Source of the DNA: Cupriavidus sp. AU9028
Lineage (GTDB): Bacteria; Pseudomonadota; Gammaproteobacteria; Burkholderiales; Burkholderiaceae
Length of the DNA stretch: 64,000 bases
NCBI RefSeq assembly: GCF_019795295.1
Contig: NZ_JAIMCG010000005.1
Span: forward strand, 186,001-250,000
Direction: 5' to 3'
Positions 1 through 64,000 of the stretch are shown here, in pieces; positions within the stretch are counted from its first letter, which is position 1; each line of letters opens with the position of its first letter. The translations under genes and the position numbers were made by a program. Below the pieces are notes generated by a model. It was not told where the DNA came from. It ran no database searches and saw nothing but the letters and a program-made list of their open reading frames with translations.

Positions 1-530
1 CACGCCTGGCCCACGAAAAGCTGGTGACGCTGATACCGAACCGGGGTGCCTTTGTTGCCAGTCCCACGGTGGACGAGGCTCGGCAGGTGTTCCAGGCACG
101 CCGGTTCGTCGAGCCGCAGCTGGTGGCGATTCTTGCCGAGACCATCACGCCGGCTCGCGTGCGTGCCCTGCAGCGGCATGCGCAGGAAGAAGACCGCGCC
201 CGCTCGCGCGGCGACCGCGCGGCGGTGATCCGGCTGTCCGGCGAGTTTCATATCCTGCTGGCCGAGATGGCCGGCAACGCGATCCTGGAAAAGCTGGTGC
301 GCGAGATGGTGTCGCTGACTTGCCTGATCATCACGCTGTATGACCGTCCCGGTACGCCCGCCTGCCCCGAGCACGAGCATCGGGACCTGATCGCCGCCAT
401 CGCGCAGCGCGACGCCGCCCAGGCCAGCGAGCGCATGGCGGTGCATCTGCGGCATATCGAGGACTCGCTGGACCTGACGGTGCGCGGCGACAGCGTGCCG
501 GACTTTCACAGCATCTTCGGCCGCAGCTAA
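1..530 (+). CDS. GntR/FadR-family (FCD) transcriptional regulator, 5' end outside window
   Basis: Only the C-terminal part is present. The frame is open from the first bases, and the first residues (RLAHEKLVTLIPNRG) match the end of a GntR winged helix-turn-helix, where the wing precedes the effector domain. The rest is an all-helical FCD domain with the usual histidines for metal or acid binding (HEHRD and the later VHLRHIEDS stretch). FCD regulators sense organic acids and usually repress an adjacent catabolic operon. The next gene downstream is a Bug receptor in the same orientation, so control of the sugar-acid locus is likely. The GTG at 24 is internal, not the start. Confidence 0.85.
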   Translation, partial: RLAHEKLVTLIPNRGAFVASPTVDEARQVFQARRFVEPQLVAILAETITPARVRALQRHAQEEDRARSRGDRAAVIRLSGEFHILLAEMAGNAILEKLVREMVSLTCLIITLYDRPGTPACPEHEHRDLIAAIAQRDAAQASERMAVHLRHIEDSLDLTVRGDSVPDFHSIFGRS

Positions 531-559
531 GAGACCCTGCAGGGAGCAAACGCCCGATG

Positions 560-680
560 CCCTCTCCCCGGCCCTCTCCCGCAAACGGGAGAGGGGGAAA
601 ACCGAGGGCCCTCGCACGACGCTATCGGTTCGCTCCCCTCTCCCGCCCCGGCGGGAGAGGGGTCGGGGGAGAGGGTAGCG
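560..680. repeat. Dispersed CCCTCTCCC/GGGAGAGGG palindromic repeat, copy A
   Basis: Two adjacent hairpins of the form CCCTCTCCCG..CGGGAGAGGG, separated by a GAAAACCG-type spacer. The same design recurs at 8629-8741, 55811-55930 and 63569-63617, with a decayed copy at 54781-54893. All copies are intergenic, which fits a REP-like mobile or structural repeat. The remaining 680-924 stretch holds the putative promoter region of the next gene, and I see no further gene in it. Confidence 0.8.
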
Positions 681-924
681 GGGCGTCGATGTACCGCCGC
701 GGCCTGAGCACCGCGGCGCTAGTGCGGGCGGCAGCCCCCCGGCAAGACTGACACGGCCCGGCGCCACGGGCCTGCCGTGGCGAGCGCCCAGACAACAAAA
801 TCTCTTTGGTTTATCGATCCGGGAAGCGCATTTTTCTTTGGGCTGCGTCTCGCCACAATGGCGTGGCGTGGCCCGACCGCACACGGGAGGGCCGCGCTAC
901 CCATAACGATAGCGAGGAGACGAC

Positions 925-2019
925 ATGACGCACCCCACCGTCAGTGCCGGCGCAGTCCGGTCCCCTGTGTCGGATGAGATCGACGATGCCCTGCCGAAGG
1001 GCCAGGGCGCCGGACCGCGCTTCAGCCGTCTGCGCCGCCGCACGAGCGGCACGCTTGCGCTGCTGGCGTTGACATCGCTGGCCGTGACCATGCCGGCCCC
1101 GGCCTGGGCCGCGTATCCCGACAAGCCCCTGAAGCTGGTGATTCCCTATCCCCCCGGTGGCGCGACCGACGTGATCGGCCGCATCGTCGCCGCGCGCCTG
1201 GGCGATGCGCTGGGGCAGCAGGTGGTGGTGGAGAACCGCGGCGGTGCCGGCGGCAATATCGGCGCCGAGGCGGTGGCGCGCGCGGAGCCGGATGGTTATA
1301 CGCTGCTGATGGGGGCGCTGACCTCGCACTCGACGATGGCCACGCTGGAAAAGGGCCGCCTGCGTTACGATCTGCTGAAGGACTTCACGCCGGTGATGGT
1401 GGTCGGCTCGGTGCCGCTGGTGGTGGTCGTCAATCCGAAGCTGCCGGTGCAGACGCTGCCGGAGCTGGTGCAGTATGGCAAGTCCAATCCGGGCAAGCTG
1501 AACTACGCCTCGTCCGGGCCGGGCGCCCCGCAGCGCATGGCCGCGGAAATCCTGCGCAAGGAAGGCGGCATCGACATGGTCCACGTTCCCTACAAGGGCA
1601 GCGGCCCGGCGATGACCGATCTGGTCGGGGGGCAGGTCAACATGATGGTCGAGACGGTGCCGGCGGCACAGCCCTTCATCAAGTCCGGGCAACTTCGTCC
1701 ACTGGCGGTCACCACGCCCAAGCGGATTTCGATGCTGCCCGACGTGCCCGCTGCCGCGGAGCTCGGCATGGGCGTGCTCGATGTGGCCTCCACCTTCGGG
1801 GTACTCGCGCCGGCCGGCACGCCAGCCGACGTGGTGCAGAAGCTGAACCGCGCGCTTGCGCAGATCCTGAAGATGCCGGACGTCAAGACGCAGTTCCTCG
1901 GCCAGGGCGTGTACGCGGCGGAACCCACGGATCCCGCGCAGGCGGGCGAGCGACTGCGCGCGGAAGTGAACCGGTGGGCCAAGGTGATCGACGACGCCGG
2001 CATCAAGGCCGGGGACTGA
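925..2019 (+). CDS. Bug/TctC-family tripartite tricarboxylate transporter substrate receptor
   Basis: Periplasmic organic-acid-binding protein. The mature part opens with AYPDKPLKLVIPYPPGGATD, the standard Bug family beginning, followed by the conserved VVVENRGGAGG loop and the VPYKGSGPAMTDL motif. The signal peptide is unusual: about 36 polar residues precede the Arg-rich and hydrophobic stretch (residues 37-62, cleavage near AWA/AY). A perfect GAGGAG Shine-Dalgarno 7 bases before the ATG at 925 supports this long form. It lies 41 bases before a sugar-acid dehydratase, so it probably captures that pathway's substrate. No TctA/TctB genes lie beside it. Confidence 0.93.
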   Translation: MTHPTVSAGAVRSPVSDEIDDALPKGQGAGPRFSRLRRRTSGTLALLALTSLAVTMPAPAWAAYPDKPLKLVIPYPPGGATDVIGRIVAARLGDALGQQVVVENRGGAGGNIGAEAVARAEPDGYTLLMGALTSHSTMATLEKGRLRYDLLKDFTPVMVVGSVPLVVVVNPKLPVQTLPELVQYGKSNPGKLNYASSGPGAPQRMAAEILRKEGGIDMVHVPYKGSGPAMTDLVGGQVNMMVETVPAAQPFIKSGQLRPLAVTTPKRISMLPDVPAAAELGMGVLDVASTFGVLAPAGTPADVVQKLNRALAQILKMPDVKTQFLGQGVYAAEPTDPAQAGERLRAEVNRWAKVIDDAGIKAGD

Positions 2020-2060
2020 ACACCGGCCCGCAAACAAATCCATCTGCAAACCAATCAGCG

Positions 2061-3908
2061 ATGACGATGACGAAGAAAGCGGACGCACCCGAGGGTGGGG
2101 GCAATCAGGCCGGCAAGCCGGCGAACAAGCCGGCGAACAAGCCGGCGAACACCCCGGCGGCCGACGATGCGGGGCGCAACCAGTCGCCGGGCAGCACCGG
2201 ACTGCGCAAGGGACTGACCAGCTATGGCGACCAGGGCTTCTCGCTGTTCCTGCGCAAGGCCTTCATCAAGGGGGCGGGCTATACCGACGGCGCGCTGGAT
2301 CGGCCGGTGATCGGCATCGCCAACACGGGCAGCGCCTACAACCCGTGCCACGGCAATATGCCGCAGCTGATCGAGGCGGTGAAGCGGGGCATCATGCTGG
2401 CCGGCGGCCTGCCGATGGATTTCCCCACCATCTCCATCCACGAGAGCTTCGCCGCGCCGACCAGCATGTATCTGCGCAACCTGATGTCGATGGACACCGA
2501 GGAGATGATCCGCGCGCAGCCGATGGACGCGGTGGTGCTGATCGGCGGCTGCGACAAGACGGTGCCGGCGCAGCTGATGGGCGCGTCGTCGGCCGGCATC
2601 CCGACCATCCAGCTGGTCACCGGTGCGATGCTGACCGGTTCGCACCGCGGCGAGCGGGTCGGCGCCTGTACCGATTGCCGCCGCTACTGGGCGCGCTTTC
2701 GCGCGGGAGAGATCGATGCCGAGGAAACCTCGCACGTCAACGATCAACTGGTTTCCAGCGTCGGCACCTGCTCGGTGATGGGTACCGCCAGTACCATGGC
2801 ATGCCTGTCCGAGGCGCTGGGCATCGCGCTGCCCGGCAGCGCGTCGCCGCCGGCGGTGACCGCCGACCGCATCCGGATCGCCGAGCAGACCGGCACGCGC
2901 GCGGTGGCGATGGCGCGTGAGGGACTGACCATCGACCGCGTGCTGACACCGGCCGCGTTCGAGAACGCGATGCGGGTGTTGCTGGCAATCGGCGGCTCGA
3001 CCAATGGACTGGTGCATCTGGCGGCGATCGCAGGGCGGCTTGGCCACGATATCGATCTGCAGCTGCTGGACAGGATGGGCCGGGAAACGCCGGTGCTGCT
3101 CGACCTGAAGCCTTCGGGGCAGCACTACATGGAGGACTTCCATCGCGCCGGCGGCATGGCCACGCTGCTGCGCGAACTGAAGCCGCTGCTGCGGCTCGAT
3201 GCCTTGACCGTCACCGGCAGGACCCTGGGCGAGGAAATCGAACGCGCCGGCCCCGGGTTTGCCCAGGATGTCGTGCGCAGCGTCGACAATCCGATCTATC
3301 CGCAGGGCGGCATGGCGGTCCTGAAGGGCAACCTCGCCCCCGGCGGCGCGATCATCAAGCAGTCCGCTGCCGATGCCGGCCTGATGGAGCACGAGGGTCG
3401 GGCCGTGGTGTTCGAGAATGCCGCGGACCTGATCGAGCGGATCGACCGCGACGATCTCGACGTGCATGCCGACGACGTGCTGGTGCTGCGCAGTATCGGC
3501 CCGAAGGGTGCGCCCGGCATGCCCGAGGCCGGCTATATCCCGATCCCCCGCAAGCTGGCGCGCCAGGGCGTCAAGGACATGGTGCGCATCTCCGACGGAC
3601 GCATGAGCGGCACGGCCTTCGGCACCGTGGTGCTGCACGTCACGCCCGAGTCGGCGATCGGCGGGCCGCTGGCGTGCGTGCGCACCGGCGACCGGATCCG
3701 GCTCAGCGTGCAGCGCCGCGAGCTGTCATTGCTGATTTCGGACGACGAACTGCAGCAACGCCTGGCGGCGCTGCCCCAGACCACGCCGAGTGCCGGGCGC
3801 GGCTACCTCAAGCTGTTCCTGCAAAGCGTGACGCAGGCAGACAAGGGGGTGGATTTTGATTTTCTGCGGGCGGAGGGGGCGGACCAGCCCGGCGGCGGGG
3901 AGCGGTAA
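2061..3908 (+). CDS. IlvD/Edd-family dehydratase (sugar-acid type)
   Basis: 615 residues. Fe-S dehydratase of the dihydroxy-acid/phosphogluconate/arabinonate dehydratase family, removing water from an aldonic-type acid to give a 2-keto-3-deoxy acid. The three cluster-ligand cysteines are visible: Cys96 (AYNPCHGN), Cys164 (GGCDKTVP) and Cys237 (GTCSVMGTAS). Company of a DapA-like aldolase and a UxaA-type enzyme points to sugar acids rather than valine/isoleucine synthesis. The ATG at 2061 is chosen because the upstream frame overlaps the Bug gene's end. The first about 45 residues are a low-complexity extension with PANK repeats that the family lacks. Exact substrate unknown. Confidence 0.9.
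   Translation: MTMTKKADAPEGGGNQAGKPANKPANKPANTPAADDAGRNQSPGSTGLRKGLTSYGDQGFSLFLRKAFIKGAGYTDGALDRPVIGIANTGSAYNPCHGNMPQLIEAVKRGIMLAGGLPMDFPTISIHESFAAPTSMYLRNLMSMDTEEMIRAQPMDAVVLIGGCDKTVPAQLMGASSAGIPTIQLVTGAMLTGSHRGERVGACTDCRRYWARFRAGEIDAEETSHVNDQLVSSVGTCSVMGTASTMACLSEALGIALPGSASPPAVTADRIRIAEQTGTRAVAMAREGLTIDRVLTPAAFENAMRVLLAIGGSTNGLVHLAAIAGRLGHDIDLQLLDRMGRETPVLLDLKPSGQHYMEDFHRAGGMATLLRELKPLLRLDALTVTGRTLGEEIERAGPGFAQDVVRSVDNPIYPQGGMAVLKGNLAPGGAIIKQSAADAGLMEHEGRAVVFENAADLIERIDRDDLDVHADDVLVLRSIGPKGAPGMPEAGYIPIPRKLARQGVKDMVRISDGRMSGTAFGTVVLHVTPESAIGGPLACVRTGDRIRLSVQRRELSLLISDDELQQRLAALPQTTPSAGRGYLKLFLQSVTQADKGVDFDFLRAEGADQPGGGER
2115..2150 (+). repeat. 12-bp perfect tandem repeat (3 units) inside the dehydratase N-terminus
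   Basis: AAGCCGGCGAAC occurs three times head to tail, encoding KPAN KPAN KPAN. It preserves the frame whatever the unit number, so the extension could change length by slippage. Confidence 0.95.
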
Positions 3909-3955
3909 GCGGGAAGGCGGGCGAGGTGACGAAACGCCTCGCCCCAGCGCAACAT

Positions 3956-4840
3956 TCATTCGGTCCGATTCCGCCCGAGCACCCGCTCCGCCTGCTCAAG
4001 AAACAACCGCGACAGCCCCGCATGCGGCGCATGCGGTGACCACAGGAAGCCCACGCGCCGCACCGGCGCCGGCGTCGGCAGGGGCAGCCGTGCGACCTGC
4101 AGGCCCGGCGCCTCCAGCATGATCCAGTCGGGCACCAGCGACACGCCGATGCCCTGATGCACCATCGCCGCGATGGCGTTCAGGGCGTCCATCTCCAGCC
4201 GTTCCTGCGGCACGATGCCGTGTTCCTGCAGATAGCGGTCGGCCAGCATGCCGCCCCACATGCCGCGGTCGTAGCGGATGAAGGGCTCGTTCGCCAGCAG
4301 CTCGTGCGGGTGGCGATGGGCGAGCGCTGGCGGGGCCAGCACGACGAAGGGCTCCTCCACCAGCACACGCCAGTCGAACGCCTTGGGAATGGCGAACTGC
4401 GGCTCGACGATGATGCCGGCGTCCAGTTCCCCGGCGACGACGCGCCGATACAGGTAACCAGACGAGCCCGGCTCGACGAAGATCTTCAATTGCGGATGGG
4501 CGGCATACAGTTCGCGCATCACCGGCGGCAACAGCCCCGTCAGCGCCGAGGTCGACACCCCCAGGCGCAGTTCTCCCAGCAGGCTGTCGTCATTGGCCGC
4601 GGCGCGCAGGTCGCGCACATCGCGCACCACGCCGCGCGCCTTCCCCAGGATCTTCAGCCCCGCCTGGGTCGGCAGCACGGTCCGTCCGGCCCGGCGCACC
4701 AGCGCGGTGTCCAGCGCTTCCTCCAGCGCCTTGACGCGCGCGGCGATGGCGGCGGGAGTCAGACCCAGCCGCCGGGCGGCCTCGGCGAACGAGCCGTGCT
4801 CGACCACCGCGACAAAGCTCTGCAGATAGCGCACGTCCAT
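3956..4840 (-). CDS. LysR-family transcriptional regulator
   Basis: 294 residues. N-terminal winged HTH (MDVRYLQSFVAVVEHGSFAEAARRL at the start, typical LysR), then a linker helix and a two-lobed effector domain (LRLGVSTSALTGLLPPVMRELY). It is divergent from the DapA-like gene with 104 bases between them, the usual arrangement for a LysR regulator controlling its neighbour. The shared region carries ATTCT-N10-AGAAT. It splits the catabolic locus into two plus-strand segments. The effector is probably a pathway intermediate (inference). Confidence 0.92.
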   Translation of the reverse strand: MDVRYLQSFVAVVEHGSFAEAARRLGLTPAAIAARVKALEEALDTALVRRAGRTVLPTQAGLKILGKARGVVRDVRDLRAAANDDSLLGELRLGVSTSALTGLLPPVMRELYAAHPQLKIFVEPGSSGYLYRRVVAGELDAGIIVEPQFAIPKAFDWRVLVEEPFVVLAPPALAHRHPHELLANEPFIRYDRGMWGGMLADRYLQEHGIVPQERLEMDALNAIAAMVHQGIGVSLVPDWIMLEAPGLQVARLPLPTPAPVRRVGFLWSPHAPHAGLSRLFLEQAERVLGRNRTE

Positions 4841-4891
4841 GGGAACACAAAGTCCTTATCGTTTGAATATGCCAATCAATACTGTTTTTGC

Positions 4892-4911
4892 ATTCTGGCC
4901 CAACCTAGAAT
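4892..4911. promoter_or_regulatory. Candidate LysR-type operator
   Basis: ATTCT, ten bases, AGAAT: an interrupted dyad containing the T-N11-A core of LysR sites, located between the divergent LysR gene (start 4840) and the DapA-like gene (start 4945). A second imperfect dyad (GAATATGC at 4865, GCATTC at 4890) lies next to it. Confidence 0.45.
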
Positions 4912-4944
4912 CGGCCTCAATTCGCATAAACGAGGAGACAAACC

Positions 4945-5874
4945 ATGGCCGAAACCCGCCAGCTCACGGTCTATTCACCGGTGCTGACACCGTTCGATCG
5001 GCGCTATGCCCCGGCAACCGACCGCTTCGTGCGGCACTGCCGCTGGCTGGCGGACCAGGGAGTGGGGCTCGCCGTGTTCGGCACCAACTCCGAGGCCAAC
5101 TCGATGTCGGTGGCGGAGAAGCAGGGCTTGCTGGACGCGCTGCTCGAGGCCGGCGTCTCGCCGTCGATGCTGATGCCGGGCACCGGCGCCTGCGCGCTGC
5201 CCGACGCGGTCGCACTGACGCGGCATGCGGTACGCGCGGGTTGCCAGAACGTGCTGATGCTGCCGCCGTTCTACTACAAGGGCGTCAGCGACGAAGGGCT
5301 GTTCCGCGCGTTTGCCGAGGTGATCGAACAGGTCGGTGACGGCGCGCTGCGCGTCTACCTCTATCACATCCCGCCGGTGAGCCAGGTGCCGCTCAGCCTT
5401 GCGCTGATCGAGCGGCTGCTCGATGCATTCCCGGGCGTGGTCGCCGGTGTCAAGGACAGCTCGGGAGACTGGAGCAATACGAGCGCGATGATCGAGCGCT
5501 TCGGGCCGCGCGGTTTTCGCGTGATGGCCGGAACGGAAACGCTGCTGCTCGATACGCTGCGCGCCAACGGGGCCGGCTGCATTACCGCCACCGCCAACGT
5601 CAATCCGGGGCCGATCGTCGCGCTCGCGCAGAACTGGCGCAGCGAGGATGCGGATGCGCAGCAAGCCGCGCTGAACCGCACGCGCGCCGCGTTCCAGCAG
5701 TATCCGATGATCGCCGCGATGAAGGAGGCCATCGCCGAGCATAGCGGCGACGATGCCTGGCGCACGGTGCGCCCACCGCTGACCGAACTGGACCCGGCGC
5801 AGCGCAAGGGCCTGCACGATGCGCTGGCGGCGCTGGACTTCCGCATGCCGGGCGCGCAGCAGCTGCGCGGATAG
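4945..5874 (+). CDS. Dihydrodipicolinate synthase/N-acetylneuraminate lyase family protein
   Basis: 309 residues, class I aldolase TIM barrel. The Schiff-base lysine is Lys170 in VAGVKDSSGDW, the catalytic tyrosine lies in LYHIPP (about residue 140), and GTNSE at 46-50 replaces the usual GTTGE substrate loop. GAGGAGA lies 7 bases before the ATG. Enzymes of this family near IlvD/Edd and UxaA proteins cleave or dehydrate 2-keto-3-deoxy sugar acids, so a catabolic role fits better than lysine synthesis. First gene of the segment controlled by the divergent LysR. Confidence 0.88.
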   Translation: MAETRQLTVYSPVLTPFDRRYAPATDRFVRHCRWLADQGVGLAVFGTNSEANSMSVAEKQGLLDALLEAGVSPSMLMPGTGACALPDAVALTRHAVRAGCQNVLMLPPFYYKGVSDEGLFRAFAEVIEQVGDGALRVYLYHIPPVSQVPLSLALIERLLDAFPGVVAGVKDSSGDWSNTSAMIERFGPRGFRVMAGTETLLLDTLRANGAGCITATANVNPGPIVALAQNWRSEDADAQQAALNRTRAAFQQYPMIAAMKEAIAEHSGDDAWRTVRPPLTELDPAQRKGLHDALAALDFRMPGAQQLRG

Positions 5875-5984
5875 CGCCTCGCTCGGCGTCGTGCCGGCCG
5901 TTGCAGCGCGTTGGGTCGTCAGGCAGTGCCGCCGGGCCCAGGCCCGCGCAAACCACACAAATACAACCGTAGAGGAGACTCCCC

Positions 5985-6992
5985 ATGACATCGCATCGCA
6001 CCCATTCCCGCGTGCGCCGTACCCTGCTGCGCGGCGGCATGCTGGCAGTCGCCGCCCTTGCCGCGACCGGCGCACTGCCGCCGGCGCACGCCGACAACTA
6101 TCCGAGCAAGCCGATCCGCATCGTGGTGGGCTTTGCACCCGGCGGAGGCGCGGACATCGTCGCGCGGCAGATCGGCGCCCGCCTGCAGCAGCAGATGGGC
6201 CAGCCGGTGGTGGTGGAGAACCGCCCTGGCGCGACCGGCACCATCGCGGCGGCGAACGTCGCGCAGTCGCCCGGCGACGGCTATTCGATGATGCTCGCTT
6301 CGCAATCGACGATGGTGATCGCGCCAAGCATGTACGCCAAGCTGCCGTTCGATCCGCTCAAGGACTTTCTGCCGGTGACGCAGATGGTGTCGATGCCGCT
6401 GGTGATGGTGGTGCATCCGTCGGTGCCCGCCGCCACGGTGCAGGAGGTGGTCGCGCTGGCCAAGGGCGGCAAGATCGCCAGCTATGCGTCCTCGGGCGCG
6501 GGCGGTCCGCAGCATATCGCCGGCGAGGTGTTCAAGAGCATGAGCGAGGTCAAGCTGACCCACATTCCCTACAAGGGAGAGTCGGCGGCCCTGACCGACG
6601 TGATGTCCGGCACGGTGCCGCTGATGTTCGCCAACCTGCCGGTGGTCGCGCCGATGATCAAGTCGGGCAAGCTCAAGGCGATCGCGGTATCGAGCCTGGA
6701 GCGCGCGCCGGGCCTGCCGCAGCTTCCCACCGTTGCGGAGGCGGGCCTGAAGAACTTCGAGGTGTTGACCTGGTACGGGCTGTTCGCGCCGGCCAGCACG
6801 CCGCGCCCGGTCGCCAAGCGGATCAGCGACGAGGTGCAGCAGGCGCTCAAGACGCCCGACATGCAGGCAAAGTTCGCCGAGCAGGGACTGACCATCGTCG
6901 GCACCAATCCCGAGCAGTTCGGCAAGTTCATGACCGCCGAGGTGCCCAAGTGGGCCCAGGTGGTCAAGTCGGCGGGCATCCAGCCGGAGTGA
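5985..6992 (+). CDS. Bug/TctC-family tripartite tricarboxylate transporter substrate receptor
   Basis: 335 residues. Signal peptide with RRTLLRGG followed by a hydrophobic stretch, cleavage near AHA/DNYPSKP. Family motifs: IRIVVGFAPGGGADI, VVVENRPGATGT and IPYKGESAALTDV. GAGGAGA lies upstream of the ATG. It sits between the DapA-like and UxaA-type genes (gaps of 110 and 79 bases), so it is probably co-transcribed and delivers the substrate of this pathway. Second of three Bug receptors in the window. Again no membrane components lie beside it. Confidence 0.93.
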   Translation: MTSHRTHSRVRRTLLRGGMLAVAALAATGALPPAHADNYPSKPIRIVVGFAPGGGADIVARQIGARLQQQMGQPVVVENRPGATGTIAAANVAQSPGDGYSMMLASQSTMVIAPSMYAKLPFDPLKDFLPVTQMVSMPLVMVVHPSVPAATVQEVVALAKGGKIASYASSGAGGPQHIAGEVFKSMSEVKLTHIPYKGESAALTDVMSGTVPLMFANLPVVAPMIKSGKLKAIAVSSLERAPGLPQLPTVAEAGLKNFEVLTWYGLFAPASTPRPVAKRISDEVQQALKTPDMQAKFAEQGLTIVGTNPEQFGKFMTAEVPKWAQVVKSAGIQPE

Positions 6993-7071
6993 TCCGGCAC
7001 GCCGGGCCGGCAACGCCGGTCCGGGTTCCTCCCGTCATCCGCCCGTTTCAACCGTAATAGAAGACCCAAGC

Positions 7072-8619
7072 ATGATCTCTCGCCAAGAAAAACGTGTCAT
7101 CGGACCGTGCATCCGTCTGCATCCGGCCGACAACGTGCTCGTCGCGCGCATGGACGTGGGCATCGGCACCGCCATCCCCGGCGAGGACTGGACCACGCGC
7201 GGGCAGGTGCCCGCCGGCCACAAGATCGCCGCGCGCCTGATCCGCGCCGGGGAGCCGATCGTCAAGTACAACGTCTGCATCGGCTTCGCCGCGACCGATA
7301 TCGCGCCCGGCAGCTACGTGCATTCGCACAACGTGGACTTTCGCGAGTACGAGCGCGACTACGCCTATGGCCGCGACTACGTGCCCGTCGAGCCGGTGCC
7401 GGCCGGGCAGCAGGCCACCTTCGAAGGCATCGTTCGCCGCGACGGGCGCGTCGCCACGCGCAACTATCTGGGCATCCTGTCGACCGTGAACTGCTCCGCT
7501 ACGGTGGTGCGCAAGATCGCCGAGTACTTCACGCCGGAGCGGCTGGCGGCGTATCCGAATATCGACGGGGTGGTGGCCTTCAGCCATTCGCTGGGCTGCG
7601 GCATGGAGATGACCGGCGAGCCGATGGACCTGCTGCGCCGGACCATGGCCGGCTATGCGCGCCACGCCAACCTGGGCGGTGCGCTGATCGTGGGCCTTGG
7701 CTGCGAGCGCAACCAGTTGCCGGGGCTGCTGGATACGCAGCAGCTGGCGGACGGTCCGCTGCTCAAGACCTTCGTGATGCAGCAAAGCGGCGGCACCCGC
7801 CGCACCATCGAGGCAGGCATCGCGGCGGTCGAGGCGATGCTGCCCGAGGTGAATGCGGTGGAGCGCCGCACCGTGCCGGCCAGCCATCTGGTGGTGGGCC
7901 TGCAATGCGGCGGCTCGGACGGCTTCTCGTCGATCACGGCCAATCCGGCGCTGGGCGCGGCGGTGGATCTGCTGGTGCGCCACGGTGGCACGGCGATCCT
8001 GTCGGAAACGCCGGAAATCTACGGCGTCGAGCATACCCTGACCCGGCGCGCGGCCAGTCGCGCGGTGGGCGAGAAGCTGGCGGAGCGGGTGCGCTGGTGG
8101 AAGGAGGAATATTCGGTCGGCCGGGACGTGCAGATCAACGGACAGGTGAGCCCAGGCAACCAGATGGGGGGCCTGGCCAACATCTTCGAGAAGTCGCTGG
8201 GCAGCTCGATGAAGGGCGGTACCGGCCCGCTGATGGAGGTCTATCGCTACGCCGAGCCGGTCACGCAACGCGGGCTGGTGTTCATGGACACGCCGGGCTA
8301 CGACCCGGTGTCCGCCACGGGACAGATTGCGGGCGGCGCCAATCTGATCGCCTTCACCACCGGACGCGGCTCGATGTTCGGCGCCAAGCCGGTGCCGAGC
8401 CTGAAGCTGGCGACCAACTCGCCGATGTACCGCCGGCTGGAGGAGGATATGGACCTGAACTGTGGCGTGATCCTGGATGGCGAGAAGACCATTGAGGAAG
8501 TCGGCGAGGACATCTTCCGGCTGATGCTGCGCACCGCCTCGGGCCATCGCTCCAAGAGCGAGATGCTGGGGCTGGGCGACCACGAGTTCGTGCCCTGGCA
8601 TATCGGCATCATGAGCTGA
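7072..8619 (+). CDS. UxaA-family (altronate/galactarate-type) dehydratase
   Basis: 515 residues. The N-terminal SAF domain (about 1-95, including VLVARMDVGIGTAI and HSHNVDF) is followed by the UxaA catalytic region beginning at FEGIVRRDGRVATRNYLGIL. Conserved stretches include SLGCGMEM, GLGCERNQ and the GGSDGFSSITANPALG core. Family members dehydrate aldonates or aldarates such as altronate and galactarate with Fe2+. It closes the sugar-acid operon. One locus thus has two dehydratases of unrelated folds, suggesting either two substrates or two consecutive dehydrations. Confidence 0.9.
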   Translation: MISRQEKRVIGPCIRLHPADNVLVARMDVGIGTAIPGEDWTTRGQVPAGHKIAARLIRAGEPIVKYNVCIGFAATDIAPGSYVHSHNVDFREYERDYAYGRDYVPVEPVPAGQQATFEGIVRRDGRVATRNYLGILSTVNCSATVVRKIAEYFTPERLAAYPNIDGVVAFSHSLGCGMEMTGEPMDLLRRTMAGYARHANLGGALIVGLGCERNQLPGLLDTQQLADGPLLKTFVMQQSGGTRRTIEAGIAAVEAMLPEVNAVERRTVPASHLVVGLQCGGSDGFSSITANPALGAAVDLLVRHGGTAILSETPEIYGVEHTLTRRAASRAVGEKLAERVRWWKEEYSVGRDVQINGQVSPGNQMGGLANIFEKSLGSSMKGGTGPLMEVYRYAEPVTQRGLVFMDTPGYDPVSATGQIAGGANLIAFTTGRGSMFGAKPVPSLKLATNSPMYRRLEEDMDLNCGVILDGEKTIEEVGEDIFRLMLRTASGHRSKSEMLGLGDHEFVPWHIGIMS

Positions 8620-8628
8620 GGCCACCCG

Positions 8629-8741
8629 GTTTGCTCCCCTCGCCCGCCTGCGGGAGAGGGGGAAAACCGGCACGAAGCGAAACACGGCGGGTTTGCTCCC
8701 CTCGCCCGCTTGCGGGAGAGGGGCCGGGGGAGAGGGCAGCC
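8629..8741. repeat. Dispersed CCCTCTCCC-type palindromic repeat, copy B
   Basis: Two hairpins (CCCTCGCCCGC..GCGGGAGAGGG and CCCTCGCCCGC..GCGGGAGAGGG) around a GGGAAAACCGG spacer, lying just after the UxaA stop and before the repair operon. Same family as copy A. Its position could make it serve as a boundary or terminator, but no T-run follows. Confidence 0.8.
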
Positions 8742-8818
8742 CACCACCGACGCACCTCCGGACTTTGATGTCCGGATCCGGCCAATCCGCTTTCCCTGGG
8801 CGCGGTAGGATGCGAACC

Positions 8819-10366
8819 ATGGAACGCGAATCCTCCCTCGACCCCGATACCTGCTATCGCGCGATCGTCTCGCACGACCGCCGGTTCGACGGGCGCTTTT
8901 TCGTCGGCGTATCGAGCACCGGCATCTACTGCCGCCCGATCTGCGCCGTGCGCACGCCCAAGCGGGAGAACTGCACCTTCTTCCCCACCGCAGCGGCGGC
9001 GGAGAAGCAGGGGTATCGGCCCTGCCTGCGCTGCCGGCCCGAGCTGGCGCCGGGTCATGCGTTGTCCGAACTGTCCGGCCGGCTGGCGCAGGCGGCGGCG
9101 CGGCTGATCGAAGAGGGATTCCTTGCCGACGCCGATCTGCCCGCGCTGGCGGCGCGCATCGGCGTGACCGATCGGCATCTGCGCCGGCTGTTCCAGGCGC
9201 AGTACGGCGTGACGCCGCTGGAGTACGCGCAGACCCAACGTCTGCTGCTGGCCAAGCGCCTGCTGACCGATACCGCGTTGCCGATTACCGAGGTGGCAAT
9301 GGCGGCCGGCTTCGGCAGCGTGCGGCGCTTCAACGAGCTGCTGCGCTCGCGCTACGGCATCGCGCCGGGCACCATCCGGCGCGGCAATGCGGCGAAAGTC
9401 TCGGCCGACGAGCTGGTGTTCGAGCTGGGCTACCGCCCCCCGATGGCATGGCCTGCACTGATGGCATTCCTTGGCGCGCGCGTGGTGGAGGGCGTCGAGC
9501 AATTCGTGCCGGATATGCATGGTGGCAGCTACGGGCGAACGGTCGCCGTGGAGGTGGCTGGCCGCGTCCATCGCGGGTGGTTCCGGCTGACGCTGGTGCC
9601 GTCGCGCTGCCTGCTGCGGGTCGCCGTGTCGCCCACGCTCGCCCATGCCGTGCCGCAGGTGCTGGGCAAGGTGCGGCGGCTGTGCGACCTTGGCTGCCGG
9701 CCCGACGTGGTGGACGGGCACCTCGGGGAACTGGCGGCGGCGACGCCCGGCATGCGGCTGCCGGGCGCGGTGGACGGCTTCGAGATCGCGGTGCGCGCGG
9801 TGCTGGGGCAGGTCGTGTCGGTGGCGCAGGCGCGGGCCATGCTGGGCCGTCTGGTCGCCGCGCACGGCATGCCGATTCCCGCGCCCGATGGCAAGCTGCG
9901 GCTGTGCTTTCCTGCCGCCGCCGATCTGGCGGCACTTGCCCCGGCGCAACTCGAAGCGTGCGGCATTCCGCCGGGCAAGGCGCGCACCGTGAACCGGATT
10001 GCCCATGCTGTCGCGAGCGGTGCCTTGTCCCTGGAAGCAGAAGCGCCGCCCGAGCAGACGGTGGCCGCCCTGTGCGACATCGACGGCGTGGGCGACTGGA
10101 CGGCGCAGTATGTCGCCATGCGCGCGCTGGGATGGCCGGATGCCTTTCCCGCCAGCGACTACGCGCTGCGCAAGGTGATGGGCATGGCCACGGCCGGCCA
10201 GGTCCGCCGCCACGCCGCGCAGTGGGCGCCGTGGCGCGCCTATGCGGCGATGCACCTGTGGCAGCGGTATGCCGAGCAGACGGCGCAGACACGCAGCACC
10301 GGCGCAACTGCGCAGGCCGCTGCGATCATCCCGGCGCCGGAGGTGGCGCCCTTGCAGGAGTCGTGA
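8819..10366 (+). CDS. alkA: Ada-AraC-AlkA fusion: methyl-phosphotriester sensor plus 3-methyladenine DNA glycosylase
   Basis: 515 residues. Domains: Ada zinc domain (1-78) with Cys38, Cys42, Cys69 and Cys72, exactly the Ada ligand numbering, which also supports the start at 8819; AraC-type double HTH (about 85-180); AlkA N-domain; HhH-GPD glycosylase core with DIDGVGDWTAQYVAMRAL near 419 and the catalytic Asp447 in ASDYALR. The Ada domain takes a methyl group from damaged phosphate and turns the protein into an activator; the AlkA part excises alkylated bases. The Ogt gene follows after a single base, so both are one operon, likely self-activated on alkylation. Confidence 0.93.
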   Translation: MERESSLDPDTCYRAIVSHDRRFDGRFFVGVSSTGIYCRPICAVRTPKRENCTFFPTAAAAEKQGYRPCLRCRPELAPGHALSELSGRLAQAAARLIEEGFLADADLPALAARIGVTDRHLRRLFQAQYGVTPLEYAQTQRLLLAKRLLTDTALPITEVAMAAGFGSVRRFNELLRSRYGIAPGTIRRGNAAKVSADELVFELGYRPPMAWPALMAFLGARVVEGVEQFVPDMHGGSYGRTVAVEVAGRVHRGWFRLTLVPSRCLLRVAVSPTLAHAVPQVLGKVRRLCDLGCRPDVVDGHLGELAAATPGMRLPGAVDGFEIAVRAVLGQVVSVAQARAMLGRLVAAHGMPIPAPDGKLRLCFPAAADLAALAPAQLEACGIPPGKARTVNRIAHAVASGALSLEAEAPPEQTVAALCDIDGVGDWTAQYVAMRALGWPDAFPASDYALRKVMGMATAGQVRRHAAQWAPWRAYAAMHLWQRYAEQTAQTRSTGATAQAAAIIPAPEVAPLQES

Positions 10367-10367
10367 C

Positions 10368-10916
10368 ATGACGCACTATCGAACTTTCTCCAGCCCGCTT
10401 GGCCCCATGCTGCTGCGCGCGGAGGCGGATGCGCTGACCGGCGTGTTCTTCGCCGGCCAGAAGCATCACCCGGCCGGGCCGTTCGCGCTGGCAGCCAGTG
10501 GCGAGGACGGTCCTGTCCGCCGCCTGCTGGATGCGGCAATCGAGCAGCTCGGCCAGTACTACGCGGGCGAACGCCGCGCTTTCGACCTGCCGGTGCGCCT
10601 GGCGGGCAGCGCCTTCCAGCAGCGTGTCTGGCAAGCGCTGCAGGAAATTCCCTTTGGCGAAACCGTGAGCTATGGCGCGCTGGCGCGCAGGCTGGACCTG
10701 CCCGCCGCGCACGCACGTGCGGTCGGCATGGCGGTGGGGCGCAATCCGGTTTCGGTGATCGTGCCATGCCACCGCGTGCTGGGTGCCGCAGGTGCGTTGA
10801 CCGGCTATGCTGGCGGCATCGAGCGCAAGCAGGCGCTGCTGGGCATCGAGGGCGACGCGCGCTGGCGCGCTGGGCTGCGGTGCAGCGAGTGGGCGGGCTC
10901 GCCTCTGGCGGCCTGA
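10368..10916 (+). CDS. ogt: Methylated-DNA-[protein]-cysteine S-methyltransferase
   Basis: 182 residues. The suicide acceptor Cys134 lies in IVPCHRVLG, and the Arg-finger HTH region FGETVSYGALARRL precedes it. The protein repairs O6-methylguanine by irreversible methyl transfer to this cysteine. Start MTHYRTF begins one base after the alkA stop, indicating translational coupling. With the Ada N-domain residing in AlkA, this gene supplies the C-terminal activity of classic Ada as a separate protein. Confidence 0.95.
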   Translation: MTHYRTFSSPLGPMLLRAEADALTGVFFAGQKHHPAGPFALAASGEDGPVRRLLDAAIEQLGQYYAGERRAFDLPVRLAGSAFQQRVWQALQEIPFGETVSYGALARRLDLPAAHARAVGMAVGRNPVSVIVPCHRVLGAAGALTGYAGGIERKQALLGIEGDARWRAGLRCSEWAGSPLAA

Positions 10917-10967
10917 TACGCCAACGCTGCATCGACCGGAGCATCGTCACGATGACAGGAGCCGGAT

Positions 10968-11519
10968 TTGACGCGGCTATTCGTCGCCCTTGATACGCCA
11001 GCGGAACTGGCCATCGCCCTGCGCGCCACGGTGCCGGCAGGTGCGGGGCTGCGCGTGTCGCCGGCCAGCCAGATCCACCTGACGCTGCGCTTCATCGGCG
11101 AAGTCGATGAAGCCGGCATTCCTGGCATCGAGACAGCGCTTGCCCGCGTGCGGGCGTCGCCTTTCGCGCTGGCCGTCGAGGGCGTGGGTCGCTTCGGTTC
11201 CCCTGCGGGCGCACGCGGCGGCGGCGTGCTATGGGCCGGTGTCCGGCCGGAGCCGGCGCTGCTGGCGTTGCAGGCCGCAGTGGAGTCGGCATTGCAGGCG
11301 GCCGGCATTGCCCGCGAGCGGCGCGCCTGGCATCCCCATCTGACCGTGGCGCGCATCGGGCCGCGCACCGGTGCCGCAGCGGTCGAACAATGGCTGGCAC
11401 AGCATGGCGGCATGACGTTCCCCGGCTGGACGGTATCGCGCTTCATCCTGTACGAGAGCCGCCTGCTGCCCGGCGGCGCCGAGCATCGCCAGCGGCGCGG
11501 CTATCCGCTCGCGGCATAA
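10968..11519 (+). CDS. thpR: RNA 2',3'-cyclic phosphodiesterase
   Basis: 183 residues, 2H phosphoesterase family. Two HxTx motifs are present: His37-Leu-Thr-Leu and His124-Leu-Thr-Val, the paired catalytic histidines. Translation starts at TTG (10968): AGGAG sits 6 bases before it and no in-frame ATG exists nearby. Family members open 2',3'-cyclic phosphates on RNA ends. It follows ogt by 51 bases on the same strand and may share the repair transcript. Confidence 0.9.
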   Translation: MTRLFVALDTPAELAIALRATVPAGAGLRVSPASQIHLTLRFIGEVDEAGIPGIETALARVRASPFALAVEGVGRFGSPAGARGGGVLWAGVRPEPALLALQAAVESALQAAGIARERRAWHPHLTVARIGPRTGAAAVEQWLAQHGGMTFPGWTVSRFILYESRLLPGGAEHRQRRGYPLAA

Positions 11520-11545
11520 GCCGGACAACCCCACGGAAGTCGGGC

Positions 11546-11573
11546 TAAAGTTTTGTCCGCTTCTGGCCGTTTT
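11546..11573 (+). promoter_or_regulatory. Sigma28 (FliA)-like promoter of ycgR
   Basis: TAAAGTTT at 11546-11553 and GCCGTTTT at 11566-11573, separated by 12 bases. The enterobacterial FliA consensus is TAAAGTTT-N11-GCCGATAA. It lies 87 bases before the ycgR ATG, in line with YcgR being a late flagellar gene in enterobacteria. Confidence 0.65.
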
Positions 11574-11659
11574 TGCACTAGAGTCCTCACCGCCTGCCGG
11601 CGGCAGGGCGCCAGTCGCGCGTGCGCCGCGCGCGTCCGTATCCAGCACCGCGTATTCCC

Positions 11660-12406
11660 ATGAACCCCCAAGAGTCCACCGAAGCCTCGCAGCCGCAGCA
11701 TCTGGCGGCGGACGAGCAGTACCGGCTAACCCATTCGTCGCAGATCGGCACTGTGCTGCGCGATCTCGCCTGGCAGAAGTGCACGGTCAACGTGCGCACT
11801 GACCGCGCCAGGGAGACCGTCACCGCACTGCTGCATGTGGACCCGTCCAGCCGTACCTTCGTGTTCGACTGGTGCCGCACCGATGACGAATCGAAGGCGG
11901 TGATGGAATCGAAGAAGAACGCGTTCGCGGCCTCGCTGCGCGGCGTGCCGGTCAATTTCGAGATCGGAACGGCGACGCCGATCGATTTCCAGGGTGGCCC
12001 CGCGCTGCAGGCGCTGTTCCCGGACAAGCTCTATCACTTCCAGCGCCGCCGGCATTTCCGCGCGCGCACGCTGGTGACCCGTAGCTACTCGTGCGAGGGA
12101 CGTCTCGAGGACGGCCGCATTGTCAAGCTCGATATCTCGGACCTGTCGCTCTCCGGCGTGGGATTGCGCTCGCGCACCGTCGGCGACGCGCAGCTTCCGG
12201 TGGGTGCGGAGCTGTCGCGGGCCCGCCTGGATTTCGGGCAGCTCGGCAAACTGGATCTGGATCTGCGCGTGGTCGGCCACTGGCTGGTGGGCCGCGATGA
12301 GAGCGCGATCCACCATTTCGGCTGCACCTTCGTCAATATCGACGGACGCGTGGAGAACATGCTGCAGCGCCTGGTGTTCGCGCTGGAACTGGCGCACCGC
12401 GGCTAA
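11660..12406 (+). CDS. ycgR: Flagellar brake protein YcgR (PilZ domain)
   Basis: 248 residues. The N-terminal YcgR domain (about 25-120) is followed by a C-terminal PilZ domain with the c-di-GMP motif RRHFR (Arg130-Arg134) and D161-x-S163-x-x-G166 (in DLSLSG). YcgR bound to c-di-GMP slows the flagellar motor. The ATG at 11660 starts the conserved part; the longer upstream frame is Arg/Pro-rich and is left out. A sigma28-like promoter precedes it, so it is probably a single-gene flagellar unit. No other motility gene is in the window. Confidence 0.9.
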   Translation: MNPQESTEASQPQHLAADEQYRLTHSSQIGTVLRDLAWQKCTVNVRTDRARETVTALLHVDPSSRTFVFDWCRTDDESKAVMESKKNAFAASLRGVPVNFEIGTATPIDFQGGPALQALFPDKLYHFQRRRHFRARTLVTRSYSCEGRLEDGRIVKLDISDLSLSGVGLRSRTVGDAQLPVGAELSRARLDFGQLGKLDLDLRVVGHWLVGRDESAIHHFGCTFVNIDGRVENMLQRLVFALELAHRG

Positions 12407-12578
12407 GGCGCGGTGCCGGCTCGCCCCGGCGGGCCGGCCGGCTTGAGTCAGGCGAGCAGGCGGTGCCTGGACGGAAGCCGTGTTGGAAGACGCCGGTCAA
12501 AAGATGCCGGCGGCAAATCGCTCGCCGACTCGGCGAAAGCAGCGGATCCGGCCTCTCGCGGCAGGACCGCGCAAGCCG

Positions 12579-12812
12579 TCATTGCGGCTTGGTCTGTGCC
12601 ACCATCGTGATGGCAAGCATCACATCCCCGGACAGCCGGCCGCCATTGCTCGGCATGCCTTCATTCGCCAGGATGTCCCACAGGTTCTCCGACCCTGCCG
12701 CGATGCGCTGACGCAGCTCGGCCAGATAGGCATGTTCTGCCGGCATCAGCGGCCGCTCCCCGCTGCGCATGTCCGCAACGATTGCCCCGAGTGAGAGTTT
12801 TTCGAAAGTCAT
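12579..12812 (-). CDS. Small conserved-looking protein of unknown function
   Basis: 77 residues from MTFEKLSLGAIVADM; an ATG at 12836 would add eight residues, but neither start has a clear Shine-Dalgarno. The composition is ordinary, with amphipathic helical segments (AYLAELRQRIAAGSENLWDIL), no membrane segment, no cysteines and no recognised HTH. Its leader holds a 31-bp near-perfect palindrome (12837-12867) and a possible -10 (TAGAAT). A strong regulatory element in front of a small ORF supports its being real. Function not recognised. Confidence 0.6.
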   Translation of the reverse strand: MTFEKLSLGAIVADMRSGERPLMPAEHAYLAELRQRIAAGSENLWDILANEGMPSNGGRLSGDVMLAITMVAQTKPQ

Positions 12813-12836
12813 ATTAGTGTCGCCCCGATCACTCAT

Positions 12837-12867
12837 TTGGAGCGACTTGCAATGCAATTCGCTCCAA
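12837..12867. promoter_or_regulatory. 31-bp near-perfect palindrome in the leader of the small gene
   Basis: Arms TTGGAGCGACTTGCA and TGCAATTCGCTCCAA around one central A, with a single mismatch in 15 pairs. It could be an operator or an RNA hairpin. The rest of 12868-13215 is AT-richer than the surroundings, with GATTC/GAATC half sites, and shows no gene. Confidence 0.7.
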
Positions 12868-13215
12868 CGAGCGTCGATTCTATCGAATTTGTACGAATCC
12901 GTTTAAAACGAACATAGAGGCTTTTACCCACTGTTTCTTCGAGTGACCGCCAAAACGGAGAGAAGCGCCACGGCCCGGGCACAAATGCCGGCACCTCGCG
13001 AAGGTCACGGGAAACGCACGACATCACAGAAGAGTGCCGGCTCATGCGCCTGTTGCGTGCCGGTTGCGCGCACATTTCGCGCACATTTCCCGCACACGTA
13101 CCGAAAATAAATCGGGGATGCAGTGATCCCCGATACATCCAATTCGGGAAATTTTCCGGCGGCGCCATGCAATCCGCACCAAAGGCGGGATTGCTTCACG
13201 TGGAATTGGCAGCGC

Positions 13216-14076
13216 TCAGCCAGTAATGAGGCGAGCCATTGCGGCAGAGGCTTCGCGCATGGCCGGCAGCAGGCGCCGCACCATGTCCGGCTCATCGACT
13301 TCGCCGACGCGCACGCTGACGCTGATCCCGGCCACCGCGCGCCCACTCTCGTCCGGCACTGGTACCGCGATCGCGCGCAGACCCGGCTCCAGCTCCTCGT
13401 CCACGATCACATAGCCGTCATTGCGGGCCTGGACGAAGCAGCGCTCGAGCTCGGCGCGGGTGACCTTGGTCTGCACGGTGCGGGGATGAAGATCGGCGCG
13501 GCTGAAATAGGCGTCCTGCGCCGCCTGATCGAGGTCCGCCAGCAGCACCCGGCCCACGGACGTGCAGAAGGCGGGCAGCCGGCTGCCCATGCCGAGCGCG
13601 TGGGTCAGTACGCGGCGCACTTCCGAACGCGCCAGATAGAGGATGTCGGTGTCCTCGAGGATCGCCAGCGCGCAGGTTTCGTTCAGCGTGCGGCTGAGCT
13701 GGTCGAGGATGGGCTGAGCCTGCGCCACCAGCGCCGTGGAGGAGAAATAGGCGTGCCCGAGGTGCAATACCCGCGGGCGCAACGCGAAGCGGCCGTCCTC
13801 CTGGCTGACGTAGCCCAGCTGCTCCAGCGTATAGAGGCAACGGCGCACCGAGGCGCGGGACAGCCCCGTACGCTGGGCCACCTGGGCGATGGTGAGCGGA
13901 CGCTTGCGCTCCGAGAAGGCCTCCAGCACCGTCAGCCCGCGCGCCAGCGACAGCATGAAATTGGGATCGCCGGCATAGCGCTCCAGCCCCTGCGGGCGGG
14001 CCGGGGCGTCGAGCCGCACCGGTGCGGCCGCAGTAGAAGGGCCCGTGCCCGGCACGGACGGCTTGCGCGCAGTCAT
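13216..14076 (-). CDS. IclR-family regulator, PcaR/PobR-like
   Basis: 286 residues. N-terminal HTH (about 60-110: LTIAQVAQRTGLSRASVRRCLYTLEQLGYV) and a C-terminal IclR effector domain ending with SVRVGEVDEPDMVRRLLPAMREAS. The wording of the sequence resembles the PcaR/PcaU/PobR branch that regulates aromatic acid degradation, but no aromatic genes are adjacent. MTARKPS (14076) is chosen over an upstream Arg/Trp-rich extension that overlaps the previous gene. Last gene of the minus-strand cluster starting at 20056. Confidence 0.88.
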   Translation of the reverse strand: MTARKPSVPGTGPSTAAAPVRLDAPARPQGLERYAGDPNFMLSLARGLTVLEAFSERKRPLTIAQVAQRTGLSRASVRRCLYTLEQLGYVSQEDGRFALRPRVLHLGHAYFSSTALVAQAQPILDQLSRTLNETCALAILEDTDILYLARSEVRRVLTHALGMGSRLPAFCTSVGRVLLADLDQAAQDAYFSRADLHPRTVQTKVTRAELERCFVQARNDGYVIVDEELEPGLRAIAVPVPDESGRAVAGISVSVRVGEVDEPDMVRRLLPAMREASAAMARLITG

Positions 14077-14086
14077 GGCGGCTGGA

Positions 14087-14965
14087 TCAGCTGCCGGCAC
14101 GCAGCGTGGCCAGGATACGCGCATGCAGGCGCGGGTTGGCGCTCGCCACCACGCGTCCCCCTTGCTGGGCGTCGCCACCGTTCCAGTCGGTCATCACGCC
14201 GCCGGCGCCCTCGATGATCGGGATCAGCGCCTGCACATCGTAGGGTTGCAGCCCGGCTTCCACCACGGCGTCGACGTGCCCGGCCGCCACCATGCAATAG
14301 GCGTAGCAGTCGCCGCCATAGCGCAGCAGGCGTGCCTGCTGCGCGACCCGCTGGAAGGCGTTCCAGTCGGCCTCGTCGGCATACATCTGCGGAGTGGTAC
14401 ACATCACGGTGGCATCGGCCAGCGTTTCGCACGCACTGCTGGACAGCCGCTCTTCGTGCCCGGCGCGCCGCAGCATGGCCGCGCGGCCATCGCCATGGAA
14501 GCGCTCGCCGGTGAAGGGCTGGTCCATGATGCCGAGCACCGGTCGCGTGCCATCGTTCAGCGCGATCAGCGTGCCCCACAGCGGCAGGCCCGAGATGAAG
14601 GCGCGGGTGCCGTCGACCGGATCGAGCACCCAGGTCCACGGCGTCTGCCCTGCGACGCGCCCGTGTTCCTCGCCGAGGATGCCGTGCTGGGGATAGCGCG
14701 CCGCGATGCGCTCGCGCATCGCCGCTTCGGCGCGGCGGTCGGCTTCGGTCACCGGGTCGTAGCGCAGCGCGGGCTGCGCGACGTCGCGGCCCGCGCTCTT
14801 GTCGTCCACCGCCATGCGCGAGCGGAACAGGGGCAGCGTGCAGGATGCCGCCGCATCGGCCAGCTCGTGCGCGAAGGCCAGGTATTCGGCGAGGGCCGGA
14901 TCGCTCCGGGGGCCGTTGGCGGAATTTGCGGAGGCGGCGGAAGCAGCGGAATCAGTCGGTGTCAT
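14087..14965 (-). CDS. Inositol monophosphatase family protein (HisN-like phosphatase)
   Basis: 292 residues from MTPTDS. Metal-binding motifs of the family: GEEHG, the signature WVLDPVDGTRAF, and YDVQALIPIIEGAGG. Mg2+-dependent phosphomonoesterase; the sequence is closer to HisN-type histidinol-phosphatases than to SuhB. It sits between two IclR genes on the same strand, ten bases before the downstream one. Substrate cannot be fixed from sequence. An upstream ATG at 15022 is possible; neither start has a strong ribosome site. Confidence 0.85.
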   Translation of the reverse strand: MTPTDSAASAASANSANGPRSDPALAEYLAFAHELADAAASCTLPLFRSRMAVDDKSAGRDVAQPALRYDPVTEADRRAEAAMRERIAARYPQHGILGEEHGRVAGQTPWTWVLDPVDGTRAFISGLPLWGTLIALNDGTRPVLGIMDQPFTGERFHGDGRAAMLRRAGHEERLSSSACETLADATVMCTTPQMYADEADWNAFQRVAQQARLLRYGGDCYAYCMVAAGHVDAVVEAGLQPYDVQALIPIIEGAGGVMTDWNGGDAQQGGRVVASANPRLHARILATLRAGS

Positions 14966-15090
14966 GGCGACGAGAGGAGAAAGCGGATGCGGGCGAGCCA
15001 GCAGCGGCCGGTTCGCCGGCAAGCCGACGGGCCCTGCCGGGCCGGAAAAGCGAAAATCGTATCAGGCTTTGCCGCCGAGGGCACCCGCGG

Positions 15091-15855
15091 TCAACCTTGC
15101 AGTGCCCGCACCGCCGCGCGCAGCGGCGCGGCTAGCTGGGCTTCACGCGGTTCGACGCGGTACAGCGGACCGGCCACCGAGATGCCATACATGGCGCCGC
15201 CGAGCATCACCGGCATCGCGATCGCGCCCAGGTCGGCCAGCGATTCCCCAAAGTTGCGGGCCCAGCCGCGCTGCCGGCTGTGGGCCAGTTCTTCCTGCAA
15301 CGCGGCGCGATCGGGCAGTGTCCGGGCCGTCAGCGGCGTGAAACTGGCATTGGCCAGTACGGCATCGCGCTCGCTGTCGGGCAGCGCCGCCAGCAACGCG
15401 CGGCCGATGGAGTTGGTGTGGGCCTGCCGGTGCTCGCCCGCCGAGGCGGTGTAGCGCACCGGGTTGCGCGACTCGAACACGGCCAGGTACAGCACGCGGC
15501 CGTCGTCGCGCAGCTTGCCGAAGATCACCGTTTCGCCGGTTTCGTCCCGCAGCGACTCAAGTACCGGCTGAACGCGCTCGAGCAGAGGATCGTTGGCGGC
15601 GATGCGTTCGGCAATCGCCAGCAGTCGGCCGGTCGGGTAATAGCCCTGGCGCCGGCCGGATTCGTACAGGTAGCCCAGCGAGGCCAGCGTGCGAATCAGC
15701 CCCAGGCAGCTGGACATTGGCGCCCCAAGCAATCTGGCGAGCTCCGTCAGCGTCAGCGACCGGCCCTCGCGGGCGTAGATCTCCATGATCTCGATGACGC
15801 GCAGCGCCGTCTTGACGTTGGCGGCGCTGCGCTCGGCGGGCTCGGCGGTGGTCAT
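15091..15855 (-). CDS. IclR-family transcriptional regulator
   Basis: 254 residues. HTH at about 12-65 (LTLTELARLLGAPMSSCLGLIRTLASLGYL) and a C-terminal ligand domain with the ETGETVIFGKL, SIGRALLAALP and GAIAMPVMLGGAMYGISVAGP signatures. It starts four bases after the CaiB gene stops, so it is co-transcribed with the acyl-CoA genes and is the likely regulator of that cluster. The ATG at 15855 avoids overlap with CaiB. Confidence 0.88.
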   Translation of the reverse strand: MTTAEPAERSAANVKTALRVIEIMEIYAREGRSLTLTELARLLGAPMSSCLGLIRTLASLGYLYESGRRQGYYPTGRLLAIAERIAANDPLLERVQPVLESLRDETGETVIFGKLRDDGRVLYLAVFESRNPVRYTASAGEHRQAHTNSIGRALLAALPDSERDAVLANASFTPLTARTLPDRAALQEELAHSRQRGWARNFGESLADLGAIAMPVMLGGAMYGISVAGPLYRVEPREAQLAAPLRAAVRALQG

Positions 15856-15859
15856 GCTG

Positions 15860-17098
15860 TCATCCTGGGCTGTTGCGCGCGGGGCCGGCCCGCGTGGCAT
15901 CGTCTGGTGGCGCCGGCTCCTGCTCCCGCTGACGGGAGGCGAGCGCTTGCGGCAGGCGACGAATATTACCCGGCGTGCGCGAGAACCGCGTCGGAATGCC
16001 CACCGTGCGCAGCCGCCCCTCGGTGGGGTGGTCGTATTCCCGCACCAAGCCGGTTGCGCGCAGGTGCGGGTCGTCGAGCACCGCGTCGAATGCGGGTACC
16101 TCGCCGTGCGGGATGTCTGCGTCGCGCAGCAGCGCCAGCCACTGCGCGGTGGTGCGGGTGGCGACGATGTCCGCGAGGGTGGCGTACAGCGTGTCGATAT
16201 TGGCGCTGCGCCCGGCCGGGGTTGCGTAACGCGGATCGGCGGCCAGGTCGCCGCGGCCGGCCAGCGCGAAGAACCGCGTCCACTGCGCGCTGGTGTAGGG
16301 CAGCAGCGCCAGATAGCCGTCGCTGGTGCGGTAAGGCTTGCGATGCGGCGACATGACGCGCCCGTAGCCCGCGGCGCCCAGGGGCGGCACGAAGGTCTGG
16401 CCGGCCAGCTGCTCGACCGCGAGAAAGGACACCAGCGTCTCGAACATCGGCACTTCGATCGCCTGCCCGCGGCCGGAGCGCTCGCGCTCGTAGAGCGCCA
16501 TTGGAATCGCGTAGGCCACCGTCAACCCCGCCACCTTGTCGGCGAGGATGGTGTTGACGTAGCGCGGGCCGTCCTCGTTCGCGCCCTGGAAGGCGGCCAT
16601 GCCGCTGCGGGCCTGGATGATGTCGTCGAAGGCCGGCTGCCCGGCATAGGGGCCGTCGTCGGCGTAGCCGTAGGCACCGCAGTAGATCAGCCGGGGATGA
16701 TCGGGCGCGAGGGTGGCATAGTCCAGCCCCAGCTTGCGCAGCGAGGCGGGCCGTACGTTGGAGACGAACACGTCGGCGCCGGCGATCAGCGTCTTCAGCG
16801 CCGCCAGGTCGCCGTCGCGCTTCAGGTCCAGCATGGCGAAGCGCTTGTTGCGGTTCAGGTTCAGGAACGCCGCGCCCATCGCCGGGTGTAGCGCGGGTTC
16901 GGCATGGCGGAACACGTCGCCTTCCGGCGCTTCGACCTTGATGACGTCGGCACCCATGTCGCCAAGGATCTGCGTCGCATAGGGACCCATGCCGACCGAC
17001 GTCATGTCGACGACACGCACGCCGGCCAGCGGCCCGGTCGGCTTGTGTTCGCCGGCCTCGTCGTCCGGCTGCCAGGCTGGGATCGGATCAGGTGCCAT
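15860..17098 (-). CDS. CaiB/BaiF (class III) CoA-transferase
   Basis: 412 residues. Family features: GVRVVDMTSVGMGPYATQILGDMGADVIKVE near the start, NRNKRFAMLDLK, and the catalytic Asp expected in the NTILADKVAGLTVAYAI segment (near residue 190). It transfers CoA from an acyl-CoA donor to a free carboxylic acid. It begins three bases after the acyl-CoA dehydrogenase gene ends, so the two act in series: acid activation, then alpha-beta oxidation. With the Bug receptor upstream, this is a typical Burkholderiales acid uptake and activation cassette. Confidence 0.92.
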   Translation of the reverse strand: MAPDPIPAWQPDDEAGEHKPTGPLAGVRVVDMTSVGMGPYATQILGDMGADVIKVEAPEGDVFRHAEPALHPAMGAAFLNLNRNKRFAMLDLKRDGDLAALKTLIAGADVFVSNVRPASLRKLGLDYATLAPDHPRLIYCGAYGYADDGPYAGQPAFDDIIQARSGMAAFQGANEDGPRYVNTILADKVAGLTVAYAIPMALYERERSGRGQAIEVPMFETLVSFLAVEQLAGQTFVPPLGAAGYGRVMSPHRKPYRTSDGYLALLPYTSAQWTRFFALAGRGDLAADPRYATPAGRSANIDTLYATLADIVATRTTAQWLALLRDADIPHGEVPAFDAVLDDPHLRATGLVREYDHPTEGRLRTVGIPTRFSRTPGNIRRLPQALASRQREQEPAPPDDATRAGPARNSPG

Positions 17099-17101
17099 GG
17101 T

Positions 17102-18268
17102 TCAGTAGGACTTGGGCAGGCCGAGCACGCGCTCGGCGATGAAGCACAGGATCAGCTGCGGGCTCACCGGTGCAATGCGCGGGATGTAGGACTCGCGCAG
17201 CAGCCGCTCCACACGATACTCGCGCGAGTAGCCCATGCCGCCCAGCGTCAGCACCGCGGTCTGGCAGGCGTTGTGGCCGGCTTCCGCGGCAAGGTACTTG
17301 GCCGCGTTGGCTTCCGCGCCGCAGGGCAGTCCGGCGTCGTAGCGGGCCGCGGCCTTCATCACCATCAGGTTGGCGGCCTCCAGCTGCATCCACGCGAGCG
17401 CCAGCGGATGCTGGACGCCCTGGTTGGTGCCGATCGGGCGGCCGAACACCACCCGTTCCTTTGCATACTCGGTGGCGATCGACAGGGCCGCACGACCGAG
17501 GCCCACCGCTTCGGCGGCGATCAGGATGCGCTCCGGGTTCAACCCATGCAGGATGTATTCGAAGCCGCGGCCCTCTTCACCGATGCGGTCCTCCTCGGGG
17601 ATGAACAGCTCGTCGATGAACAGCATGTTCGAATCGACCGCCGCGCGGCCCATCTTGTCGATCTCGCGCACTTCCACGCGCTCGCGGTCCAGCGCCGTGT
17701 AGAACAGCGTCAGTCCTTCGGTCGGTTTGCCGACCTCCGCCAGCGACCGGGTACGGGCCAGCAGCAGCATGCGGTCGGCCACCTGCGCCGTGGAGATCCA
17801 GATCTTGCGGCCGCTGACCGAATAGCCGCCCTCGACCTTGTGCGCGACAGTCTTGAGCCGGGTCGTGTCCAGCCCGGCATCCGGCTCGGTGACGGCAAAG
17901 CAGGCCTTTTCCTGGCCCGCGATCAGCGGCGGCAGGAAACGGGTTTGCTGCTGCGGCGAGCCGAACACCACGACCGGGTTCAGGCCGAAGACGTTCATGT
18001 GCACCGCGGAGGCGCCGCTCATGCCCGCGCCGGACTCGGCGATGGTCTGCATCACCAGCGCGGCTTCCAGGATGCCGAGCCCCGCGCCGCCCAGCGTTTC
18101 GGGCATCGCTACGCCCAGCCAGCCGCCTTCGCACAGGGCGCGGTGAAAGTCATGGGGAAACGTCGCGGTGCGGTCCCGCTCGTCCCAGTAGTGCATGTCG
18201 AACGGCGCGCAGACACTGCGCACGGCCTCGACGATGGCATGCTGCTGATCGGTCAGTTCGAAGTTCAA
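17102..18268 (-). CDS. Acyl-CoA dehydrogenase
   Basis: 388 residues when started at the TTG at 18268 (LNFELTDQQHAIVEAVRSV), preceded by GAGG at 5 bases; the frame further upstream only reads repeat DNA. Conserved pieces: FAVTEPDAGLDTTRLKT (FAD and substrate loop), GRKIWISTAQVAD and the C-terminal GGMGYSREYRVERLLRES. It oxidises an acyl-CoA to the enoyl-CoA. It overlaps functionally and positionally with the CaiB gene. Substrate unknown. Confidence 0.92.
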   Translation of the reverse strand: MNFELTDQQHAIVEAVRSVCAPFDMHYWDERDRTATFPHDFHRALCEGGWLGVAMPETLGGAGLGILEAALVMQTIAESGAGMSGASAVHMNVFGLNPVVVFGSPQQQTRFLPPLIAGQEKACFAVTEPDAGLDTTRLKTVAHKVEGGYSVSGRKIWISTAQVADRMLLLARTRSLAEVGKPTEGLTLFYTALDRERVEVREIDKMGRAAVDSNMLFIDELFIPEEDRIGEEGRGFEYILHGLNPERILIAAEAVGLGRAALSIATEYAKERVVFGRPIGTNQGVQHPLALAWMQLEAANLMVMKAAARYDAGLPCGAEANAAKYLAAEAGHNACQTAVLTLGGMGYSREYRVERLLRESYIPRIAPVSPQLILCFIAERVLGLPKSY

Positions 18269-18303
18269 GGGAGCCTCGATCGAGTGTTTTGGTGGGTCTG
18301 AGT

Positions 18304-18600
18304 CACTGGGTCCCCGCCTGCGCGGGGACGACAGGGGTGGCGAAGGACGGCGGCGCTTGCCAACCACCTCGTCGTCCCCGCGCAGGCGGGGACCCAGCGT
18401 CTTTCGTTGAGCGACATCGCGGTCTTCAAGCCACTGGGTCCCCGCGTTCGCGGGGACGACAGGGGTGTGCGAAGGACGGCGGCGCTTGCCGACCACCCCG
18501 TCGTCCCCGCGCAGGCGGGGACCCAGCGTCTTTCGTTCAGCGACATCGCGGTTTTCAAGCCACTGGGTCCCCGCGTTCGCGGGGACGACAACAGTTGTGC
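18304..18600. repeat. 128-bp tandem repeat (two full units plus partial third) built from GTCCCCGC palindromes
   Basis: Units begin with CACTGGGTCCCCGC at 18304, 18432 and 18561 (periods 128 and 129). Each full unit holds two facing copies of the palindrome GTCCCCGCxxxxGCGGGGAC, giving five palindromes overall. Between the palindromes are near-identical stretches (GGACGGCGGCGCTTGCC and AGCGACATCGCGGT). The array separates the Bug gene from the acyl-CoA dehydrogenase gene and fills 18269-18637; no gene lies in it. Confidence 0.92.
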
Positions 18601-18637
18601 GAACGACTGTGGCGCTGGCAAACCAGCGCGAAACGGA

Positions 18638-19621
18638 TCACTCCGGCTTGATCCCCGCATCGCGCACCAGCCGCGACCACTTGTCCAGTTCGGCCGAGAC
18701 GAACTTGCCCAGCTCCCCGGGCGTGCTGCCGATCGGCTCGAAGCCGAAGGCGTTGTACTGCGAGGCAAGCTGCGGATTGGAGACGATCGCCACCAGCTCG
18801 CGGTTCAGCCGCTCGATCACCGGCGCAGGCGTGCCGGCGGGCGCGAACACGCCGTTCCAGGAGGTGATGTCGAACCCCTTCAGTTCGGGCACGCTCGCCA
18901 GCGGCGGGACGTCGGGCAACAGTTTGCTCGGCTGTGCGGTGGTGACGCCGATCGCGCGCAGCTTGCCGGCGCGGACGTTGGCGATGCCCGCGGCGAAGTC
19001 GACGAACATCAGCTGGATCTGGCCGCCGATCACGTCGGTCATCGCCGGCGGCGTGCTCTTGTACGGCACGTGCAGCAGGTTCAGCCCCGCCATGCGCGCC
19101 AGCGTCGCGCCGGAGACGATGCCGGTGCTGTTGCCGCTGCCGTAGGACATGCCGGGATGCGCCTTGCTGTAGGCGATGAACTCGCTGACGGTGCGGATCG
19201 GCAGCGACGGACTGACCACGAGCATGAACGGCAGGTTGCCCATGCGGGCGACCGGCGCGAAGTCCTTGACCGGGTCGTAGCGCAGCTGCTTCATCAGCGA
19301 CGGGTTCGCCGAGTGCGTGGTGTTGGTCGTCATGAACAGCGTATAGCCGTCGGGCGCGGCCTTGGCGACGTATTCGGCGGCGATGGTACCGTTGGCGCCC
19401 GGCTTGTTCTCCACCAGCACCGGCTGCCCCAGCGCATCGCCCAGATGCTTGGCCGTCAGCCGTGCGACCGCGTCAGTACCGCTGCCCGCCGCGAACGGCA
19501 CCACCAGCTTGACCGGACGGTCGGGGAAGTTCTGCGCCAGAGCCGGCGTGCTGGCGGCTAACCCCAGCAGACCCGCGCATACGCCCATCAGCGATAGCGT
19601 GCGCTTCCATTGCTTGTTCAT
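18638..19621 (-). CDS. Bug/TctC-family tripartite tricarboxylate transporter substrate receptor
   Basis: 327 residues. Signal peptide of about 29 residues ending ALA/QNFPDRPVKLVVPFAAG; then VLVENKPGANGT, the DGYTLF motif and VPYKSTPPAMTDVIGG. GAGGAGAC lies before the ATG. It probably binds the carboxylic acid that CaiB and the acyl-CoA dehydrogenase process. Third Bug receptor of the window, and like the others it lacks adjacent membrane components. Confidence 0.93.
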   Translation of the reverse strand: MNKQWKRTLSLMGVCAGLLGLAASTPALAQNFPDRPVKLVVPFAAGSGTDAVARLTAKHLGDALGQPVLVENKPGANGTIAAEYVAKAAPDGYTLFMTTNTTHSANPSLMKQLRYDPVKDFAPVARMGNLPFMLVVSPSLPIRTVSEFIAYSKAHPGMSYGSGNSTGIVSGATLARMAGLNLLHVPYKSTPPAMTDVIGGQIQLMFVDFAAGIANVRAGKLRAIGVTTAQPSKLLPDVPPLASVPELKGFDITSWNGVFAPAGTPAPVIERLNRELVAIVSNPQLASQYNAFGFEPIGSTPGELGKFVSAELDKWSRLVRDAGIKPE

Positions 19622-19669
19622 GGCATGTCTCCTCGTTGTGGTTTTGTTTGCCTTGCACTGCCTCGTTGG

Positions 19670-20056
19670 CTAGGGCCGCCGCACGCGCTCGGGCGACTCC
19701 TCATACGGCGGCGAATAGATGACCAGCACCTTCACCGGCTCGTCGCTGATCACGGTGAACACATGCATGGCGTCGGCGGGAAAGAAGCAGCAATCCCCGG
19801 GGCCCAGCTCGCGCCGTTGCCCGCCCACTTCGGCGAGCGCCCGGCCTTCGAGCACATAGCAAACCTGCTCGATGCCCGGATGCGCATGCGGCAGTGCGCC
19901 CTTGCCCTTTTCGATCGTGCCGTGCACGACCTCGAGCTGGCGGGCGCCGACGGTGTCGGGACCGATCAGGCGCCGGTTCAGCGTGCCGACGTGGTTGGCC
20001 GGGTGGTAGCCGGGGGTGTCGGCCAGCGACACGAAGTAGGTAGGGTGGTCTTGCAT
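19670..20056 (-). CDS. Cupin-domain protein
   Basis: 128 residues, single cupin fold. Metal site: PHAHPGIEQVCYVLEG (two His and Glu) and the second motif ending AMHVF. GGAG lies 5 bases before the ATG. First gene of the minus-strand acid cluster, 48 bases before the Bug gene, directly behind a 27-bp dyad. Small cupins in such clusters may be isomerases, dioxygenases or sensors; the sequence does not decide. Confidence 0.85.
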   Translation of the reverse strand: MQDHPTYFVSLADTPGYHPANHVGTLNRRLIGPDTVGARQLEVVHGTIEKGKGALPHAHPGIEQVCYVLEGRALAEVGGQRRELGPGDCCFFPADAMHVFTVISDEPVKVLVIYSPPYEESPERVRRP

Positions 20057-20080
20057 GTCTGCTCCGCTTCCGTTTCCTTC

Positions 20081-20107
20081 CGTATTTCGAATAAGTATTC
20101 ATATACG
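20081..20107. promoter_or_regulatory. Candidate operator (nested dyad) upstream of the cupin gene
   Basis: CGTAT, three bases, GAATA, AG, TATTC, two bases, ATACG: nested inverted repeats over 27 bp, 25 bases before the start of the first gene of the cluster. An IclR-type regulator from the same cluster is the obvious candidate. The remaining 20108-20380 holds no gene that I can support. Confidence 0.55.
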
Positions 20108-20380
20108 TGAAGTAGAAGGTCAAGGCGTTTTCCGCTTCCCGCGGGTAAACGAGGGCGCGTCAAACGTCCTGCGGCAGCAGGGATCTGGCGGAGGGACCGC
20201 AACGGTGGAGCGTTCGGCGTCAGCCGAAAGGAAAGGCGCGCGTCTGGCCTGGAAGTTGCGTTTCCGCTACGACTGCCCGCGGCGACGACAACACGACCGA
20301 ACGGCAAAAGGCCACGCTACTCGGGCCGGCGAAGGCCGTGGCGCTGCACGAAAACGAGATGGGGGGAACGGCAATGGGGA

Positions 20381-20455
<75 letters not shown>

Positions 20456-20487
20456 ATTGCATAGCCGGGTTCAGACGAACCGGCATT

Positions 20488-20563
20488 TGGAGCGGGAGAC
20501 GAGTCTCGAACTCGCGACCTCAACCTTGGCAAGGTTGCGCTCTACCAACTGAGCTACTCCCGC
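20488..20563 (-). tRNA. tRNA-Gly (GCC anticodon)
   Basis: Minus-strand cloverleaf: acceptor GCGGGAG/CTCCCGC, anticodon loop TTGCCAA flanked by CAACC/GGTTG, T-arm with GTTCGAGA, and encoded CCA. Confidence 0.97.
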
Positions 20564-20567
20564 TTGA

Positions 20568-20643
20568 TGGCTCCCCGACCTGGGCTCGAACCAGGGACCT
20601 GCGGATTAACAGTCCGTCGCTCTACCGACTGAGCTATCGGGGA
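20568..20643 (-). tRNA. tRNA-Asn (GTT anticodon)
   Basis: Minus-strand cloverleaf: acceptor TCCCCGA/TCGGGGA, anticodon loop CTGTTAA flanked by CGGA/TCCG, T-arm with GTTCGAGC, and encoded CCA. First tRNA of the operon, four bases before tRNA-Gly. Confidence 0.97.
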
Positions 20644-20669
20644 ATTGCATCGCAATGCGAAGAGGCCGG

Positions 20670-20699
20670 ATTCTACTATCGCTTTTGCCGTTACTGCAA
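20670..20699 (-). promoter_or_regulatory. Sigma70-type promoter of the tRNA operon
   Basis: On the minus strand, -35 TTGCAG, 18-base spacer, -10 TAGAAT, then a GC-rich discriminator, placing the start just ahead of tRNA-Asn. It lies back to back with manC. Confidence 0.7.
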
Positions 20700-20734
20700 G
20701 CCAATTGCAGCTTTTGCGATACCACGGAGTTGAC

Positions 20735-22153
20735 ATGCAAATCATCCCTGTGATTCTGTGCGGCGGCAGCGGCAAGCGGCTGTGGCCCATGTCGCGTGGC
20801 GGTTTCCCCAAGCAGTACCTCGCCCTGGTCGGTCAGCAGACGCTGGTCCAGCAGACCGCCTTGCGCGCGAGGAGCGTCGCGGGCGCGGCCCCGCCTATCG
20901 TCATTACCAACGCCGAGCAGCGCTTTCTTGCCGCGGAGCAATTGCGCAGCGCGGACATCGAGGCGTCCGCCATCGTGCTGGAGCCGGTGGGGCGCGATAC
21001 CGCGCCTGCCGTCGCGGTGGCCGCATTGCTCGCGCTCCAGGATTGCGGCGATGCCTTGCTGCTGGCGATGCCATCGGACCACGTCATCTGCAACACCAGC
21101 CGCTTCGCGGAACTGACCGCGATGGCGGCCGAGGTCGCGAAGGAGGACTTCCTGGTGACGTTCGGCATCGAACCGGCCAGCCCGCATACGGGGTACGGCT
21201 ATATCCGCCGCGGCACGCCACTGCGGGACGGCGTCTACCAGATCGACCGCTTCGTCGAGAAGCCGGACGACGCCACGGCGAGCCGTTTCCTGCAGGAGGG
21301 CGGCTACTACTGGAACAGCGGCATGTTCCTGTTCAAGGCCTCGGCCTTTCTGGACGAACTGCGCCAGCATGCGCCTGCCATTCTGCGGCACGCGAGCGAG
21401 GCGCTCGAGGCGAGCTCGCGCGACGAGGATTTCCTGCGGCTGGAGGAGGCGTCGTTCAGCGCCAGCCCCGAGCTGTCGATCGACTACGCCGTGATGGAGA
21501 AGACCGGCCGCGCCGCGGTGGTGGCGGCGTCCGACCTTGGCTGGAACGACATCGGCTCCTGGGCCGCGCTATCGGAAATCGCGCCGCGCGACGACGACGG
21601 CAATGCCACCCTCGGCGACGTGCTGACCGAGGGGGCGAGCAATTCGTATATCCGGGCCGAACACCGCATGGTTGCAGCGGTTGGCGTCAGCGACCTGGTG
21701 ATCGTGGAGACCGCGGACGCGGTGCTCGTCGCCCATCTGGACCGGACCCAGGACGTCAAGCAGATCGTCGAGCGTCTGAACGAGTGCCATCGCTGCGAGT
21801 CCGTCACGCACCGCCGCGTGTACCGCCCCTGGGGGAGTTACGAAGGCATCGACCATGGCGACCGCTTCCAGGTCAAGCGCATCGTGGTCAAGCCCGGCTC
21901 GTCACTGAGCCTGCAGATGCATCACCACCGCGCCGAGCACTGGGTGGTGGTACGCGGCACCGCGCGCGTATCGAACGAGGACAAGGTGATGCTGCTGACC
22001 GAGAACCAATCGACCTATATTCCGCTCGGTGCTCGCCACCGCCTGGAGAATCCGGGGAAGATTCCGCTGGAGCTGATCGAAGTGCAATCGGGCTCGTATC
22101 TCGGGGAGGACGACATCATCCGGTTCGAAGACAACTACGGGCGAGGAGCCTGA
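20735..22153 (+). CDS. manC: Mannose-1-phosphate guanylyltransferase / mannose-6-phosphate isomerase
   Basis: 472 residues. Nucleotidyltransferase half with ILCGGSGKRLWPMSRGGFPK at residues 6-25 and FVEKPD for the pyrophosphorylase site; C-terminal type II PMI cupin with RPWGSYEGI and QMHHHRAEHW. It makes GDP-mannose for extracellular or capsular polysaccharide. The start at 20735 has GGAG five bases upstream; the longer frame runs into the tRNA promoter. No other polysaccharide gene is adjacent. Confidence 0.93.
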   Translation: MQIIPVILCGGSGKRLWPMSRGGFPKQYLALVGQQTLVQQTALRARSVAGAAPPIVITNAEQRFLAAEQLRSADIEASAIVLEPVGRDTAPAVAVAALLALQDCGDALLLAMPSDHVICNTSRFAELTAMAAEVAKEDFLVTFGIEPASPHTGYGYIRRGTPLRDGVYQIDRFVEKPDDATASRFLQEGGYYWNSGMFLFKASAFLDELRQHAPAILRHASEALEASSRDEDFLRLEEASFSASPELSIDYAVMEKTGRAAVVAASDLGWNDIGSWAALSEIAPRDDDGNATLGDVLTEGASNSYIRAEHRMVAAVGVSDLVIVETADAVLVAHLDRTQDVKQIVERLNECHRCESVTHRRVYRPWGSYEGIDHGDRFQVKRIVVKPGSSLSLQMHHHRAEHWVVVRGTARVSNEDKVMLLTENQSTYIPLGARHRLENPGKIPLELIEVQSGSYLGEDDIIRFEDNYGRGA

Positions 22154-22246
22154 GCCGGACGGTGGACCGGACCCATGCACCAGGTCCATGCACCGGGTTC
22201 ATTCAAGGCGAGCCGACCCGGCGAGCAGGCACGCCCCCTATCCGGC

Positions 22247-23842
22247 TTACCCGCGTTCGTCCGCCTCCGGCAGTTGTCCACTCTCCACCACCGCCAGCAG
22301 CATCTGCAGTTTGGGCAGCTCTACCGGCTTGACGATATGGAAGGCGAAGCCGGCGGCCTTGCTCTCCGCACGGTCGCCCGGCTGGCCAAAACCGGTCATC
22401 GCGGCGTAGACGGTGTGCTGCCACTCCGGCAGCGCGCGCAAGCCCCGCAGCAGGGCGAAGCCGTCGACCATCGGCATCGCCAGGTCCAGCAGGGCGAGAT
22501 CGGGCACGAAGTCGCTGGAGCGCTCCATCGCTTCCTCGGCATCGTAGGCCACGCGCACATCGTGTCCCAGCACCTGCAACAGCATGCCCAGGCTGTCGGC
22601 CGAATCGCGGTTGTCGTCGACCACCAGCACGCGCAGCTGGCGCGTGGCCTCCGGCACCCGCGTGTCTCTCGCTTCTTCCGCCGGCGCCAGCCCCAGCGGC
22701 AGCCGCACCGTGAAGGTGGCGCCCATCCCTTCGCCGGCACTGCTGGCCCGGATGCTGCCGCCATGCAGTTCCACCAGCGACCGGCACAACGACAGGCCGA
22801 TGCCAAGGCCGCCTTCCTCCGACACCTTGGCGCCGGCCTTGCTCTGGAAGAACAGGTCGAAGACGTTCTCCAGGTCCTCCGCCGCGATGCCGCGCCCTTC
22901 GTCCCGCACGCGCAGCTCCAGCGCCTGCGCTTCCAGCTGGCAGGACACCTCGATCCGGCTGGCCGGGGGCGAGAACTTGGAGGAGTTCAGCAGCAGGTTC
23001 TGCAAGACCTGGATCAGCCGGATCGAGTCGGCCCGCAGCACGACTGGCATCGGCGGCAGTCGCAGGTCCAGTTGCTGCCGCCGACGGTCCAGCGACGGGC
23101 GCGCCGACTCCACCGCGCGCGCCACGATGTCCGACAGCTCGACGCGGCTCAGTTGCAGCTCGACCTTGCCCGAGGTGATTCGTCCCATATCCAGCAGGTC
23201 GTCCACCAGCCGCGTCAGGTGCGTCAACTGGCGGTCCAGCACCGCCTGGCAGTGGCTCAGCGTCGTGCTGGCCGCGCTGCCCACCGCCACGCCTTCCAGC
23301 CGCATCAGGTTGACGGCGTTGCGCATCGGCGCGATCGGATTGCGCAGTTCATGCGACAGCGTGGCCAGGAACTGGCTCATGCGGCGGCTCGACTCTTCGA
23401 GTTCCTGCAGCCGTTTGCGCTCGCTCATGTCCCGGGTCACCTTGGCGAACCCTTCGAGATTGCGATGCTCGTCGTACAGCGCGGTAATGATGACGTTGGC
23501 CCAGAACAGCGTGCCGTCCTTGCGCACGCGCCAGCCCTCGTCCTCGAAGCGCCCGATCTTTGCCGCCTGCTCGAGTTCGAATTCCGGCCAGCCGCGAGCG
23601 ACGGCATCCGGCGTGTAGAAGCAGGAAAAATGGCGCCCGATGATCTCGTGGGCGGCATAGCCCTTGATCTTGCCCACGCCGCGGTTCCAGCTGGTCACAT
23701 TGCCGCGGGGGTCGAGCGTGAAGATGGCGTAGTCCTGGATGGCCTCGACAAGCATCTGATAGCGGCTTTCGAGGCGTGCACCGGTGTCCGTCTGCGCGGG
23801 TCTTGCCGGTGCCCCCCGTGCGGGGGTGGGGGTGGATGGCAT
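22247..23842 (-). CDS. PAS-domain hybrid sensor histidine kinase
   Basis: 531 residues, cytoplasmic (no membrane segment). PAS domain about 25-140 with a PAC motif (FAKVTRDMSERKRLQ), HisKA with the phospho-His in ATLSHELRNP (about residue 165), HATPase with NLLLNSSKF, DEGRGIA and GLGIGLSLCRSLV, and a C-terminal receiver with phospho-Asp in LALLDLAMP (about 454). The PAS core resembles light/redox-type PAS (DYAIFTLDPRG, IIGRHFSCFY) but lacks an obvious flavin-cysteine motif. No output regulator is adjacent. The ATG at 23842 follows GGAAG. Confidence 0.92.
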   Translation of the reverse strand: MPSTPTPARGAPARPAQTDTGARLESRYQMLVEAIQDYAIFTLDPRGNVTSWNRGVGKIKGYAAHEIIGRHFSCFYTPDAVARGWPEFELEQAAKIGRFEDEGWRVRKDGTLFWANVIITALYDEHRNLEGFAKVTRDMSERKRLQELEESSRRMSQFLATLSHELRNPIAPMRNAVNLMRLEGVAVGSAASTTLSHCQAVLDRQLTHLTRLVDDLLDMGRITSGKVELQLSRVELSDIVARAVESARPSLDRRRQQLDLRLPPMPVVLRADSIRLIQVLQNLLLNSSKFSPPASRIEVSCQLEAQALELRVRDEGRGIAAEDLENVFDLFFQSKAGAKVSEEGGLGIGLSLCRSLVELHGGSIRASSAGEGMGATFTVRLPLGLAPAEEARDTRVPEATRQLRVLVVDDNRDSADSLGMLLQVLGHDVRVAYDAEEAMERSSDFVPDLALLDLAMPMVDGFALLRGLRALPEWQHTVYAAMTGFGQPGDRAESKAAGFAFHIVKPVELPKLQMLLAVVESGQLPEADERG

Positions 23843-23933
23843 GGCATTCGCTTCCGCTTGAAGATGTCGGAAGAATACAACTAATGCACATTGCCCGGCC
23901 ACCCTGCAATGGCCGCAAGGGCCACATTGCGGG

Positions 23934-23959
23934 AAAAAAGCCCCGTCAAGGACGGGGCT
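23934..23959 (-). terminator. Rho-independent terminator downstream of the TTC38-like gene
   Basis: On the minus strand AGCCCCGTC, loop CTT, GACGGGGCT, then TTTTT: a perfect 9-bp stem with a T-run about 100 bases after the TTC38-like stop and before the PAS kinase gene. It makes the TTC38-like gene a separate transcript. Confidence 0.88.
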
Positions 23960-24058
23960 GCGAGTTGCAAACCGCGGGGCGGCGCCGCATCCGGTCCCTG
24001 GCCGAAGCACTCGGGGAGGGAGCTCGACAAGGCGCGACCCCCGTGTTGGCGATGCCGC

Positions 24059-25450
24059 TCAGGCGGCCCGCTGCACGGCTGCCACCGGCGAGGTGCGCTG
24101 CTCTGCCGCCTCCAGGTCGTCTTCGATCGCCAGCGCCCGCACCCGCTGGGCCAGCCGATGCAGGCTCGGATTCATCGGCTTGAGCTCCGTCCGCTCGGCG
24201 GCGAGCGCCTGGGCCAGCCGGGTGTTGCCACCCCGCAACGCCGCCTCGATCAGGGTCAGGTTCAGCACGTCGCGCTGGGCATGGCTGCCGCCAAAGCGCT
24301 GCGCGATCAGCCGGGTCGCGCCGAGCAACTCGATGACGCGATCGTAATCGCGCGCCTCGTAGGCGATCAGCGCTTCCACCACCGGCAGGCCGACGTCGCG
24401 CGACATTGCCGCGTTCGCGCCGCTGCCGCGCGCCGCCCGCTCCATCGCCGCGACCAGCCGGGCGAACGCCGCCGGCCGGTCATCCCCCAGGTAGGCCATC
24501 GCCGCGTGGACATCGTTGAAGGCGTACTGCCCCTCGGCGCCGCGCGCCTCCCAGGTGTCGGCCAGCTCCTTCCAGCGGTCCCCGACATCGACGCCGCGCA
24601 AGCAGAGCCGCCACAGCATCGCACTGGCGTCGATCACATCCAGCGCGACGGCCGAATGGCCCGAGCGGATCCGCTCGTCGTACAGGGCCAGCACGCGCTC
24701 CGTGTCGCAACGCTCGAGGTGGAACAGCGTCAGGTGCCACCAGTTGTGCACGGCCATCATGTTGTCCTGCGACCAGTCCGCGGCGCGTGCCTGCAGCCAT
24801 TCGATGCCGTCATCGGTGCGGCCCTGCATCTCCATCACATGCGCGACGGCATGGATGGCCCAGGGGTCGCGCGCATTGATTTCCAGCGCGAAGCGGCCGC
24901 GCTCTTCCGCCTGCTCGTACAGGAAGGTCTCTTCCAGACCGAAGGCATGCATGCCGAGCACATGGCTGAAGCCCGGCACCGCGGCATTCCAGTGCGGCAG
25001 CACCTGGGCGACGCGATCGCGCAGCATGCTGGACTGGCCGAGGAAAAAGTCGGTCAGATGAGCGACCTGGATCGCCAGCAGGTCGCGCGGGTAATCGACC
25101 ACGATCTGTCCATACAGGCGATTGGCGCGGCAGAAGTCGCCCTCCAGCCAGGCACGGGCGGCGGCCAGATGGCGCTGCTCGCGCTCGTTGGCGCGCCCCA
25201 GGTGCGCGTCCGCCTGCTCCAGCGCCTGGCGCAGCATCGGCATCACGGCGCCGTCCCCGGCGGTGACCAGTAGTCCGGCTCGCATGGCGTGGCCCATCAT
25301 GAAGTCCGGCTCTTCGGCGAGCGCGTTTTCGATCAGCGTCAGGGGGTCGCCGTAATAGCCGTTGAACAGCTCGAGCGCCGCGTCGTAGCGCTCGATCGAC
25401 CGGCTGTTGCCGGACGAGACCTTCAGATGCCGTGCGTCGGTGTGTTCCAT
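24059..25450 (-). CDS. TTC38-family tetratricopeptide repeat protein
   Basis: 463 residues, close to the length of animal TTC38. It opens as the family does (RYDAALELFNGYYGDPLTLIENALAEEPDFMMGHAMRAGLL) and contains typical TTC38 pieces: HLTDFFLGQSSMLRDR, HVLGMHAFGLEE, AIHAVAHVMEMQGR and HNWWHLTLFHLE. The His-rich conserved positions (HVMEMQGR, HNWWHL) are a family mark. No enzymatic activity is established for the family to my knowledge. Start MEHTDARH with GGAAGA upstream. It is divergent from a 1372-residue BTAD regulator, with 310 bases between them, and has its own terminator. Confidence 0.85.
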   Translation of the reverse strand: MEHTDARHLKVSSGNSRSIERYDAALELFNGYYGDPLTLIENALAEEPDFMMGHAMRAGLLVTAGDGAVMPMLRQALEQADAHLGRANEREQRHLAAARAWLEGDFCRANRLYGQIVVDYPRDLLAIQVAHLTDFFLGQSSMLRDRVAQVLPHWNAAVPGFSHVLGMHAFGLEETFLYEQAEERGRFALEINARDPWAIHAVAHVMEMQGRTDDGIEWLQARAADWSQDNMMAVHNWWHLTLFHLERCDTERVLALYDERIRSGHSAVALDVIDASAMLWRLCLRGVDVGDRWKELADTWEARGAEGQYAFNDVHAAMAYLGDDRPAAFARLVAAMERAARGSGANAAMSRDVGLPVVEALIAYEARDYDRVIELLGATRLIAQRFGGSHAQRDVLNLTLIEAALRGGNTRLAQALAAERTELKPMNPSLHRLAQRVRALAIEDDLEAAEQRTSPVAAVQRAA

Positions 25451-25561
25451 GATGTCTTCCTTGGTCGAGGCGGATACAACGGACCTGGAATGCCAGGCCC
25501 TTGCCGGTGAAACCGGTAAGGCCAAGCGTAGGAAGGGGCTGTGAAGGGTCCGTGCGGCGCG

Positions 25562-25583
25562 GCGTGAAAGAAGCGTGAAAGTT
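25562..25583. promoter_or_regulatory. Direct repeats GCGTGAAAG with 11-bp period in the TTC38/BTAD intergenic region
   Basis: GCGTGAAAGAA is followed at once by GCGTGAAAGTT. Related GTGAA elements lie at 25541, 25600 and 25507. Direct heptamer-like repeats spaced one helical turn are the recognised binding layout of SARP/BTAD-type winged-helix activators, and a BTAD protein is encoded next to them. Confidence 0.6.
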
Positions 25584-25760
25584 GGGCCGCTCGCGCGGCG
25601 TGAATGCGCGATTCGTTTCCGAATTGCCGCGCTGCGTCGTCTATAACGACTATCTGGACAGCTGCGCGGCAGTTTGCGCGAAAGCGCGCGCCCGCACGGG
25701 CACTGGCCGTACGGCAGTGCTCCCACCGCAAGTACCAAAGCCCCCAGGGGCGCTCTGGCC

Positions 25761-28700
25761 ATGGCGGACATTCGTCTCGATTTGCTGGGCGGCTTCGCGT
25801 TGCGCTCGCCAAGCGGAGACGCCATCACGCTTTCCGCGCGCAAGGCGCGCGCGGTGCTGGCCTATCTTGCGCTCACCGCGGGCAGGCCCCAGCCGCGTGA
25901 CAAACTCGCCGCCCTGCTGTGGGCCGACAGCAACGCCGAGCAGGCACGTTCCAGCCTGCGCCAGGCGCTCAGTGCGATTCGGCGCGCGGCAGGCGCCGAG
26001 GTGCTGTCGATCGCCGAAGGCGACCGCGTCCTGTTGTCGGGGATTACCGCCGATGTGGTCCTGTTCGAGACGCATCTGCGCGGCAACGACGCCACCGCGC
26101 TGCAGGCCGCGGCCGATCTCTATCGGGGTGACCTGCTCGACGGCTTCGACGCCGGTTCGCCCGCCTTCGACCAGTGGCTCACCATCGAGCGGGAGCGCTT
26201 GCGCGCCCTGGCCGGCGGGTTGCTGGAGCGCCTGGTGGAAGCGCACCGCGCCGCGGGCGACCTGGAGCGCGCGGTCGCCTGTGCGGTGCGTCTGCTGGCG
26301 ATGGATCCGCTGCGCGAGCCGGTCCACCGGGCGCTGATGCGCCTGTACCAGCGGCAGGGCAGGCAGGCGTCGGCGCTCAAGCAGTACCGGATCTGCCGTG
26401 CGGTGCTGCAACGGGAGCTGGGTGTCTCCCCCGAGCCGGAGACCGATGCGCTGTATCAGTCGCTACTGCGCAGCCGGCGTGCAGGTGAACCGGTCGATGG
26501 CACCGCACTGGGCGACGAGGAGGGCGAGGCCGCCGAGCCGGTCCCCGGTGTCCTGGGTACGCCGGCCGGTACGGCGACGGCGGCTCCCGCCTCAGGCGCC
26601 GCTGGGCCGCAGCCGCTTGCACCGGGCACGGACAGCGCCTCCTCGCCGCCTCCGGCTACGGTGCCCGCCGCCATGCCGGATCGGGCAGCGCAGGCAGGGG
26701 ACGCCACGGCACGCCCGTCGCCGGCCGCGATGCCCGCCCCGGGTCCCGAGCTTCGCCACGCGGTGGTCGTCGTCGCCGAAGTCGACCTTGCCAGTGCCTC
26801 GATGGAGTCGCCCGGCACCGGCATGCTGGACCCGGAGCAGATGCACGAGGTGCTGGTGCGATGGCGTGACCATGGGCACGCCCTGGCTGCCAGCTGCGGC
26901 GGCCATGTCACCGATGCTCTCGGGGCGCGTTTGACCGTGGTATTGGGCGTGCCCGTGGCCCACGGCAACGATGCCGAGCGCGCCCTGCACGTGGCCACCG
27001 CCCTGCACGGCGGGCTGGAGGCGCTCTGCCCGCGGTGCGCCGCGCCGGTGCGCGCGCGCGTGGGGGTGGCCAGCGGGCAGGTGCTGTCGGCCAGCGCATC
27101 GGGGGGCAGCATGACGCTGACCGGCGCCCCGGTCGCCGTGGCCGCGCGGGTAATGGAGCACGCGCAGCCGGGGCAAACGGTGGTATCCAACCGCGTGTAT
27201 CTCGCGCTGCCGGGCCGGCTCGATGCCAGCCATCTGACCGACCTGGTCATGCTGGGAATTCCGGAGCCGATTCCGCTATGGGCGGTGCGCCGCTTTCTGG
27301 ACCCCGCGGAAACCGCGCCCCAGCACGCCTTTGTCGGCCGCAGCGCGGAGCTGGTGCAGTTGGCCGGGGTTGCCGGCGACTGTCTGCGCACGCGGCAGGG
27401 GCGCGTGGTGGTGATCCGGGGCGAGGCCGGCATCGGCAAGAGCCGGCTGGCCGAGCGGTTCCTGGCGCTGGCGCGCGAGCACGGCATGGACGCGCTGCGT
27501 GCGCTGGTGCTCGACTTTGGCGTGGACCGCGCCGGCGATCCGCTGCGCATGCTGATGGCCAACCTGTTCGGCGTCGCCGCGAATGCGGGGGCCGACGCGC
27601 TGTCGCAAGCCGTGTCGCAGGCCGTGGCGGCGGGAAGGCTCGCGGACGAGGACGAGGCGTTCGCCCGCGACCTGCTCGACATTCCCTGCACCCCCGCGCA
27701 GGCGGCGGCGCTTGCGGCGATGGAGCCGGCGGTGCGCCAGCAGGGCGCGCAGCGCTGCCTGGTATCGCTGGCCACGCAACGCAGCGAGCGCAAGGCGCTG
27801 CTGATCGTGGTCGAAGACGTGCACTGGGCCGAGCGGGCCTTGCTTGCCTGCCTCGCGCGGCTGGCCGGCGCCACGCGCACCTGCCCGCTGGTGCTGGCGC
27901 TGACCGTGCGTCCGGAACAGGATCTGCTGGACAGCGCCTGGCGCGCCGCCACCGGCAATGCGTCGCTGACCACCATCGACCTGGGTCCGCTGAACGAACA
28001 CGAGGCGCGGGAGCTGGCGACGCGCTACCGGCATGTGGGTCCCCTGCTGGCACACTCCTGCATCCGGCGGGCGGAAGGCAATCCGCTCTTTCTGGACCAG
28101 CTGCTGCGCAATGCGGAAAGCGGGTCGGACGCCGACGCGCTGCCGGGCAGCCTGCAGAGCATCGTGCTGGCGCGGCTCGATCGTCTGCCGGAGGAGCACC
28201 GGCTGGCGCTGCAGGCCGCCGCGGTGCTGGGGCAGCGCTTCTCGCCCGCCGCGCTGCGCTATCTGCTCGGGCGCTCGGATGATCCTTGCGATGCGCTGGT
28301 GCGCCAGGCCATGGTGCGGCCCGAGGGCGAGGATTTCCTGTTCATGCACGCGCTGATTCACGAGGCCGTCTATGCCTCGCTGCTCAAGTCGCGCCGGCTC
28401 TCGCTGCATCGCCGGGCGGCCGACTGGTACCGGTCCCGCGATCCCGCGCTGCACGCCGAGCATCTCGAAGCGGCCGGCGATGCCGACGCGGCGCGCGCCT
28501 ACGAGGCCGCCGCGCGGCACGAGGCCACGCACTTCCGCAACGAGCGGGCGCTGCGGCTGGTCGAGCGGGCGCTGCAGCTGGTGGAAAAGGCGCCCGACGA
28601 CCGCGTGCGCCAATCGCTGGACTGCCTGCGCGGCGAACTGATGCTGGACCTGGGCCAGCCCGCCGACGCGCTGGACGCCTTTCGCCAGGCGGTGGCGCTC

Positions 28701-29879
28701 GCCGCCGACGATAGCCAGCAGGCGCGCGCCTGGTTTGGCGTGGCCGCCTCGCTGCGGCTGCTGGATCGGTACCAGGAAGCGCTGAGCGCGCTGGAACACG
28801 CGCATCGGGCGGCGTTGGCCACCGGCACCGACGAGATGCTGGCCCAGATCGAATCGTTGCGCGGCAACGTGCATTTCCCCATGGGCAATATGGAAGCGTG
28901 CCTGGCGGCCCACCAGAAGGCCCTGCATCACGCGGCGGCCGCCCATTCCGCACTGGGGGAAGTGCGGGCGCTCGGTGGGCTGGGGGACGCCTCGTACCAG
29001 CAGGGCCGGATGGTGACGGCGCGCGAGCAGTTTGCCCGCTGCGTCGCGCTGGCGCGGCAACAGGGGTTTGTGCGCATCGAAGGCGCCAACCTGCCGATGG
29101 TGGCCGTGGTGGACCTGATGTGCCATGCCTTGCCGCAGGCGCACGAGAACTGCGAGGCGGCCTTGCGCATCGCCCACCGGATCGGCGACACGCGCATCGA
29201 GGTGCTGGCGCTGGACGTGATGGCCTCCACCGCGCAGCTGAGCGGCGATTTCGCCGCGGTATTGCGCCACACCGAGCAGGGCCTGGCGGTCGCGCGCCGG
29301 CTCGGCGCCCGGCGCTTCGAGGCGGAGCTGCTGGGCAGGCGCGCGCTGGCGCTGGCGAAGCTGCGCGCGGATGGCCAGGCGCCTGCCAGTCCCGGGCCCG
29401 AGGTGGACCGCATGCTGGCCGAGGCGATGGCGTTGAGCCATGCCACGGGCCTGCGCTATTCGGGACCCATGATTCTCGGCTTTCTGGCCCGGATCACTCC
29501 CGACCCGGACCGCCAGCGTGCCGCCATCGAGGAGGGCGAGCGCATCCTGGCGCAGGGCTGCGTCAGCCACTGCCACCTGGACCTGTACGAGGCGGAAATC
29601 GAGGTGGCATTGCAGGCCGGCGATTGGGAGGCCGCCGAGCGCGCTGCCAATGCGCTACGCGACTACATGGCGGCCGAGCCGTTCCCCTGGGGCAGTTTTC
29701 ATGTGCGGCGCGCGCAGTTGCTGGCAGCGCTTGGACGGGACGAGCGGGCGGGCCGCCCTGCGGGGCAGCCGCGCCTGGCGCAATTGCGGGCACTGCGGGC
29801 CGAGGGCGCGCAGGCGGGGCTGCACGACGCCCTGGGCCGCATCGACGCCGTCTTGCGGCGGTTCGGGGCGGCGGCCTGA
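25761..29879 (+). CDS. BTAD-domain regulator with degenerate cyclase domain, AAA/STAND ATPase and TPR region
   Basis: 1372 residues. In order: SARP-type winged helix (about 1-95, IRLDLLGGFALRSPSGD), BTAD helices (about 100-240), Ala/Pro-rich linker (250-330), class III cyclase-like domain (331-520), STAND ATPase with Walker A GEAGIGKSRLAE near 554 and Walker B LLIVVEDVHWAE near 683, then a long TPR region to the end. In the cyclase-like part the second metal Asp is replaced (LGARLTVVLG where GD is expected) and the VN-AAR asparagine is Ala (PVAVAARV), so it should be catalytically inactive. Architecture resembles AfsR/MalT-type ligand-gated activators, unusual for a betaproteobacterium. Start ATG 25761 follows AGGGG; the upstream TTG extension looks non-coding. 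Confidence 0.88.
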   Translation: MADIRLDLLGGFALRSPSGDAITLSARKARAVLAYLALTAGRPQPRDKLAALLWADSNAEQARSSLRQALSAIRRAAGAEVLSIAEGDRVLLSGITADVVLFETHLRGNDATALQAAADLYRGDLLDGFDAGSPAFDQWLTIERERLRALAGGLLERLVEAHRAAGDLERAVACAVRLLAMDPLREPVHRALMRLYQRQGRQASALKQYRICRAVLQRELGVSPEPETDALYQSLLRSRRAGEPVDGTALGDEEGEAAEPVPGVLGTPAGTATAAPASGAAGPQPLAPGTDSASSPPPATVPAAMPDRAAQAGDATARPSPAAMPAPGPELRHAVVVVAEVDLASASMESPGTGMLDPEQMHEVLVRWRDHGHALAASCGGHVTDALGARLTVVLGVPVAHGNDAERALHVATALHGGLEALCPRCAAPVRARVGVASGQVLSASASGGSMTLTGAPVAVAARVMEHAQPGQTVVSNRVYLALPGRLDASHLTDLVMLGIPEPIPLWAVRRFLDPAETAPQHAFVGRSAELVQLAGVAGDCLRTRQGRVVVIRGEAGIGKSRLAERFLALAREHGMDALRALVLDFGVDRAGDPLRMLMANLFGVAANAGADALSQAVSQAVAAGRLADEDEAFARDLLDIPCTPAQAAALAAMEPAVRQQGAQRCLVSLATQRSERKALLIVVEDVHWAERALLACLARLAGATRTCPLVLALTVRPEQDLLDSAWRAATGNASLTTIDLGPLNEHEARELATRYRHVGPLLAHSCIRRAEGNPLFLDQLLRNAESGSDADALPGSLQSIVLARLDRLPEEHRLALQAAAVLGQRFSPAALRYLLGRSDDPCDALVRQAMVRPEGEDFLFMHALIHEAVYASLLKSRRLSLHRRAADWYRSRDPALHAEHLEAAGDADAARAYEAAARHEATHFRNERALRLVERALQLVEKAPDDRVRQSLDCLRGELMLDLGQPADALDAFRQAVALAADDSQQARAWFGVAASLRLLDRYQEALSALEHAHRAALATGTDEMLAQIESLRGNVHFPMGNMEACLAAHQKALHHAAAAHSALGEVRALGGLGDASYQQGRMVTAREQFARCVALARQQGFVRIEGANLPMVAVVDLMCHALPQAHENCEAALRIAHRIGDTRIEVLALDVMASTAQLSGDFAAVLRHTEQGLAVARRLGARRFEAELLGRRALALAKLRADGQAPASPGPEVDRMLAEAMALSHATGLRYSGPMILGFLARITPDPDRQRAAIEEGERILAQGCVSHCHLDLYEAEIEVALQAGDWEAAERAANALRDYMAAEPFPWGSFHVRRAQLLAALGRDERAGRPAGQPRLAQLRALRAEGAQAGLHDALGRIDAVLRRFGAAA

Positions 29880-29925
29880 GACCGTGGGGGCGGCATACAG
29901 GCGCGCCGCGCCCGACCCGCCTCGG

Positions 29926-30177
29926 TCAGCTGCGGCGCCTGACCATCCCGTAGATCGCCAGCAGCACAATCGCGCCGATCACCGAGGCGATCCAGCCGGC
30001 TGGCTCTCCGGGGCGATACCAGCCCAGCGCCTGGCCGACATAGCCGGCAACCAGCGAGCCGCCGATACCGAGCAGGATCGTCAGGATCCAGCCCATCTTG
30101 TCGTCGCCGGGCTTGATGGCGCGGGCAATCAGGCCAACGATGAGGCCGACGAGGATCGTACCGAGGAATGACAGCAT
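29926..30177 (-). CDS. GlsB/YeaQ/YmgE-family stress-response membrane protein
   Basis: 83 residues with three hydrophobic segments: FLGTILVGLIVGLIAR, WILTILLGIGGSLVAGYVG and WIASVIGAIVLLAIYG; the KPGDDKMG turn is typical. An AGGAG lies 9 bases before this ATG (3 bases before an alternative ATG at 30183). Small inner-membrane protein of the transglycosylase-associated family with no fixed biochemical role. Convergent with the BTAD regulator. Confidence 0.9.
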   Translation of the reverse strand: MLSFLGTILVGLIVGLIARAIKPGDDKMGWILTILLGIGGSLVAGYVGQALGWYRPGEPAGWIASVIGAIVLLAIYGMVRRRS

Positions 30178-30462
30178 AAGCATCTTCTCCTGCAGTTGAC
30201 TACGGTTGGCAAGGGTAGGGCCGGGGGCGTGTGCCGCGGTGCTGCCATCTTGCCATGGCATGCTCCGGCTCGCGAGTCCCCGGCGCCGCTTCCCGCTTCA
30301 GCAAATTTGAAGCCAGCATGCAATTGCCGGACGCGCAGGAACCGCCGGGGGCTGGCAAACTGGCGGTCCTTTCAACCGTTTCCCTGGAACGTGTCCCGCC
30401 ATGGGTACCCGCGCTTGCCGCCGCGTACCAGCCTCGTATCCCGAGCGGGACCGGAGATCGAC

Positions 30463-31437
30463 GTGAATGCCATACAGGCGCTGCTGGAGCAGCATGGACT
30501 GAGTCTGGTGTTTCTGAACGTGCTGCTGGAGCAGGCAGGCGTGCCGCTGCCCGCCTATCCGATCCTGCTGGTGGCCGGCGCGCTCGGCATGCGTGGCACC
30601 GGCCCATCGATCGCGGCGGTGCTTGGCGCGGTGGTGCTGGCCTGCCTGATCGCCGACAGCCTGTGGTATTTCGCCGGCAAGCGCCTGGGCGCGCCGATGC
30701 TGCGCACCATCTGCAAGGTGTCGCTGTCGCAGGACAGCTGCATCCGGCAGACCCAGTCTCTGTACCTGCGGCTCGGCCCTCGCTCGCTGGTGTTCTCCAA
30801 GCTGCTGCCCGGCGCCGGCGCGCTGTCCACCGCCATGGCCGGCATGACCAGTACCCGCTATTCGGTGTTCCTCTTCTACGACGCCATCGGCGCGGTGGTC
30901 TGGGCCGGCGGGGCGCTGATGGTGGGCGCGGCCTTTCATCGAGCCATCGATCAGGTACTCGACGCGGTCGGCACCTATGGCCATGCGGCACTGATGATCG
31001 CGGCGGGCGCGCTGGTGGCGTTTCTTGGCTGGCGCTGGCACGCCCGACGCCGGCTGCTGCGCCGCACCCGCCGGGTGCCGCGCATGAGCGTGGACGAACT
31101 GGAAGCGCGCCGGGTGGCGGGACGCCTGCCGGTGGTGCTGGATGTGCGGGCGCCGGACGGCGCCATCGAGCGCATCCCCGGCGCGCTGCTGGTCGATCCC
31201 GAGGCGCCCCTGGCACTACTGAACGAGCATCCCCAGGACGCCGACGTGGTGGTCTATTGCGCCTGCCCGAACGAGCTGTCGGCGGCGATCCTGGCCGAGC
31301 GGCTGGTGGCGGCTGGCTATGCCAACACCTGGGCCCTTGCCGGCGGCTATGACGCGTGGAAACAGGCACAGCAAAGCCGTGCCGGAACCGAGGCGCAGGG
31401 CGGGGATCCGGACCAGCCGCCGTTGGTTGCGATGTAG
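30463..31437 (+). CDS. DedA-family membrane protein fused to a C-terminal rhodanese domain
   Basis: 324 residues from a GTG with GGAG six bases upstream. Residues 1-200 are a DedA/VTT (SNARE-associated) membrane domain: VLLEQAGVPLPAYPILLVAGAL, FAGKRLGAPML and FSKLLPGAGALSTAMAGM with the conserved Arg/Gly stretch, proposed to move lipid carriers such as undecaprenyl phosphate. Residues about 215-305 form a rhodanese domain (MSVDELEARRV, VLDVRAPD, active loop after VVYCACPNE). The loop cysteine is present. The fusion suggests redox or sulfur control of the membrane part (inference). Divergent from the GlsB gene. Confidence 0.9.
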   Translation: MNAIQALLEQHGLSLVFLNVLLEQAGVPLPAYPILLVAGALGMRGTGPSIAAVLGAVVLACLIADSLWYFAGKRLGAPMLRTICKVSLSQDSCIRQTQSLYLRLGPRSLVFSKLLPGAGALSTAMAGMTSTRYSVFLFYDAIGAVVWAGGALMVGAAFHRAIDQVLDAVGTYGHAALMIAAGALVAFLGWRWHARRRLLRRTRRVPRMSVDELEARRVAGRLPVVLDVRAPDGAIERIPGALLVDPEAPLALLNEHPQDADVVVYCACPNELSAAILAERLVAAGYANTWALAGGYDAWKQAQQSRAGTEAQGGDPDQPPLVAM

Positions 31438-31492
31438 AAGTTACCTGATCGCGACGGCAACGCTGGCGGCAAGGGTGTCGATTTAGACCCTT

Positions 31493-31522
31493 CTGACAAC
31501 GCGGTTGGAGACGGCCTATAGT
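31493..31522 (+). promoter_or_regulatory. Sigma70-type promoter of the LLM oxidoreductase gene
   Basis: CTGACA, 18 bases, TATAGT, lying about 127 bases before the ATG at 31649. One mismatch from each hexamer consensus. Confidence 0.5.
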
Positions 31523-31648
31523 GGACGCTTTCGACGCTGGCCCGCCGCACCGCGCGCCGGCAGCCACAAGACGGACCCCGGCCGAGGGCGCCATGGCGCC
31601 GGCTCGGGCAGTCCGCCGGCAGTCCCCCAACTCTTGCCCGCCGCCACG

Positions 31649-32659
<1,011 letters not shown>

Positions 32660-32691
32660 GCAGACCGTGCATTGCTCCCGGCGTTGCGCCG

Positions 32692-33510
32692 TCAGGCGGC
32701 GGCGCTGGCGATCCCCCGCGGTGCGCCGTCCTGGCGCCGGCGCCTGACCGCTTCGATCAGCTCCTGTCGTGCCCCATCCAGCCACGCGGTGCGGTGGCGC
32801 ACCGGATCATTGGGCGAGAGCGCTTCCGGCGCGATCTGGCCGAGGAAGTAGCGCACCATGCTGCCCGCGCGTGCCGGCACCGGCATCATGCCCAGCAACT
32901 GCTCCCGCTTGAGCACGCCTTGCTCGACCGCATGGCCGAGCCCCGCCCAGGCGGTACGGCCGAACGCGATACACACGGCCTCGGGGTGGATGCGCGCGAG
33001 CCGGTCCAGGAACAGCTGCTGGTAGGCGTGGCGATAGATCGTCACGCTCATCATCTCCTCGAACGAGCCGTCGAAGGCAAGGCCGCGGCGCGTGGCCGCG
33101 TGCGGCAGCAGTGCCAGCGGCTGCAGCAGATGAAAGCTCTCCTCCCACAGCGCCGATGCGCCATGCAGTCCCAGCAGCGCCGGGATGCCGAAATGGTCCA
33201 GCATGCGCACCAGGTTCGGCCGCACCAGCGGTCCGCCCAGTTCGACCTGACGCTTGTTCTCGCATTCGATCACCCGCTCGGCGGCGTGCGAACGCAGCAG
33301 CGTCTCGGTGGTCTGCGCGGCCAGCCGCACGTGCATGTGGCCGGGCGTCAGGCTGACCAGCACCAGACGCGCCGTCGCATTCGTATGCTCGAACGGTACG
33401 TAGCTCATCCGGTAGGCGCCTTCACTGTCCACTACCACAGGCTGCGCAATGACGGCGGGCGCGCCGCCTCGGCGGATGCGCGCGCAGTACTCCTCGATAT
33501 AGCTGGTCAA
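32692..33510 (-). CDS. Unknown protein resembling the uracil-DNA glycosylase fold
   Basis: 272 residues from a TTG with GGAGG four bases upstream; the longer frame is Arg/Pro-rich. Features reminiscent of the UDG superfamily: a first loop LVLVSLTPGH after a beta strand (compare the family's GxxPG loop), a later VCIAFGRTAWAGLG strand-helix (compare VVALGRTA), and PVPARAGSM where a His-Pro-Ser loop would be expected. Catalytic residues are not clear. There is no signal or membrane segment, so it is cytoplasmic. Alternative: an unrelated Rossmann-like protein. Function not assigned. Confidence 0.6.
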   Translation of the reverse strand: MTSYIEEYCARIRRGGAPAVIAQPVVVDSEGAYRMSYVPFEHTNATARLVLVSLTPGHMHVRLAAQTTETLLRSHAAERVIECENKRQVELGGPLVRPNLVRMLDHFGIPALLGLHGASALWEESFHLLQPLALLPHAATRRGLAFDGSFEEMMSVTIYRHAYQQLFLDRLARIHPEAVCIAFGRTAWAGLGHAVEQGVLKREQLLGMMPVPARAGSMVRYFLGQIAPEALSPNDPVRHRTAWLDGARQELIEAVRRRRQDGAPRGIASAAA

Positions 33511-33749
33511 AGTCCCTCCATTCCCGTTGGTCGTTGGCGTCGCCGGCAATGCGTTTCGACCCGTTGGAACCGGCGCCAGCCATTGAACCGATGGTATGCG
33601 GGGGAACCGCGCCGGCATAGTCGCCGCGCGACGCAGGCGTGGCGGCGCGGGGCGGGTTTGGTGGGGCAACGAACAGATGGGCACTCCTGCCGCTGCGGCC
33701 GAGCGGCCGGCGGCGGGTGAACGAGACGCCCGCGCTATCCGCACGGGAG

Positions 33750-36700
33750 TCAGTGGGTGCACGCCAGCGGCGCGGGCCCGGCCTGCGGGTTCATCGCCAC
33801 CACTGTCGGCGCCAGCGCGCGCAGCAGCCGTACCGACAGGGCGCTGGTGAAGCTGTAGCGCGCCGCCTGCGGTCCGCGCACGTGCAGCGTCACCGTGCCG
33901 AAGTAGCGCTCGCCGATGACGAAGACGAAGGTGGCCGACCGGCTGACTGCCCGGGAGGCGATGACATAGCCGCCGCGGCCGAACACCATGTGCCGGTGGT
34001 CGCCCGTGCCGGTCTTGCCGCCCAGCGCCATGCCGAGCTCGGCCGGGAAGGCGCCGGACGCCGAGCGGGCGGTGCCGCCCTCCACCACGTCGAGCATCGA
34101 GCGCCGCGCGAGCGCCGCCACGTCCGCATCCAGCAGCCGCTTGCCCTCGCGCGGCTGCAGGCGGAAGCGCGTTTCGTAGGGCGTGCCCACGGCAAAGTCA
34201 AGTTCGCGGATCGTCTCGGTGTACGGTTGCACGCCGCCGTTGAGCACGATGCCCGCCAGCTCCGCCAGTGCCGCCGGGCGGTCGCCCGACGCGCCGACGG
34301 CGGAACCGTACGACGGCGTCAGCGATTCAAAGGGGTAGCCGAGCCGGCGCCAGCGCTCGCCGATCCGCACGAAGGCATCGCGCTCGAGCAGGATGCGGAT
34401 GCGGTTGTCCTGCCCCGCCTTGCTGCGCGTGCGGAACAGCCAGCTGTAGACCTCCTGCCGCACGTCCTTGCTGTCGGCCAGCGCCTGGTCCAGCGTCGCC
34501 TCCGGATGGAGGTTCAGATAGTCGAGCAGCCACAGCTCGAGAGGGTGGATGCGCGACAGGTAACCGCGGTCGTTCAACGAGAATTTGTCCCGGCCGTATT
34601 TGTCGTACAGCTCCAGCACCTCGCCTTCGTCCAGGGCCGACGACGCCGGCTTGCCCAGCTTCGCGCGCAGATGGCGGGCGAAGGTCTGCTCGTCCATCTG
34701 CGGATCGGCGCTGCGCAGCACCACCGCGATCCGTACCGCCACCGGCCGCACCCGCTCGAGCAGCAGGGCGATCCGACCGTCCTTGTCCAGCGGGCGATAT
34801 TTGCGATAGAAGCTGGTCAGGAACTGGCTGCCTTCCTCGTCGGCGAATCGCACCAGCCATTCCCGCCGCCCTGGGGCGTCGCGCTCGGCCAGCAGCTCGG
34901 CGGCGTTGGGCACCTCGCGATGGACTTCGTAGCGGACGATGTCCCGCATCATCCGGATGAAGACGAGGTTGACCGAATGCTGGAACGCGCGGCGTACCGT
35001 CATCGGTTCGACCTTGGCCGAGCGGTCGAAATTGGAGAACGTCTGCAGACCGCCGCCGGTGAAGAACGCCTCGCCGGCGCCCGCGGCATACTTGCGCTCC
35101 ATTGCCGCTTCGAGCAGCGCCGCGCGGGACAGGTCCGGCTGCGCGATCAGCTGATCGGCGACCCAGCGGCGCAGCGCATCGGTCGGCGCCACCGGCAGTG
35201 CCCGCAGCTGCGCCGTCGTCATGGCCGAGAGCTGCTGGTGCAGTTCCGCGATGATCTCCAGATAGGTGATCATGGTGCGCAGCTTGGCGGTCGAGCCCAG
35301 GTTCAGCCGGGCGCCGCTGTTCAGGTCGAAGGGCTGGTCGATATTGTCGGCCTGGATCCGCAGGTAGCTGGCATTGCCCACCCGCTCGAACAGTGTGAAG
35401 CTGGCCGCCAGGCGCGAGGGATCGTCGCCCTCGTTCAGCATGTTCTTGCCGTACAGACCAAGTTCGCGCGCGGCGTCCTTGTCGCGCAGCCGCATCAGCG
35501 TATCGGTGACCAGGCGTTGCGCCTGCGTATTGATGGTGCTGGAGACGGTCAGGTCGAGCCGGTCCAGGTCGTAGCGGCTGCCCACGCCCAGCATCCGCGA
35601 CAGGTCGGCGCGCACCTGGTTGACCGCCTTGCGGGTCACGAAGGGGTCGGGCGGCGGCAGCGTCGGCACCGGCGCCTTGTCCAGCCGCGCCGCCAGCGCG
35701 GCGTCGCGCAATGACGTCGAGATGACCCCGGCCGAGGCGAGCAAACGCAGGTAGCTGTCCGTCAGCGGCTCGAGATTGGTGTCGTAACGGCGCAGATGGT
35801 AGGACGGCCGGCGCTGCGCGATGATCAGCGACAGCGCCTGCTTGTAGACCTGCGCCTGGCGCGGATCGAGCGTCGTGCCGGGGGTGCGGCGCGTCACGGC
35901 CTGCGCCGCGTTGGTCGGGGCATCGGGCATCACCGCCTGTGCAACGGTGCGCAACCCCTCCGTCTGGCCCGGACGCAAGCCGCTTTCCACCGCCTCCTGC
36001 ATGCCCTTCGGCATGCCCTCGCGGATGGGGTGGGGCGGCTCGTCCTGCAAGGCGTCGTGCGGGCCGAGGTCGCCATGACCGAGCTGGCGCAGCAGCCGGT
36101 TTGCCGTGTCGAAATCCTCGCCGTACCAGTAGTACATGCCGTCGCCGATGCCGTGGATCTCGCCATGGCCGTTACGGGCCGACAGCGGCACGGTATTCAG
36201 GTACTCGGTGACGATGCGCTCGCGGGCACGGCTGGTATCGGGCCCGTCGCGATAGGCGCGCACCGATGCGGAGACCATCTGGCGCAGCTTCTCTTCGACC
36301 GAGGACGTGCGTCCATTGGGCGAGTGCCGGTACTTCTCGATCTGCGTGGCGAGGGTGCTGCCGCCCGGTGTCTCGCGATTGCGGTCCACCACGCTCAACA
36401 CCTGATCGAGTCCGGCCCGCCCGAGCCGGCGCCAGTCCAGTGCCGGATTCCGCGTGGGGTATTCGGGATCGAGCAGCCCCTGATTCTCGACGAACAGCAG
36501 CGAGCGCGCGATCACCGGCGGCACGTCGGCGAAGTCGCGGTAATGCCGCTCGGGGAAGCGTTGCACCGACACGCTGTCGCCATGGCAATCGAGCAGGGCG
36601 AGGCCGGCGCGGGTCTTTTCCGCATAGGGCGGATACAGGCCGCGGTCCAGATAATCGAGCAGGGCGTCGGACATGCGGACCTGATGCACGCGCACAAAGC

Positions 36701-37022
36701 CGCGCGCTTCCAGCATCTCGGTGTAGTGCGGCAGGCGTGCATAGCCCATCCGCATGTCATAGGGACCGGCATCCGGGAAGCGGATACGGTCGCTCGGGCC
36801 GGCAGCGGTCTGCCAGGTCAGCCGTTGGCTCCATTCCCAGAAGTAGCGCGATTGCCAGCGCGAGGTGCGCAGTTCCTCGGCGACCAGATGGGCGGCGAAA
36901 TAGCAAACGGAGCCCACCAGAGCCACCAGCAGAAGGATGGGCCAGATTCGTCGTGGCACGGTTCGAAGCACGATGCAGTTGGTCGATCGGATACGTAAAT
37001 CGAAACGCGAGTGAAGCGTCAT
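33750..37022 (-). CDS. Large class A penicillin-binding protein (GT51 transglycosylase plus transpeptidase)
   Basis: 1090 residues, clearly longer than usual class A PBPs. One N-terminal membrane helix (about 26-47), then GT51: LLFVENQGLLDP near 177 (catalytic Glu region) and GGSTLATQIEKYRHS near 224 with the following EEKLRQM. The transpeptidase has the STAK nucleophile motif near 576 and KTGTG near 1001. The GT51-transpeptidase spacing and the long inserted region between STAK and KTG differ from PBP1a/1b. It polymerises and cross-links peptidoglycan in the periplasm. Divergent from a cytochrome c gene. Confidence 0.88.
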   Translation of the reverse strand: MTLHSRFDLRIRSTNCIVLRTVPRRIWPILLLVALVGSVCYFAAHLVAEELRTSRWQSRYFWEWSQRLTWQTAAGPSDRIRFPDAGPYDMRMGYARLPHYTEMLEARGFVRVHQVRMSDALLDYLDRGLYPPYAEKTRAGLALLDCHGDSVSVQRFPERHYRDFADVPPVIARSLLFVENQGLLDPEYPTRNPALDWRRLGRAGLDQVLSVVDRNRETPGGSTLATQIEKYRHSPNGRTSSVEEKLRQMVSASVRAYRDGPDTSRARERIVTEYLNTVPLSARNGHGEIHGIGDGMYYWYGEDFDTANRLLRQLGHGDLGPHDALQDEPPHPIREGMPKGMQEAVESGLRPGQTEGLRTVAQAVMPDAPTNAAQAVTRRTPGTTLDPRQAQVYKQALSLIIAQRRPSYHLRRYDTNLEPLTDSYLRLLASAGVISTSLRDAALAARLDKAPVPTLPPPDPFVTRKAVNQVRADLSRMLGVGSRYDLDRLDLTVSSTINTQAQRLVTDTLMRLRDKDAARELGLYGKNMLNEGDDPSRLAASFTLFERVGNASYLRIQADNIDQPFDLNSGARLNLGSTAKLRTMITYLEIIAELHQQLSAMTTAQLRALPVAPTDALRRWVADQLIAQPDLSRAALLEAAMERKYAAGAGEAFFTGGGLQTFSNFDRSAKVEPMTVRRAFQHSVNLVFIRMMRDIVRYEVHREVPNAAELLAERDAPGRREWLVRFADEEGSQFLTSFYRKYRPLDKDGRIALLLERVRPVAVRIAVVLRSADPQMDEQTFARHLRAKLGKPASSALDEGEVLELYDKYGRDKFSLNDRGYLSRIHPLELWLLDYLNLHPEATLDQALADSKDVRQEVYSWLFRTRSKAGQDNRIRILLERDAFVRIGERWRRLGYPFESLTPSYGSAVGASGDRPAALAELAGIVLNGGVQPYTETIRELDFAVGTPYETRFRLQPREGKRLLDADVAALARRSMLDVVEGGTARSASGAFPAELGMALGGKTGTGDHRHMVFGRGGYVIASRAVSRSATFVFVIGERYFGTVTLHVRGPQAARYSFTSALSVRLLRALAPTVVAMNPQAGPAPLACTH

Positions 37023-37309
37023 TGCGCGCTACGGGCCGCTTGCCTTCCACGTAAGTATCCATGCCTGCGTCGCACTTGGGAGCGTTGTGGACAGGGAAAT
37101 TTGCTGTAGTCCCGGCGGGCGACCAAAGCGAGGAGCGGATGGAGCACTTTGTGCGTTCTGCTCTCCCTCCCGTGTTGCACAAATACGCCGAGGGTTTTCC
37201 CGCTTGGTGAGGTTGCGCACCGACCCGGCCTGTGCGGCCTCGCTCAAATACTGCGTTTCCTGCCATTCGGTTCGGAAACGGCGTGGAAACGGTTCGGGAG
37301 GGGTGCGCG

Positions 37310-38203
37310 GTGAGACGGGTATGGTGGATCGGATTCGGCGTGCTCGGGGGGCTTGCACTGCTCGCCGCCATCGCCTTCGGAGTGGGGATCTGGCTGGGCG
37401 AGCGCAAGGCCGAGCGCAGGGTGGACGTCGACGCGGCACCGGTCTCATGGCGCACCGATGCCGAGGCACTGGCGCGCGGCAAATACCTGTACGACTCGCG
37501 GGGCTGCATGGAATGTCACGGCGCCGATGGACGCGGCAAGGTGGTGCTGCGCGATGGCAAGGGGCTGTACGTGCGCTCGCCCAACATCACCGCCGGCAAT
37601 CCCCAGGTGGCGGAGTACGAGCCGGTCGACTGGGTGCTGGCCATTCGCCACGGCGTCTCGCCCACCGGACGGCCGCTGCTGATCATGCCCAGCGAAGACT
37701 ACAACCAGCTCAGCGACGACGACCTGTCCGCGCTGGTGGGCTATATCCGCAGCCTGCCGGCCCTGCCGGGCGGCTCGGGCGAGGTACAGCTGCCCTCGCT
37801 GGTCTGGGCGATGTACGGCTACGGCATGATCCGCGACGCCGCCGCCAAGATCGACCACACCTTGCCGCCGCCTGCGCCGCAGCCGCCAGCGGCGACCGCT
37901 TCCTATGGCGCCTATGTGGCCAACTCCTGCATCGGCTGCCACGGTGCCAATCTCGCAGGCGGCAAGATTCCCGGCGCGCCGCCGGACTGGCCCCCCGCCG
38001 CGGATTTGCGCCCCGGCGCGGCAATGAGCCGCTACGACACCGCCGAGCGCTTCGTCTCGATGATGCGCAGCGGCCGCCGGCCCGATGGCAGCGAAGTGAG
38101 CCGGGTCATGCCGTTCGACACGCTCAGCAGGATGAGCGACACGGACCTGACCGCGTTGTGGCTCCATCTGCGCGAATTGCCGCTGACGCAGGCCTCGCGC
38201 TAG
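37310..38203 (+). CDS. Membrane-anchored di-heme cytochrome c
   Basis: 297 residues from a GTG with GGGAGGGG upstream. N-terminal membrane anchor (about 5-30, WWIGFGVLGGLALLAAIAFG), then two class I cytochrome c domains with heme motifs CMECH and CIGCH. The distal Met ligands are likely in the LIMPSED and RVMPFDT segments. Resembles cytochrome subunits of membrane dehydrogenases or electron shuttles; no dehydrogenase gene is adjacent. It is divergent from the large PBP gene, and the 287-base intergenic region shows no other gene. Confidence 0.9.
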   Translation: MRRVWWIGFGVLGGLALLAAIAFGVGIWLGERKAERRVDVDAAPVSWRTDAEALARGKYLYDSRGCMECHGADGRGKVVLRDGKGLYVRSPNITAGNPQVAEYEPVDWVLAIRHGVSPTGRPLLIMPSEDYNQLSDDDLSALVGYIRSLPALPGGSGEVQLPSLVWAMYGYGMIRDAAAKIDHTLPPPAPQPPAATASYGAYVANSCIGCHGANLAGGKIPGAPPDWPPAADLRPGAAMSRYDTAERFVSMMRSGRRPDGSEVSRVMPFDTLSRMSDTDLTALWLHLRELPLTQASR

Positions 38204-38231
38204 ACCGCACGAAACCGGGCCGCCGGGTGCG

Positions 38232-39137
38232 TCAGCGCATTCCCTCGGGCAAGCCGATGGCCGTGGTGTCTATGGTCTGCACGTCATCACCCTGCTGAAC
38301 TTCGCTGCGCAGCACGAACGCTTCGGAAGGGCAGTACCAGTCGGTCACCGACATCGTGAACGGGTCGATCGCTTCGGGCTCGCCGCCGATCAGCACGGTG
38401 CCCAGCGAGGTCCGTTTTTCGAAGCGGATCGGCAGGCAGTCGCGCGGCCCGAGTGCGGTGGCAATGCGTTGCGCCTTGCCGACCTGGCGCGAACCGATTT
38501 CGATGGAAGCCTTCGGTATCTCGATCGTCGTCACCGGTTCCCCGGTATGCAGGCTGTGGATCTGCAGACTCGCACTCGATCGCAGCGATTCGCCGGGCAG
38601 GGTCATGCCTTCCCGGATGTCGCGACCTGCGTAGCTGAGAAACCCCTTGCCCTCGAACGACGCCACGCCGAACAGGCGGCCATAGCGGGCTTGCGCGTTG
38701 ATCGTGGCGTTATGGCTGCTGATGGCATCGCCATCGGCGATGCGCCCTGGACCGAAGCTCAGGCGATGCACCTGGTCCATGACGACCGGCGGCCCCATGG
38801 TCGCCGCAAGCGCGGACTTCGAATGAATGTCGATCCAGGCGCCGCAGCTGTCCTCGGCGAAGCTGGGCTGGTGCACCGTGACGGTGATCGACATTGGCAT
38901 CTTGCCATCCGCTTCGAGCTGCGCGCGCGCGCCTGCGCGAAACCAGGGTGCCAGGCAGATCGGCGGACGCTCCAGGTCTGCGGAAGCGGGCAACGGCCCG
39001 TTGGAGGAGATTTGCTGCCGCCGCTGGTCGGCCACGGGCTCGGCTGCGGCGAAGAGCGGCGTCGATACGCCGGGAGCCAGCAGCGCGATGGCCGCCAGTC
39101 CTGCCCGCCAGCAGGAAAAGAAGGTCCCGGGCGGCAT
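38232..39137 (-). CDS. Exported protein of unknown function
   Basis: 301 residues from MPPGTFFSCWRAGLAAIALLAPG, a signal peptide ending near LFAAAEP. The mature protein is rich in beta-strand patterns with few cysteines (CLAPWF, DSCGAW, RDCLPIRF, DWYCPSEAF), possibly forming disulfides. It ends DVQTIDTTAIGLPEGMR. I recognise no family. It is convergent with the cytochrome c gene (28 bases). The start is uncertain because upstream in-frame ATGs extend to 39251. Confidence 0.7.
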   Translation of the reverse strand: MPPGTFFSCWRAGLAAIALLAPGVSTPLFAAAEPVADQRRQQISSNGPLPASADLERPPICLAPWFRAGARAQLEADGKMPMSITVTVHQPSFAEDSCGAWIDIHSKSALAATMGPPVVMDQVHRLSFGPGRIADGDAISSHNATINAQARYGRLFGVASFEGKGFLSYAGRDIREGMTLPGESLRSSASLQIHSLHTGEPVTTIEIPKASIEIGSRQVGKAQRIATALGPRDCLPIRFEKRTSLGTVLIGGEPEAIDPFTMSVTDWYCPSEAFVLRSEVQQGDDVQTIDTTAIGLPEGMR

Positions 39138-39298
39138 GCGCACATGACCGCCTGTGACACGGTAGGAGGGGTCGCTGACTGGCGCTTCCCCGCCGGTCGC
39201 GCAGCAGACTTGCATGGCGGCATTATGCAGGCGGTTGACGCGGTTGTGCATCTGCCGCCGCTAAATGGCCCCGCCGAGCGGCGGGCAGGTGCGCGTAC

Positions 39299-39910
39299 TC
39301 AGGCGGGCGCGGTCTCCGCTACCGTCGAAACCGGGGCACCGCGCCCGCTTGCGGGGACGGCAGCGCCCGTGCCGGCTGCATGCGGCAACGACCGTCCAAG
39401 CCGGCGCAGGCGCTCGCGCAGCGCCGCATCGGGGGCTGCCGACGGGCAGGTGGCGGCGGGATCGGCTACCCCGAGCTTGTCCAGCGCGAGGCGGTAATCG
39501 TCGACGGTCAGGCCCACTTCCGGGTCCACCACGATCGCCGCCGCGCCGAACAACGACATCGCCATGGCGGGGTCCGCGCTGAGCACGGCCATCCGGGGCG
39601 CGGCCGGCTGGCGCGCCAGCCAGGCGTCGATCTGGCCGGCGAACCCGCCCGGGGCGTCGGGAGCGAACGCCTGGACCTGCAAGTCAAGCTGCTGGATCAG
39701 CGCCTGTGCGGCCCCATGGCCCCATTCGTGAGGCAGCACCACGCGCGCGCCGGTCACACCGAACAGCCGGCGGACGAAGCCGACGGCGACGGCATCGAAA
39801 CGCCGCAGCGCGCCCGGCATGCCGGGCTCCGGTATGCCGCCGAGCCGGGCGGCGGAACGTTCGGAGAAGAGGACTCCGGGCACATCGAGCATGATGAGGC
39901 GATCGGACAT
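39299..39910 (-). CDS. HAD-like protein (RNA-repair-associated HAD subgroup resemblance)
   Basis: 203 residues starting MSDRLIMLDVPGVLFSE. The strand IMLDVPGVLF mimics the HAD motif hhhDxDGVL, but the second Asp is Pro, and TGARVVLPHEWGHGAAQAL resembles motif II, where the subgroup has a Ser-Ser-Trp. IVVDPEVGLTVDDY could be motif IV. It would be a degenerate or specialised phosphatase-fold protein. The C-terminus is Ala/Pro-rich. No partner gene is evident. Start chosen at the first Met of the conserved strand. Confidence 0.6.
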   Translation of the reverse strand: MSDRLIMLDVPGVLFSERSAARLGGIPEPGMPGALRRFDAVAVGFVRRLFGVTGARVVLPHEWGHGAAQALIQQLDLQVQAFAPDAPGGFAGQIDAWLARQPAAPRMAVLSADPAMAMSLFGAAAIVVDPEVGLTVDDYRLALDKLGVADPAATCPSAAPDAALRERLRRLGRSLPHAAGTGAAVPASGRGAPVSTVAETAPA

Positions 39911-40307
39911 AAGGGCTTTGCATCCTGATGAAGCGGTTGGAGCGGCGGGCAGCGTGCGCACGGGTGGCGCGCGCGCCCGCGCTGGCGTCACAAGTAGCGT
40001 ACGCTCGGCGCGGGCGCGCGTACCGTGCATCGGTGCCGGTCAGATGCAACAGTTCTGTAAGACTTTGTTCTTCGCGGTAAAAACAGCGCCTCGCCAAACC
40101 GTTTTGTTTCGTGCCGACACAAAGTGCGGGCATGCCTTTCACAGAACGCGCCGGGATGGCCTGCCGCTGACAGCTCAGGGTTCTCCCTAGTGAATCCGGC
40201 TTGTTGTATGGTTACGCCTTTTCCAGGGGGCGGCGAGGCGCATATCGGTGCCGATGCCGCTGAACGACGGGCGGCACCCGCCTGACAAATCCATTCGGAG
40301 ACTCGCC
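39911..40307. other. Intergenic region before the AGCS symporter gene
   Basis: About 400 bases without a gene, divergent region between the HAD-like gene and the symporter. AT-rich patch at 40040-40110. I checked for a glycine riboswitch, as AGCS genes often carry one, and did not recognise the conserved core. GGAG lies 7 bases before the symporter ATG. Confidence 0.6.
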
Positions 40308-41810
40308 ATGAACGAAATGGTCGATGCCGTCAATGGCATCATCTGGAGCCCGGCACTGGTTTACCTGTGTCTGGGCGTCGGCCTTTACTTTTCCATCCGC
40401 ACGCGCTTCGCGCAGGTTCGGCACTTCTTCGGCATGATCCGGCTGATGCTGGATGGCAAGTCCTCCGCGGAAGGCGTCAGTTCCTTCCAGGCGTTGACCA
40501 TGTCGCTGTCGGGGCGAGTCGGCACGGGCAACATCGCGGGTGTCGCGACCGCCATCACCTTCGGCGGTCCCGGTGCGGTGTTCTGGATGTGGGTGATGGC
40601 CTTCCTTGGCGCCAGCACCGCGTTCGTCGAATCGACGCTCGCCCAGATCTACAAGGAAAACGTCAACGGCCAGTACCGTGGCGGCCCCGCGTTCTACATC
40701 GAGAAGGGCCTGGGCGTGCGCTGGTATGCGTGGATTTTCGCCGTCGCCACCATCATCGCCTGCGGCGTGCTGATGCCCGGCGTGCAATCGAACAGCATCG
40801 CGGCCGGCATCCAGAATTCCTTCGGCGTGGACCCGGCCGTCACCGGCGCCGTGCTGGTGATCCTGCTTGGCCTGATCATCTTCGGCGGCGTCAAGCGGAT
40901 CGCGAAGTTCGCCGAGATCGTCGTGCCCTTCATGGCGCTCGGCTACATCCTCGTGGCCTGCGTCATCGTCGCGCTCAATATCGAACAGCTGCCCGGCGTG
41001 GTGGCGCTGATCCTGCGCAGTGCGTTCGGCATGGAGTCGGCCTTTGGCGCGGTGCTCGGCCTCGCGGTGCAATGGGGCGTGAAGCGCGGGGTCTACTCGA
41101 ATGAAGCGGGCCAGGGTACCGGCCCGCACCCGTCGGCGGCCGCCGAGGTGTCGCACCCGGCCAAGCAGGGTCTGGTGCAGGCGTTCTCGGTCTATGTCGA
41201 TACGCTGTTCGTCTGCTCGGCCACCGCGTTCATGGTGCTGATCACCGGCGCCTACAACGTCGTCGGTCCGGCCAAGGAGGCGCTGCATACCGGCCTGCGC
41301 GGCATCGAAGCCGGCCCCGGCTATACCCAGCAGGCGGTGGAAAGCGTGCTGCCGGGCTTTGGCGCGGCTTTCGTCGCGATTGCGCTGTTCTTCTTCGCCT
41401 TCACCACCATCGTTGCCTACTACTACATCGCGGAAACCAACGTCGCGTATATCAACCGCAAGCTGCATCGTCCGTGGATGATCTTCCTGCTCAAGGTATT
41501 GATCCTTGGGGCCACGCTTTACGGCTGCGTGCGCACCGCGACGGTGGCCTGGGCGCTTGGCGATATTGGCGTTGGCCTGATGGCATGGCTGAACATCGTG
41601 GCGATCCTGATCCTGCAGAAGCCGGCGCTGAAGGCGCTGCGCGACTATGAGGCGCAGAAGCGCCAGGGTCTGGATCCGCAGTTCGTACCTGGCCCGCTGG
41701 GCATCCCCAATGCCGTGTTCTGGGAGAAGCGCGCCGCGGGCGAGCCGACGGAGATCGATACGACCGGCACCCTGGCACAGCCCGTCCCGCAACCGCGCGG
41801 CGGCGAGTAA
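40308..41810 (+). CDS. Alanine/glycine:cation symporter (AGCS) family protein
   Basis: 500 residues with about ten to eleven membrane helices. Family signatures: MSLSGRVGTGNIAGVATAI, FWMWVMAFLGASTAFVESTLAQIYK and GVYSNEAGQGTGPHPSAAA. It imports alanine, glycine or D-alanine with Na+ or H+. Start MNEMVDAVNG at 40308 with GGAG upstream. Single-gene unit closed by a strong intrinsic terminator 23 bases after the stop. Confidence 0.95.
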   Translation: MNEMVDAVNGIIWSPALVYLCLGVGLYFSIRTRFAQVRHFFGMIRLMLDGKSSAEGVSSFQALTMSLSGRVGTGNIAGVATAITFGGPGAVFWMWVMAFLGASTAFVESTLAQIYKENVNGQYRGGPAFYIEKGLGVRWYAWIFAVATIIACGVLMPGVQSNSIAAGIQNSFGVDPAVTGAVLVILLGLIIFGGVKRIAKFAEIVVPFMALGYILVACVIVALNIEQLPGVVALILRSAFGMESAFGAVLGLAVQWGVKRGVYSNEAGQGTGPHPSAAAEVSHPAKQGLVQAFSVYVDTLFVCSATAFMVLITGAYNVVGPAKEALHTGLRGIEAGPGYTQQAVESVLPGFGAAFVAIALFFFAFTTIVAYYYIAETNVAYINRKLHRPWMIFLLKVLILGATLYGCVRTATVAWALGDIGVGLMAWLNIVAILILQKPALKALRDYEAQKRQGLDPQFVPGPLGIPNAVFWEKRAAGEPTEIDTTGTLAQPVPQPRGGE

Positions 41811-41833
41811 TCGGCCGAGAGCCGACAACGGGA

Positions 41834-41865
41834 GGGACCGGCATCGTCCGGTCCCTTTTTCTTTT
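41834..41865 (+). terminator. Rho-independent terminator of the AGCS gene
   Basis: GGGACCGG, loop CATCGT, CCGGTCCC, then TTTTTCTTTT: a perfect 8-bp GC stem with a T-rich tail. Confidence 0.95.
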
Positions 41866-41914
41866 CCGACCTCGGTGCCGCGCCCAGGGCGCAAGATGCG
41901 CGCCGCTGCCATGC

Positions 41915-42577
41915 TCAGCTCAACGCCATCAGCAGGTCCTGCCGGGCGGCGTAGTCGAACAGTTCCCTGTCGTTGCTCGCGCCAAGCTTCTGCATCGCGC
42001 AATTCTTCTGCCGGCTGATCGTCTTGACGCTGCGGCTGAGCGACGACGCGATCTGCGTCACCGACTTGCCGCTCAAATACAGCCTGAGCACTTCGGTCTC
42101 TCGCACGGACAGGCTTTGCACGCCGGCGCGCTCGTCCTGGCAGGGATAACGCGCGCTCGACTCGGCCAGTACCCGCGCAGCCGAGCGCCCGATATACGAA
42201 AGGCCGCGCTCGATCTGGACCAGCGCATGGATCAGTTCGTCAAGCGGCGAGTCCTTGAGCAGCAGGCCCTGCACCGGCACATCGGCGATCGCGCGCAGGA
42301 TCAGCGGATTGGTCATCATTGTCAGCACGACGATACGCAGGCCGGGATGGCCGCGCCGCAGCTGGCCAAGCATGCCAAGACCGTCCCGGCTGTCGCCGCA
42401 AGGCATGTGGTAGTCGGTCACGACGATGTCCGGTCGCAATCGCCGAGTGGCTTGCAGCAGCGCATCCGCGCTGGTGGCCTCGCCGCAGACGTGCCAGCCC
42501 AGCTGGCCCTGCAGCAGACTGCGGATTGCGACCGAAATGGCCGGATGGTCGTCGGCGACCAGGATGTTCAGTGCCAT
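41915..42577 (-). CDS. NarL/FixJ-family response regulator
   Basis: 220 residues. Receiver (about 1-120) with VADDHP acidic pocket and phospho-Asp in DIVVTDYHMP (about 57), Lys in LLKDSP; then a LuxR HTH (LSVRETEVLRLYLSGKSVTQIASSLSRSVKTIS). The C-terminus is closest in style to RcsB/EvgA/BvgA regulators that receive phosphate from Hpt-bearing hybrid kinases, and such a kinase is encoded just upstream. GGGAGT precedes the ATG. The 431 bases between the two genes have no ORF I can support and presumably hold its promoter. Confidence 0.92.
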   Translation of the reverse strand: MALNILVADDHPAISVAIRSLLQGQLGWHVCGEATSADALLQATRRLRPDIVVTDYHMPCGDSRDGLGMLGQLRRGHPGLRIVVLTMMTNPLILRAIADVPVQGLLLKDSPLDELIHALVQIERGLSYIGRSAARVLAESSARYPCQDERAGVQSLSVRETEVLRLYLSGKSVTQIASSLSRSVKTISRQKNCAMQKLGASNDRELFDYAARQDLLMALS

Positions 42578-43008
42578 GCGGACTCCCGCGCGTGCCGAGC
42601 GCTTCGATGTTTGACATGGCCGCCTTGCCGGGCCGCAGCGATCGGCAAGACATGCCGGAATTGCGCACCGGTTTCCAGGACCGAAGGGGAGAAAAAGGAC
42701 GCCGCGCGGCGACACCGCGCGGCGTGAATGGCGCCGCGCCTCGGGCGAAATTGCGCCGCGAGCGGTGCAATTGCCGAGCAAGGCGGCGCACATGCCCCAC
42801 CTCCAGGCCACAACGGGAAATGGCCGGAAACGCGCTGCAATGCCGGTTCAGAATACGGGGGCGTGCTCAGCGACGGGATCGGAGCATTCTCAAAAGGCGG
42901 GGGGCGAAAGGCGCAACCCGTGCGCAAAGCGCGGCGCCACCGAGCAGGGCCAATGGCCGGTCGGGGAGTGCGCTTGCAGCGGTCGCCGCTGCGCCGGCAG
43001 GCCCGCTG

Positions 43009-45021
43009 TCAGGCGAGCCGGACAAGCCAGCGCTGCAGCGCCGGCTCAAGCGCGCGCAACGCGGCCCGCGTCGCAGCGATATCGCCGCTGGCGCAGGCGG
43101 ACTCGACGACGGCGGCAAGCCCGGCGACCTGCGCCTCGGCGGCCATGCACGCAGCGCCGCGGATACGGTGGGCAAGCTGCCCGGCGACGGCAAGGTGTCC
43201 GCCGGCGACGGCACGCCGTAACCCCGCCAGGTCGTCGGCGCTGCCGGCAAGCAGCGCGCGACGAATCGCATCGGCGTCCGGCGGCTCGTGCGGCGGCACT
43301 GCCAGGGGAGCCGCTTGCCCCGGCTCGCGGTGTTGCCCAGGCCGGCGCCACCGGGTGCCAACTGGCAGCGCCGTGGCCGCGAGGGGTAGCCATCGCTCCA
43401 GATGGTTTGCCAGCGCCTGCAGGTCGATCGGCTTGGACAGGCAGTCGTCCATTCCCGCCAGCAGTGCCCTGGAGCGGTGTTCCTGGCTGGCATCGGCGCT
43501 GCACCCCAGCAGCACGCAGCGCCCGCTGCCCAGTTCGCGTTCGCGCTGACGCAGCGCGCGCGCCATCTCGTAGCCGGTCATGCCCGGCATATTGCAGTCG
43601 GTCAGCACCAGATCGAAGGGCATGCCGGCCGTGGCGTGGCGCGCCAGCGCTTCGTCGCCGTCCGCGGCGCAGGTCGCGTCGATGCCAAGCAGGCGCAGTT
43701 GCCCGGCGAGCAGCAGCCGGCTGGCCGGATGGTCATCGACCACCAAGGCCCGTGCCCGGTGGAAGAGGGCAGGGGTGGGATGCGACGCAGCGGGGGCCGG
43801 CCGCATGCCCGGGCGCATGCCCGGCCGACAGTCCAGCGCCGGCGCCTCGCAGCGAAGCGTCAGCGTCAGTATGGCCTCGGTACCGGCGCCCATCCGGCTG
43901 GCCAGCCGCAGCTCGCCCCCCAGGCGCCGCGCCAGTTCCCGCGAGATTGCCAATCCCAGTCCCGTGCCCGGGATACCCGCGGCGCCGTCGCCGCGAAAGA
44001 AAGGCCGGAACAGCCCTTCCAGATCGGCCGCGGCAATTCCGGGACCCTGGTCGCGCACCGCAATGCGCAACACCTCGCCGTCGGCGGTCTTGCCGAGGCT
44101 GTCGAGCGTGACACGGACAATACCCTGTTCGCTGAACTTGATCGCATTGCCCAGCAGATTGCCAAGGATCTGGCGCAGCCGCTGAGGGTCGGTACGGTGG
44201 CAGTGTGCCGCCAGTGGTCCGACATGAAGGCCGATGCCCAGCCCGCGCTCCTCGGCCAGCGGCCGGAACTCGTCGACCAGATGCCGCAGGTCGCGCTGCA
44301 GCTGCACCGGCTCTGGACGGATCTCGAGCAGCCCGGCGTCCAGCTTCGCCATGTCCAGCATGCCGCCTGCCAGCGCCATCAACGAGCGCGCGCAGCGATG
44401 CGCGCTTTCCAGGTAGTGCGCGATTTCCGTCGAGACGCCGGCCTTGCGAGAGAGCAGCTCGAGGATGCCGACGATCGCATGCAAGGGCGTGCGAATCTCG
44501 TGGCAGAACAGCGCCATTGCGCCGGGGCGCTCCGGCCCGCCGGGCAGTGTCGGCTGCGTCAGGCCGTCGGCGCCGATTGCAGTGGCGCTGCCGCCCAGCT
44601 GCATCCGTGCATGCCTGCGCAGCGCCACGGCGCACGCCGACAGGGCGGCTGCGGCCAGCAGGGAGCCCTGGCCCGCCCCAAGGCTCCATTCGCGCAGGGG
44701 CAGTGCGATACGGGGCCGTGGCAACCGCATCGGAGACGCCACCGTCGCGGCGCGAGGGCGCAGCGCCGTCAGCAGCGAAACCGAGAACAGGCCGGGAACG
44801 CGAAAGGACCGTGCGTGGTAAGGGCGGATGGAGGGATGGACGGCGGGCATGGCGGCACGGGCAGGCCGAGCCGGGGGGACTGCGCCATGGCCGCTCTCAC
44901 CGCGGGTGGCGTGGCCGGTCATGGCGACGCTTGTCGCCAGGCAGGCGCAACACAGCAGGGCGGCAAGGCGTCGATCAAGCCCCGGCATGGGCGCATCCCG
45001 GCGGTGCGCCACCTTGTGCAT
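43009..45021 (-). CDS. Hybrid sensor histidine kinase with receiver and Hpt domains, minimal sensor region
   Basis: 670 residues. A hydrophobic N-terminus (LAALLCCACLATSVAM), about 80 uncharacterised residues, a second hydrophobic stretch (SLLAAAALSACAVAL, about 120-135), HisKA with phospho-His in FCHEIRTPLHAIVG (about 173), HATPase (NLLGNAIKFSEQG, GTGLGLAISRELARRLGG), receiver (VLTDCNMPGMTGYEMA), and a C-terminal Hpt with HRIRGAACM. EvgS/BvgS-like kinases normally have large periplasmic Venus-flytrap domains; here they are absent. Start uncertain: 45021 has GGAGG twelve bases upstream, and ATGs at 45063 and 44988 are alternatives. Confidence 0.88.
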   Translation of the reverse strand: MHKVAHRRDAPMPGLDRRLAALLCCACLATSVAMTGHATRGESGHGAVPPARPARAAMPAVHPSIRPYHARSFRVPGLFSVSLLTALRPRAATVASPMRLPRPRIALPLREWSLGAGQGSLLAAAALSACAVALRRHARMQLGGSATAIGADGLTQPTLPGGPERPGAMALFCHEIRTPLHAIVGILELLSRKAGVSTEIAHYLESAHRCARSLMALAGGMLDMAKLDAGLLEIRPEPVQLQRDLRHLVDEFRPLAEERGLGIGLHVGPLAAHCHRTDPQRLRQILGNLLGNAIKFSEQGIVRVTLDSLGKTADGEVLRIAVRDQGPGIAAADLEGLFRPFFRGDGAAGIPGTGLGLAISRELARRLGGELRLASRMGAGTEAILTLTLRCEAPALDCRPGMRPGMRPAPAASHPTPALFHRARALVVDDHPASRLLLAGQLRLLGIDATCAADGDEALARHATAGMPFDLVLTDCNMPGMTGYEMARALRQRERELGSGRCVLLGCSADASQEHRSRALLAGMDDCLSKPIDLQALANHLERWLPLAATALPVGTRWRRPGQHREPGQAAPLAVPPHEPPDADAIRRALLAGSADDLAGLRRAVAGGHLAVAGQLAHRIRGAACMAAEAQVAGLAAVVESACASGDIAATRAALRALEPALQRWLVRLA

Positions 45022-45176
45022 GGCCACGATTGCCTCCGTTGCATGGAAATGGCAGCGGTGCAATCTAGCGGAGCGATTCGGCGCCAGCTATCGCAGTTCG
45101 GCCCGGATGGGTGTCAAAGTGTCCGGCAGGAAAGCGGAATGCGACCCGTCTCAACGCGAGCGGATGCGCTCGCGGA

Positions 45177-45220
45177 GGAAGACCGCCGGAAGACTGCTGG
45201 AAGACCGCTGGAAGACCACC
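45177..45220. repeat. Four 11-bp tandem repeats (GGAAGACYGCY) upstream of the hybrid kinase
   Basis: GGAAGACCGCC, GGAAGACTGCT, GGAAGACCGCT, GGAAGACCACC directly abut. An 11-bp period puts each on the same helix face. The array lies between the secreted-protein stop (45237) and the kinase start, outside any supported gene. Confidence 0.9.
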
Positions 45221-45236
45221 CGGCAGGGGCGGCAGC

Positions 45237-45779
45237 TCAGGCCGCCGCGCAGCCGCCGGGTGCGATGGAGACTTCGCCGACGGGCCGATTGCCGATCCCG
45301 GTGTAGCGGAACACCAGCGCAATGCCCAGGCGCCCGAGTACGGGCACATCCGGGTTGCGGCAGATGCCGCGCACCAGCGCCGGCCGGGCACTGGCCATGA
45401 ACGAGGCCGTTCCCTCGCGCGAGGCGTCGAACTCGAACAGGTTCAGATGGAACACCACGCGCTTGCCGGCTTCGCCGCTGCAGCCTTCCAGGCGCGTCGC
45501 GCTGTCCAGCACGAAGGGACCGGATCGCGTCAGTTCCCGGCAGGCGCTGCCGATCGCCGCGTCGGTCGTGCCGACCGGGCCGGTCAGGCGGGTGACGCCG
45601 GTCATGCCGGTGGGTTTGCCGTCCGCCACGCCTACGAGCAGCCTGGCCAGCGCCGACATGGCATGGGGCAGAGGGAACTGGTTCGGCGTGTCCTGCCCGA
45701 AGGCAGGGACAGAGGTACAGGCAATCAGCAAGGCCGCACGCCAGGGGGCCGACTTTCGGGGCAGTGTCGCGTTCCGCAT
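45237..45779 (-). CDS. Small secreted protein of unknown function
   Basis: 180 residues. Signal peptide MRNATLPRKSAPWRAALLIA, cleavage near AFG/QDTPNQ. The mature part contains four cysteines (SACREL, LEGCSG, RGICRN, APGGCAAA), consistent with two disulfides in the periplasm. The pattern FVLDSATRLEGCSG and LGIALVFRYTGIGN suggests a beta-rich fold. Family not recognised. It lies on the strand of the hybrid kinase and may share regulation with it; a TTCTACAT dyad is upstream. Confidence 0.75.
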   Translation of the reverse strand: MRNATLPRKSAPWRAALLIACTSVPAFGQDTPNQFPLPHAMSALARLLVGVADGKPTGMTGVTRLTGPVGTTDAAIGSACRELTRSGPFVLDSATRLEGCSGEAGKRVVFHLNLFEFDASREGTASFMASARPALVRGICRNPDVPVLGRLGIALVFRYTGIGNRPVGEVSIAPGGCAAA

Positions 45780-45893
45780 GGAAATATCGGTATCGAGTCG
45801 CCAAGGGGGGCGGATTCGCGCAATTCGCGCAGTGCCATGCCGCAACCTTAGCGACCTGGCCCATGCGCTTCTGTCAGTTCTTGTCCTACAAAC

Positions 45894-45915
45894 TTCTACA
45901 TGTTGGAATGTAGAA
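45894..45915. promoter_or_regulatory. Perfect inverted repeat TTCTACAT-N6-ATGTAGAA
   Basis: 8-bp arms around GTTGGA, in the 404-base divergent region between the secreted protein gene (start 45779) and the esterase gene (start 46184). Layout fits a dimeric regulator site. The rest of this region is AT-richer and shows no gene. Confidence 0.6.
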
Positions 45916-46183
45916 ATGTCCACTGCGGGCAAAATTTGCTTGCTATTCAACGGCCTAGCTGCCGAAAGCGAAGCGGGCCGGAGCGGTGAACCAAGGGCAA
46001 AAAATCGGCAAAAAAGTGCCACAAACCCGGCTTCTGCCGTGCTGAGCGCTCGCCAATCGCCTGTTTCATCACGCATGCATCGGTTGGCCCTCCATCCTCC
46101 CGCGACCATCCGCGTGTTACGCTGCACTGCAACATGCTGGCCCCGATACTGCGTGGCAAGCATGGATTGAAGCAGGAGTTCGA

Positions 46184-47338
46184 ATGGCTGAGGAGTGGTA
46201 CACGCGCTGGACAGAGTGGGATTCCCCACTGGGTGCCGGGGATGACGGAAGGTCGGCACGCGAGCGGGCGGCCACGGGTGGCGCGCTGGCGCAAGCGGCG
46301 AGGGCACTGGGACTGGAGGCAATCGGTTTGCGCTCCCGCGGCGTGCCGTCCCCGGAGCAACGGGTGCGCTCGCCATGGCGACCGGCGGAGCTTCCCACCG
46401 GGCCGCTGCCCGGCCGCTGGCAAGGTCACCGGCTGAAACTGCCGCTGGCGCCCGGCGAGCTGTTGTCCCAGCTGAACTACCGCCTTTACGAGCCGTCGCA
46501 TCGAACCTCGCGCGCGTCGCCGGTGGTGGTGATGCTGCACGGCTGTGGGCAGAACGCGGACGATTTCGCCAGCGGCACGAGGATGAACGCGCTCGCGGAG
46601 CAGCAGGGTTTCCTGGTCGCCTATCCGGAGCAGACAGTACGGCGGCAACTGCAGCGCTGCTGGCACTGGTTCGACCTCGCCGCCGGGGAGGGCCTGCGCG
46701 AGGTACAGGCCATCGGCGCGCTGATCGATACGCTGGCGTCGCGGCCCGACGTCGACCCGTCGCGCATCTATCTGGCGGGACTGTCGGCAGGTGCCGCCAT
46801 GGCAGCAGTGGTGGCGCTGCGCTACCCGGACAAGGTCGCCGCAGTGGGCCTGCACTCGGGCGTGGTGATCGGCGCCGCGGACAGTGCCCGCAGCGGCCTG
46901 GCGGTGATGCGCAATGGCAGCCCGCTGGGCTGGCGCCAGCCCGTTGCCTTGCTGGATGCCGCCGGCGTGCAGGACGGTGGCGCGCCGATGCCGGCCCTGA
47001 TCCTGCACGGGCTGGACGACGATGTCGTCAACCCGGTCAACGCCAGATTGCTGGCGCGCCAGTTCCTTGCCTACAACCGCATGGGGCGGCTGCAGGGGGA
47101 CGGACGGCACGGCCGCTCCGGCGCGGACCAGCCCGCGGAAGGGATGCCGGAACTGGCCAACGGGCACTATCTGGAGCGTCGTTACCGTAGTCCGGCTGGC
47201 GAACTGGTCCAGCTTTGCGAGATCGCGGGGCTGGACCATGCCTGGAGCGGGGGCGATCCCGCCTACCGCTATCACAGCGCCACCGGCCCGGACGCCAGCG
47301 CGCTGATGTGGGACTTCTTCCGCCGCTACCGGCGCTGA
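46184..47338 (+). CDS. PHB depolymerase-family alpha/beta hydrolase (LpqC-like esterase)
   Basis: 384 residues. Core alpha/beta hydrolase: VVVMLHGCGQNADDFA (oxyanion region), nucleophile Ser in YLAGLSAGAAM, Asp in LILHGLDDDVVNP, and His in EIAGLDHAWSGG. Esterase_PHB family enzymes hydrolyse polyhydroxybutyrate oligomers or other esters. AGGAG lies six bases before the ATG at 46184. About 90 residues precede the catalytic domain, and no signal peptide is evident, which favours an intracellular enzyme. Confidence 0.9.
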   Translation: MAEEWYTRWTEWDSPLGAGDDGRSARERAATGGALAQAARALGLEAIGLRSRGVPSPEQRVRSPWRPAELPTGPLPGRWQGHRLKLPLAPGELLSQLNYRLYEPSHRTSRASPVVVMLHGCGQNADDFASGTRMNALAEQQGFLVAYPEQTVRRQLQRCWHWFDLAAGEGLREVQAIGALIDTLASRPDVDPSRIYLAGLSAGAAMAAVVALRYPDKVAAVGLHSGVVIGAADSARSGLAVMRNGSPLGWRQPVALLDAAGVQDGGAPMPALILHGLDDDVVNPVNARLLARQFLAYNRMGRLQGDGRHGRSGADQPAEGMPELANGHYLERRYRSPAGELVQLCEIAGLDHAWSGGDPAYRYHSATGPDASALMWDFFRRYRR

Positions 47339-47380
47339 GGGGGAAGGCCCGCGCCGCGCCGGCAGCGCCGCACCACGCCG

Positions 47381-48694
47381 TCAGGCCACGTGCTTGCGGC
47401 GCGCGAACAGCGCGGTCACCATGCCCAGCAGGCACAGCGCGACCACGTAATGGGCCGGTGCCAGCGGATCCTGCTTCATCATCAGCGTCACCACCATCGG
47501 GGTCAGGCCGCCGAAGATCGCGTACGACACGTTGTACGAGAAGGACAAACCGGAGAAGCGGACCTTGGCCGGAAACGCGTGCACCAGCACGTACGGGACC
47601 GCGCCAATGGTGCCGACGGCCAGGCCGGTGACGGCATACAGCGGCAGCAGCAGGTCCGGACGGTGGCCGATCGTGGTGTAGAAGATCCAGGCCGATGCGG
47701 CGAGGAACAGGCCGCCGAAGAACAGCGTGCGGCGCGCGCCGATGCGGTCGGCCAGCGCGCCGGCGATGATGCAGCCGATCGACAGGCAAAGCGTGGCCAC
47801 GCTATTGGCGACCAGCGCCGTGCGTGCATCGAAGCCATATTGCTTCTGCAGGAAGGTCGGGGTCATCAGGATCACCACGACGATCCCGGCCGAGAGCATC
47901 CAGGTCAGCAGCATCGACACGGCCACGGCGCCGCGGTGATCGCGCACGACCGCCTTCAGCGGCATCTCGGCGGCAAGCGCCTTCTTTGCCTGCAGTTCGG
48001 CGAATACCGGCGTTTCATGCAGCCAGCGGCGCAGATACATCGACGCGATGCCGAACACCCCGCCCAGCAGGAACGGCACGCGCCAGCCCCACTGCGCCAG
48101 CTCGTCCGGCGCGAACACCGAGTTGATCGCGGTGGCCACCAGCGAGCCAAGCAGGATGCCGGCGGTCAGGCCGCAGGTCAGCGTGCCGCAGGCGTAGCCG
48201 ATATGACGCGCGGGCACGTGCTCGGAGACGAACACCCAGGCGCCGGGCACCTCGCCGCCCACCGCGGCGCCCTGCATGATGCGCAGCACCAGCAGCGCGA
48301 CCGGCGCGGCCAGCCCGATCGCGTGATAGGTCGGCAGCAGACCCATCAGCAGCGTGGGCACCGACATCAGCAGGATCGACAGCGTGAACATCTTCTTGCG
48401 GCCGAGCAGGTCGCCGAAGTGGGCCATGATGATGCCGCCCAGCGGCCGGGCAAGGTAGCCCGCCGCAAAGATCCCGAAGGTCTGCAGCTGGCGCAGCCAT
48501 TCCGGGATCGAAGGCGGGAAGAACAGCTGCCCGATCACCGTGGCGAAGAAAACGAAGATGATGAAGTCGTAGAACTCGAGGGCGCCGCCGAGGGCGGCAA
48601 GCGACAGGGTCTTGTAATCCTGGCGCGTCAATGGACGGGCGGCCGGCGCTGCGGGCGCGACGGCGACATCCACGGTACTGCTGGTGGTCGACAT
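47381..48694 (-). CDS. MFS transporter, metabolite:H+ symporter (MHS) type
   Basis: 437 residues with twelve predicted helices. MHS features: GGALEFYDFIIFVFFATVIGQLFFP, ARPLGGIIMAHFGDLLGRKK (loop 2-3 motif) and GGEVPGAWVFVSEHVPA. Transports a mono- or dicarboxylate with protons, by family. The start MSTTSST at 48694 fits the N-terminal length of relatives; the upstream frame is not conserved-looking. A 34-bp hairpin lies about 160 bases upstream. Confidence 0.92.
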   Translation of the reverse strand: MSTTSSTVDVAVAPAAPAARPLTRQDYKTLSLAALGGALEFYDFIIFVFFATVIGQLFFPPSIPEWLRQLQTFGIFAAGYLARPLGGIIMAHFGDLLGRKKMFTLSILLMSVPTLLMGLLPTYHAIGLAAPVALLVLRIMQGAAVGGEVPGAWVFVSEHVPARHIGYACGTLTCGLTAGILLGSLVATAINSVFAPDELAQWGWRVPFLLGGVFGIASMYLRRWLHETPVFAELQAKKALAAEMPLKAVVRDHRGAVAVSMLLTWMLSAGIVVVILMTPTFLQKQYGFDARTALVANSVATLCLSIGCIIAGALADRIGARRTLFFGGLFLAASAWIFYTTIGHRPDLLLPLYAVTGLAVGTIGAVPYVLVHAFPAKVRFSGLSFSYNVSYAIFGGLTPMVVTLMMKQDPLAPAHYVVALCLLGMVTALFARRKHVA

Positions 48695-48852
48695 GAAAAG
48701 ACTCGCATGAGAGGAGTTCGCATGCGAAGCGCGAAACACGGGATGCGTGGCGGGGAGCGGCTGGGGGTACAGCGCAGTGAGGCGGAGGCAGGCGACGGGT
48801 AAGTCTCTTGCTCGCGAGGGGACGCTTCGCAAAGCGGAAAATATACCACGCC

Positions 48853-48886
48853 GGTGACGCAGTGCAGCAAACTGCACCGCGTCACC
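48853..48886. promoter_or_regulatory. 34-bp near-perfect dyad between MFS and DUF748 genes
   Basis: Arms GGTGACGCAGTGCAG and CTGCACCGCGTCACC around CAAA, with one mismatch in 15 pairs. A TATATT follows on the minus strand, so it may be an operator of the MFS promoter. The whole intergenic stretch 48695-49138 (444 bases) shows no other gene. Confidence 0.6.
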
Positions 48887-49138
48887 CTAGGGAGGCTTCA
48901 GTCCCTTCCATACCGGCACGCAATTGTGCCAAAGCGTTATCTCTCACCCACCTTGTCATCAATGTCGGCAATAATTCGCCCTTGCTCCGCACCCCAAAGG
49001 GCAAGCCCGCCACTCCGTCTGCTTCGGTATGGCAAGAACGACACATCACAAGGGCCAAAGGGAGGGGTGCGGGCCGGTACGGCGACGGGATGGCCCTGTC
49101 GCGCCGCGTGACCGGCGGGGTCGGTATCTCGGAACGAC

Positions 49139-52100
49139 ATGGCATTGAGAAATATGTTGCACGCAGTACGAGCCACTGCGGTGGCAACCCCGCGCCGCCG
49201 CGCCGCGCTATGGCTCGGCGCGGGGACGGCTGCCGCGGTGGCATTGTTCGGCCTGGCCGGATGGTTCGGCGGCCCGCCGCTGCTGCGCGCGGTGATCGCC
49301 AGCCAGGCCAGCGAGGCGCTGGGACGCAAGGTGACGGTCGAGACCGCATCGGTGCGGCCATTTGCGCTGGCCGCCTCGCTCGGCAAGCTGTCTGTCATGG
49401 AACCCGACGGCGTCACGCCGATGCTCAGCATCGCGTCGGTCGAGGCCGATGCATCGATCGCCTCCCTGTGGCGCCTGGCGCCGGTGGTGGATTCTCTGCA
49501 CGTCGACGGCGTGTCACTGCGTGTCGGCCGCGACGCGCAGGGCCGCTTCAGTTTCGACGACATCCGCCAGCGCCTGGCAGCCAGACCGGCCGCGCCGGAC
49601 GGCGAGCCGGCACGCTTTTCGATCAACAACATCGCCCTGACCGGCAGCAGCATCGTATTCGACGACCGGCTGCTGGGAGAGACCCAGCGCGTCGAGCATC
49701 TCACTGTCACGCTGCCCTTCCTGTCCAACCTGCCGCATGACGTCAATATCGTCACGCAGCCGACCCTCAGCGCGCATCTGAACGGATCGCCGCTGGCCGT
49801 CAGCGGCACCATGCTGCCCTTTGCCGATGATCGCGAGGCGCAGCTGAACATCGATCTGGACGGACTGGACCTGACCCGCTTCGCGCCCTTCGTGCCGCGC
49901 CTGAACGATGCGCGCATCGAGGGGGGGCGGCTGGACACGCGGCTGGTGCTGGGCTTCCGCCAGCAGCAGGCGCAGCAGCATGTCGAACTGTCGGGGACGG
50001 CAACGCTGCAAGGAGCCGAGCTGCGGCGGCACAACGGCGATCCGCTGTTGAAGGCCGAGCGGATCGCCGTCGATCTTGCCGCGCTGGCACCGGCGGAGCG
50101 GCGCGTCCACCTGAAGTCGGTCCAGATCGACGGGATCGCCGCGCAGTTGTGGCGCCGTCGTGACGGCACGCTGGACCTGGCCTCGGCGCTGCTGCCTGCC
50201 ACGCCATCGTCCGTCGCCACGCCGTCCGTGCAGCCGTCTTCCGTTCCCGCTCCGGCATCGGCGCCGGCGGCCCCGATGCCGGCCAGCGATGCGGCGGCGA
50301 GCAGCAAGGCCGGGGCCGAGCCGGCATGGCGCTATGCGGTCGATGTGCTGCAGGTGCGCGATTCGCGCGTGACGGTGCGCGACGATGCCGCGCCGTCGGG
50401 GCCGGGCACGCTGGCGCTCGCACCGATCGAGATCCGGGTGGAAGGGCTGGCCGGCGACAGCGAGAAGCCGGCCCGCGTCGAGGCGACGGTCTCCACCGGC
50501 AATGGCCAGACCCTGGTGCATCAGGGTCAGCTGTCCTTGCAGGGCAAGTCGGCCAGCGGCACCCTGATGGCAGCCGGCATCGAGCCCCAGGCGCTGGCAG
50601 CATGGTGGCCGGCCGAACTGCAGGTGCGGCTGGGCCAGTCGGCCGTCAATGCCGAACTGCACTACCGGATGTCGTGGGCCGGACCGGACTTCGCGCTGGC
50701 GCTGGACAAGTCCCGTATCGAACTGGAGCGGTTGCAGGTTTGGGCTGGCCGGGCGGCAGGCCGCCAGCCGGCGGCGGCGCCGTCGGCAGCCGCTTCCAGC
50801 GGTGAAGATGCAGCGCAGGTCCGCCGGGCCCGTGCGCGCGGCGATCTGGTGGGCGAGAATCTGCCGCTGCTCGCGGCCGACAAGATCAGCGCCGACGGAC
50901 TGCAGTTCGATCTGGCGCAGCGGCGCCTCAGCCTGGCCCAGCTGCGGCTCGATGGCCCCGAACTGGCCGCCACCCGCGATCATCGCGGCCAATTGATCGA
51001 GGCGGCGCGGCTGTGGTCGGCGCAACGGCCGGCCGCTGGCGCCCCACGCGGCGCCGCGCCGGGCACAACGCGTACCGAGCCGCGCGGCGCCCCACCGACC
51101 GCGCCGGCGTGGCAGGTATCGGTAGGCGCCGTGCGGATCGACGATGGCCGGATGCGGCTGGCCGACCTGGCGCCGGCCGCCGCCAACCGCGATCGTCCGG
51201 TGGTTCACCAGCTGCGGGGGATCCGGCTCGAAACCGGCACGCTGCGCTGGCCGCTCGCCAACGCTGCGCTGCCACTCAAGCTGCAGGCGCAGAGCGGGCG
51301 GCGCGGATCGCTATCGCTGGAAGGGACCGTGCAGCCGACCCTGCCGGCGGCAACCCTGCAGGTCGACGTGCGCGATGTCGAACTGGCGCCGCTGCAACCC
51401 TATCTGGGCGAGCGCTTCAACGCCGGGCTGCGCGCGGGCAATGCCACCGTGCAAGGCAGGCTGGAGGCGTCGCTGCCGGCCGGCAAGCCGCCGCAGGCGT
51501 CCTTCGCCGGTTCGGCGAAGCTGTCCAACGTGCGTACGGTGGACCGCACCAACGGCGAGGATTTCGTACGCTGGCGCAACCTGGGCCTGGCCGGCATCGA
51601 TTTTCGCCTGCGCGACAAGGCGCCGATGCAGCTCGCCGTGCGGGACGTCGCCCTCAGCGACTTCTATGCGCGTCTGATCCTGAACGCCAATGGCCGGCTG
51701 AATCTGCAGGACGTGATGCGGCCGGACGAAGGCGGGGAAGGCAATGCCGACGCGCAGCCCGGCAAGCCAACCGGTCCGACGCCGCTGACCCAGGCCAGCA
51801 ATGGCACTGCCGCGAGCGGTGCCGCCGGCAAGCCGGCCAGTGCCGCGACGGGTCCTGCGCCGGTGATCCGGGTGGGTGGCGTACGCGTCGAGAAGGGCAA
51901 CATCAACTTCTCCGACTTCTACGTCAAGCCGAACTACACCGCCAACCTGACCGGCATGAAGGGCTCGATCTCCGGCTTTGCGACCGGAGAGGCGGCGCCG
52001 GCGGACGTGGTGCTGGAAGGGCGGCTGGACGACGACGCGCCGGTCACCATCAGCGGCAAGCTCAATCCGCTGGGCCAGCAGCTGTATCTCGATATCGCGG

Positions 52101-53110
52101 CCAAGGCCGCCGGCGTGGAGCTGACCCGGCTGACGCCATATGCGGCCAAGTACGCGGGGTATCCCATCACCAAGGGGAAGATGACGGTCGATGTGGCCTA
52201 CAAGATCGAGAACGGGCAGCTGAACGCCAGCAACCACCTGTTCCTCGAGCAGCTGACCTTCGGCGACCGGGTGGAAAGCGCGGATGCCACCAAGCTGCCG
52301 GTGCTGCTGGCCGTCTCGCTGCTGAAGGACCGCAACGGTGTCATCGATATCAACCTGCCGGTGTCGGGCTCGCTGTCCGACCCGGAATTCAGCATCGGTG
52401 GCGTGATCGGCCGCGTCATCGTCAACTTGCTCACGCGGGCCATCACCTCGCCCTTCTCGCTGCTGGCCTCCGCCTTTGGCGGCAGCGCCGAGGAACTCGG
52501 ACACGTCGACTTTGCCGCCGGCTCGGCCGAACTGGACGAGCAGGCGCGCAAGCGGCTCGGCACGCTGGCCACCGCACTGAAGGAGCGGCCGGCGCTGCGG
52601 CTGGAGATCACCGGCCGCATCGATCCGGTCGCCGATGCCGCGGGCGCGCGCAAGGCCTGGCTGCAGGAACAGGTGACCGAGGAGAAGATCCGCCGCCTGC
52701 GTCAGGCAGCCCGCCAGCAGTCGCGCAGTGCCGCCGAGGAAGAGGGCCAGCAGGGCGCGCGCGTCACGGTCAGCGCCGAGGAATACCCGACCTATCTGGA
52801 AGCGGTGTACAAGCGCGCCGACTTCAGCAAGCCGCGCAACATGATCGGCCTTGCCCGTCCGCTACCGGTCGAGCAGATGGAGGCGCTGCTGCTCGAGCAT
52901 GCGCCGGTGACCGATGCCGGGTTGCGGCAGCTGGCGGAAAAGCGGGCGTTGATCGTCAAGCAGACGCTCGAGCGCGAGGGCAAGGTGCCTTCCGAACGGC
53001 TCTTTCTGACCGCACCCAAGGTGGAGCCGGAGAAGCGGGAGGAGGCCGAGGGGAAGGCCGGCGGCAAGGCGATCGCGACCCGCGTGGACTTCGCGCTGCG
53101 CCAGTCGTAG
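49139..53110 (+). CDS. DUF748/AsmA-like envelope protein
   Basis: 1323 residues. N-terminal membrane helix (about 23-48, LWLGAGTAAAVALFGLAGWF), then repeated AsmA-like beta segments (LSVMEPDGVTPMLSIASVEADAS; VRVEKGNINFSDFYVKPNYTANL; VNLLTRAITSPFSLLASAFGG) and a C-terminal region with an OmpA-like echo (VDFAAGSAELDEQARKRLGTLA). DUF748 proteins belong to the AsmA/TamB/YhdP group of bridge-like proteins thought to carry phospholipids across the periplasm. Several Ala/Pro/Ser-rich inserts occur (about 355-395, 865-910). Single-gene unit. Confidence 0.88.
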   Translation: MALRNMLHAVRATAVATPRRRAALWLGAGTAAAVALFGLAGWFGGPPLLRAVIASQASEALGRKVTVETASVRPFALAASLGKLSVMEPDGVTPMLSIASVEADASIASLWRLAPVVDSLHVDGVSLRVGRDAQGRFSFDDIRQRLAARPAAPDGEPARFSINNIALTGSSIVFDDRLLGETQRVEHLTVTLPFLSNLPHDVNIVTQPTLSAHLNGSPLAVSGTMLPFADDREAQLNIDLDGLDLTRFAPFVPRLNDARIEGGRLDTRLVLGFRQQQAQQHVELSGTATLQGAELRRHNGDPLLKAERIAVDLAALAPAERRVHLKSVQIDGIAAQLWRRRDGTLDLASALLPATPSSVATPSVQPSSVPAPASAPAAPMPASDAAASSKAGAEPAWRYAVDVLQVRDSRVTVRDDAAPSGPGTLALAPIEIRVEGLAGDSEKPARVEATVSTGNGQTLVHQGQLSLQGKSASGTLMAAGIEPQALAAWWPAELQVRLGQSAVNAELHYRMSWAGPDFALALDKSRIELERLQVWAGRAAGRQPAAAPSAAASSGEDAAQVRRARARGDLVGENLPLLAADKISADGLQFDLAQRRLSLAQLRLDGPELAATRDHRGQLIEAARLWSAQRPAAGAPRGAAPGTTRTEPRGAPPTAPAWQVSVGAVRIDDGRMRLADLAPAAANRDRPVVHQLRGIRLETGTLRWPLANAALPLKLQAQSGRRGSLSLEGTVQPTLPAATLQVDVRDVELAPLQPYLGERFNAGLRAGNATVQGRLEASLPAGKPPQASFAGSAKLSNVRTVDRTNGEDFVRWRNLGLAGIDFRLRDKAPMQLAVRDVALSDFYARLILNANGRLNLQDVMRPDEGGEGNADAQPGKPTGPTPLTQASNGTAASGAAGKPASAATGPAPVIRVGGVRVEKGNINFSDFYVKPNYTANLTGMKGSISGFATGEAAPADVVLEGRLDDDAPVTISGKLNPLGQQLYLDIAAKAAGVELTRLTPYAAKYAGYPITKGKMTVDVAYKIENGQLNASNHLFLEQLTFGDRVESADATKLPVLLAVSLLKDRNGVIDINLPVSGSLSDPEFSIGGVIGRVIVNLLTRAITSPFSLLASAFGGSAEELGHVDFAAGSAELDEQARKRLGTLATALKERPALRLEITGRIDPVADAAGARKAWLQEQVTEEKIRRLRQAARQQSRSAAEEEGQQGARVTVSAEEYPTYLEAVYKRADFSKPRNMIGLARPLPVEQMEALLLEHAPVTDAGLRQLAEKRALIVKQTLEREGKVPSERLFLTAPKVEPEKREEAEGKAGGKAIATRVDFALRQS

Positions 53111-53138
53111 CGCCCGGCCAACGGGCCTGGGGTCGGCG

Positions 53139-54389
53139 CTACGCGCTCAGGCGGATGTCGCCGAGGATCATGCGGTCGCGTGGCAGTGCGGGCAGCCGGC
53201 CAAAGTCGATCGACAGATCCTGCGCCGGCAGCGAATAGCGCAGCCGCTGGCCGAGGAATCGCGCCGCCTGCCGCATCAGCGCGATCGTGATGCCCTCGCC
53301 GGGGCAGCGGTGATGGGTCGCGGCGTCGGCGCCGCCCTGCGGCACGAAGTCGAAGGGCGTCGGCGCGCGCGGGAGAAAGCGCTCGGGCAGAAAGGCATCC
53401 GGCCGCTCCCAGCTGCGCGGGTCGTGGTTGGTGCCATACAGGTCGAGCATCGCGCGCCTGCCGCGAGCGAACCGCAGACCGCGCCACTCGAAGTCCTCCC
53501 GCACCAGGGCGACCACGGCGGGGAAGAACGGATACCAGCGCCGGACTTCCTGCACGAAGGCATCCAGCCAGGCGTTGTCGCTGCCCGCCAGCGCCTCGCG
53601 ACAATGCGGGTGCGCCTGCAGCGCATGCGCGACGAACACGATGAATACCGACACCGCGACTGTCGGGCGCAGCAGGTTGGCCAGTTCCACCGCCGCAATG
53701 CTGGGCGCCAGCAGCTTGCCGTCCTCGTCGCGAAACCACGCCACTGCATACAGCGCCTTGTTCTCGGCCACCTCGACGTGGCCGGCGCGCACGTGATCGA
53801 TCAGCCTGGACAGCCAGCTCTCGATTTGCGAGCGGGCGCGGCGCGAGCGGAAGTGGCCAAGCCCCGGCGCGGCGGCCTGGTCGAACAGGGCCGTCAACTG
53901 TTCGCTGCGTCGGGGCAGGTCTTCTTGCGGGACCGGCACACCGGCCCATTCGCATACCGCCTGCGTCAGCATCGGATGCAACGCGTGGTAGAGCGGGAAC
54001 GAAGGACCGCCGGACCAGCGCTGCGCCGCGAGCTCCCAATGCTGCCCCACGGTATGGAGCAGTTCGTCCACACGGTCGGCGTCCACCACGCGCATGAACA
54101 GGCTCTTGCGCCAGCGGTGCGCCTCGCCGTCCAGCCCCTGCACCGCACCCTTGCCGAACAGCGTCGCCCGTAGCGGCTCCGGCGCCGCACCTTCCCGCTG
54201 GAAGCGCTGCCTGTCGTAGAAGAGGGCAACCGCCTCGGGTCCGGTCATGCAGATGGTCCGGCGCAGCAGGAGGCGGCTTTCGAATACGTCACTGCCGAGC
54301 GCCAGGCTGCGCCGGGAGAGATAGCGGTACGGGTCGGCCATCAGCGCAACGGTGTGGTCCCAGGGAAGGTCGTGCGGCATCGCTGACAT
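53139..54389 (-). CDS. CYP152-family cytochrome P450 (fatty-acid peroxygenase type)
   Basis: 416 residues. The I-helix Arg241-Pro242 pair (LLRPTVAV) replaces the usual acid-alcohol pair and is the hallmark of CYP152 enzymes; the heme ligand is Cys362 in HHRCPGEGI. This numbering nearly equals that of B. subtilis BS-beta (Arg242-Pro243, Cys363). Such enzymes use H2O2 to hydroxylate or decarboxylate fatty acids, with the substrate carboxylate paired to the Arg. GGAG lies 8 bases before the ATG at 54389. Divergent from a rubredoxin gene. Outcome (alpha, beta or alkene) cannot be read from sequence. Confidence 0.93.
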
Positions 54390-54556
54390 GCGGTGGACTC
54401 CGGTCGATTTGGCGCAGGGAATCTGCAACCGTCATGCCAGCGACGATGGCGTTGAAGTGCGCGCCGGCAAGGGACGGGCGCAGCCGGTATCATGCCGGGC
54501 TGGCGGGTCGACCGGCGGATACCGTGTCGGCCACATTCGGACCGAGGAGAGAAAAG

Positions 54557-54769
54557 TTGCAGCAGATGGAAGCGCCGCGCGATGCGGCGGGCGATGCGGT
54601 CGGTTATCGCACCTGGGTTTGCCTGATTTGCGGTTGGGTCTACGACGAAGAGCAGGGCTGGCCCGAGGACGGCATCGCTGCGGGGACAAGGTGGGAGGAC
54701 ATTCCGGAAGACTGGCGCTGCCCGGAATGCGACGTGGCGAAGGCGGACTTCGCAATGGTGGCGTTGTAA
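54557..54769 (+). CDS. Rubredoxin
   Basis: 70 residues from a TTG start: AGGAG is seven bases upstream, whereas the next ATG (54566) is sixteen away. Iron site CLICGW and CPECDV, with the conserved [12 protein letters not shown] loop and WRCPEC. A small one-iron electron carrier in the cytoplasm. It shares a 167-base divergent region with the CYP152 gene. A peroxide-driven P450 should not need it, so pairing may be regulatory, or it may serve other oxidoreductases. Confidence 0.92.
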
Positions 54770-54780
54770 CCCACAGCGCT

Positions 54781-54893
54781 ACCCTCTCCCGCATGCAAGA
54801 GAGGGCAATCCCACAGGGTCCGCCCGCGATGCCGCCTTCGTCTTGCTTCCCTTGCCCGCCTGCGGCAGGCAGCGGCGGGGAAGAGGATCCCCG
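54781..54893. repeat. Decayed copy of the CCCTCTCCC-type palindromic repeat, copy C
   Basis: ACCCTCTCCCGC..AAGAGAGGGCAATCC followed by CCCTTGCCCGCCTGCGGCAGGC and GGGGAAGAGGATCC: the two-hairpin layout is recognisable but mismatched, unlike the clean copies elsewhere. Confidence 0.6.
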
Positions 54894-55076
54894 CTAGATC
54901 AGCATCGGAATCGCCTCCAGCACCGCGATGCCAAGCAGCCCGCCCGCAATCGCGCCGAGCGTGCGGCAACTGACCTTCAGCGGACGCGCTTCCACTGGCA
55001 GCAGTCCCATCACGATGACGCCGACAAGCGCCATCGGAATCAGGAAGATCAAATCGTGGGGATCGAAGGTCGGCAT
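54894..55076 (-). CDS. Small two-helix membrane protein of unknown function
   Basis: 60 residues from MPTFDPHDLIFLIPMALVGV, with GGAG six bases upstream. Two hydrophobic segments, LIFLIPMALVGVIVMGLLP and TLGAIAGGLLGIAVLEAIP. No family recognised; it may be an accessory membrane protein. It sits directly after the decayed repeat, which forms the end of its transcript. Confidence 0.65.
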   Translation of the reverse strand: MPTFDPHDLIFLIPMALVGVIVMGLLPVEARPLKVSCRTLGAIAGGLLGIAVLEAIPMLI

Positions 55077-55277
55077 GGCGGTCTCCAGCTGTCTCTCTCT
55101 GAACCTCGCGGCTGACAATGCCTCGTATTGGGCCTTTTCGGTTCAGTATAGGGAGAGCACCACCTTGCGCCATCTGCACTGCAGCATAGGCAAGGCGCAA
55201 GGGGGACCATGGCAGCGCCGGCCATGGCCTATCCTGACCAACGAGCGGCACTGTTTACGCCGCCCAGGAGGTTAGCG

Positions 55278-55781
55278 ATGGAACTTCATCTGCATTCGCA
55301 CTACGACCTGCACCGCATGCCCGACTGGAGCGCGGCTGCCGTTGCAGGCCTGGCGGCGGGCGCGCTATTGCTGGTGCTCGAGCTGTTCTGGTCGACCATG
55401 ATCGCCGGTACCAATCCCTGGCCCACGACCCGGATGATCGCGGCCATCGTGATGGGCCCCGAGATGCTGCAAGGTGGCACTTTCAGCCTTGCGGCGGTGG
55501 CGCTTGCACTGGTGATTCACTTCGTGCTGGGCACGGTACTCGGCATGATTCTCGGACTCATCGTCGCGCCGTTTCATCTGGACTCGAGTGCGGGCCTGGT
55601 GCTGCTGACGGGCGCCGTCTTTGGCGCGCTGGTCTACCTGGTCAACTTCTACCTGATGACGCGCTGGTTCAGCTGGTTCGCCGACGCGCGTGGCCTGCAT
55701 ACGCTGGTCGGCAACATGCTGTTCGGCATGTGTGCCGGGATTGCCTATCGGGGACTGGAGACGGAGACAGCGAGACGGTAG
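55278..55781 (+). CDS. Four-helix membrane protein of unknown function
   Basis: 167 residues from ATG 55278 with a strong AGGAGG. Membrane segments: AAAVAGLAAGALLLVLELFW, FSLAAVALALVIHFVLGTVLG, GLVLLTGAVFGALVYLVNF and LVGNMLFGMCAGIAYRG. Starts with a His-rich ELHLHSHYDLH tail that could bind metal or face the cytoplasm. I do not recognise a family. It stands alone and is followed by a dispersed palindromic repeat. Confidence 0.75.
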   Translation: MELHLHSHYDLHRMPDWSAAAVAGLAAGALLLVLELFWSTMIAGTNPWPTTRMIAAIVMGPEMLQGGTFSLAAVALALVIHFVLGTVLGMILGLIVAPFHLDSSAGLVLLTGAVFGALVYLVNFYLMTRWFSWFADARGLHTLVGNMLFGMCAGIAYRGLETETARR

Positions 55782-55810
55782 CGCTGCATCGAGGCGCTGC
55801 ATCGAAGACC

Positions 55811-55930
55811 AACCCCTCTCCCCGACCCTCTCCCCTTGAAGGGGAGAGGGGGAAAAGCCGCGGCGGCGGAAATGCGGCAGGTGTGCTCCCCTCTCCGCGC
55901 CCCGCGGAAGAGGGGCCGGGGCAGGGGGTT
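55811..55930. repeat. Dispersed CCCTCTCCC/GGGAGAGGG palindromic repeat, copy D
   Basis: CCCTCTCCCC..GGGGAGAGGG hairpin, GGAAAAGCCG spacer, then CCCCTCTCCGC..GCGGAAGAGGGG. Sits exactly between the convergent membrane protein gene (stop 55781) and BON-protein gene (stop 55930), ending at the latter stop. Confidence 0.8.
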
Positions 55931-56481
55931 CAGCGAGGCACGCGGATGTTGTTGATCACCTCGTCCACGCCCGCCACCTCGGCGGCAATTTCCTCGACCC
56001 GGTATTTCGCCTGGCGATCGCGGATCGTGCCGCCCAGGGTCACGATGGCGGAGCCGACGTCGACCGTCACCTCCGATACGTCGAGCCCCCGCGCGTGGGC
56101 CAGCCGCTCGCAGACCTCGTCGCAAATGCGCTCGTCCGTGCGGCGATAGCCCTTCGGCGCGACTCGTGCCCTGGGCCGATGCGCGTCGTCATACTGGCGC
56201 CCCAGCGGCTCGTTGCCTGGCTCGCCGAAGCCCATGCCGCCGCCGCCATAGCCCTGCCCGCCAATGTCCCCGCGGCGGTAGTGATAGTCATGATCGATGT
56301 TGCGCGCCGCACCGTAGCCGCGGTTGCGCCAGGTTTCCGCGACCTCGCCGGTTTCCGCGTCTTCCGGAAACCACTCCATGCCGGTTGGAAAATAGCCCTG
56401 CCCCTCACGGTCCTCGCTCAACTCGACGGCTCGGACCTGGCGCTGCTGCCGTTCGCGATGCTCGGGATGTCTTCTGTCCAT
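55930..56481 (-). CDS. BON-domain protein
   Basis: 183 residues, start MDRRHPEH with AGGAGAACC upstream. A charged Gly/Tyr-rich first half (HYRRGDIGGQGYGGGGMGFG) is followed by one BON domain at the C-terminus (about 110-183): RICDEVCERLAHARGLDVSEVTVDVG and VTLGGTIRDRQAKYRVEEIAAEVAGVDEVINNI. No signal peptide, so cytoplasmic by appearance. BON domains bind lipid or DNA-related partners and are common in stress proteins. Function not known. Confidence 0.85.
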   Translation of the reverse strand: MDRRHPEHRERQQRQVRAVELSEDREGQGYFPTGMEWFPEDAETGEVAETWRNRGYGAARNIDHDYHYRRGDIGGQGYGGGGMGFGEPGNEPLGRQYDDAHRPRARVAPKGYRRTDERICDEVCERLAHARGLDVSEVTVDVGSAIVTLGGTIRDRQAKYRVEEIAAEVAGVDEVINNIRVPR

Positions 56482-56776
56482 GCGGTTCTCCTTTGGATAC
56501 GCGAGAAGGCGCCGCGTGGATGGCTGCGGCGCCCACGCGGGGAGATGGGCGCAAGAACCGTACCGCCAAAGTTCGCGCGGTAGTCGCGATCGCAGGCAAG
56601 CTCGGGCGATCGATTGCGGACTGTCGGCCTCTCGACGCTGTCCGGTGCCAAAGGACGAGCGCAGTCCCCATGCAAGCCCTTGTAAGATTTCCGCGCGGCG
56701 CGTCCGGCGCCACGCGGTGTCCCCATGGGAAACCCGCCATGCGTTGCACATGGCGGTTCTCGGCGCAATGCCGGGA

Positions 56777-58204
56777 TCAGACCTGCGTGATGAACTTGGT
56801 CACAAGGTAGCCATCGAAGGTCTCGGTACCGCCCTCGCTGCCGATGCCCGAATCCTTGATGCCGCCGAACGGCGTTTCCGCCAGCGCCATGCCGAAATGG
56901 TTGATGTTGACCATGCCGGCTTCCAGCCCATTGGATACCAGCGTTGCCGTCTTCAGCGAATTGGTGAAGACATAGGAGGCCAGCCCATAGGGCAGGCTGT
57001 TGGCGCGGCGCAGCACCTCTTCCGCATCCTTGAAGCGCGTCACCGGAGCGACCGGGCCGAACGGCTCGTCGGTCATCAGCTTCGAATCGTCGGGCAGGTC
57101 GGTGACCACGGTGGGCGCGAAGAAGTAGCCCTGCTGCCCGATCCGTGCACCGCCGGCGACCACCTTGCCGCCGCGATGGCTGGCGTCGTCCAGGAACTGC
57201 TCCATCGAGGCGATGCGGCGCTCATGGGCGAGCGGTCCCATCTGCGTACCGTCCTCCAGGCCGTTGCCGACCTTGATCGATCCCATCACTTCGGTGAAGC
57301 GGGCGAGGAAGCGATCGTAGGCCTTCTCCTGGACATAGAAGCGCGTCGGCGAGACGCACACCTGGCCGGCATTGCGAATCTTGAAGCGGGCCAGCATTTC
57401 CGCCGCCGGTTCGATGTCGGCGTCGTCGAACACCAGCACCGGCGAATGCCCGCCCAGCTCCATCGTCACGCGCTTCATGTGCGCGCCCGCCAGCGCCGCC
57501 AGCTGCTTGCCCACCGGTACCGAACCGGTGAACGAGATCTTGCGCACGATCGGGGATTCGATCAGGTAGGTGGAGATTTCCGCCGGCACACCCCAGACGA
57601 TATTGAGCACGCCCGCAGGCAGGCCGGCGTCATGGAACAGGCGGGCCAGCGCAACGACCGCGCTGGGCGAATCTTCCGGGCCCTTCAGGATCAGCGTGCA
57701 GCCCGCGCCGAGCGCGGCAACGATCTTGCGGATCGCCTGGTTGAAGGGGAAATTCCACGGCGTGAAGGCCGCGCAGACGCCAATCGGCTCGCGCACGACG
57801 ATCTGCCGCACGTTCGGCTGGCGCGGCGGAATGACGCGGCCATAGATGCGGCGGCATTCCTCGGCATGCCATTCAGCGTGCTCGGCGCAGATCATCACTT
57901 CGGCGACCGCCTCGGCCAGCGGCTTGCCCTGGTCCAGCGTGATATCGCGGCCGATGTCTTTGGCGCGCTCACGGGTCAGTTCGGCGACGCGGCGCAGGAT
58001 CTTGCTGCGCTCCAGCGGCGAGGTCTTCTTCCAGCTTTCGAACGCGCGCTGCGCCGCCGCGAGGGCACGATCGAGGTCGGCGGTGGTGGCATGCGGCAGC
58101 TTGCCCAGTACTTCCTGCGTGGCGGGATTGATCACGTCCTGTTCACGGCGATCTCCTCCCTTGACGAATTCTCCGTCGATATAGAGGGCCAGATCCTGGT
58201 ACAT
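56777..58204 (-). CDS. NAD(P)-dependent succinate-semialdehyde dehydrogenase-type aldehyde dehydrogenase
   Basis: 475 residues. ALDH catalytic set: Asn151 (FTPWNFP), Glu249 (MELGGHSP) and Cys283 (NAGQVCVSP). The [14 protein letters not shown] and [13 protein letters not shown] wording fits the GabD/semialdehyde dehydrogenase group, oxidising a semialdehyde to its acid. GGAG is close upstream of the ATG. It stands alone, divergent from the TctBA genes, so the exact substrate is open. Confidence 0.92.
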
Positions 58205-58523
58205 GCGGTTCTCCTGTCAGTCGTGAAGCGGGCGCCCGGCGGGTGCTCCTCGCTCGAACCCGTTAGCTTAACGCGTCCGGCGCGCGCGCGTGCCGCTGCT
58301 GCCGGCGCCCATTAAAGCCAATTCCTTTCGCCGAGCCTGCATAGCGCTTTCGGATGGCTTTCAGCCATCAAACGAAATTGCTGCGTGCAACAGTGCAATG
58401 CCGGTGTTAACCCTGAGCACAAGCGAATGAAAGGCCACTGAAAGACCGCCTCTCTAACTTTGCACCCGCTTTGGCGCCGCTTGGCCGCGCCGTGGCGTTT
58501 TCAGTTTGATGAGGAGAAACAAG
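58205..58523. other. Divergent intergenic region between the aldehyde dehydrogenase and tctB
   Basis: 319 bases without a gene. It contains AT-rich runs (58310-58420) that should carry both promoters. I found no clean palindrome or transcription terminator. Confidence 0.5.
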
Positions 58524-58985
58524 TTGCGCATACGCAGCCAGAAAGACTTCGCCTCGGGCCTGATGTTTGTGCTGGTCGGCCTCGGCTTTTCATGGGTCGC
58601 ACGCGGTTACAGCATGGGCACGGCGGCGAAGATGGGTCCCGGGTATTTCCCCTTCCTGCTCGGTCTGGTGCTGGCGGGCCTCGGCGCATTGGTGCTGCTC
58701 GGTTCGCTGTCCAGCAAGGGCGAGGAAGACACGCTGGCCCGGTGGGATATCAAGATCCTGCTGTGGATTCTTGGTTCGGTCGTGCTGTTCGGGCTGCTGC
58801 TCAAGCCGCTCGGCATGGTGCTGTCCGTGTTCATCCTGGTGCTGATCTCGTCGGCGGCAAGCCACGAATTCAGCTGGAAGGGTGCGCTGCTCAACGGCGT
58901 CGTGCTGGTGCTGATCAGCATGGGCGCCTTCGTCTACGGCATCAACCTGCAGATGCCGGTGTGGCCGGCCTTCATCACGGGCTAA
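58524..58985 (+). CDS. TctB-family tripartite tricarboxylate transporter small membrane subunit
   Basis: 153 residues from a TTG (LRIRSQKDFASGLMFV), with AGGAG seven bases upstream; an earlier TTG at 58506 would overlap the ribosome site. Four hydrophobic segments, including FASGLMFVLVGLGFSWVA and LLWILGSVVLFGLLLKPLG. Together with TctA it forms the membrane part of an organic-acid importer. No TctC gene is next to it. Confidence 0.92.
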   Translation: MRIRSQKDFASGLMFVLVGLGFSWVARGYSMGTAAKMGPGYFPFLLGLVLAGLGALVLLGSLSSKGEEDTLARWDIKILLWILGSVVLFGLLLKPLGMVLSVFILVLISSAASHEFSWKGALLNGVVLVLISMGAFVYGINLQMPVWPAFITG

Positions 58986-58994
58986 GGAGACGCC

Positions 58995-60497
58995 ATGGAA
59001 TTGCTTGAACACTTGACGCTGGGCTTCTCCACCGCGCTGTCGGTGCAGAACCTGGCCTACGCCTTCCTCGGCTGCCTGCTCGGCACGCTGATCGGCGTGC
59101 TGCCGGGCCTCGGCCCGCTGGCGACCATCGCCATGCTGCTGCCGATCACCTACACGCTGCCGCCGGTGGCCGCGCTGATCATGCTGGCCGGTATCTACTA
59201 CGGCGCGCAGTACGGCGGCTCCACTACCGCGATTCTGGTCAACCTGCCGGGCGAGTCGTCGTCCGTGGTGACGACCATCGACGGCTACCAGATGGCCCGG
59301 CGCGGCCGCGCCGGCGTCGCACTGGCAACCGCTGGCCTGGGCTCGTTCTTCGCTGGCTGCGTCGCCACGCTGATCCTGGCGGCCTTCGCTGGCCCGCTGT
59401 CGGAACTGGCGTTCAAGTTCGGCCCCGCCGAGTACTTCTCACTGATGGTGCTGGGCCTGATCGGCGCCGTGGTGCTGGCGTCCGGTTCGCTGGTCAAGGC
59501 GATCTCGATGATCGTGCTGGGTCTGCTGCTGGGCCTGGTCGGTACCGACGTGAACTCGGGCGCCGCGCGTTACTCGTTCGATATCCCCGAGCTGACCGAC
59601 GGCATCGACTTCGTTGCGCTGGCGATGGGCATGTTCGGCTTCGCGGAAATCATCGCGAACCTGGAGCAGAAGGAAAGCCGCGAGACCTTCACGGATCGTG
59701 TCACCAACCTGTTCCCGACCAAGGAAGACTTCAAGCGCATGATCCCGGCGGTGCTGCGTGGCACGGCACTGGGCTCGGCGCTGGGCATCCTGCCGGGCGG
59801 CGGCGCCTCGCTGGCTTCGTTCGCGGCCTACTCGCTGGAGAAGAAGACCTCGAAGAATTCGCACGAATTCGGCAAGGGCGCGATCGAAGGCGTGGCGGGT
59901 CCCGAGTCGGCCAACAACGCCGCGGCGCAGACCTCGTTCATCCCGCTGCTGACGCTGGGCATTCCGCCCAACGCGGTGATGGCGCTGATGGTCGGGGCGA
60001 TGACGATCCACAACATCCAGCCGGGTCCGCAGGTGATGACCAGCAACCCGACGCTGTTCTGGGGCCTGATCGCCTCGATGTGGATCGGCAACCTGATGCT
60101 GATCATCCTGAACCTGCCGCTGATCGGTGTCTGGGTGAAGCTGCTGACCGTGCCGTATCGCTTCCTGTATCCGGCGATCCTGGTGTTCTGCGGCATCGGC
60201 GTGTACTCGGTCAACAACCAGACCTTCGACGTGTTCATGGCCGCGGGCTTCGGCGTGATCGGCTACCTGTTCCTGAAGCTGAAGTGCGAACCGGCGCCGC
60301 TGCTGCTGGGCTTCGTGCTGGGACCGATGATGGAAGAGAACTTCCGCCGCACGCTGCTGCTCTCGCGCGGCGAGTTCTCGGTGTTCTACACCCGTCCGCT
60401 GTCGCTCGGTCTGCTGATCGCCGCGGCTGCGCTGGTGGCGGTGGTGGCGCTTCCCTCGATCAAGGCCAAGCGCGAAATCGCCTTCCAGGAGGAGTAG
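58995..60497 (+). CDS. TctA-family tripartite tricarboxylate transporter large membrane subunit
   Basis: 500 residues, about eleven to twelve helices. Signatures: GTLIGVLPGLGPLATIAML, YYGAQYGGSTTAILVNLPGESSSVVTTIDGYQMA and AVMGLLLG-type repeats, plus KGAIEGVAGPESANNAAAQTSFIPLLTLGIPPN. It follows tctB after nine bases with GGAGA before its ATG. The receptor is missing locally; the three Bug receptors of the window are candidates to serve it. Confidence 0.95.
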   Translation: MELLEHLTLGFSTALSVQNLAYAFLGCLLGTLIGVLPGLGPLATIAMLLPITYTLPPVAALIMLAGIYYGAQYGGSTTAILVNLPGESSSVVTTIDGYQMARRGRAGVALATAGLGSFFAGCVATLILAAFAGPLSELAFKFGPAEYFSLMVLGLIGAVVLASGSLVKAISMIVLGLLLGLVGTDVNSGAARYSFDIPELTDGIDFVALAMGMFGFAEIIANLEQKESRETFTDRVTNLFPTKEDFKRMIPAVLRGTALGSALGILPGGGASLASFAAYSLEKKTSKNSHEFGKGAIEGVAGPESANNAAAQTSFIPLLTLGIPPNAVMALMVGAMTIHNIQPGPQVMTSNPTLFWGLIASMWIGNLMLIILNLPLIGVWVKLLTVPYRFLYPAILVFCGIGVYSVNNQTFDVFMAAGFGVIGYLFLKLKCEPAPLLLGFVLGPMMEENFRRTLLLSRGEFSVFYTRPLSLGLLIAAAALVAVVALPSIKAKREIAFQEE

Positions 60498-60572
60498 GCG
60501 AGGCAAGCCGGCATGCAACTCGCGGCAGCGCCGCGGCATGCCGGCCCTCGCTTCACGCCCGTCAGTCCTGGC

Positions 60573-60869
60573 ATGAAGAGACCGACCATAGACAGTCTGC
60601 TATCGCGGCTCTATATCCTGAAGTTCGTGCAGTCCCACCCGATCACGGTGCTGGGGCTGGTCGAGAAGTTGCGCGAGCAAGGCATCGACAAGAACATCCG
60701 CTCGCTCCGCCCCATTCTGCGCAGCCTGTTGCTGGCAAGGGCGATCACCGCGGAGCTGGTGGAAGGCAACGGCCGGGTGTATTCGATCACCGATCAGGGC
60801 CGCGAGGAACTGGACGCCTACTTGTCCCATCTGGATGTGCTGCAAAAGGGAAACGGCGGCGGCCGCTGA
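60573..60869 (+). CDS. PadR-like winged-helix regulator
   Basis: 98 residues from MKRPTIDSLLSRL. The pattern ITVLGLVEKLREQGIDKNIRSLRPILRSLLLARAITAELVEGNGRVYSITDQGREELDAYL is a winged helix of PadR style with a short C-terminal helix. Placed 75 bases after tctA, it may control the transporter. No strong Shine-Dalgarno is visible; the ATG at 60513 would add twenty residues. Confidence 0.75.
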   Translation: MKRPTIDSLLSRLYILKFVQSHPITVLGLVEKLREQGIDKNIRSLRPILRSLLLARAITAELVEGNGRVYSITDQGREELDAYLSHLDVLQKGNGGGR

Positions 60870-60879
60870 GGTCGCCCTC

Positions 60880-60897
60880 GCCGCCGCCGCCGCCGCC
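60880..60897 (+). repeat. (GCC)6 trinucleotide repeat
   Basis: Six perfect GCC units just after the PadR-like stop, within a GC-only stretch. Confidence 0.9.
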
Positions 60898-60979
60898 GCT
60901 GTCTCCTTCACTGTCTCTCTCCACCTCGCCGGACGCCGCCTTGCCGCGGCGCCCGGCGTTGCCGTCTTGACGGCGGTGT

Positions 60980-61771
60980 TTATTGCTTGGTCAGTTCGAC
61001 CGCGGTCTGCGAATCGTCGTTCGCCTTGGCCACCAGCACCTTGATGTTGTTCGGCACCACCGCGCCGATGCCCTCGGCCGGGATCGTGGTGATCAGCCAG
61101 TCGGCGTTGTCATCCAGCGAGACCGAGCCGGAATCGAAGATGACGGCCTTGCTGCCGGCGGTGGTCACGCGCAGACGGTAGGTGCCGCCTTCGAGCTCCT
61201 GCGAGTCCGACCGGGATGCCGGCACGGCCTGCTTGTAGCCGACGTTGGCGAAGGTCGGGGCGACCGCGTTGATGTCGGTCTCCGGCGCGGTCAGGTACAC
61301 GTCGATGTTCTGCGCGTTGCGCGACACGTTGAGCGCGCGCACGCGGGCCTTGTCCGAAATCAGGCCCTTGTCGTACGGATCGTCGATGACCATCAGGTCC
61401 GCCACGCCTTCGCCGGGCAGTGCCACCACGGTGTACTTGTGGCCGGTCGCGGCGTCGATCACGGCGCGGCTCAGTTCGACATTGGAACCGGCGTTATTGA
61501 TGGAAATCAGCTGGTTGCCCCGGTCGACATCCCAGTATTTGCTGACGGCCTTGTACTGGACATTCGACAGATTCGTTCTCGCGCCATTCTGCAGCACGTC
61601 GACGTTCAGCGCGACCGGCAGCGGCGGAATGACGTGCATCACGCGAATCTGCGGATCCGCCAGGTCCAGGCGGTCGTCAATACCATCATCCCCGCCGCCA
61701 CAAGCGGCGAGCAGCGCCGTCGCAGCCACGACCAGTCCCATCCCCAGTCGGGATTTCGAAAACACCTTCAT
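60980..61771 (-). CDS. DUF4397-domain lipoprotein
   Basis: 263 residues. Lipobox LLAAC with the lipidated Cys24, followed by GGGDDGIDDRLD. Two DUF4397 repeats: VRVMHVIP..NVDVLQNGA and VRALNVSRNAQNIDVYLTAPETD, each beginning a beta domain. Probably anchored to the inner leaflet of the outer membrane, role unknown. The intergenic region upstream (61772-62172) holds a palindrome cluster at 61906-61936. Confidence 0.9.
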   Translation of the reverse strand: MKVFSKSRLGMGLVVAATALLAACGGGDDGIDDRLDLADPQIRVMHVIPPLPVALNVDVLQNGARTNLSNVQYKAVSKYWDVDRGNQLISINNAGSNVELSRAVIDAATGHKYTVVALPGEGVADLMVIDDPYDKGLISDKARVRALNVSRNAQNIDVYLTAPETDINAVAPTFANVGYKQAVPASRSDSQELEGGTYRLRVTTAGSKAVIFDSGSVSLDDNADWLITTIPAEGIGAVVPNNIKVLVAKANDDSQTAVELTKQ

Positions 61772-61905
61772 GGATTACCCCTTGTCGAAACAGCGTTGAT
61801 AGACGGGGCCGGGGTCCGGATTGTGCTTGCTTCGTTTCGGTGCCGGGCCGGCCGCCGCGCCGTGATGGAACAATAGGGGCGCCGCCCTAGGGGAAATACC
61901 GAGGG

Positions 61906-61936
61906 TCTTCCGAAAGCGATGTCGGAAGATTCCGAC
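61906..61936. promoter_or_regulatory. Overlapping palindromes TCTTCCGA / TCGGAAGA / TTCCGAC
   Basis: TCTTCCGA-N8-TCGGAAGA is a perfect inverted repeat, and GTCGGAA-GA-TTCCGAC overlaps it, giving three half sites. It lies in the 401-base divergent region between the DUF4397 lipoprotein (start 61771) and the GGDEF-EAL gene (start 62173). The rest of the region is AT-rich, with no gene I trust. Confidence 0.6.
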
Positions 61937-62172
61937 ACATCACAAAAAAAGAAAACAATACGGCTTTTCGAACAGGCGTGGAGACGACTGCAGAACGGGA
62001 ATCTTCACTGTTTAGATCAGGATTTCGCTTCATTTAAATCGCCATTCCCCGCGAAAGGGGTAGACCCGAAGAATGAGGCCAAGCTGGCCAAGCCCCCTGT
62101 CAGGCTGCCTTGCATTTTTCCTATTTTTCGTCACACTTGCCGAATGGCGCGGAGCGAACACGACGTCGAACA

Positions 62173-63531
62173 ATGACAAATGGGGCAGCGATGGTAACCA
62201 GGTCGGAAGTGGAGGCGGCCGGTGCCTCGCCTGGAGCGGATATCGATTCGCTGACCGGCGTGGCGTCACGCCGGGCTTTCCTGGACAAGCTGGAAGAACG
62301 ACTGCAGGCACAGGCCGAGCCGCGGTTCGCGCTCGTGCTGATCGGTATCGACGATTTTCGTGCCTTCAATGACATGCACGGCTTCGCCGAGGGCGATGCG
62401 ATCCTGCAGCGGGTCGCGCGCCGCCTGCGCGATGCCTCGCCACGTGATGCAATGATCGGCCGTGTTGGCGGCGATGAATTCGCGGTCCTGCTCCCCACCA
62501 TTTCCGATCCGACCCTGGTGCGCCATGTCAGCGCCGCCATGCTGTCGCTTCTTTCCGAACCCTACGACTGCGAAGGCCGCCGGCATCATGTGCTGGCGAG
62601 CCTGGGCGCCTGCGTGATGCCGGCCGGCGGGCTTTGCACCTCCGACGCGCTGGCGTCGGCCAGCCTCGCACTGGGCCGGGCCAAGCGCGACGGCGGCCGC
62701 ACCATCCGGTTCTTCAAGCCGCAGATGCGCGCCGATGTCACGACACGGCTGTCGCTGGTGCAGGCGCTGCGCGAGGCGTTCGCGCAGCGGCAATTCGAGC
62801 TGCTTTACCAGCCGCAGGTCAATCTGCGCGACGGCCGGGTAGTGGGCGCGGAGGCGTTGCTGCGCTGGCGCCACCCGACGCAGGGCCTGCTGTCGCCGGC
62901 TGTCTTCATCGATGCGCTGGCCGCCAGCAGCATGGCCATCGACGTCGGCATGTGGGTCCTGCATACCGCATGTGCCCAGGCGCGCGCGTGGTCCCTGCAG
63001 TTCGACAGCGCGCCGCGCGTGGCCGTCAACCTGTTTGGCGCGCAACTGGCGGAGAGCCGGCTGTTGACCGAGGTGCGGCACGTGCTGCGCGAATTGTCGC
63101 TGCCACCGTCTTGCCTGGAGCTGGAGATCACCGAGACGATCGCCCTGCAGCAGGGCGACGAGGTGGCCGGGCAATTGCAGTCGCTGCGGCACGATGGCGT
63201 GACGCTGACCTGCGACGACTTCGGCACCGGCTACGCGTCGCTGAGCTTCCTGAAGAATTTCCCGGTGGACCGGATCAAGATCGACCAGTCCTTCATCCGC
63301 AGCGTCGCCCGTGACCCGGTCGATGCGGCCATCGTGCGGTCGGTGATCAACGTCGGGCAGAGCCTGAACCTGAGCGTCGTGGCGGAGGGCGTGGAAACCG
63401 TGGAGCAGCGCGACTTCCTGCTCCAGCATGCCTGCAACGAGGTGCAGGGATACCTGTACGGCCGGCCGATGCAGGCCGACAAGCTCACCGAACGGCTGGC
63501 CGAGCAGCAGCGGTTTTTCGGGGGAGAGTGA
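62173..63531 (+). CDS. GGDEF-EAL c-di-GMP metabolism protein
   Basis: 452 residues, no membrane segment or recognised sensor. GGDEF domain about 25-190 with intact GGDEF at 99-103 but no RxxD inhibitory site in the usual place; EAL domain about 205-450 with EALLRWRHP (from 227), VAVNLFG, ELEITETIAL, CDDFGTGYASLSFL and VVAEGVET. The catalytic residues of both domains are present, so it could synthesise and degrade c-di-GMP, the ligand of the YcgR encoded in this window. Start at 62173; the ATG at 62191 is an alternative. Confidence 0.92.
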   Translation: MTNGAAMVTRSEVEAAGASPGADIDSLTGVASRRAFLDKLEERLQAQAEPRFALVLIGIDDFRAFNDMHGFAEGDAILQRVARRLRDASPRDAMIGRVGGDEFAVLLPTISDPTLVRHVSAAMLSLLSEPYDCEGRRHHVLASLGACVMPAGGLCTSDALASASLALGRAKRDGGRTIRFFKPQMRADVTTRLSLVQALREAFAQRQFELLYQPQVNLRDGRVVGAEALLRWRHPTQGLLSPAVFIDALAASSMAIDVGMWVLHTACAQARAWSLQFDSAPRVAVNLFGAQLAESRLLTEVRHVLRELSLPPSCLELEITETIALQQGDEVAGQLQSLRHDGVTLTCDDFGTGYASLSFLKNFPVDRIKIDQSFIRSVARDPVDAAIVRSVINVGQSLNLSVVAEGVETVEQRDFLLQHACNEVQGYLYGRPMQADKLTERLAEQQRFFGGE

Positions 63532-63568
63532 GGGAAGCTAACCGGCAGGGACATCCGGCCGCGAGGGG

Positions 63569-63617
63569 CTCTGCTCCCCTCTCCCGCTCGGCGGGAGAGG
63601 GGCCGGGGGAGAGGGCT
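63569..63617. repeat. CCCTCTCCC-type palindromic repeat, copy E (single hairpin)
   Basis: CCCCTCTCCCGCTCGGCGGGAGAGGGGCC plus a GGGGAGAGGGC tail: half of the element seen in copies A, B and D, between the GGDEF-EAL stop and the ABC receptor stop. Confidence 0.8.
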
Positions 63618-63636
63618 AGCAGCCCTCAACCCGCCA

Positions 63637-64000
63637 TCACTGCTTGGCCAGTTCCGACAGCCGGACCTCGACGATCTTGCCATCCTTCACCCAACCGACC
63701 ACGGTGTCGGCCAGCGAGCCGCCCTTGTCGTCGATGCCGTCCACCTCGTTCGGATTGAGTTCGGCCGGCAGCGTCTTCATGGCCTCGGGCATCTTGGCGC
63801 GGATCGCCGCCGAATCGGTGGTGGTACCCGCCAGCGTCATCGCGTTTGCGAGCGCATGCACCATGGTGTAGTTCAGCGACATCTCGGTGGTCGCGTCGCG
63901 GCCGTGCTGCTTCTTGTACTTGGCGTTGAACGCCTGCGCCGCCGGACGGCTGTCGCTGTTCAGCGGCAGCACGCCGATCGAGCCTTCCAGCATGCCCAGC
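63637..64000 (-). CDS. ABC transporter substrate-binding protein (branched-chain amino-acid type), 5' end outside window
   Basis: Only the C-terminal about 120 residues are visible; the frame continues past the window edge. Features are those of the Leu/Ile/Val-binding-type periplasmic receptors: SDSRPAAQAFNAKYKKQHGRDATTEMSLNYTMVHALANAM, then AIRAKMPEAMKTL, and the family's terminal hydrophilic strand (VVGWVKDGKIVEVRLSELAKQ). The substrate could be an amino acid or another solute; the rest of the operon is not in view. Confidence 0.8.
   Translation of the reverse strand, partial: LGMLEGSIGVLPLNSDSRPAAQAFNAKYKKQHGRDATTEMSLNYTMVHALANAMTLAGTTTDSAAIRAKMPEAMKTLPAELNPNEVDGIDDKGGSLADTVVGWVKDGKIVEVRLSELAKQ

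Follow-up and report, generated by a model that had tools for sequence, protein, structure and literature searches.

A SARP regulator with a degenerate cyclase domain and a divergent TTC38-like gene, its probable single target, in Cupriavidus

The window, a stretch of 64,000 nucleotides from the soil bacterium Cupriavidus sp. AU9028, contains two divergent genes separated by a region with repeated short motifs. The following features were located.

23939..23959, minus strand: terminator-like hairpin past the stop of the TTC38-like gene, 9 pairs followed by a T run (consensus scan)
24059..25450, minus strand: gene for a TTC38-like TPR-type protein, 463 aa, ATG at 25450
24734..24931, minus strand: stretch coding E174, H200, H204, H235, W238 and H239, candidate metal or active site on TPR A-helices
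25525..25530, minus strand: predicted -10 of the TTC38-like gene, TACGCT (conservation)
25540..25546, minus strand: unit 4, CTTCACA, 11 bp on from unit 3 and 9 nt before the -10
25551..25557, minus strand: degenerate unit 3, CCGCACG, 12 bp on from unit 2
25563..25569, minus strand: predicted SARP box unit 2, TTTCACG, 11 bp on from unit 1
25574..25580, minus strand: predicted SARP box unit 1, TTTCACG
25642..25647, plus strand: predicted -10 of the regulator gene, TATAAC (conservation)
25761..29879, plus strand: gene for a SARP (winged helix + BTAD)/pseudo-cyclase/STAND ATPase/TPR regulator, 1372 aa, ATG at 25761
25761..26495, plus strand: SARP DNA-binding module, residues 1-245, BTAD 111-236
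26745..27299, plus strand: class III cyclase-fold domain, residues 329-513
27330..28460, plus strand: STAND/AAA_16 ATPase region, residues 524-900
27420..27443, plus strand: presumed Walker A, residues 554-561, GEAGIGKS
27798..27827, plus strand: presumed Walker B, residues 680-689, LLIVVEDVHW
28461..29876, plus strand: TPR region of the regulator, residues 901-1372

A SARP/BTAD module, a cyclase-like domain, a STAND ATPase and TPRs had been assigned to the 1372 residues by the first-pass annotation, and domain searches bore this out. In the profile search BTAD scored 96.5 bits, AAA_16 49.8 bits and TPR_12 52.1 bits; Trans_reg_C, taken alone, scored under its cut-off. Residues 17-238 matched the AfsR chain 8hvr_I (E 3.4e-9), and the SARP module matched EmbR (E 7.1e-10). 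The predicted model of the regulator had a pLDDT below 50 across most of residues 1-100, and no claim on the winged helix was therefore drawn from it. The motifs that we take to be Walker A and Walker B were present in all 15 aligned regulators, the former as GEPGIGKT in Skermanella and the latter with changes. The regulator thus has the features of large SARPs of the AfsR type, a winged helix with BTAD and an ATPase with Walker motifs followed by TPRs. Its relatives were found through a search of the BTAD family. Between Cupriavidus and Skermanella the SARP module was the best-kept part (54% identity, against 46-47% in the AAA part and 40% in the TPR part), and the regulators of both genera grouped in a SARP tree with moderate support (80/70).

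The central domain has the class III cyclase homology fold. Both metal-binding Asp positions, which we place at motifs of the ADI and GDA type, were replaced in 15/15 aligned regulators, the ADI-type Asp by Glu, Ser or Ala. The domain differs in this from the adenylyl/guanylyl cyclases CyaB, CyaC and Cya2, and an assignment as a class III nucleotide cyclase was rejected because the two Asp residues are missing although the fold is present. In the regulator of Plasticicumulans neither a cyclase nor an ATPase match was found, and the cyclase-like insert is therefore not essential for the arrangement of regulator and TTC38-like gene. The order of cyclase-like domain and ATPase resembles the TOMM system kinase/cyclase fusion TIGR03903, which matched residues 330-951 with an E value of 1.1e-41. 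However, the score of 142.8 bits was below the curated cut-off of 705.75, a SARP module takes the place of the kinase and no kinase match was obtained in the regulator, and this class was ruled out. A MalT/LuxR-type STAND regulator was ruled out as well, as no C-terminal LuxR-type helix-turn-helix was found in the regulator at E values up to 1; the MalT-like TPR reached 17 bits, short of its cut-off of 45.

Direct repeats with the spacing used by BTAD activators had been described between the genes. In the alignment they came close to SARP sites both in spacing and in distance to the -10, the predicted target being the TTC38-like gene. Units of the TTTCACG type, spaced 11-12-11 bp and followed by 9 nt and TA, occurred without gaps in 19/19 distinct TTC38-like promoters from alpha-, beta- and gammaproteobacteria, 15 of which came from Cupriavidus, so that the sample amounts to about four lineages. 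TAnnnT was found at the -10 offset in 18 of the 19 promoters and at none of 13 other offsets tested. Most promoters had a degenerate unit 3, and in Skermanella unit 4 was degenerate. A scan of positions 23900-30300 with the sigma-70 consensus found no promoter and the -10 hexamers are weak; the -10 calls therefore rest on conservation. On the regulator side CTATAA was conserved in 15/15 Cupriavidus regions, and its distance from the box varied (39, 60, 72-73 or 160 nt). Only the distance from the box to the -10 of the TTC38-like gene was fixed.

According to passages of the AfsR literature, the repeats lie 11 or 22 bp apart, 8 bp separate the 3' repeat from the -10, and the afs box is located at -19 to -40 (PMC10936776). 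In the box described here the middle spacing is 12 bp, which makes 23 bp for two turns, and the -10 distance is 9. It has the repeat spacing of large SARP sites and is one base off the stated rule in two places. AfsR of Streptomyces coelicolor and other large SARPs share with the regulator the winged helix with BTAD, the ATPase (NOD) and the TPR region, and also direct repeats, one or two helical turns apart, that end just upstream of a weak -10. The regulator differs from AfsR by its proteobacterial origin, by the pseudo-cyclase between SARP module and ATPase, by four half-sites in 11-12-11 spacing, and by a target that is apparently a single TTC38-like gene and not afsS or antibiotic genes.

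The divergent pair, with the box and both genes, was confirmed in 15/60 Cupriavidus genomes, and linked pairs were also present in Skermanella (alpha) and Plasticicumulans (gamma), so that the proposed conservation beyond the strain was upheld. Where the simple gene finder had missed the TTC38-like gene, it was placed by tblastn. A SARP gene lay in the locus at 18/19 box promoters (17/18 box loci and the window), but at 0/73 TTC38-like loci without the box; at these 73 loci the box score was at most 10/14. The exception was a Kiloniellaceae genome that has the box but no SARP gene within 8 kb. Of its four BTAD matches, the one nearest the window regulator in the tree lies on another contig, and tblastn found no TTC38-like gene in the 19.9 kb around it. 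As this regulator is located away from the box, regulation in trans is assumed. A second TTC38-like paralogue of Cupriavidus (17 loci, 60-68% identical) had neither the box nor a SARP neighbour at any of these loci.

With up to one mismatch the box occurred once in the assembly of the window (94.56% complete), at this promoter, and a wide regulon was therefore rejected for this assembly. Exact boxes numbered 17 in the 60 Cupriavidus genomes. Thirteen were situated at the promoter described here; the other four lacked the layout, in a check that covered the exact boxes. In the class-level set 174/369 genomes contained boxes with at most one mismatch; a reversed-pattern control was also common, so single boxes elsewhere are mostly attributable to chance.

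The computed results, namely the domain anatomy, the conservation of the pair, the shared promoter layout, the association of the box with a regulator gene, its direction and its single occurrence in the assembly, make it likely that the regulator is a dedicated local SARP activator with the divergent TTC38-like gene as essentially its only target. The regulator would probably be kept inactive by the STAND ATPase, the pseudo-cyclase and the TPR parts and released when a ligand or partner is sensed. Four half-sites would then be occupied by its SARP modules, units 1 and 2 as strong sites and units 3 and 4 as weak ones. With the first T of the -10 placed at -12, the weak pair would lie at about -39 and -28, within the zone of the AfsR box (-40 to -19), and the proximal protomers could therefore bring polymerase to a promoter that has no recognised -35. 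The TTC38-like protein made in response would most likely be the effector and is probably an enzyme.

We presume that the 463-aa TPR-type protein belongs to the TTC38 family and is StaR-like, as its length, TPR-like fold and motifs are in keeping with these proteins. Pfam, NCBIfam and PADLOC gave no naming match, and no solved chain was similar by sequence at E <0.5. To our knowledge this conserved family has no known function, and neither has its human member. E174, H200, H204, H235, W238 and H239 were invariant in 70 aligned TTC38-like sequences with identities down to 25%, and D123 was likewise invariant. The conserved residues include two HxxxH motifs plus a Glu, and 17 of the 18 helix residues conserved to at least 97% are on A helices, with one on a B helix. 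From this concentration on A helices the protein may be a metalloenzyme, with a His-rich active site probably on the A-helix (inner) side of the TPR superhelix.

TPR superhelices are usually binding scaffolds and the metal site is putative, so it may quite possibly be that the protein binds a ligand or protein without catalysis while still being controlled by the regulator. The invariance of D123, E174, H200, H204, H235 and H239 and the clustering of conserved residues on A helices speak against this, and so would human data if the TTC38 label holds. Panobinostat is a metal-binding hydroxamate. Human TTC38 is repeatedly named as its off-target in passages of three reports (PMC6885700, PMC7666118, PMC9118197), and a passage of another associates potentially damaging TTC38 variants with raised urine metabolite X-22162 (PMC7878905). 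A broader extension of the enzyme reading is tentative: TTC38-like proteins in general could be metal-dependent enzymes that consume a small metabolite on a TPR superhelix, and bacteria would switch their genes on with dedicated regulators of the one-component type, recruited from at least three families (SARP-STAND, AraC-cupin and TetR).

The locus had at first been interpreted as a signalling pair. In that case the TTC38-like protein would bind the regulator or its ligand and set its activity like a Rap-type TPR protein, and the shared promoter region would only balance both genes. This is unlikely, since the evidence favours a regulator with a single target gene, the conservation of the TTC38-like protein is enzyme-like, and elsewhere the divergent regulator of such genes can be of the AraC-cupin or TetR type instead. 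Alternatively, the box could serve autoregulation of the regulator or belong to another SARP protein, and the TTC38-like gene would be a bystander. This would agree with the position of the box between both genes in Cupriavidus and with the Kiloniellaceae locus, where a box but no regulator was found. We consider this improbable, as the box keeps its distance to the TTC38-side -10 and not to that of the regulator, and precedes the TTC38-like gene in Skermanella and Plasticicumulans although the regulator is not divergent there, and as the window's genome has only one BTAD match. Unlinked neighbours, brought together by chance or joint transfer, are scarcely credible: conserved gene order is common within a genus and the pair was confirmed in only 15 of the 60 Cupriavidus genomes, but the promoter layout is common to three proteobacterial classes and to box-bearing TTC38-like sub-lineages that the tree separates, forcing at least three label changes.

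SARP regulators are known mainly as actinomycete antibiotic activators. Here a SARP with a degenerate cyclase domain and relatives in three proteobacterial classes seems to be wired to one TTC38-like gene. No title among the literature matches listed concerned a bacterial TTC38 relative or a SARP–TTC38-like pair. A dedicated activator shows when the TTC38-like protein is needed, and its inducer should point to a substrate or stress. As this control site is also found in other classes of bacteria, TTC38-like function becomes testable. Should the presumed relation to human TTC38 be right, this would help to explain the published drug off-target and the human metabolite association; if the family are metal enzymes, the pair would provide a native single-target reporter for a substrate search.

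Antiphage defence was rejected, as PADLOC gave no match except a generic TPR model on the regulator. The neighbours of TTC38-like genes varied (FGGY kinase, MMPL, MlaA, thiolase, D-serine-dehydratase-like and others), and no common gene context was found among those scanned. The terminator consensus scan found 5 sites in the region against 1.9 expected; if the hairpin past the stop is functional, the TTC38-like gene would be a single transcription unit.

The pair under study consists of two divergent genes of the window:

24059-25450, minus strand: TTC38-like gene, 463-aa TPR-type protein (TTC38 being a tentative label)
25761-29879, plus strand: SARP regulator, 1372 aa, with SARP/BTAD, pseudo-cyclase, STAND and TPR regions

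Among 60 Cupriavidus relatives, 31 (own genome counted) had a TTC38-like match at E ≤ 0.001, and BTAD matches occurred in 33. Loci at 68-76% identity were present in C. gilardii, C. cauae, C. respiraculi, C. necator A5-1 and others. In all Cupriavidus loci examined (15 distinct, window included) the closest TTC38-like orthologue adjoined a divergent SARP regulator. A search for the box, the two-unit TTTCACG core ahead of the -10 of the TTC38-like gene, located it on the TTC38 side in 15 of the 60 genomes (13 exact, 2 with one mismatch). Every one of these 15 carried the divergent pair, the genomes of loci L022, L026 and L027 being the last three confirmed; in the other 45 the pair was searched via the box, and in some with protein and BTAD searches as well. 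A second, more distant Cupriavidus TTC38-like paralogue had neither a SARP neighbour nor a SARP box; at L077:1809-5940 it was located beside MMPL, MlaA and FKBP-type genes. The divergent pair noted in the first-pass annotation is real and kept beyond the strain, and linked genes also occur in Skermanella and Plasticicumulans.

The upstream regions were aligned gap-free, anchored on the first TTTCACG, and exact duplicates were removed. The 19 distinct promoters came from Cupriavidus (15, including the window), Skermanella (2), Plasticicumulans and one uncultured member of the Kiloniellaceae (alphaproteobacteria). In this alignment the TTC38-side promoters had four units spaced 11, 12 and 11 bp, followed by 9 nt and a TAnnnT hexamer; TA was present at the -10 place in 19/19 promoters and TAnnnT in 18/19. 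Unit 4 matched TTTCACG at 5.5 of 7 positions on average, and unit 3 was called weak because its mean match was only 3.4/7. The two-unit core scored at most 10/14 in the remaining 73 TTC38-like upstream regions, ten of which had a flank of less than 5 kb on one side (L053 nearly lacked upstream sequence, and the start in L054 was uncertain).

This architecture is much the same as that described for SARP promoters in the AfsR paper, where repeats are separated by one or two helical turns, the final repeat lies 8 bp from the -10, and the afs box spans -40 to -19 (PMC10936776). Placing the first T of the -10 at -12 would put units 3 and 4 near -39 and -28, where the afs box lies, and units 1 and 2 farther upstream. 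The 15 Cupriavidus regions differed in how far the box lies from the conserved CTATAA of the regulator itself (39 to 160 nt), and because of this variation the box is predicted to be directed at the TTC38-like gene.

The window's assembly contained a single box at ≤ 1 mismatch, located at this promoter. Four further exact boxes in the 60 Cupriavidus genomes (L212-L215) all lacked the promoter layout. At one of them, L214:5018, a gene on the minus strand (5042-6043), LysR-like by eye, carried three tandem 11-bp repeats of the TTTCACGGCTA type at its 3' end, and a search of that genome for a TTC38-like match found none. Single boxes are common by chance, since a class-level scan found them in 174/369 genomes. 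With a SARP relative defined as a tblastn match to residues 1-250 of the regulator at E ≤ 0.001, box and SARP relative occurred together in 17 fetched loci plus the window, the box without a SARP relative in one (Kiloniellaceae L050), a SARP relative without the box in none of the TTC38-like loci compared, and neither in 73, counts that span only about four lineages, the loci being related; a Fisher value, which takes no account of this relatedness, was set aside. The predicted link from the SARP regulator to the TTC38-like gene is well supported by this comparative evidence, while the earlier wording of a signalling pair was not upheld.

Beyond Cupriavidus, two alphaproteobacteria, Skermanella rosea and S. 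mucosa, carried the TTC38-like gene followed, after one intervening gene that encodes a TPR protein in S. rosea, by a SARP regulator in convergent orientation. In Plasticicumulans (gammaproteobacteria) the gene immediately downstream was convergent and encoded a 652-aa SARP-TPR protein in which neither a cyclase nor an ATPase match was found. Sampling across the phylum at a threshold of 1e-60 gave TTC38-like matches at 27 places in 25 of 398 genomes, and neither a SARP relative nor the box was found at any of the 20 places that were fetched.

On a tree of 52 TTC38-like proteins, picked from those fetched and built by a quick method, the box label needed four changes, at least three of them forced, and the Plasticicumulans and Kiloniellaceae proteins were placed apart from those of Cupriavidus and Skermanella. 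When 31 SARP modules were placed on a tree, those of Cupriavidus and Skermanella clustered with moderate support (80/70), one Kiloniellaceae SARP (1358-aa frame) was near this group and the Plasticicumulans module was outside it; branches were long and the remaining placements unsure. The 1358-aa regulator was on a different contig from the boxed Kiloniellaceae TTC38-like gene, and no TTC38-like gene was found within the 19.9 kb fetched around it.

The SARP-linked pair offers a good handle on the TTC38-like family, whose function is not known. TPR A helices line the inner face of the superhelix. With A and B helices assigned by simple alternation, 18 helix residues were conserved at ≥ 97%, 17 on A helices (17/191 positions) and one on a B helix (1/149); six more fell outside helices. 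Across 70 distinct sequences, some with as little as 25% identity, D123, E174, H200, H204, H235, W238, H239, G387, S389, Q392 and R406 were invariant. Consecutive A helices carry one HxxxH motif each, and together with a Glu on the A helix before them these resemble a metal site. Three proteome-wide studies name human TTC38 as an off-target or interactor of panobinostat (PMC6885700, PMC7666118, PMC9118197), and in another study potentially damaging TTC38 variants are associated with raised urinary levels of metabolite X-22162 (effect 0.76; PMC7878905). Both would fit an enzyme if the label TTC38 is right. A missense association is also described for a locus named TTC38/PKDREJ, where PKDREJ is a rival gene (PMC5780481).

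Fifteen divergent upstream neighbours of TTC38-like genes (14 of 40 listed, plus L050) were scanned. Because three were of AraC-cupin type (L031, L035, L150) and three of TetR type (L033, L094, L160), with nine others, the TTC38-like gene sometimes has a local regulator as partner, of exchangeable type. At the Sinorhizobium terangae plasmid locus L117, which had no TTC38-like match, a protein (7968-10076) consisted of a SARP/BTAD module fused to an alpha/beta hydrolase domain.

An FGGY sugar kinase gene was located 3' of the TTC38-like gene in L155, and a gene of similar length followed it in L151-L154 and L156-L158. Two further genes of the window were observed:

22247-24010, minus strand: PAS/histidine kinase/response regulator hybrid, immediately downstream of the TTC38-like gene
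33750-37022, minus strand: 1090-aa open frame, reading like a transglycosylase/penicillin-binding protein (translation only)

A terminator-like hairpin was present near the junction of the TTC38-like and hybrid kinase genes. A gene of the hybrid's type likewise followed the TTC38-like gene in L024 and L026, and in Skermanella a histidine kinase gene was located just upstream.
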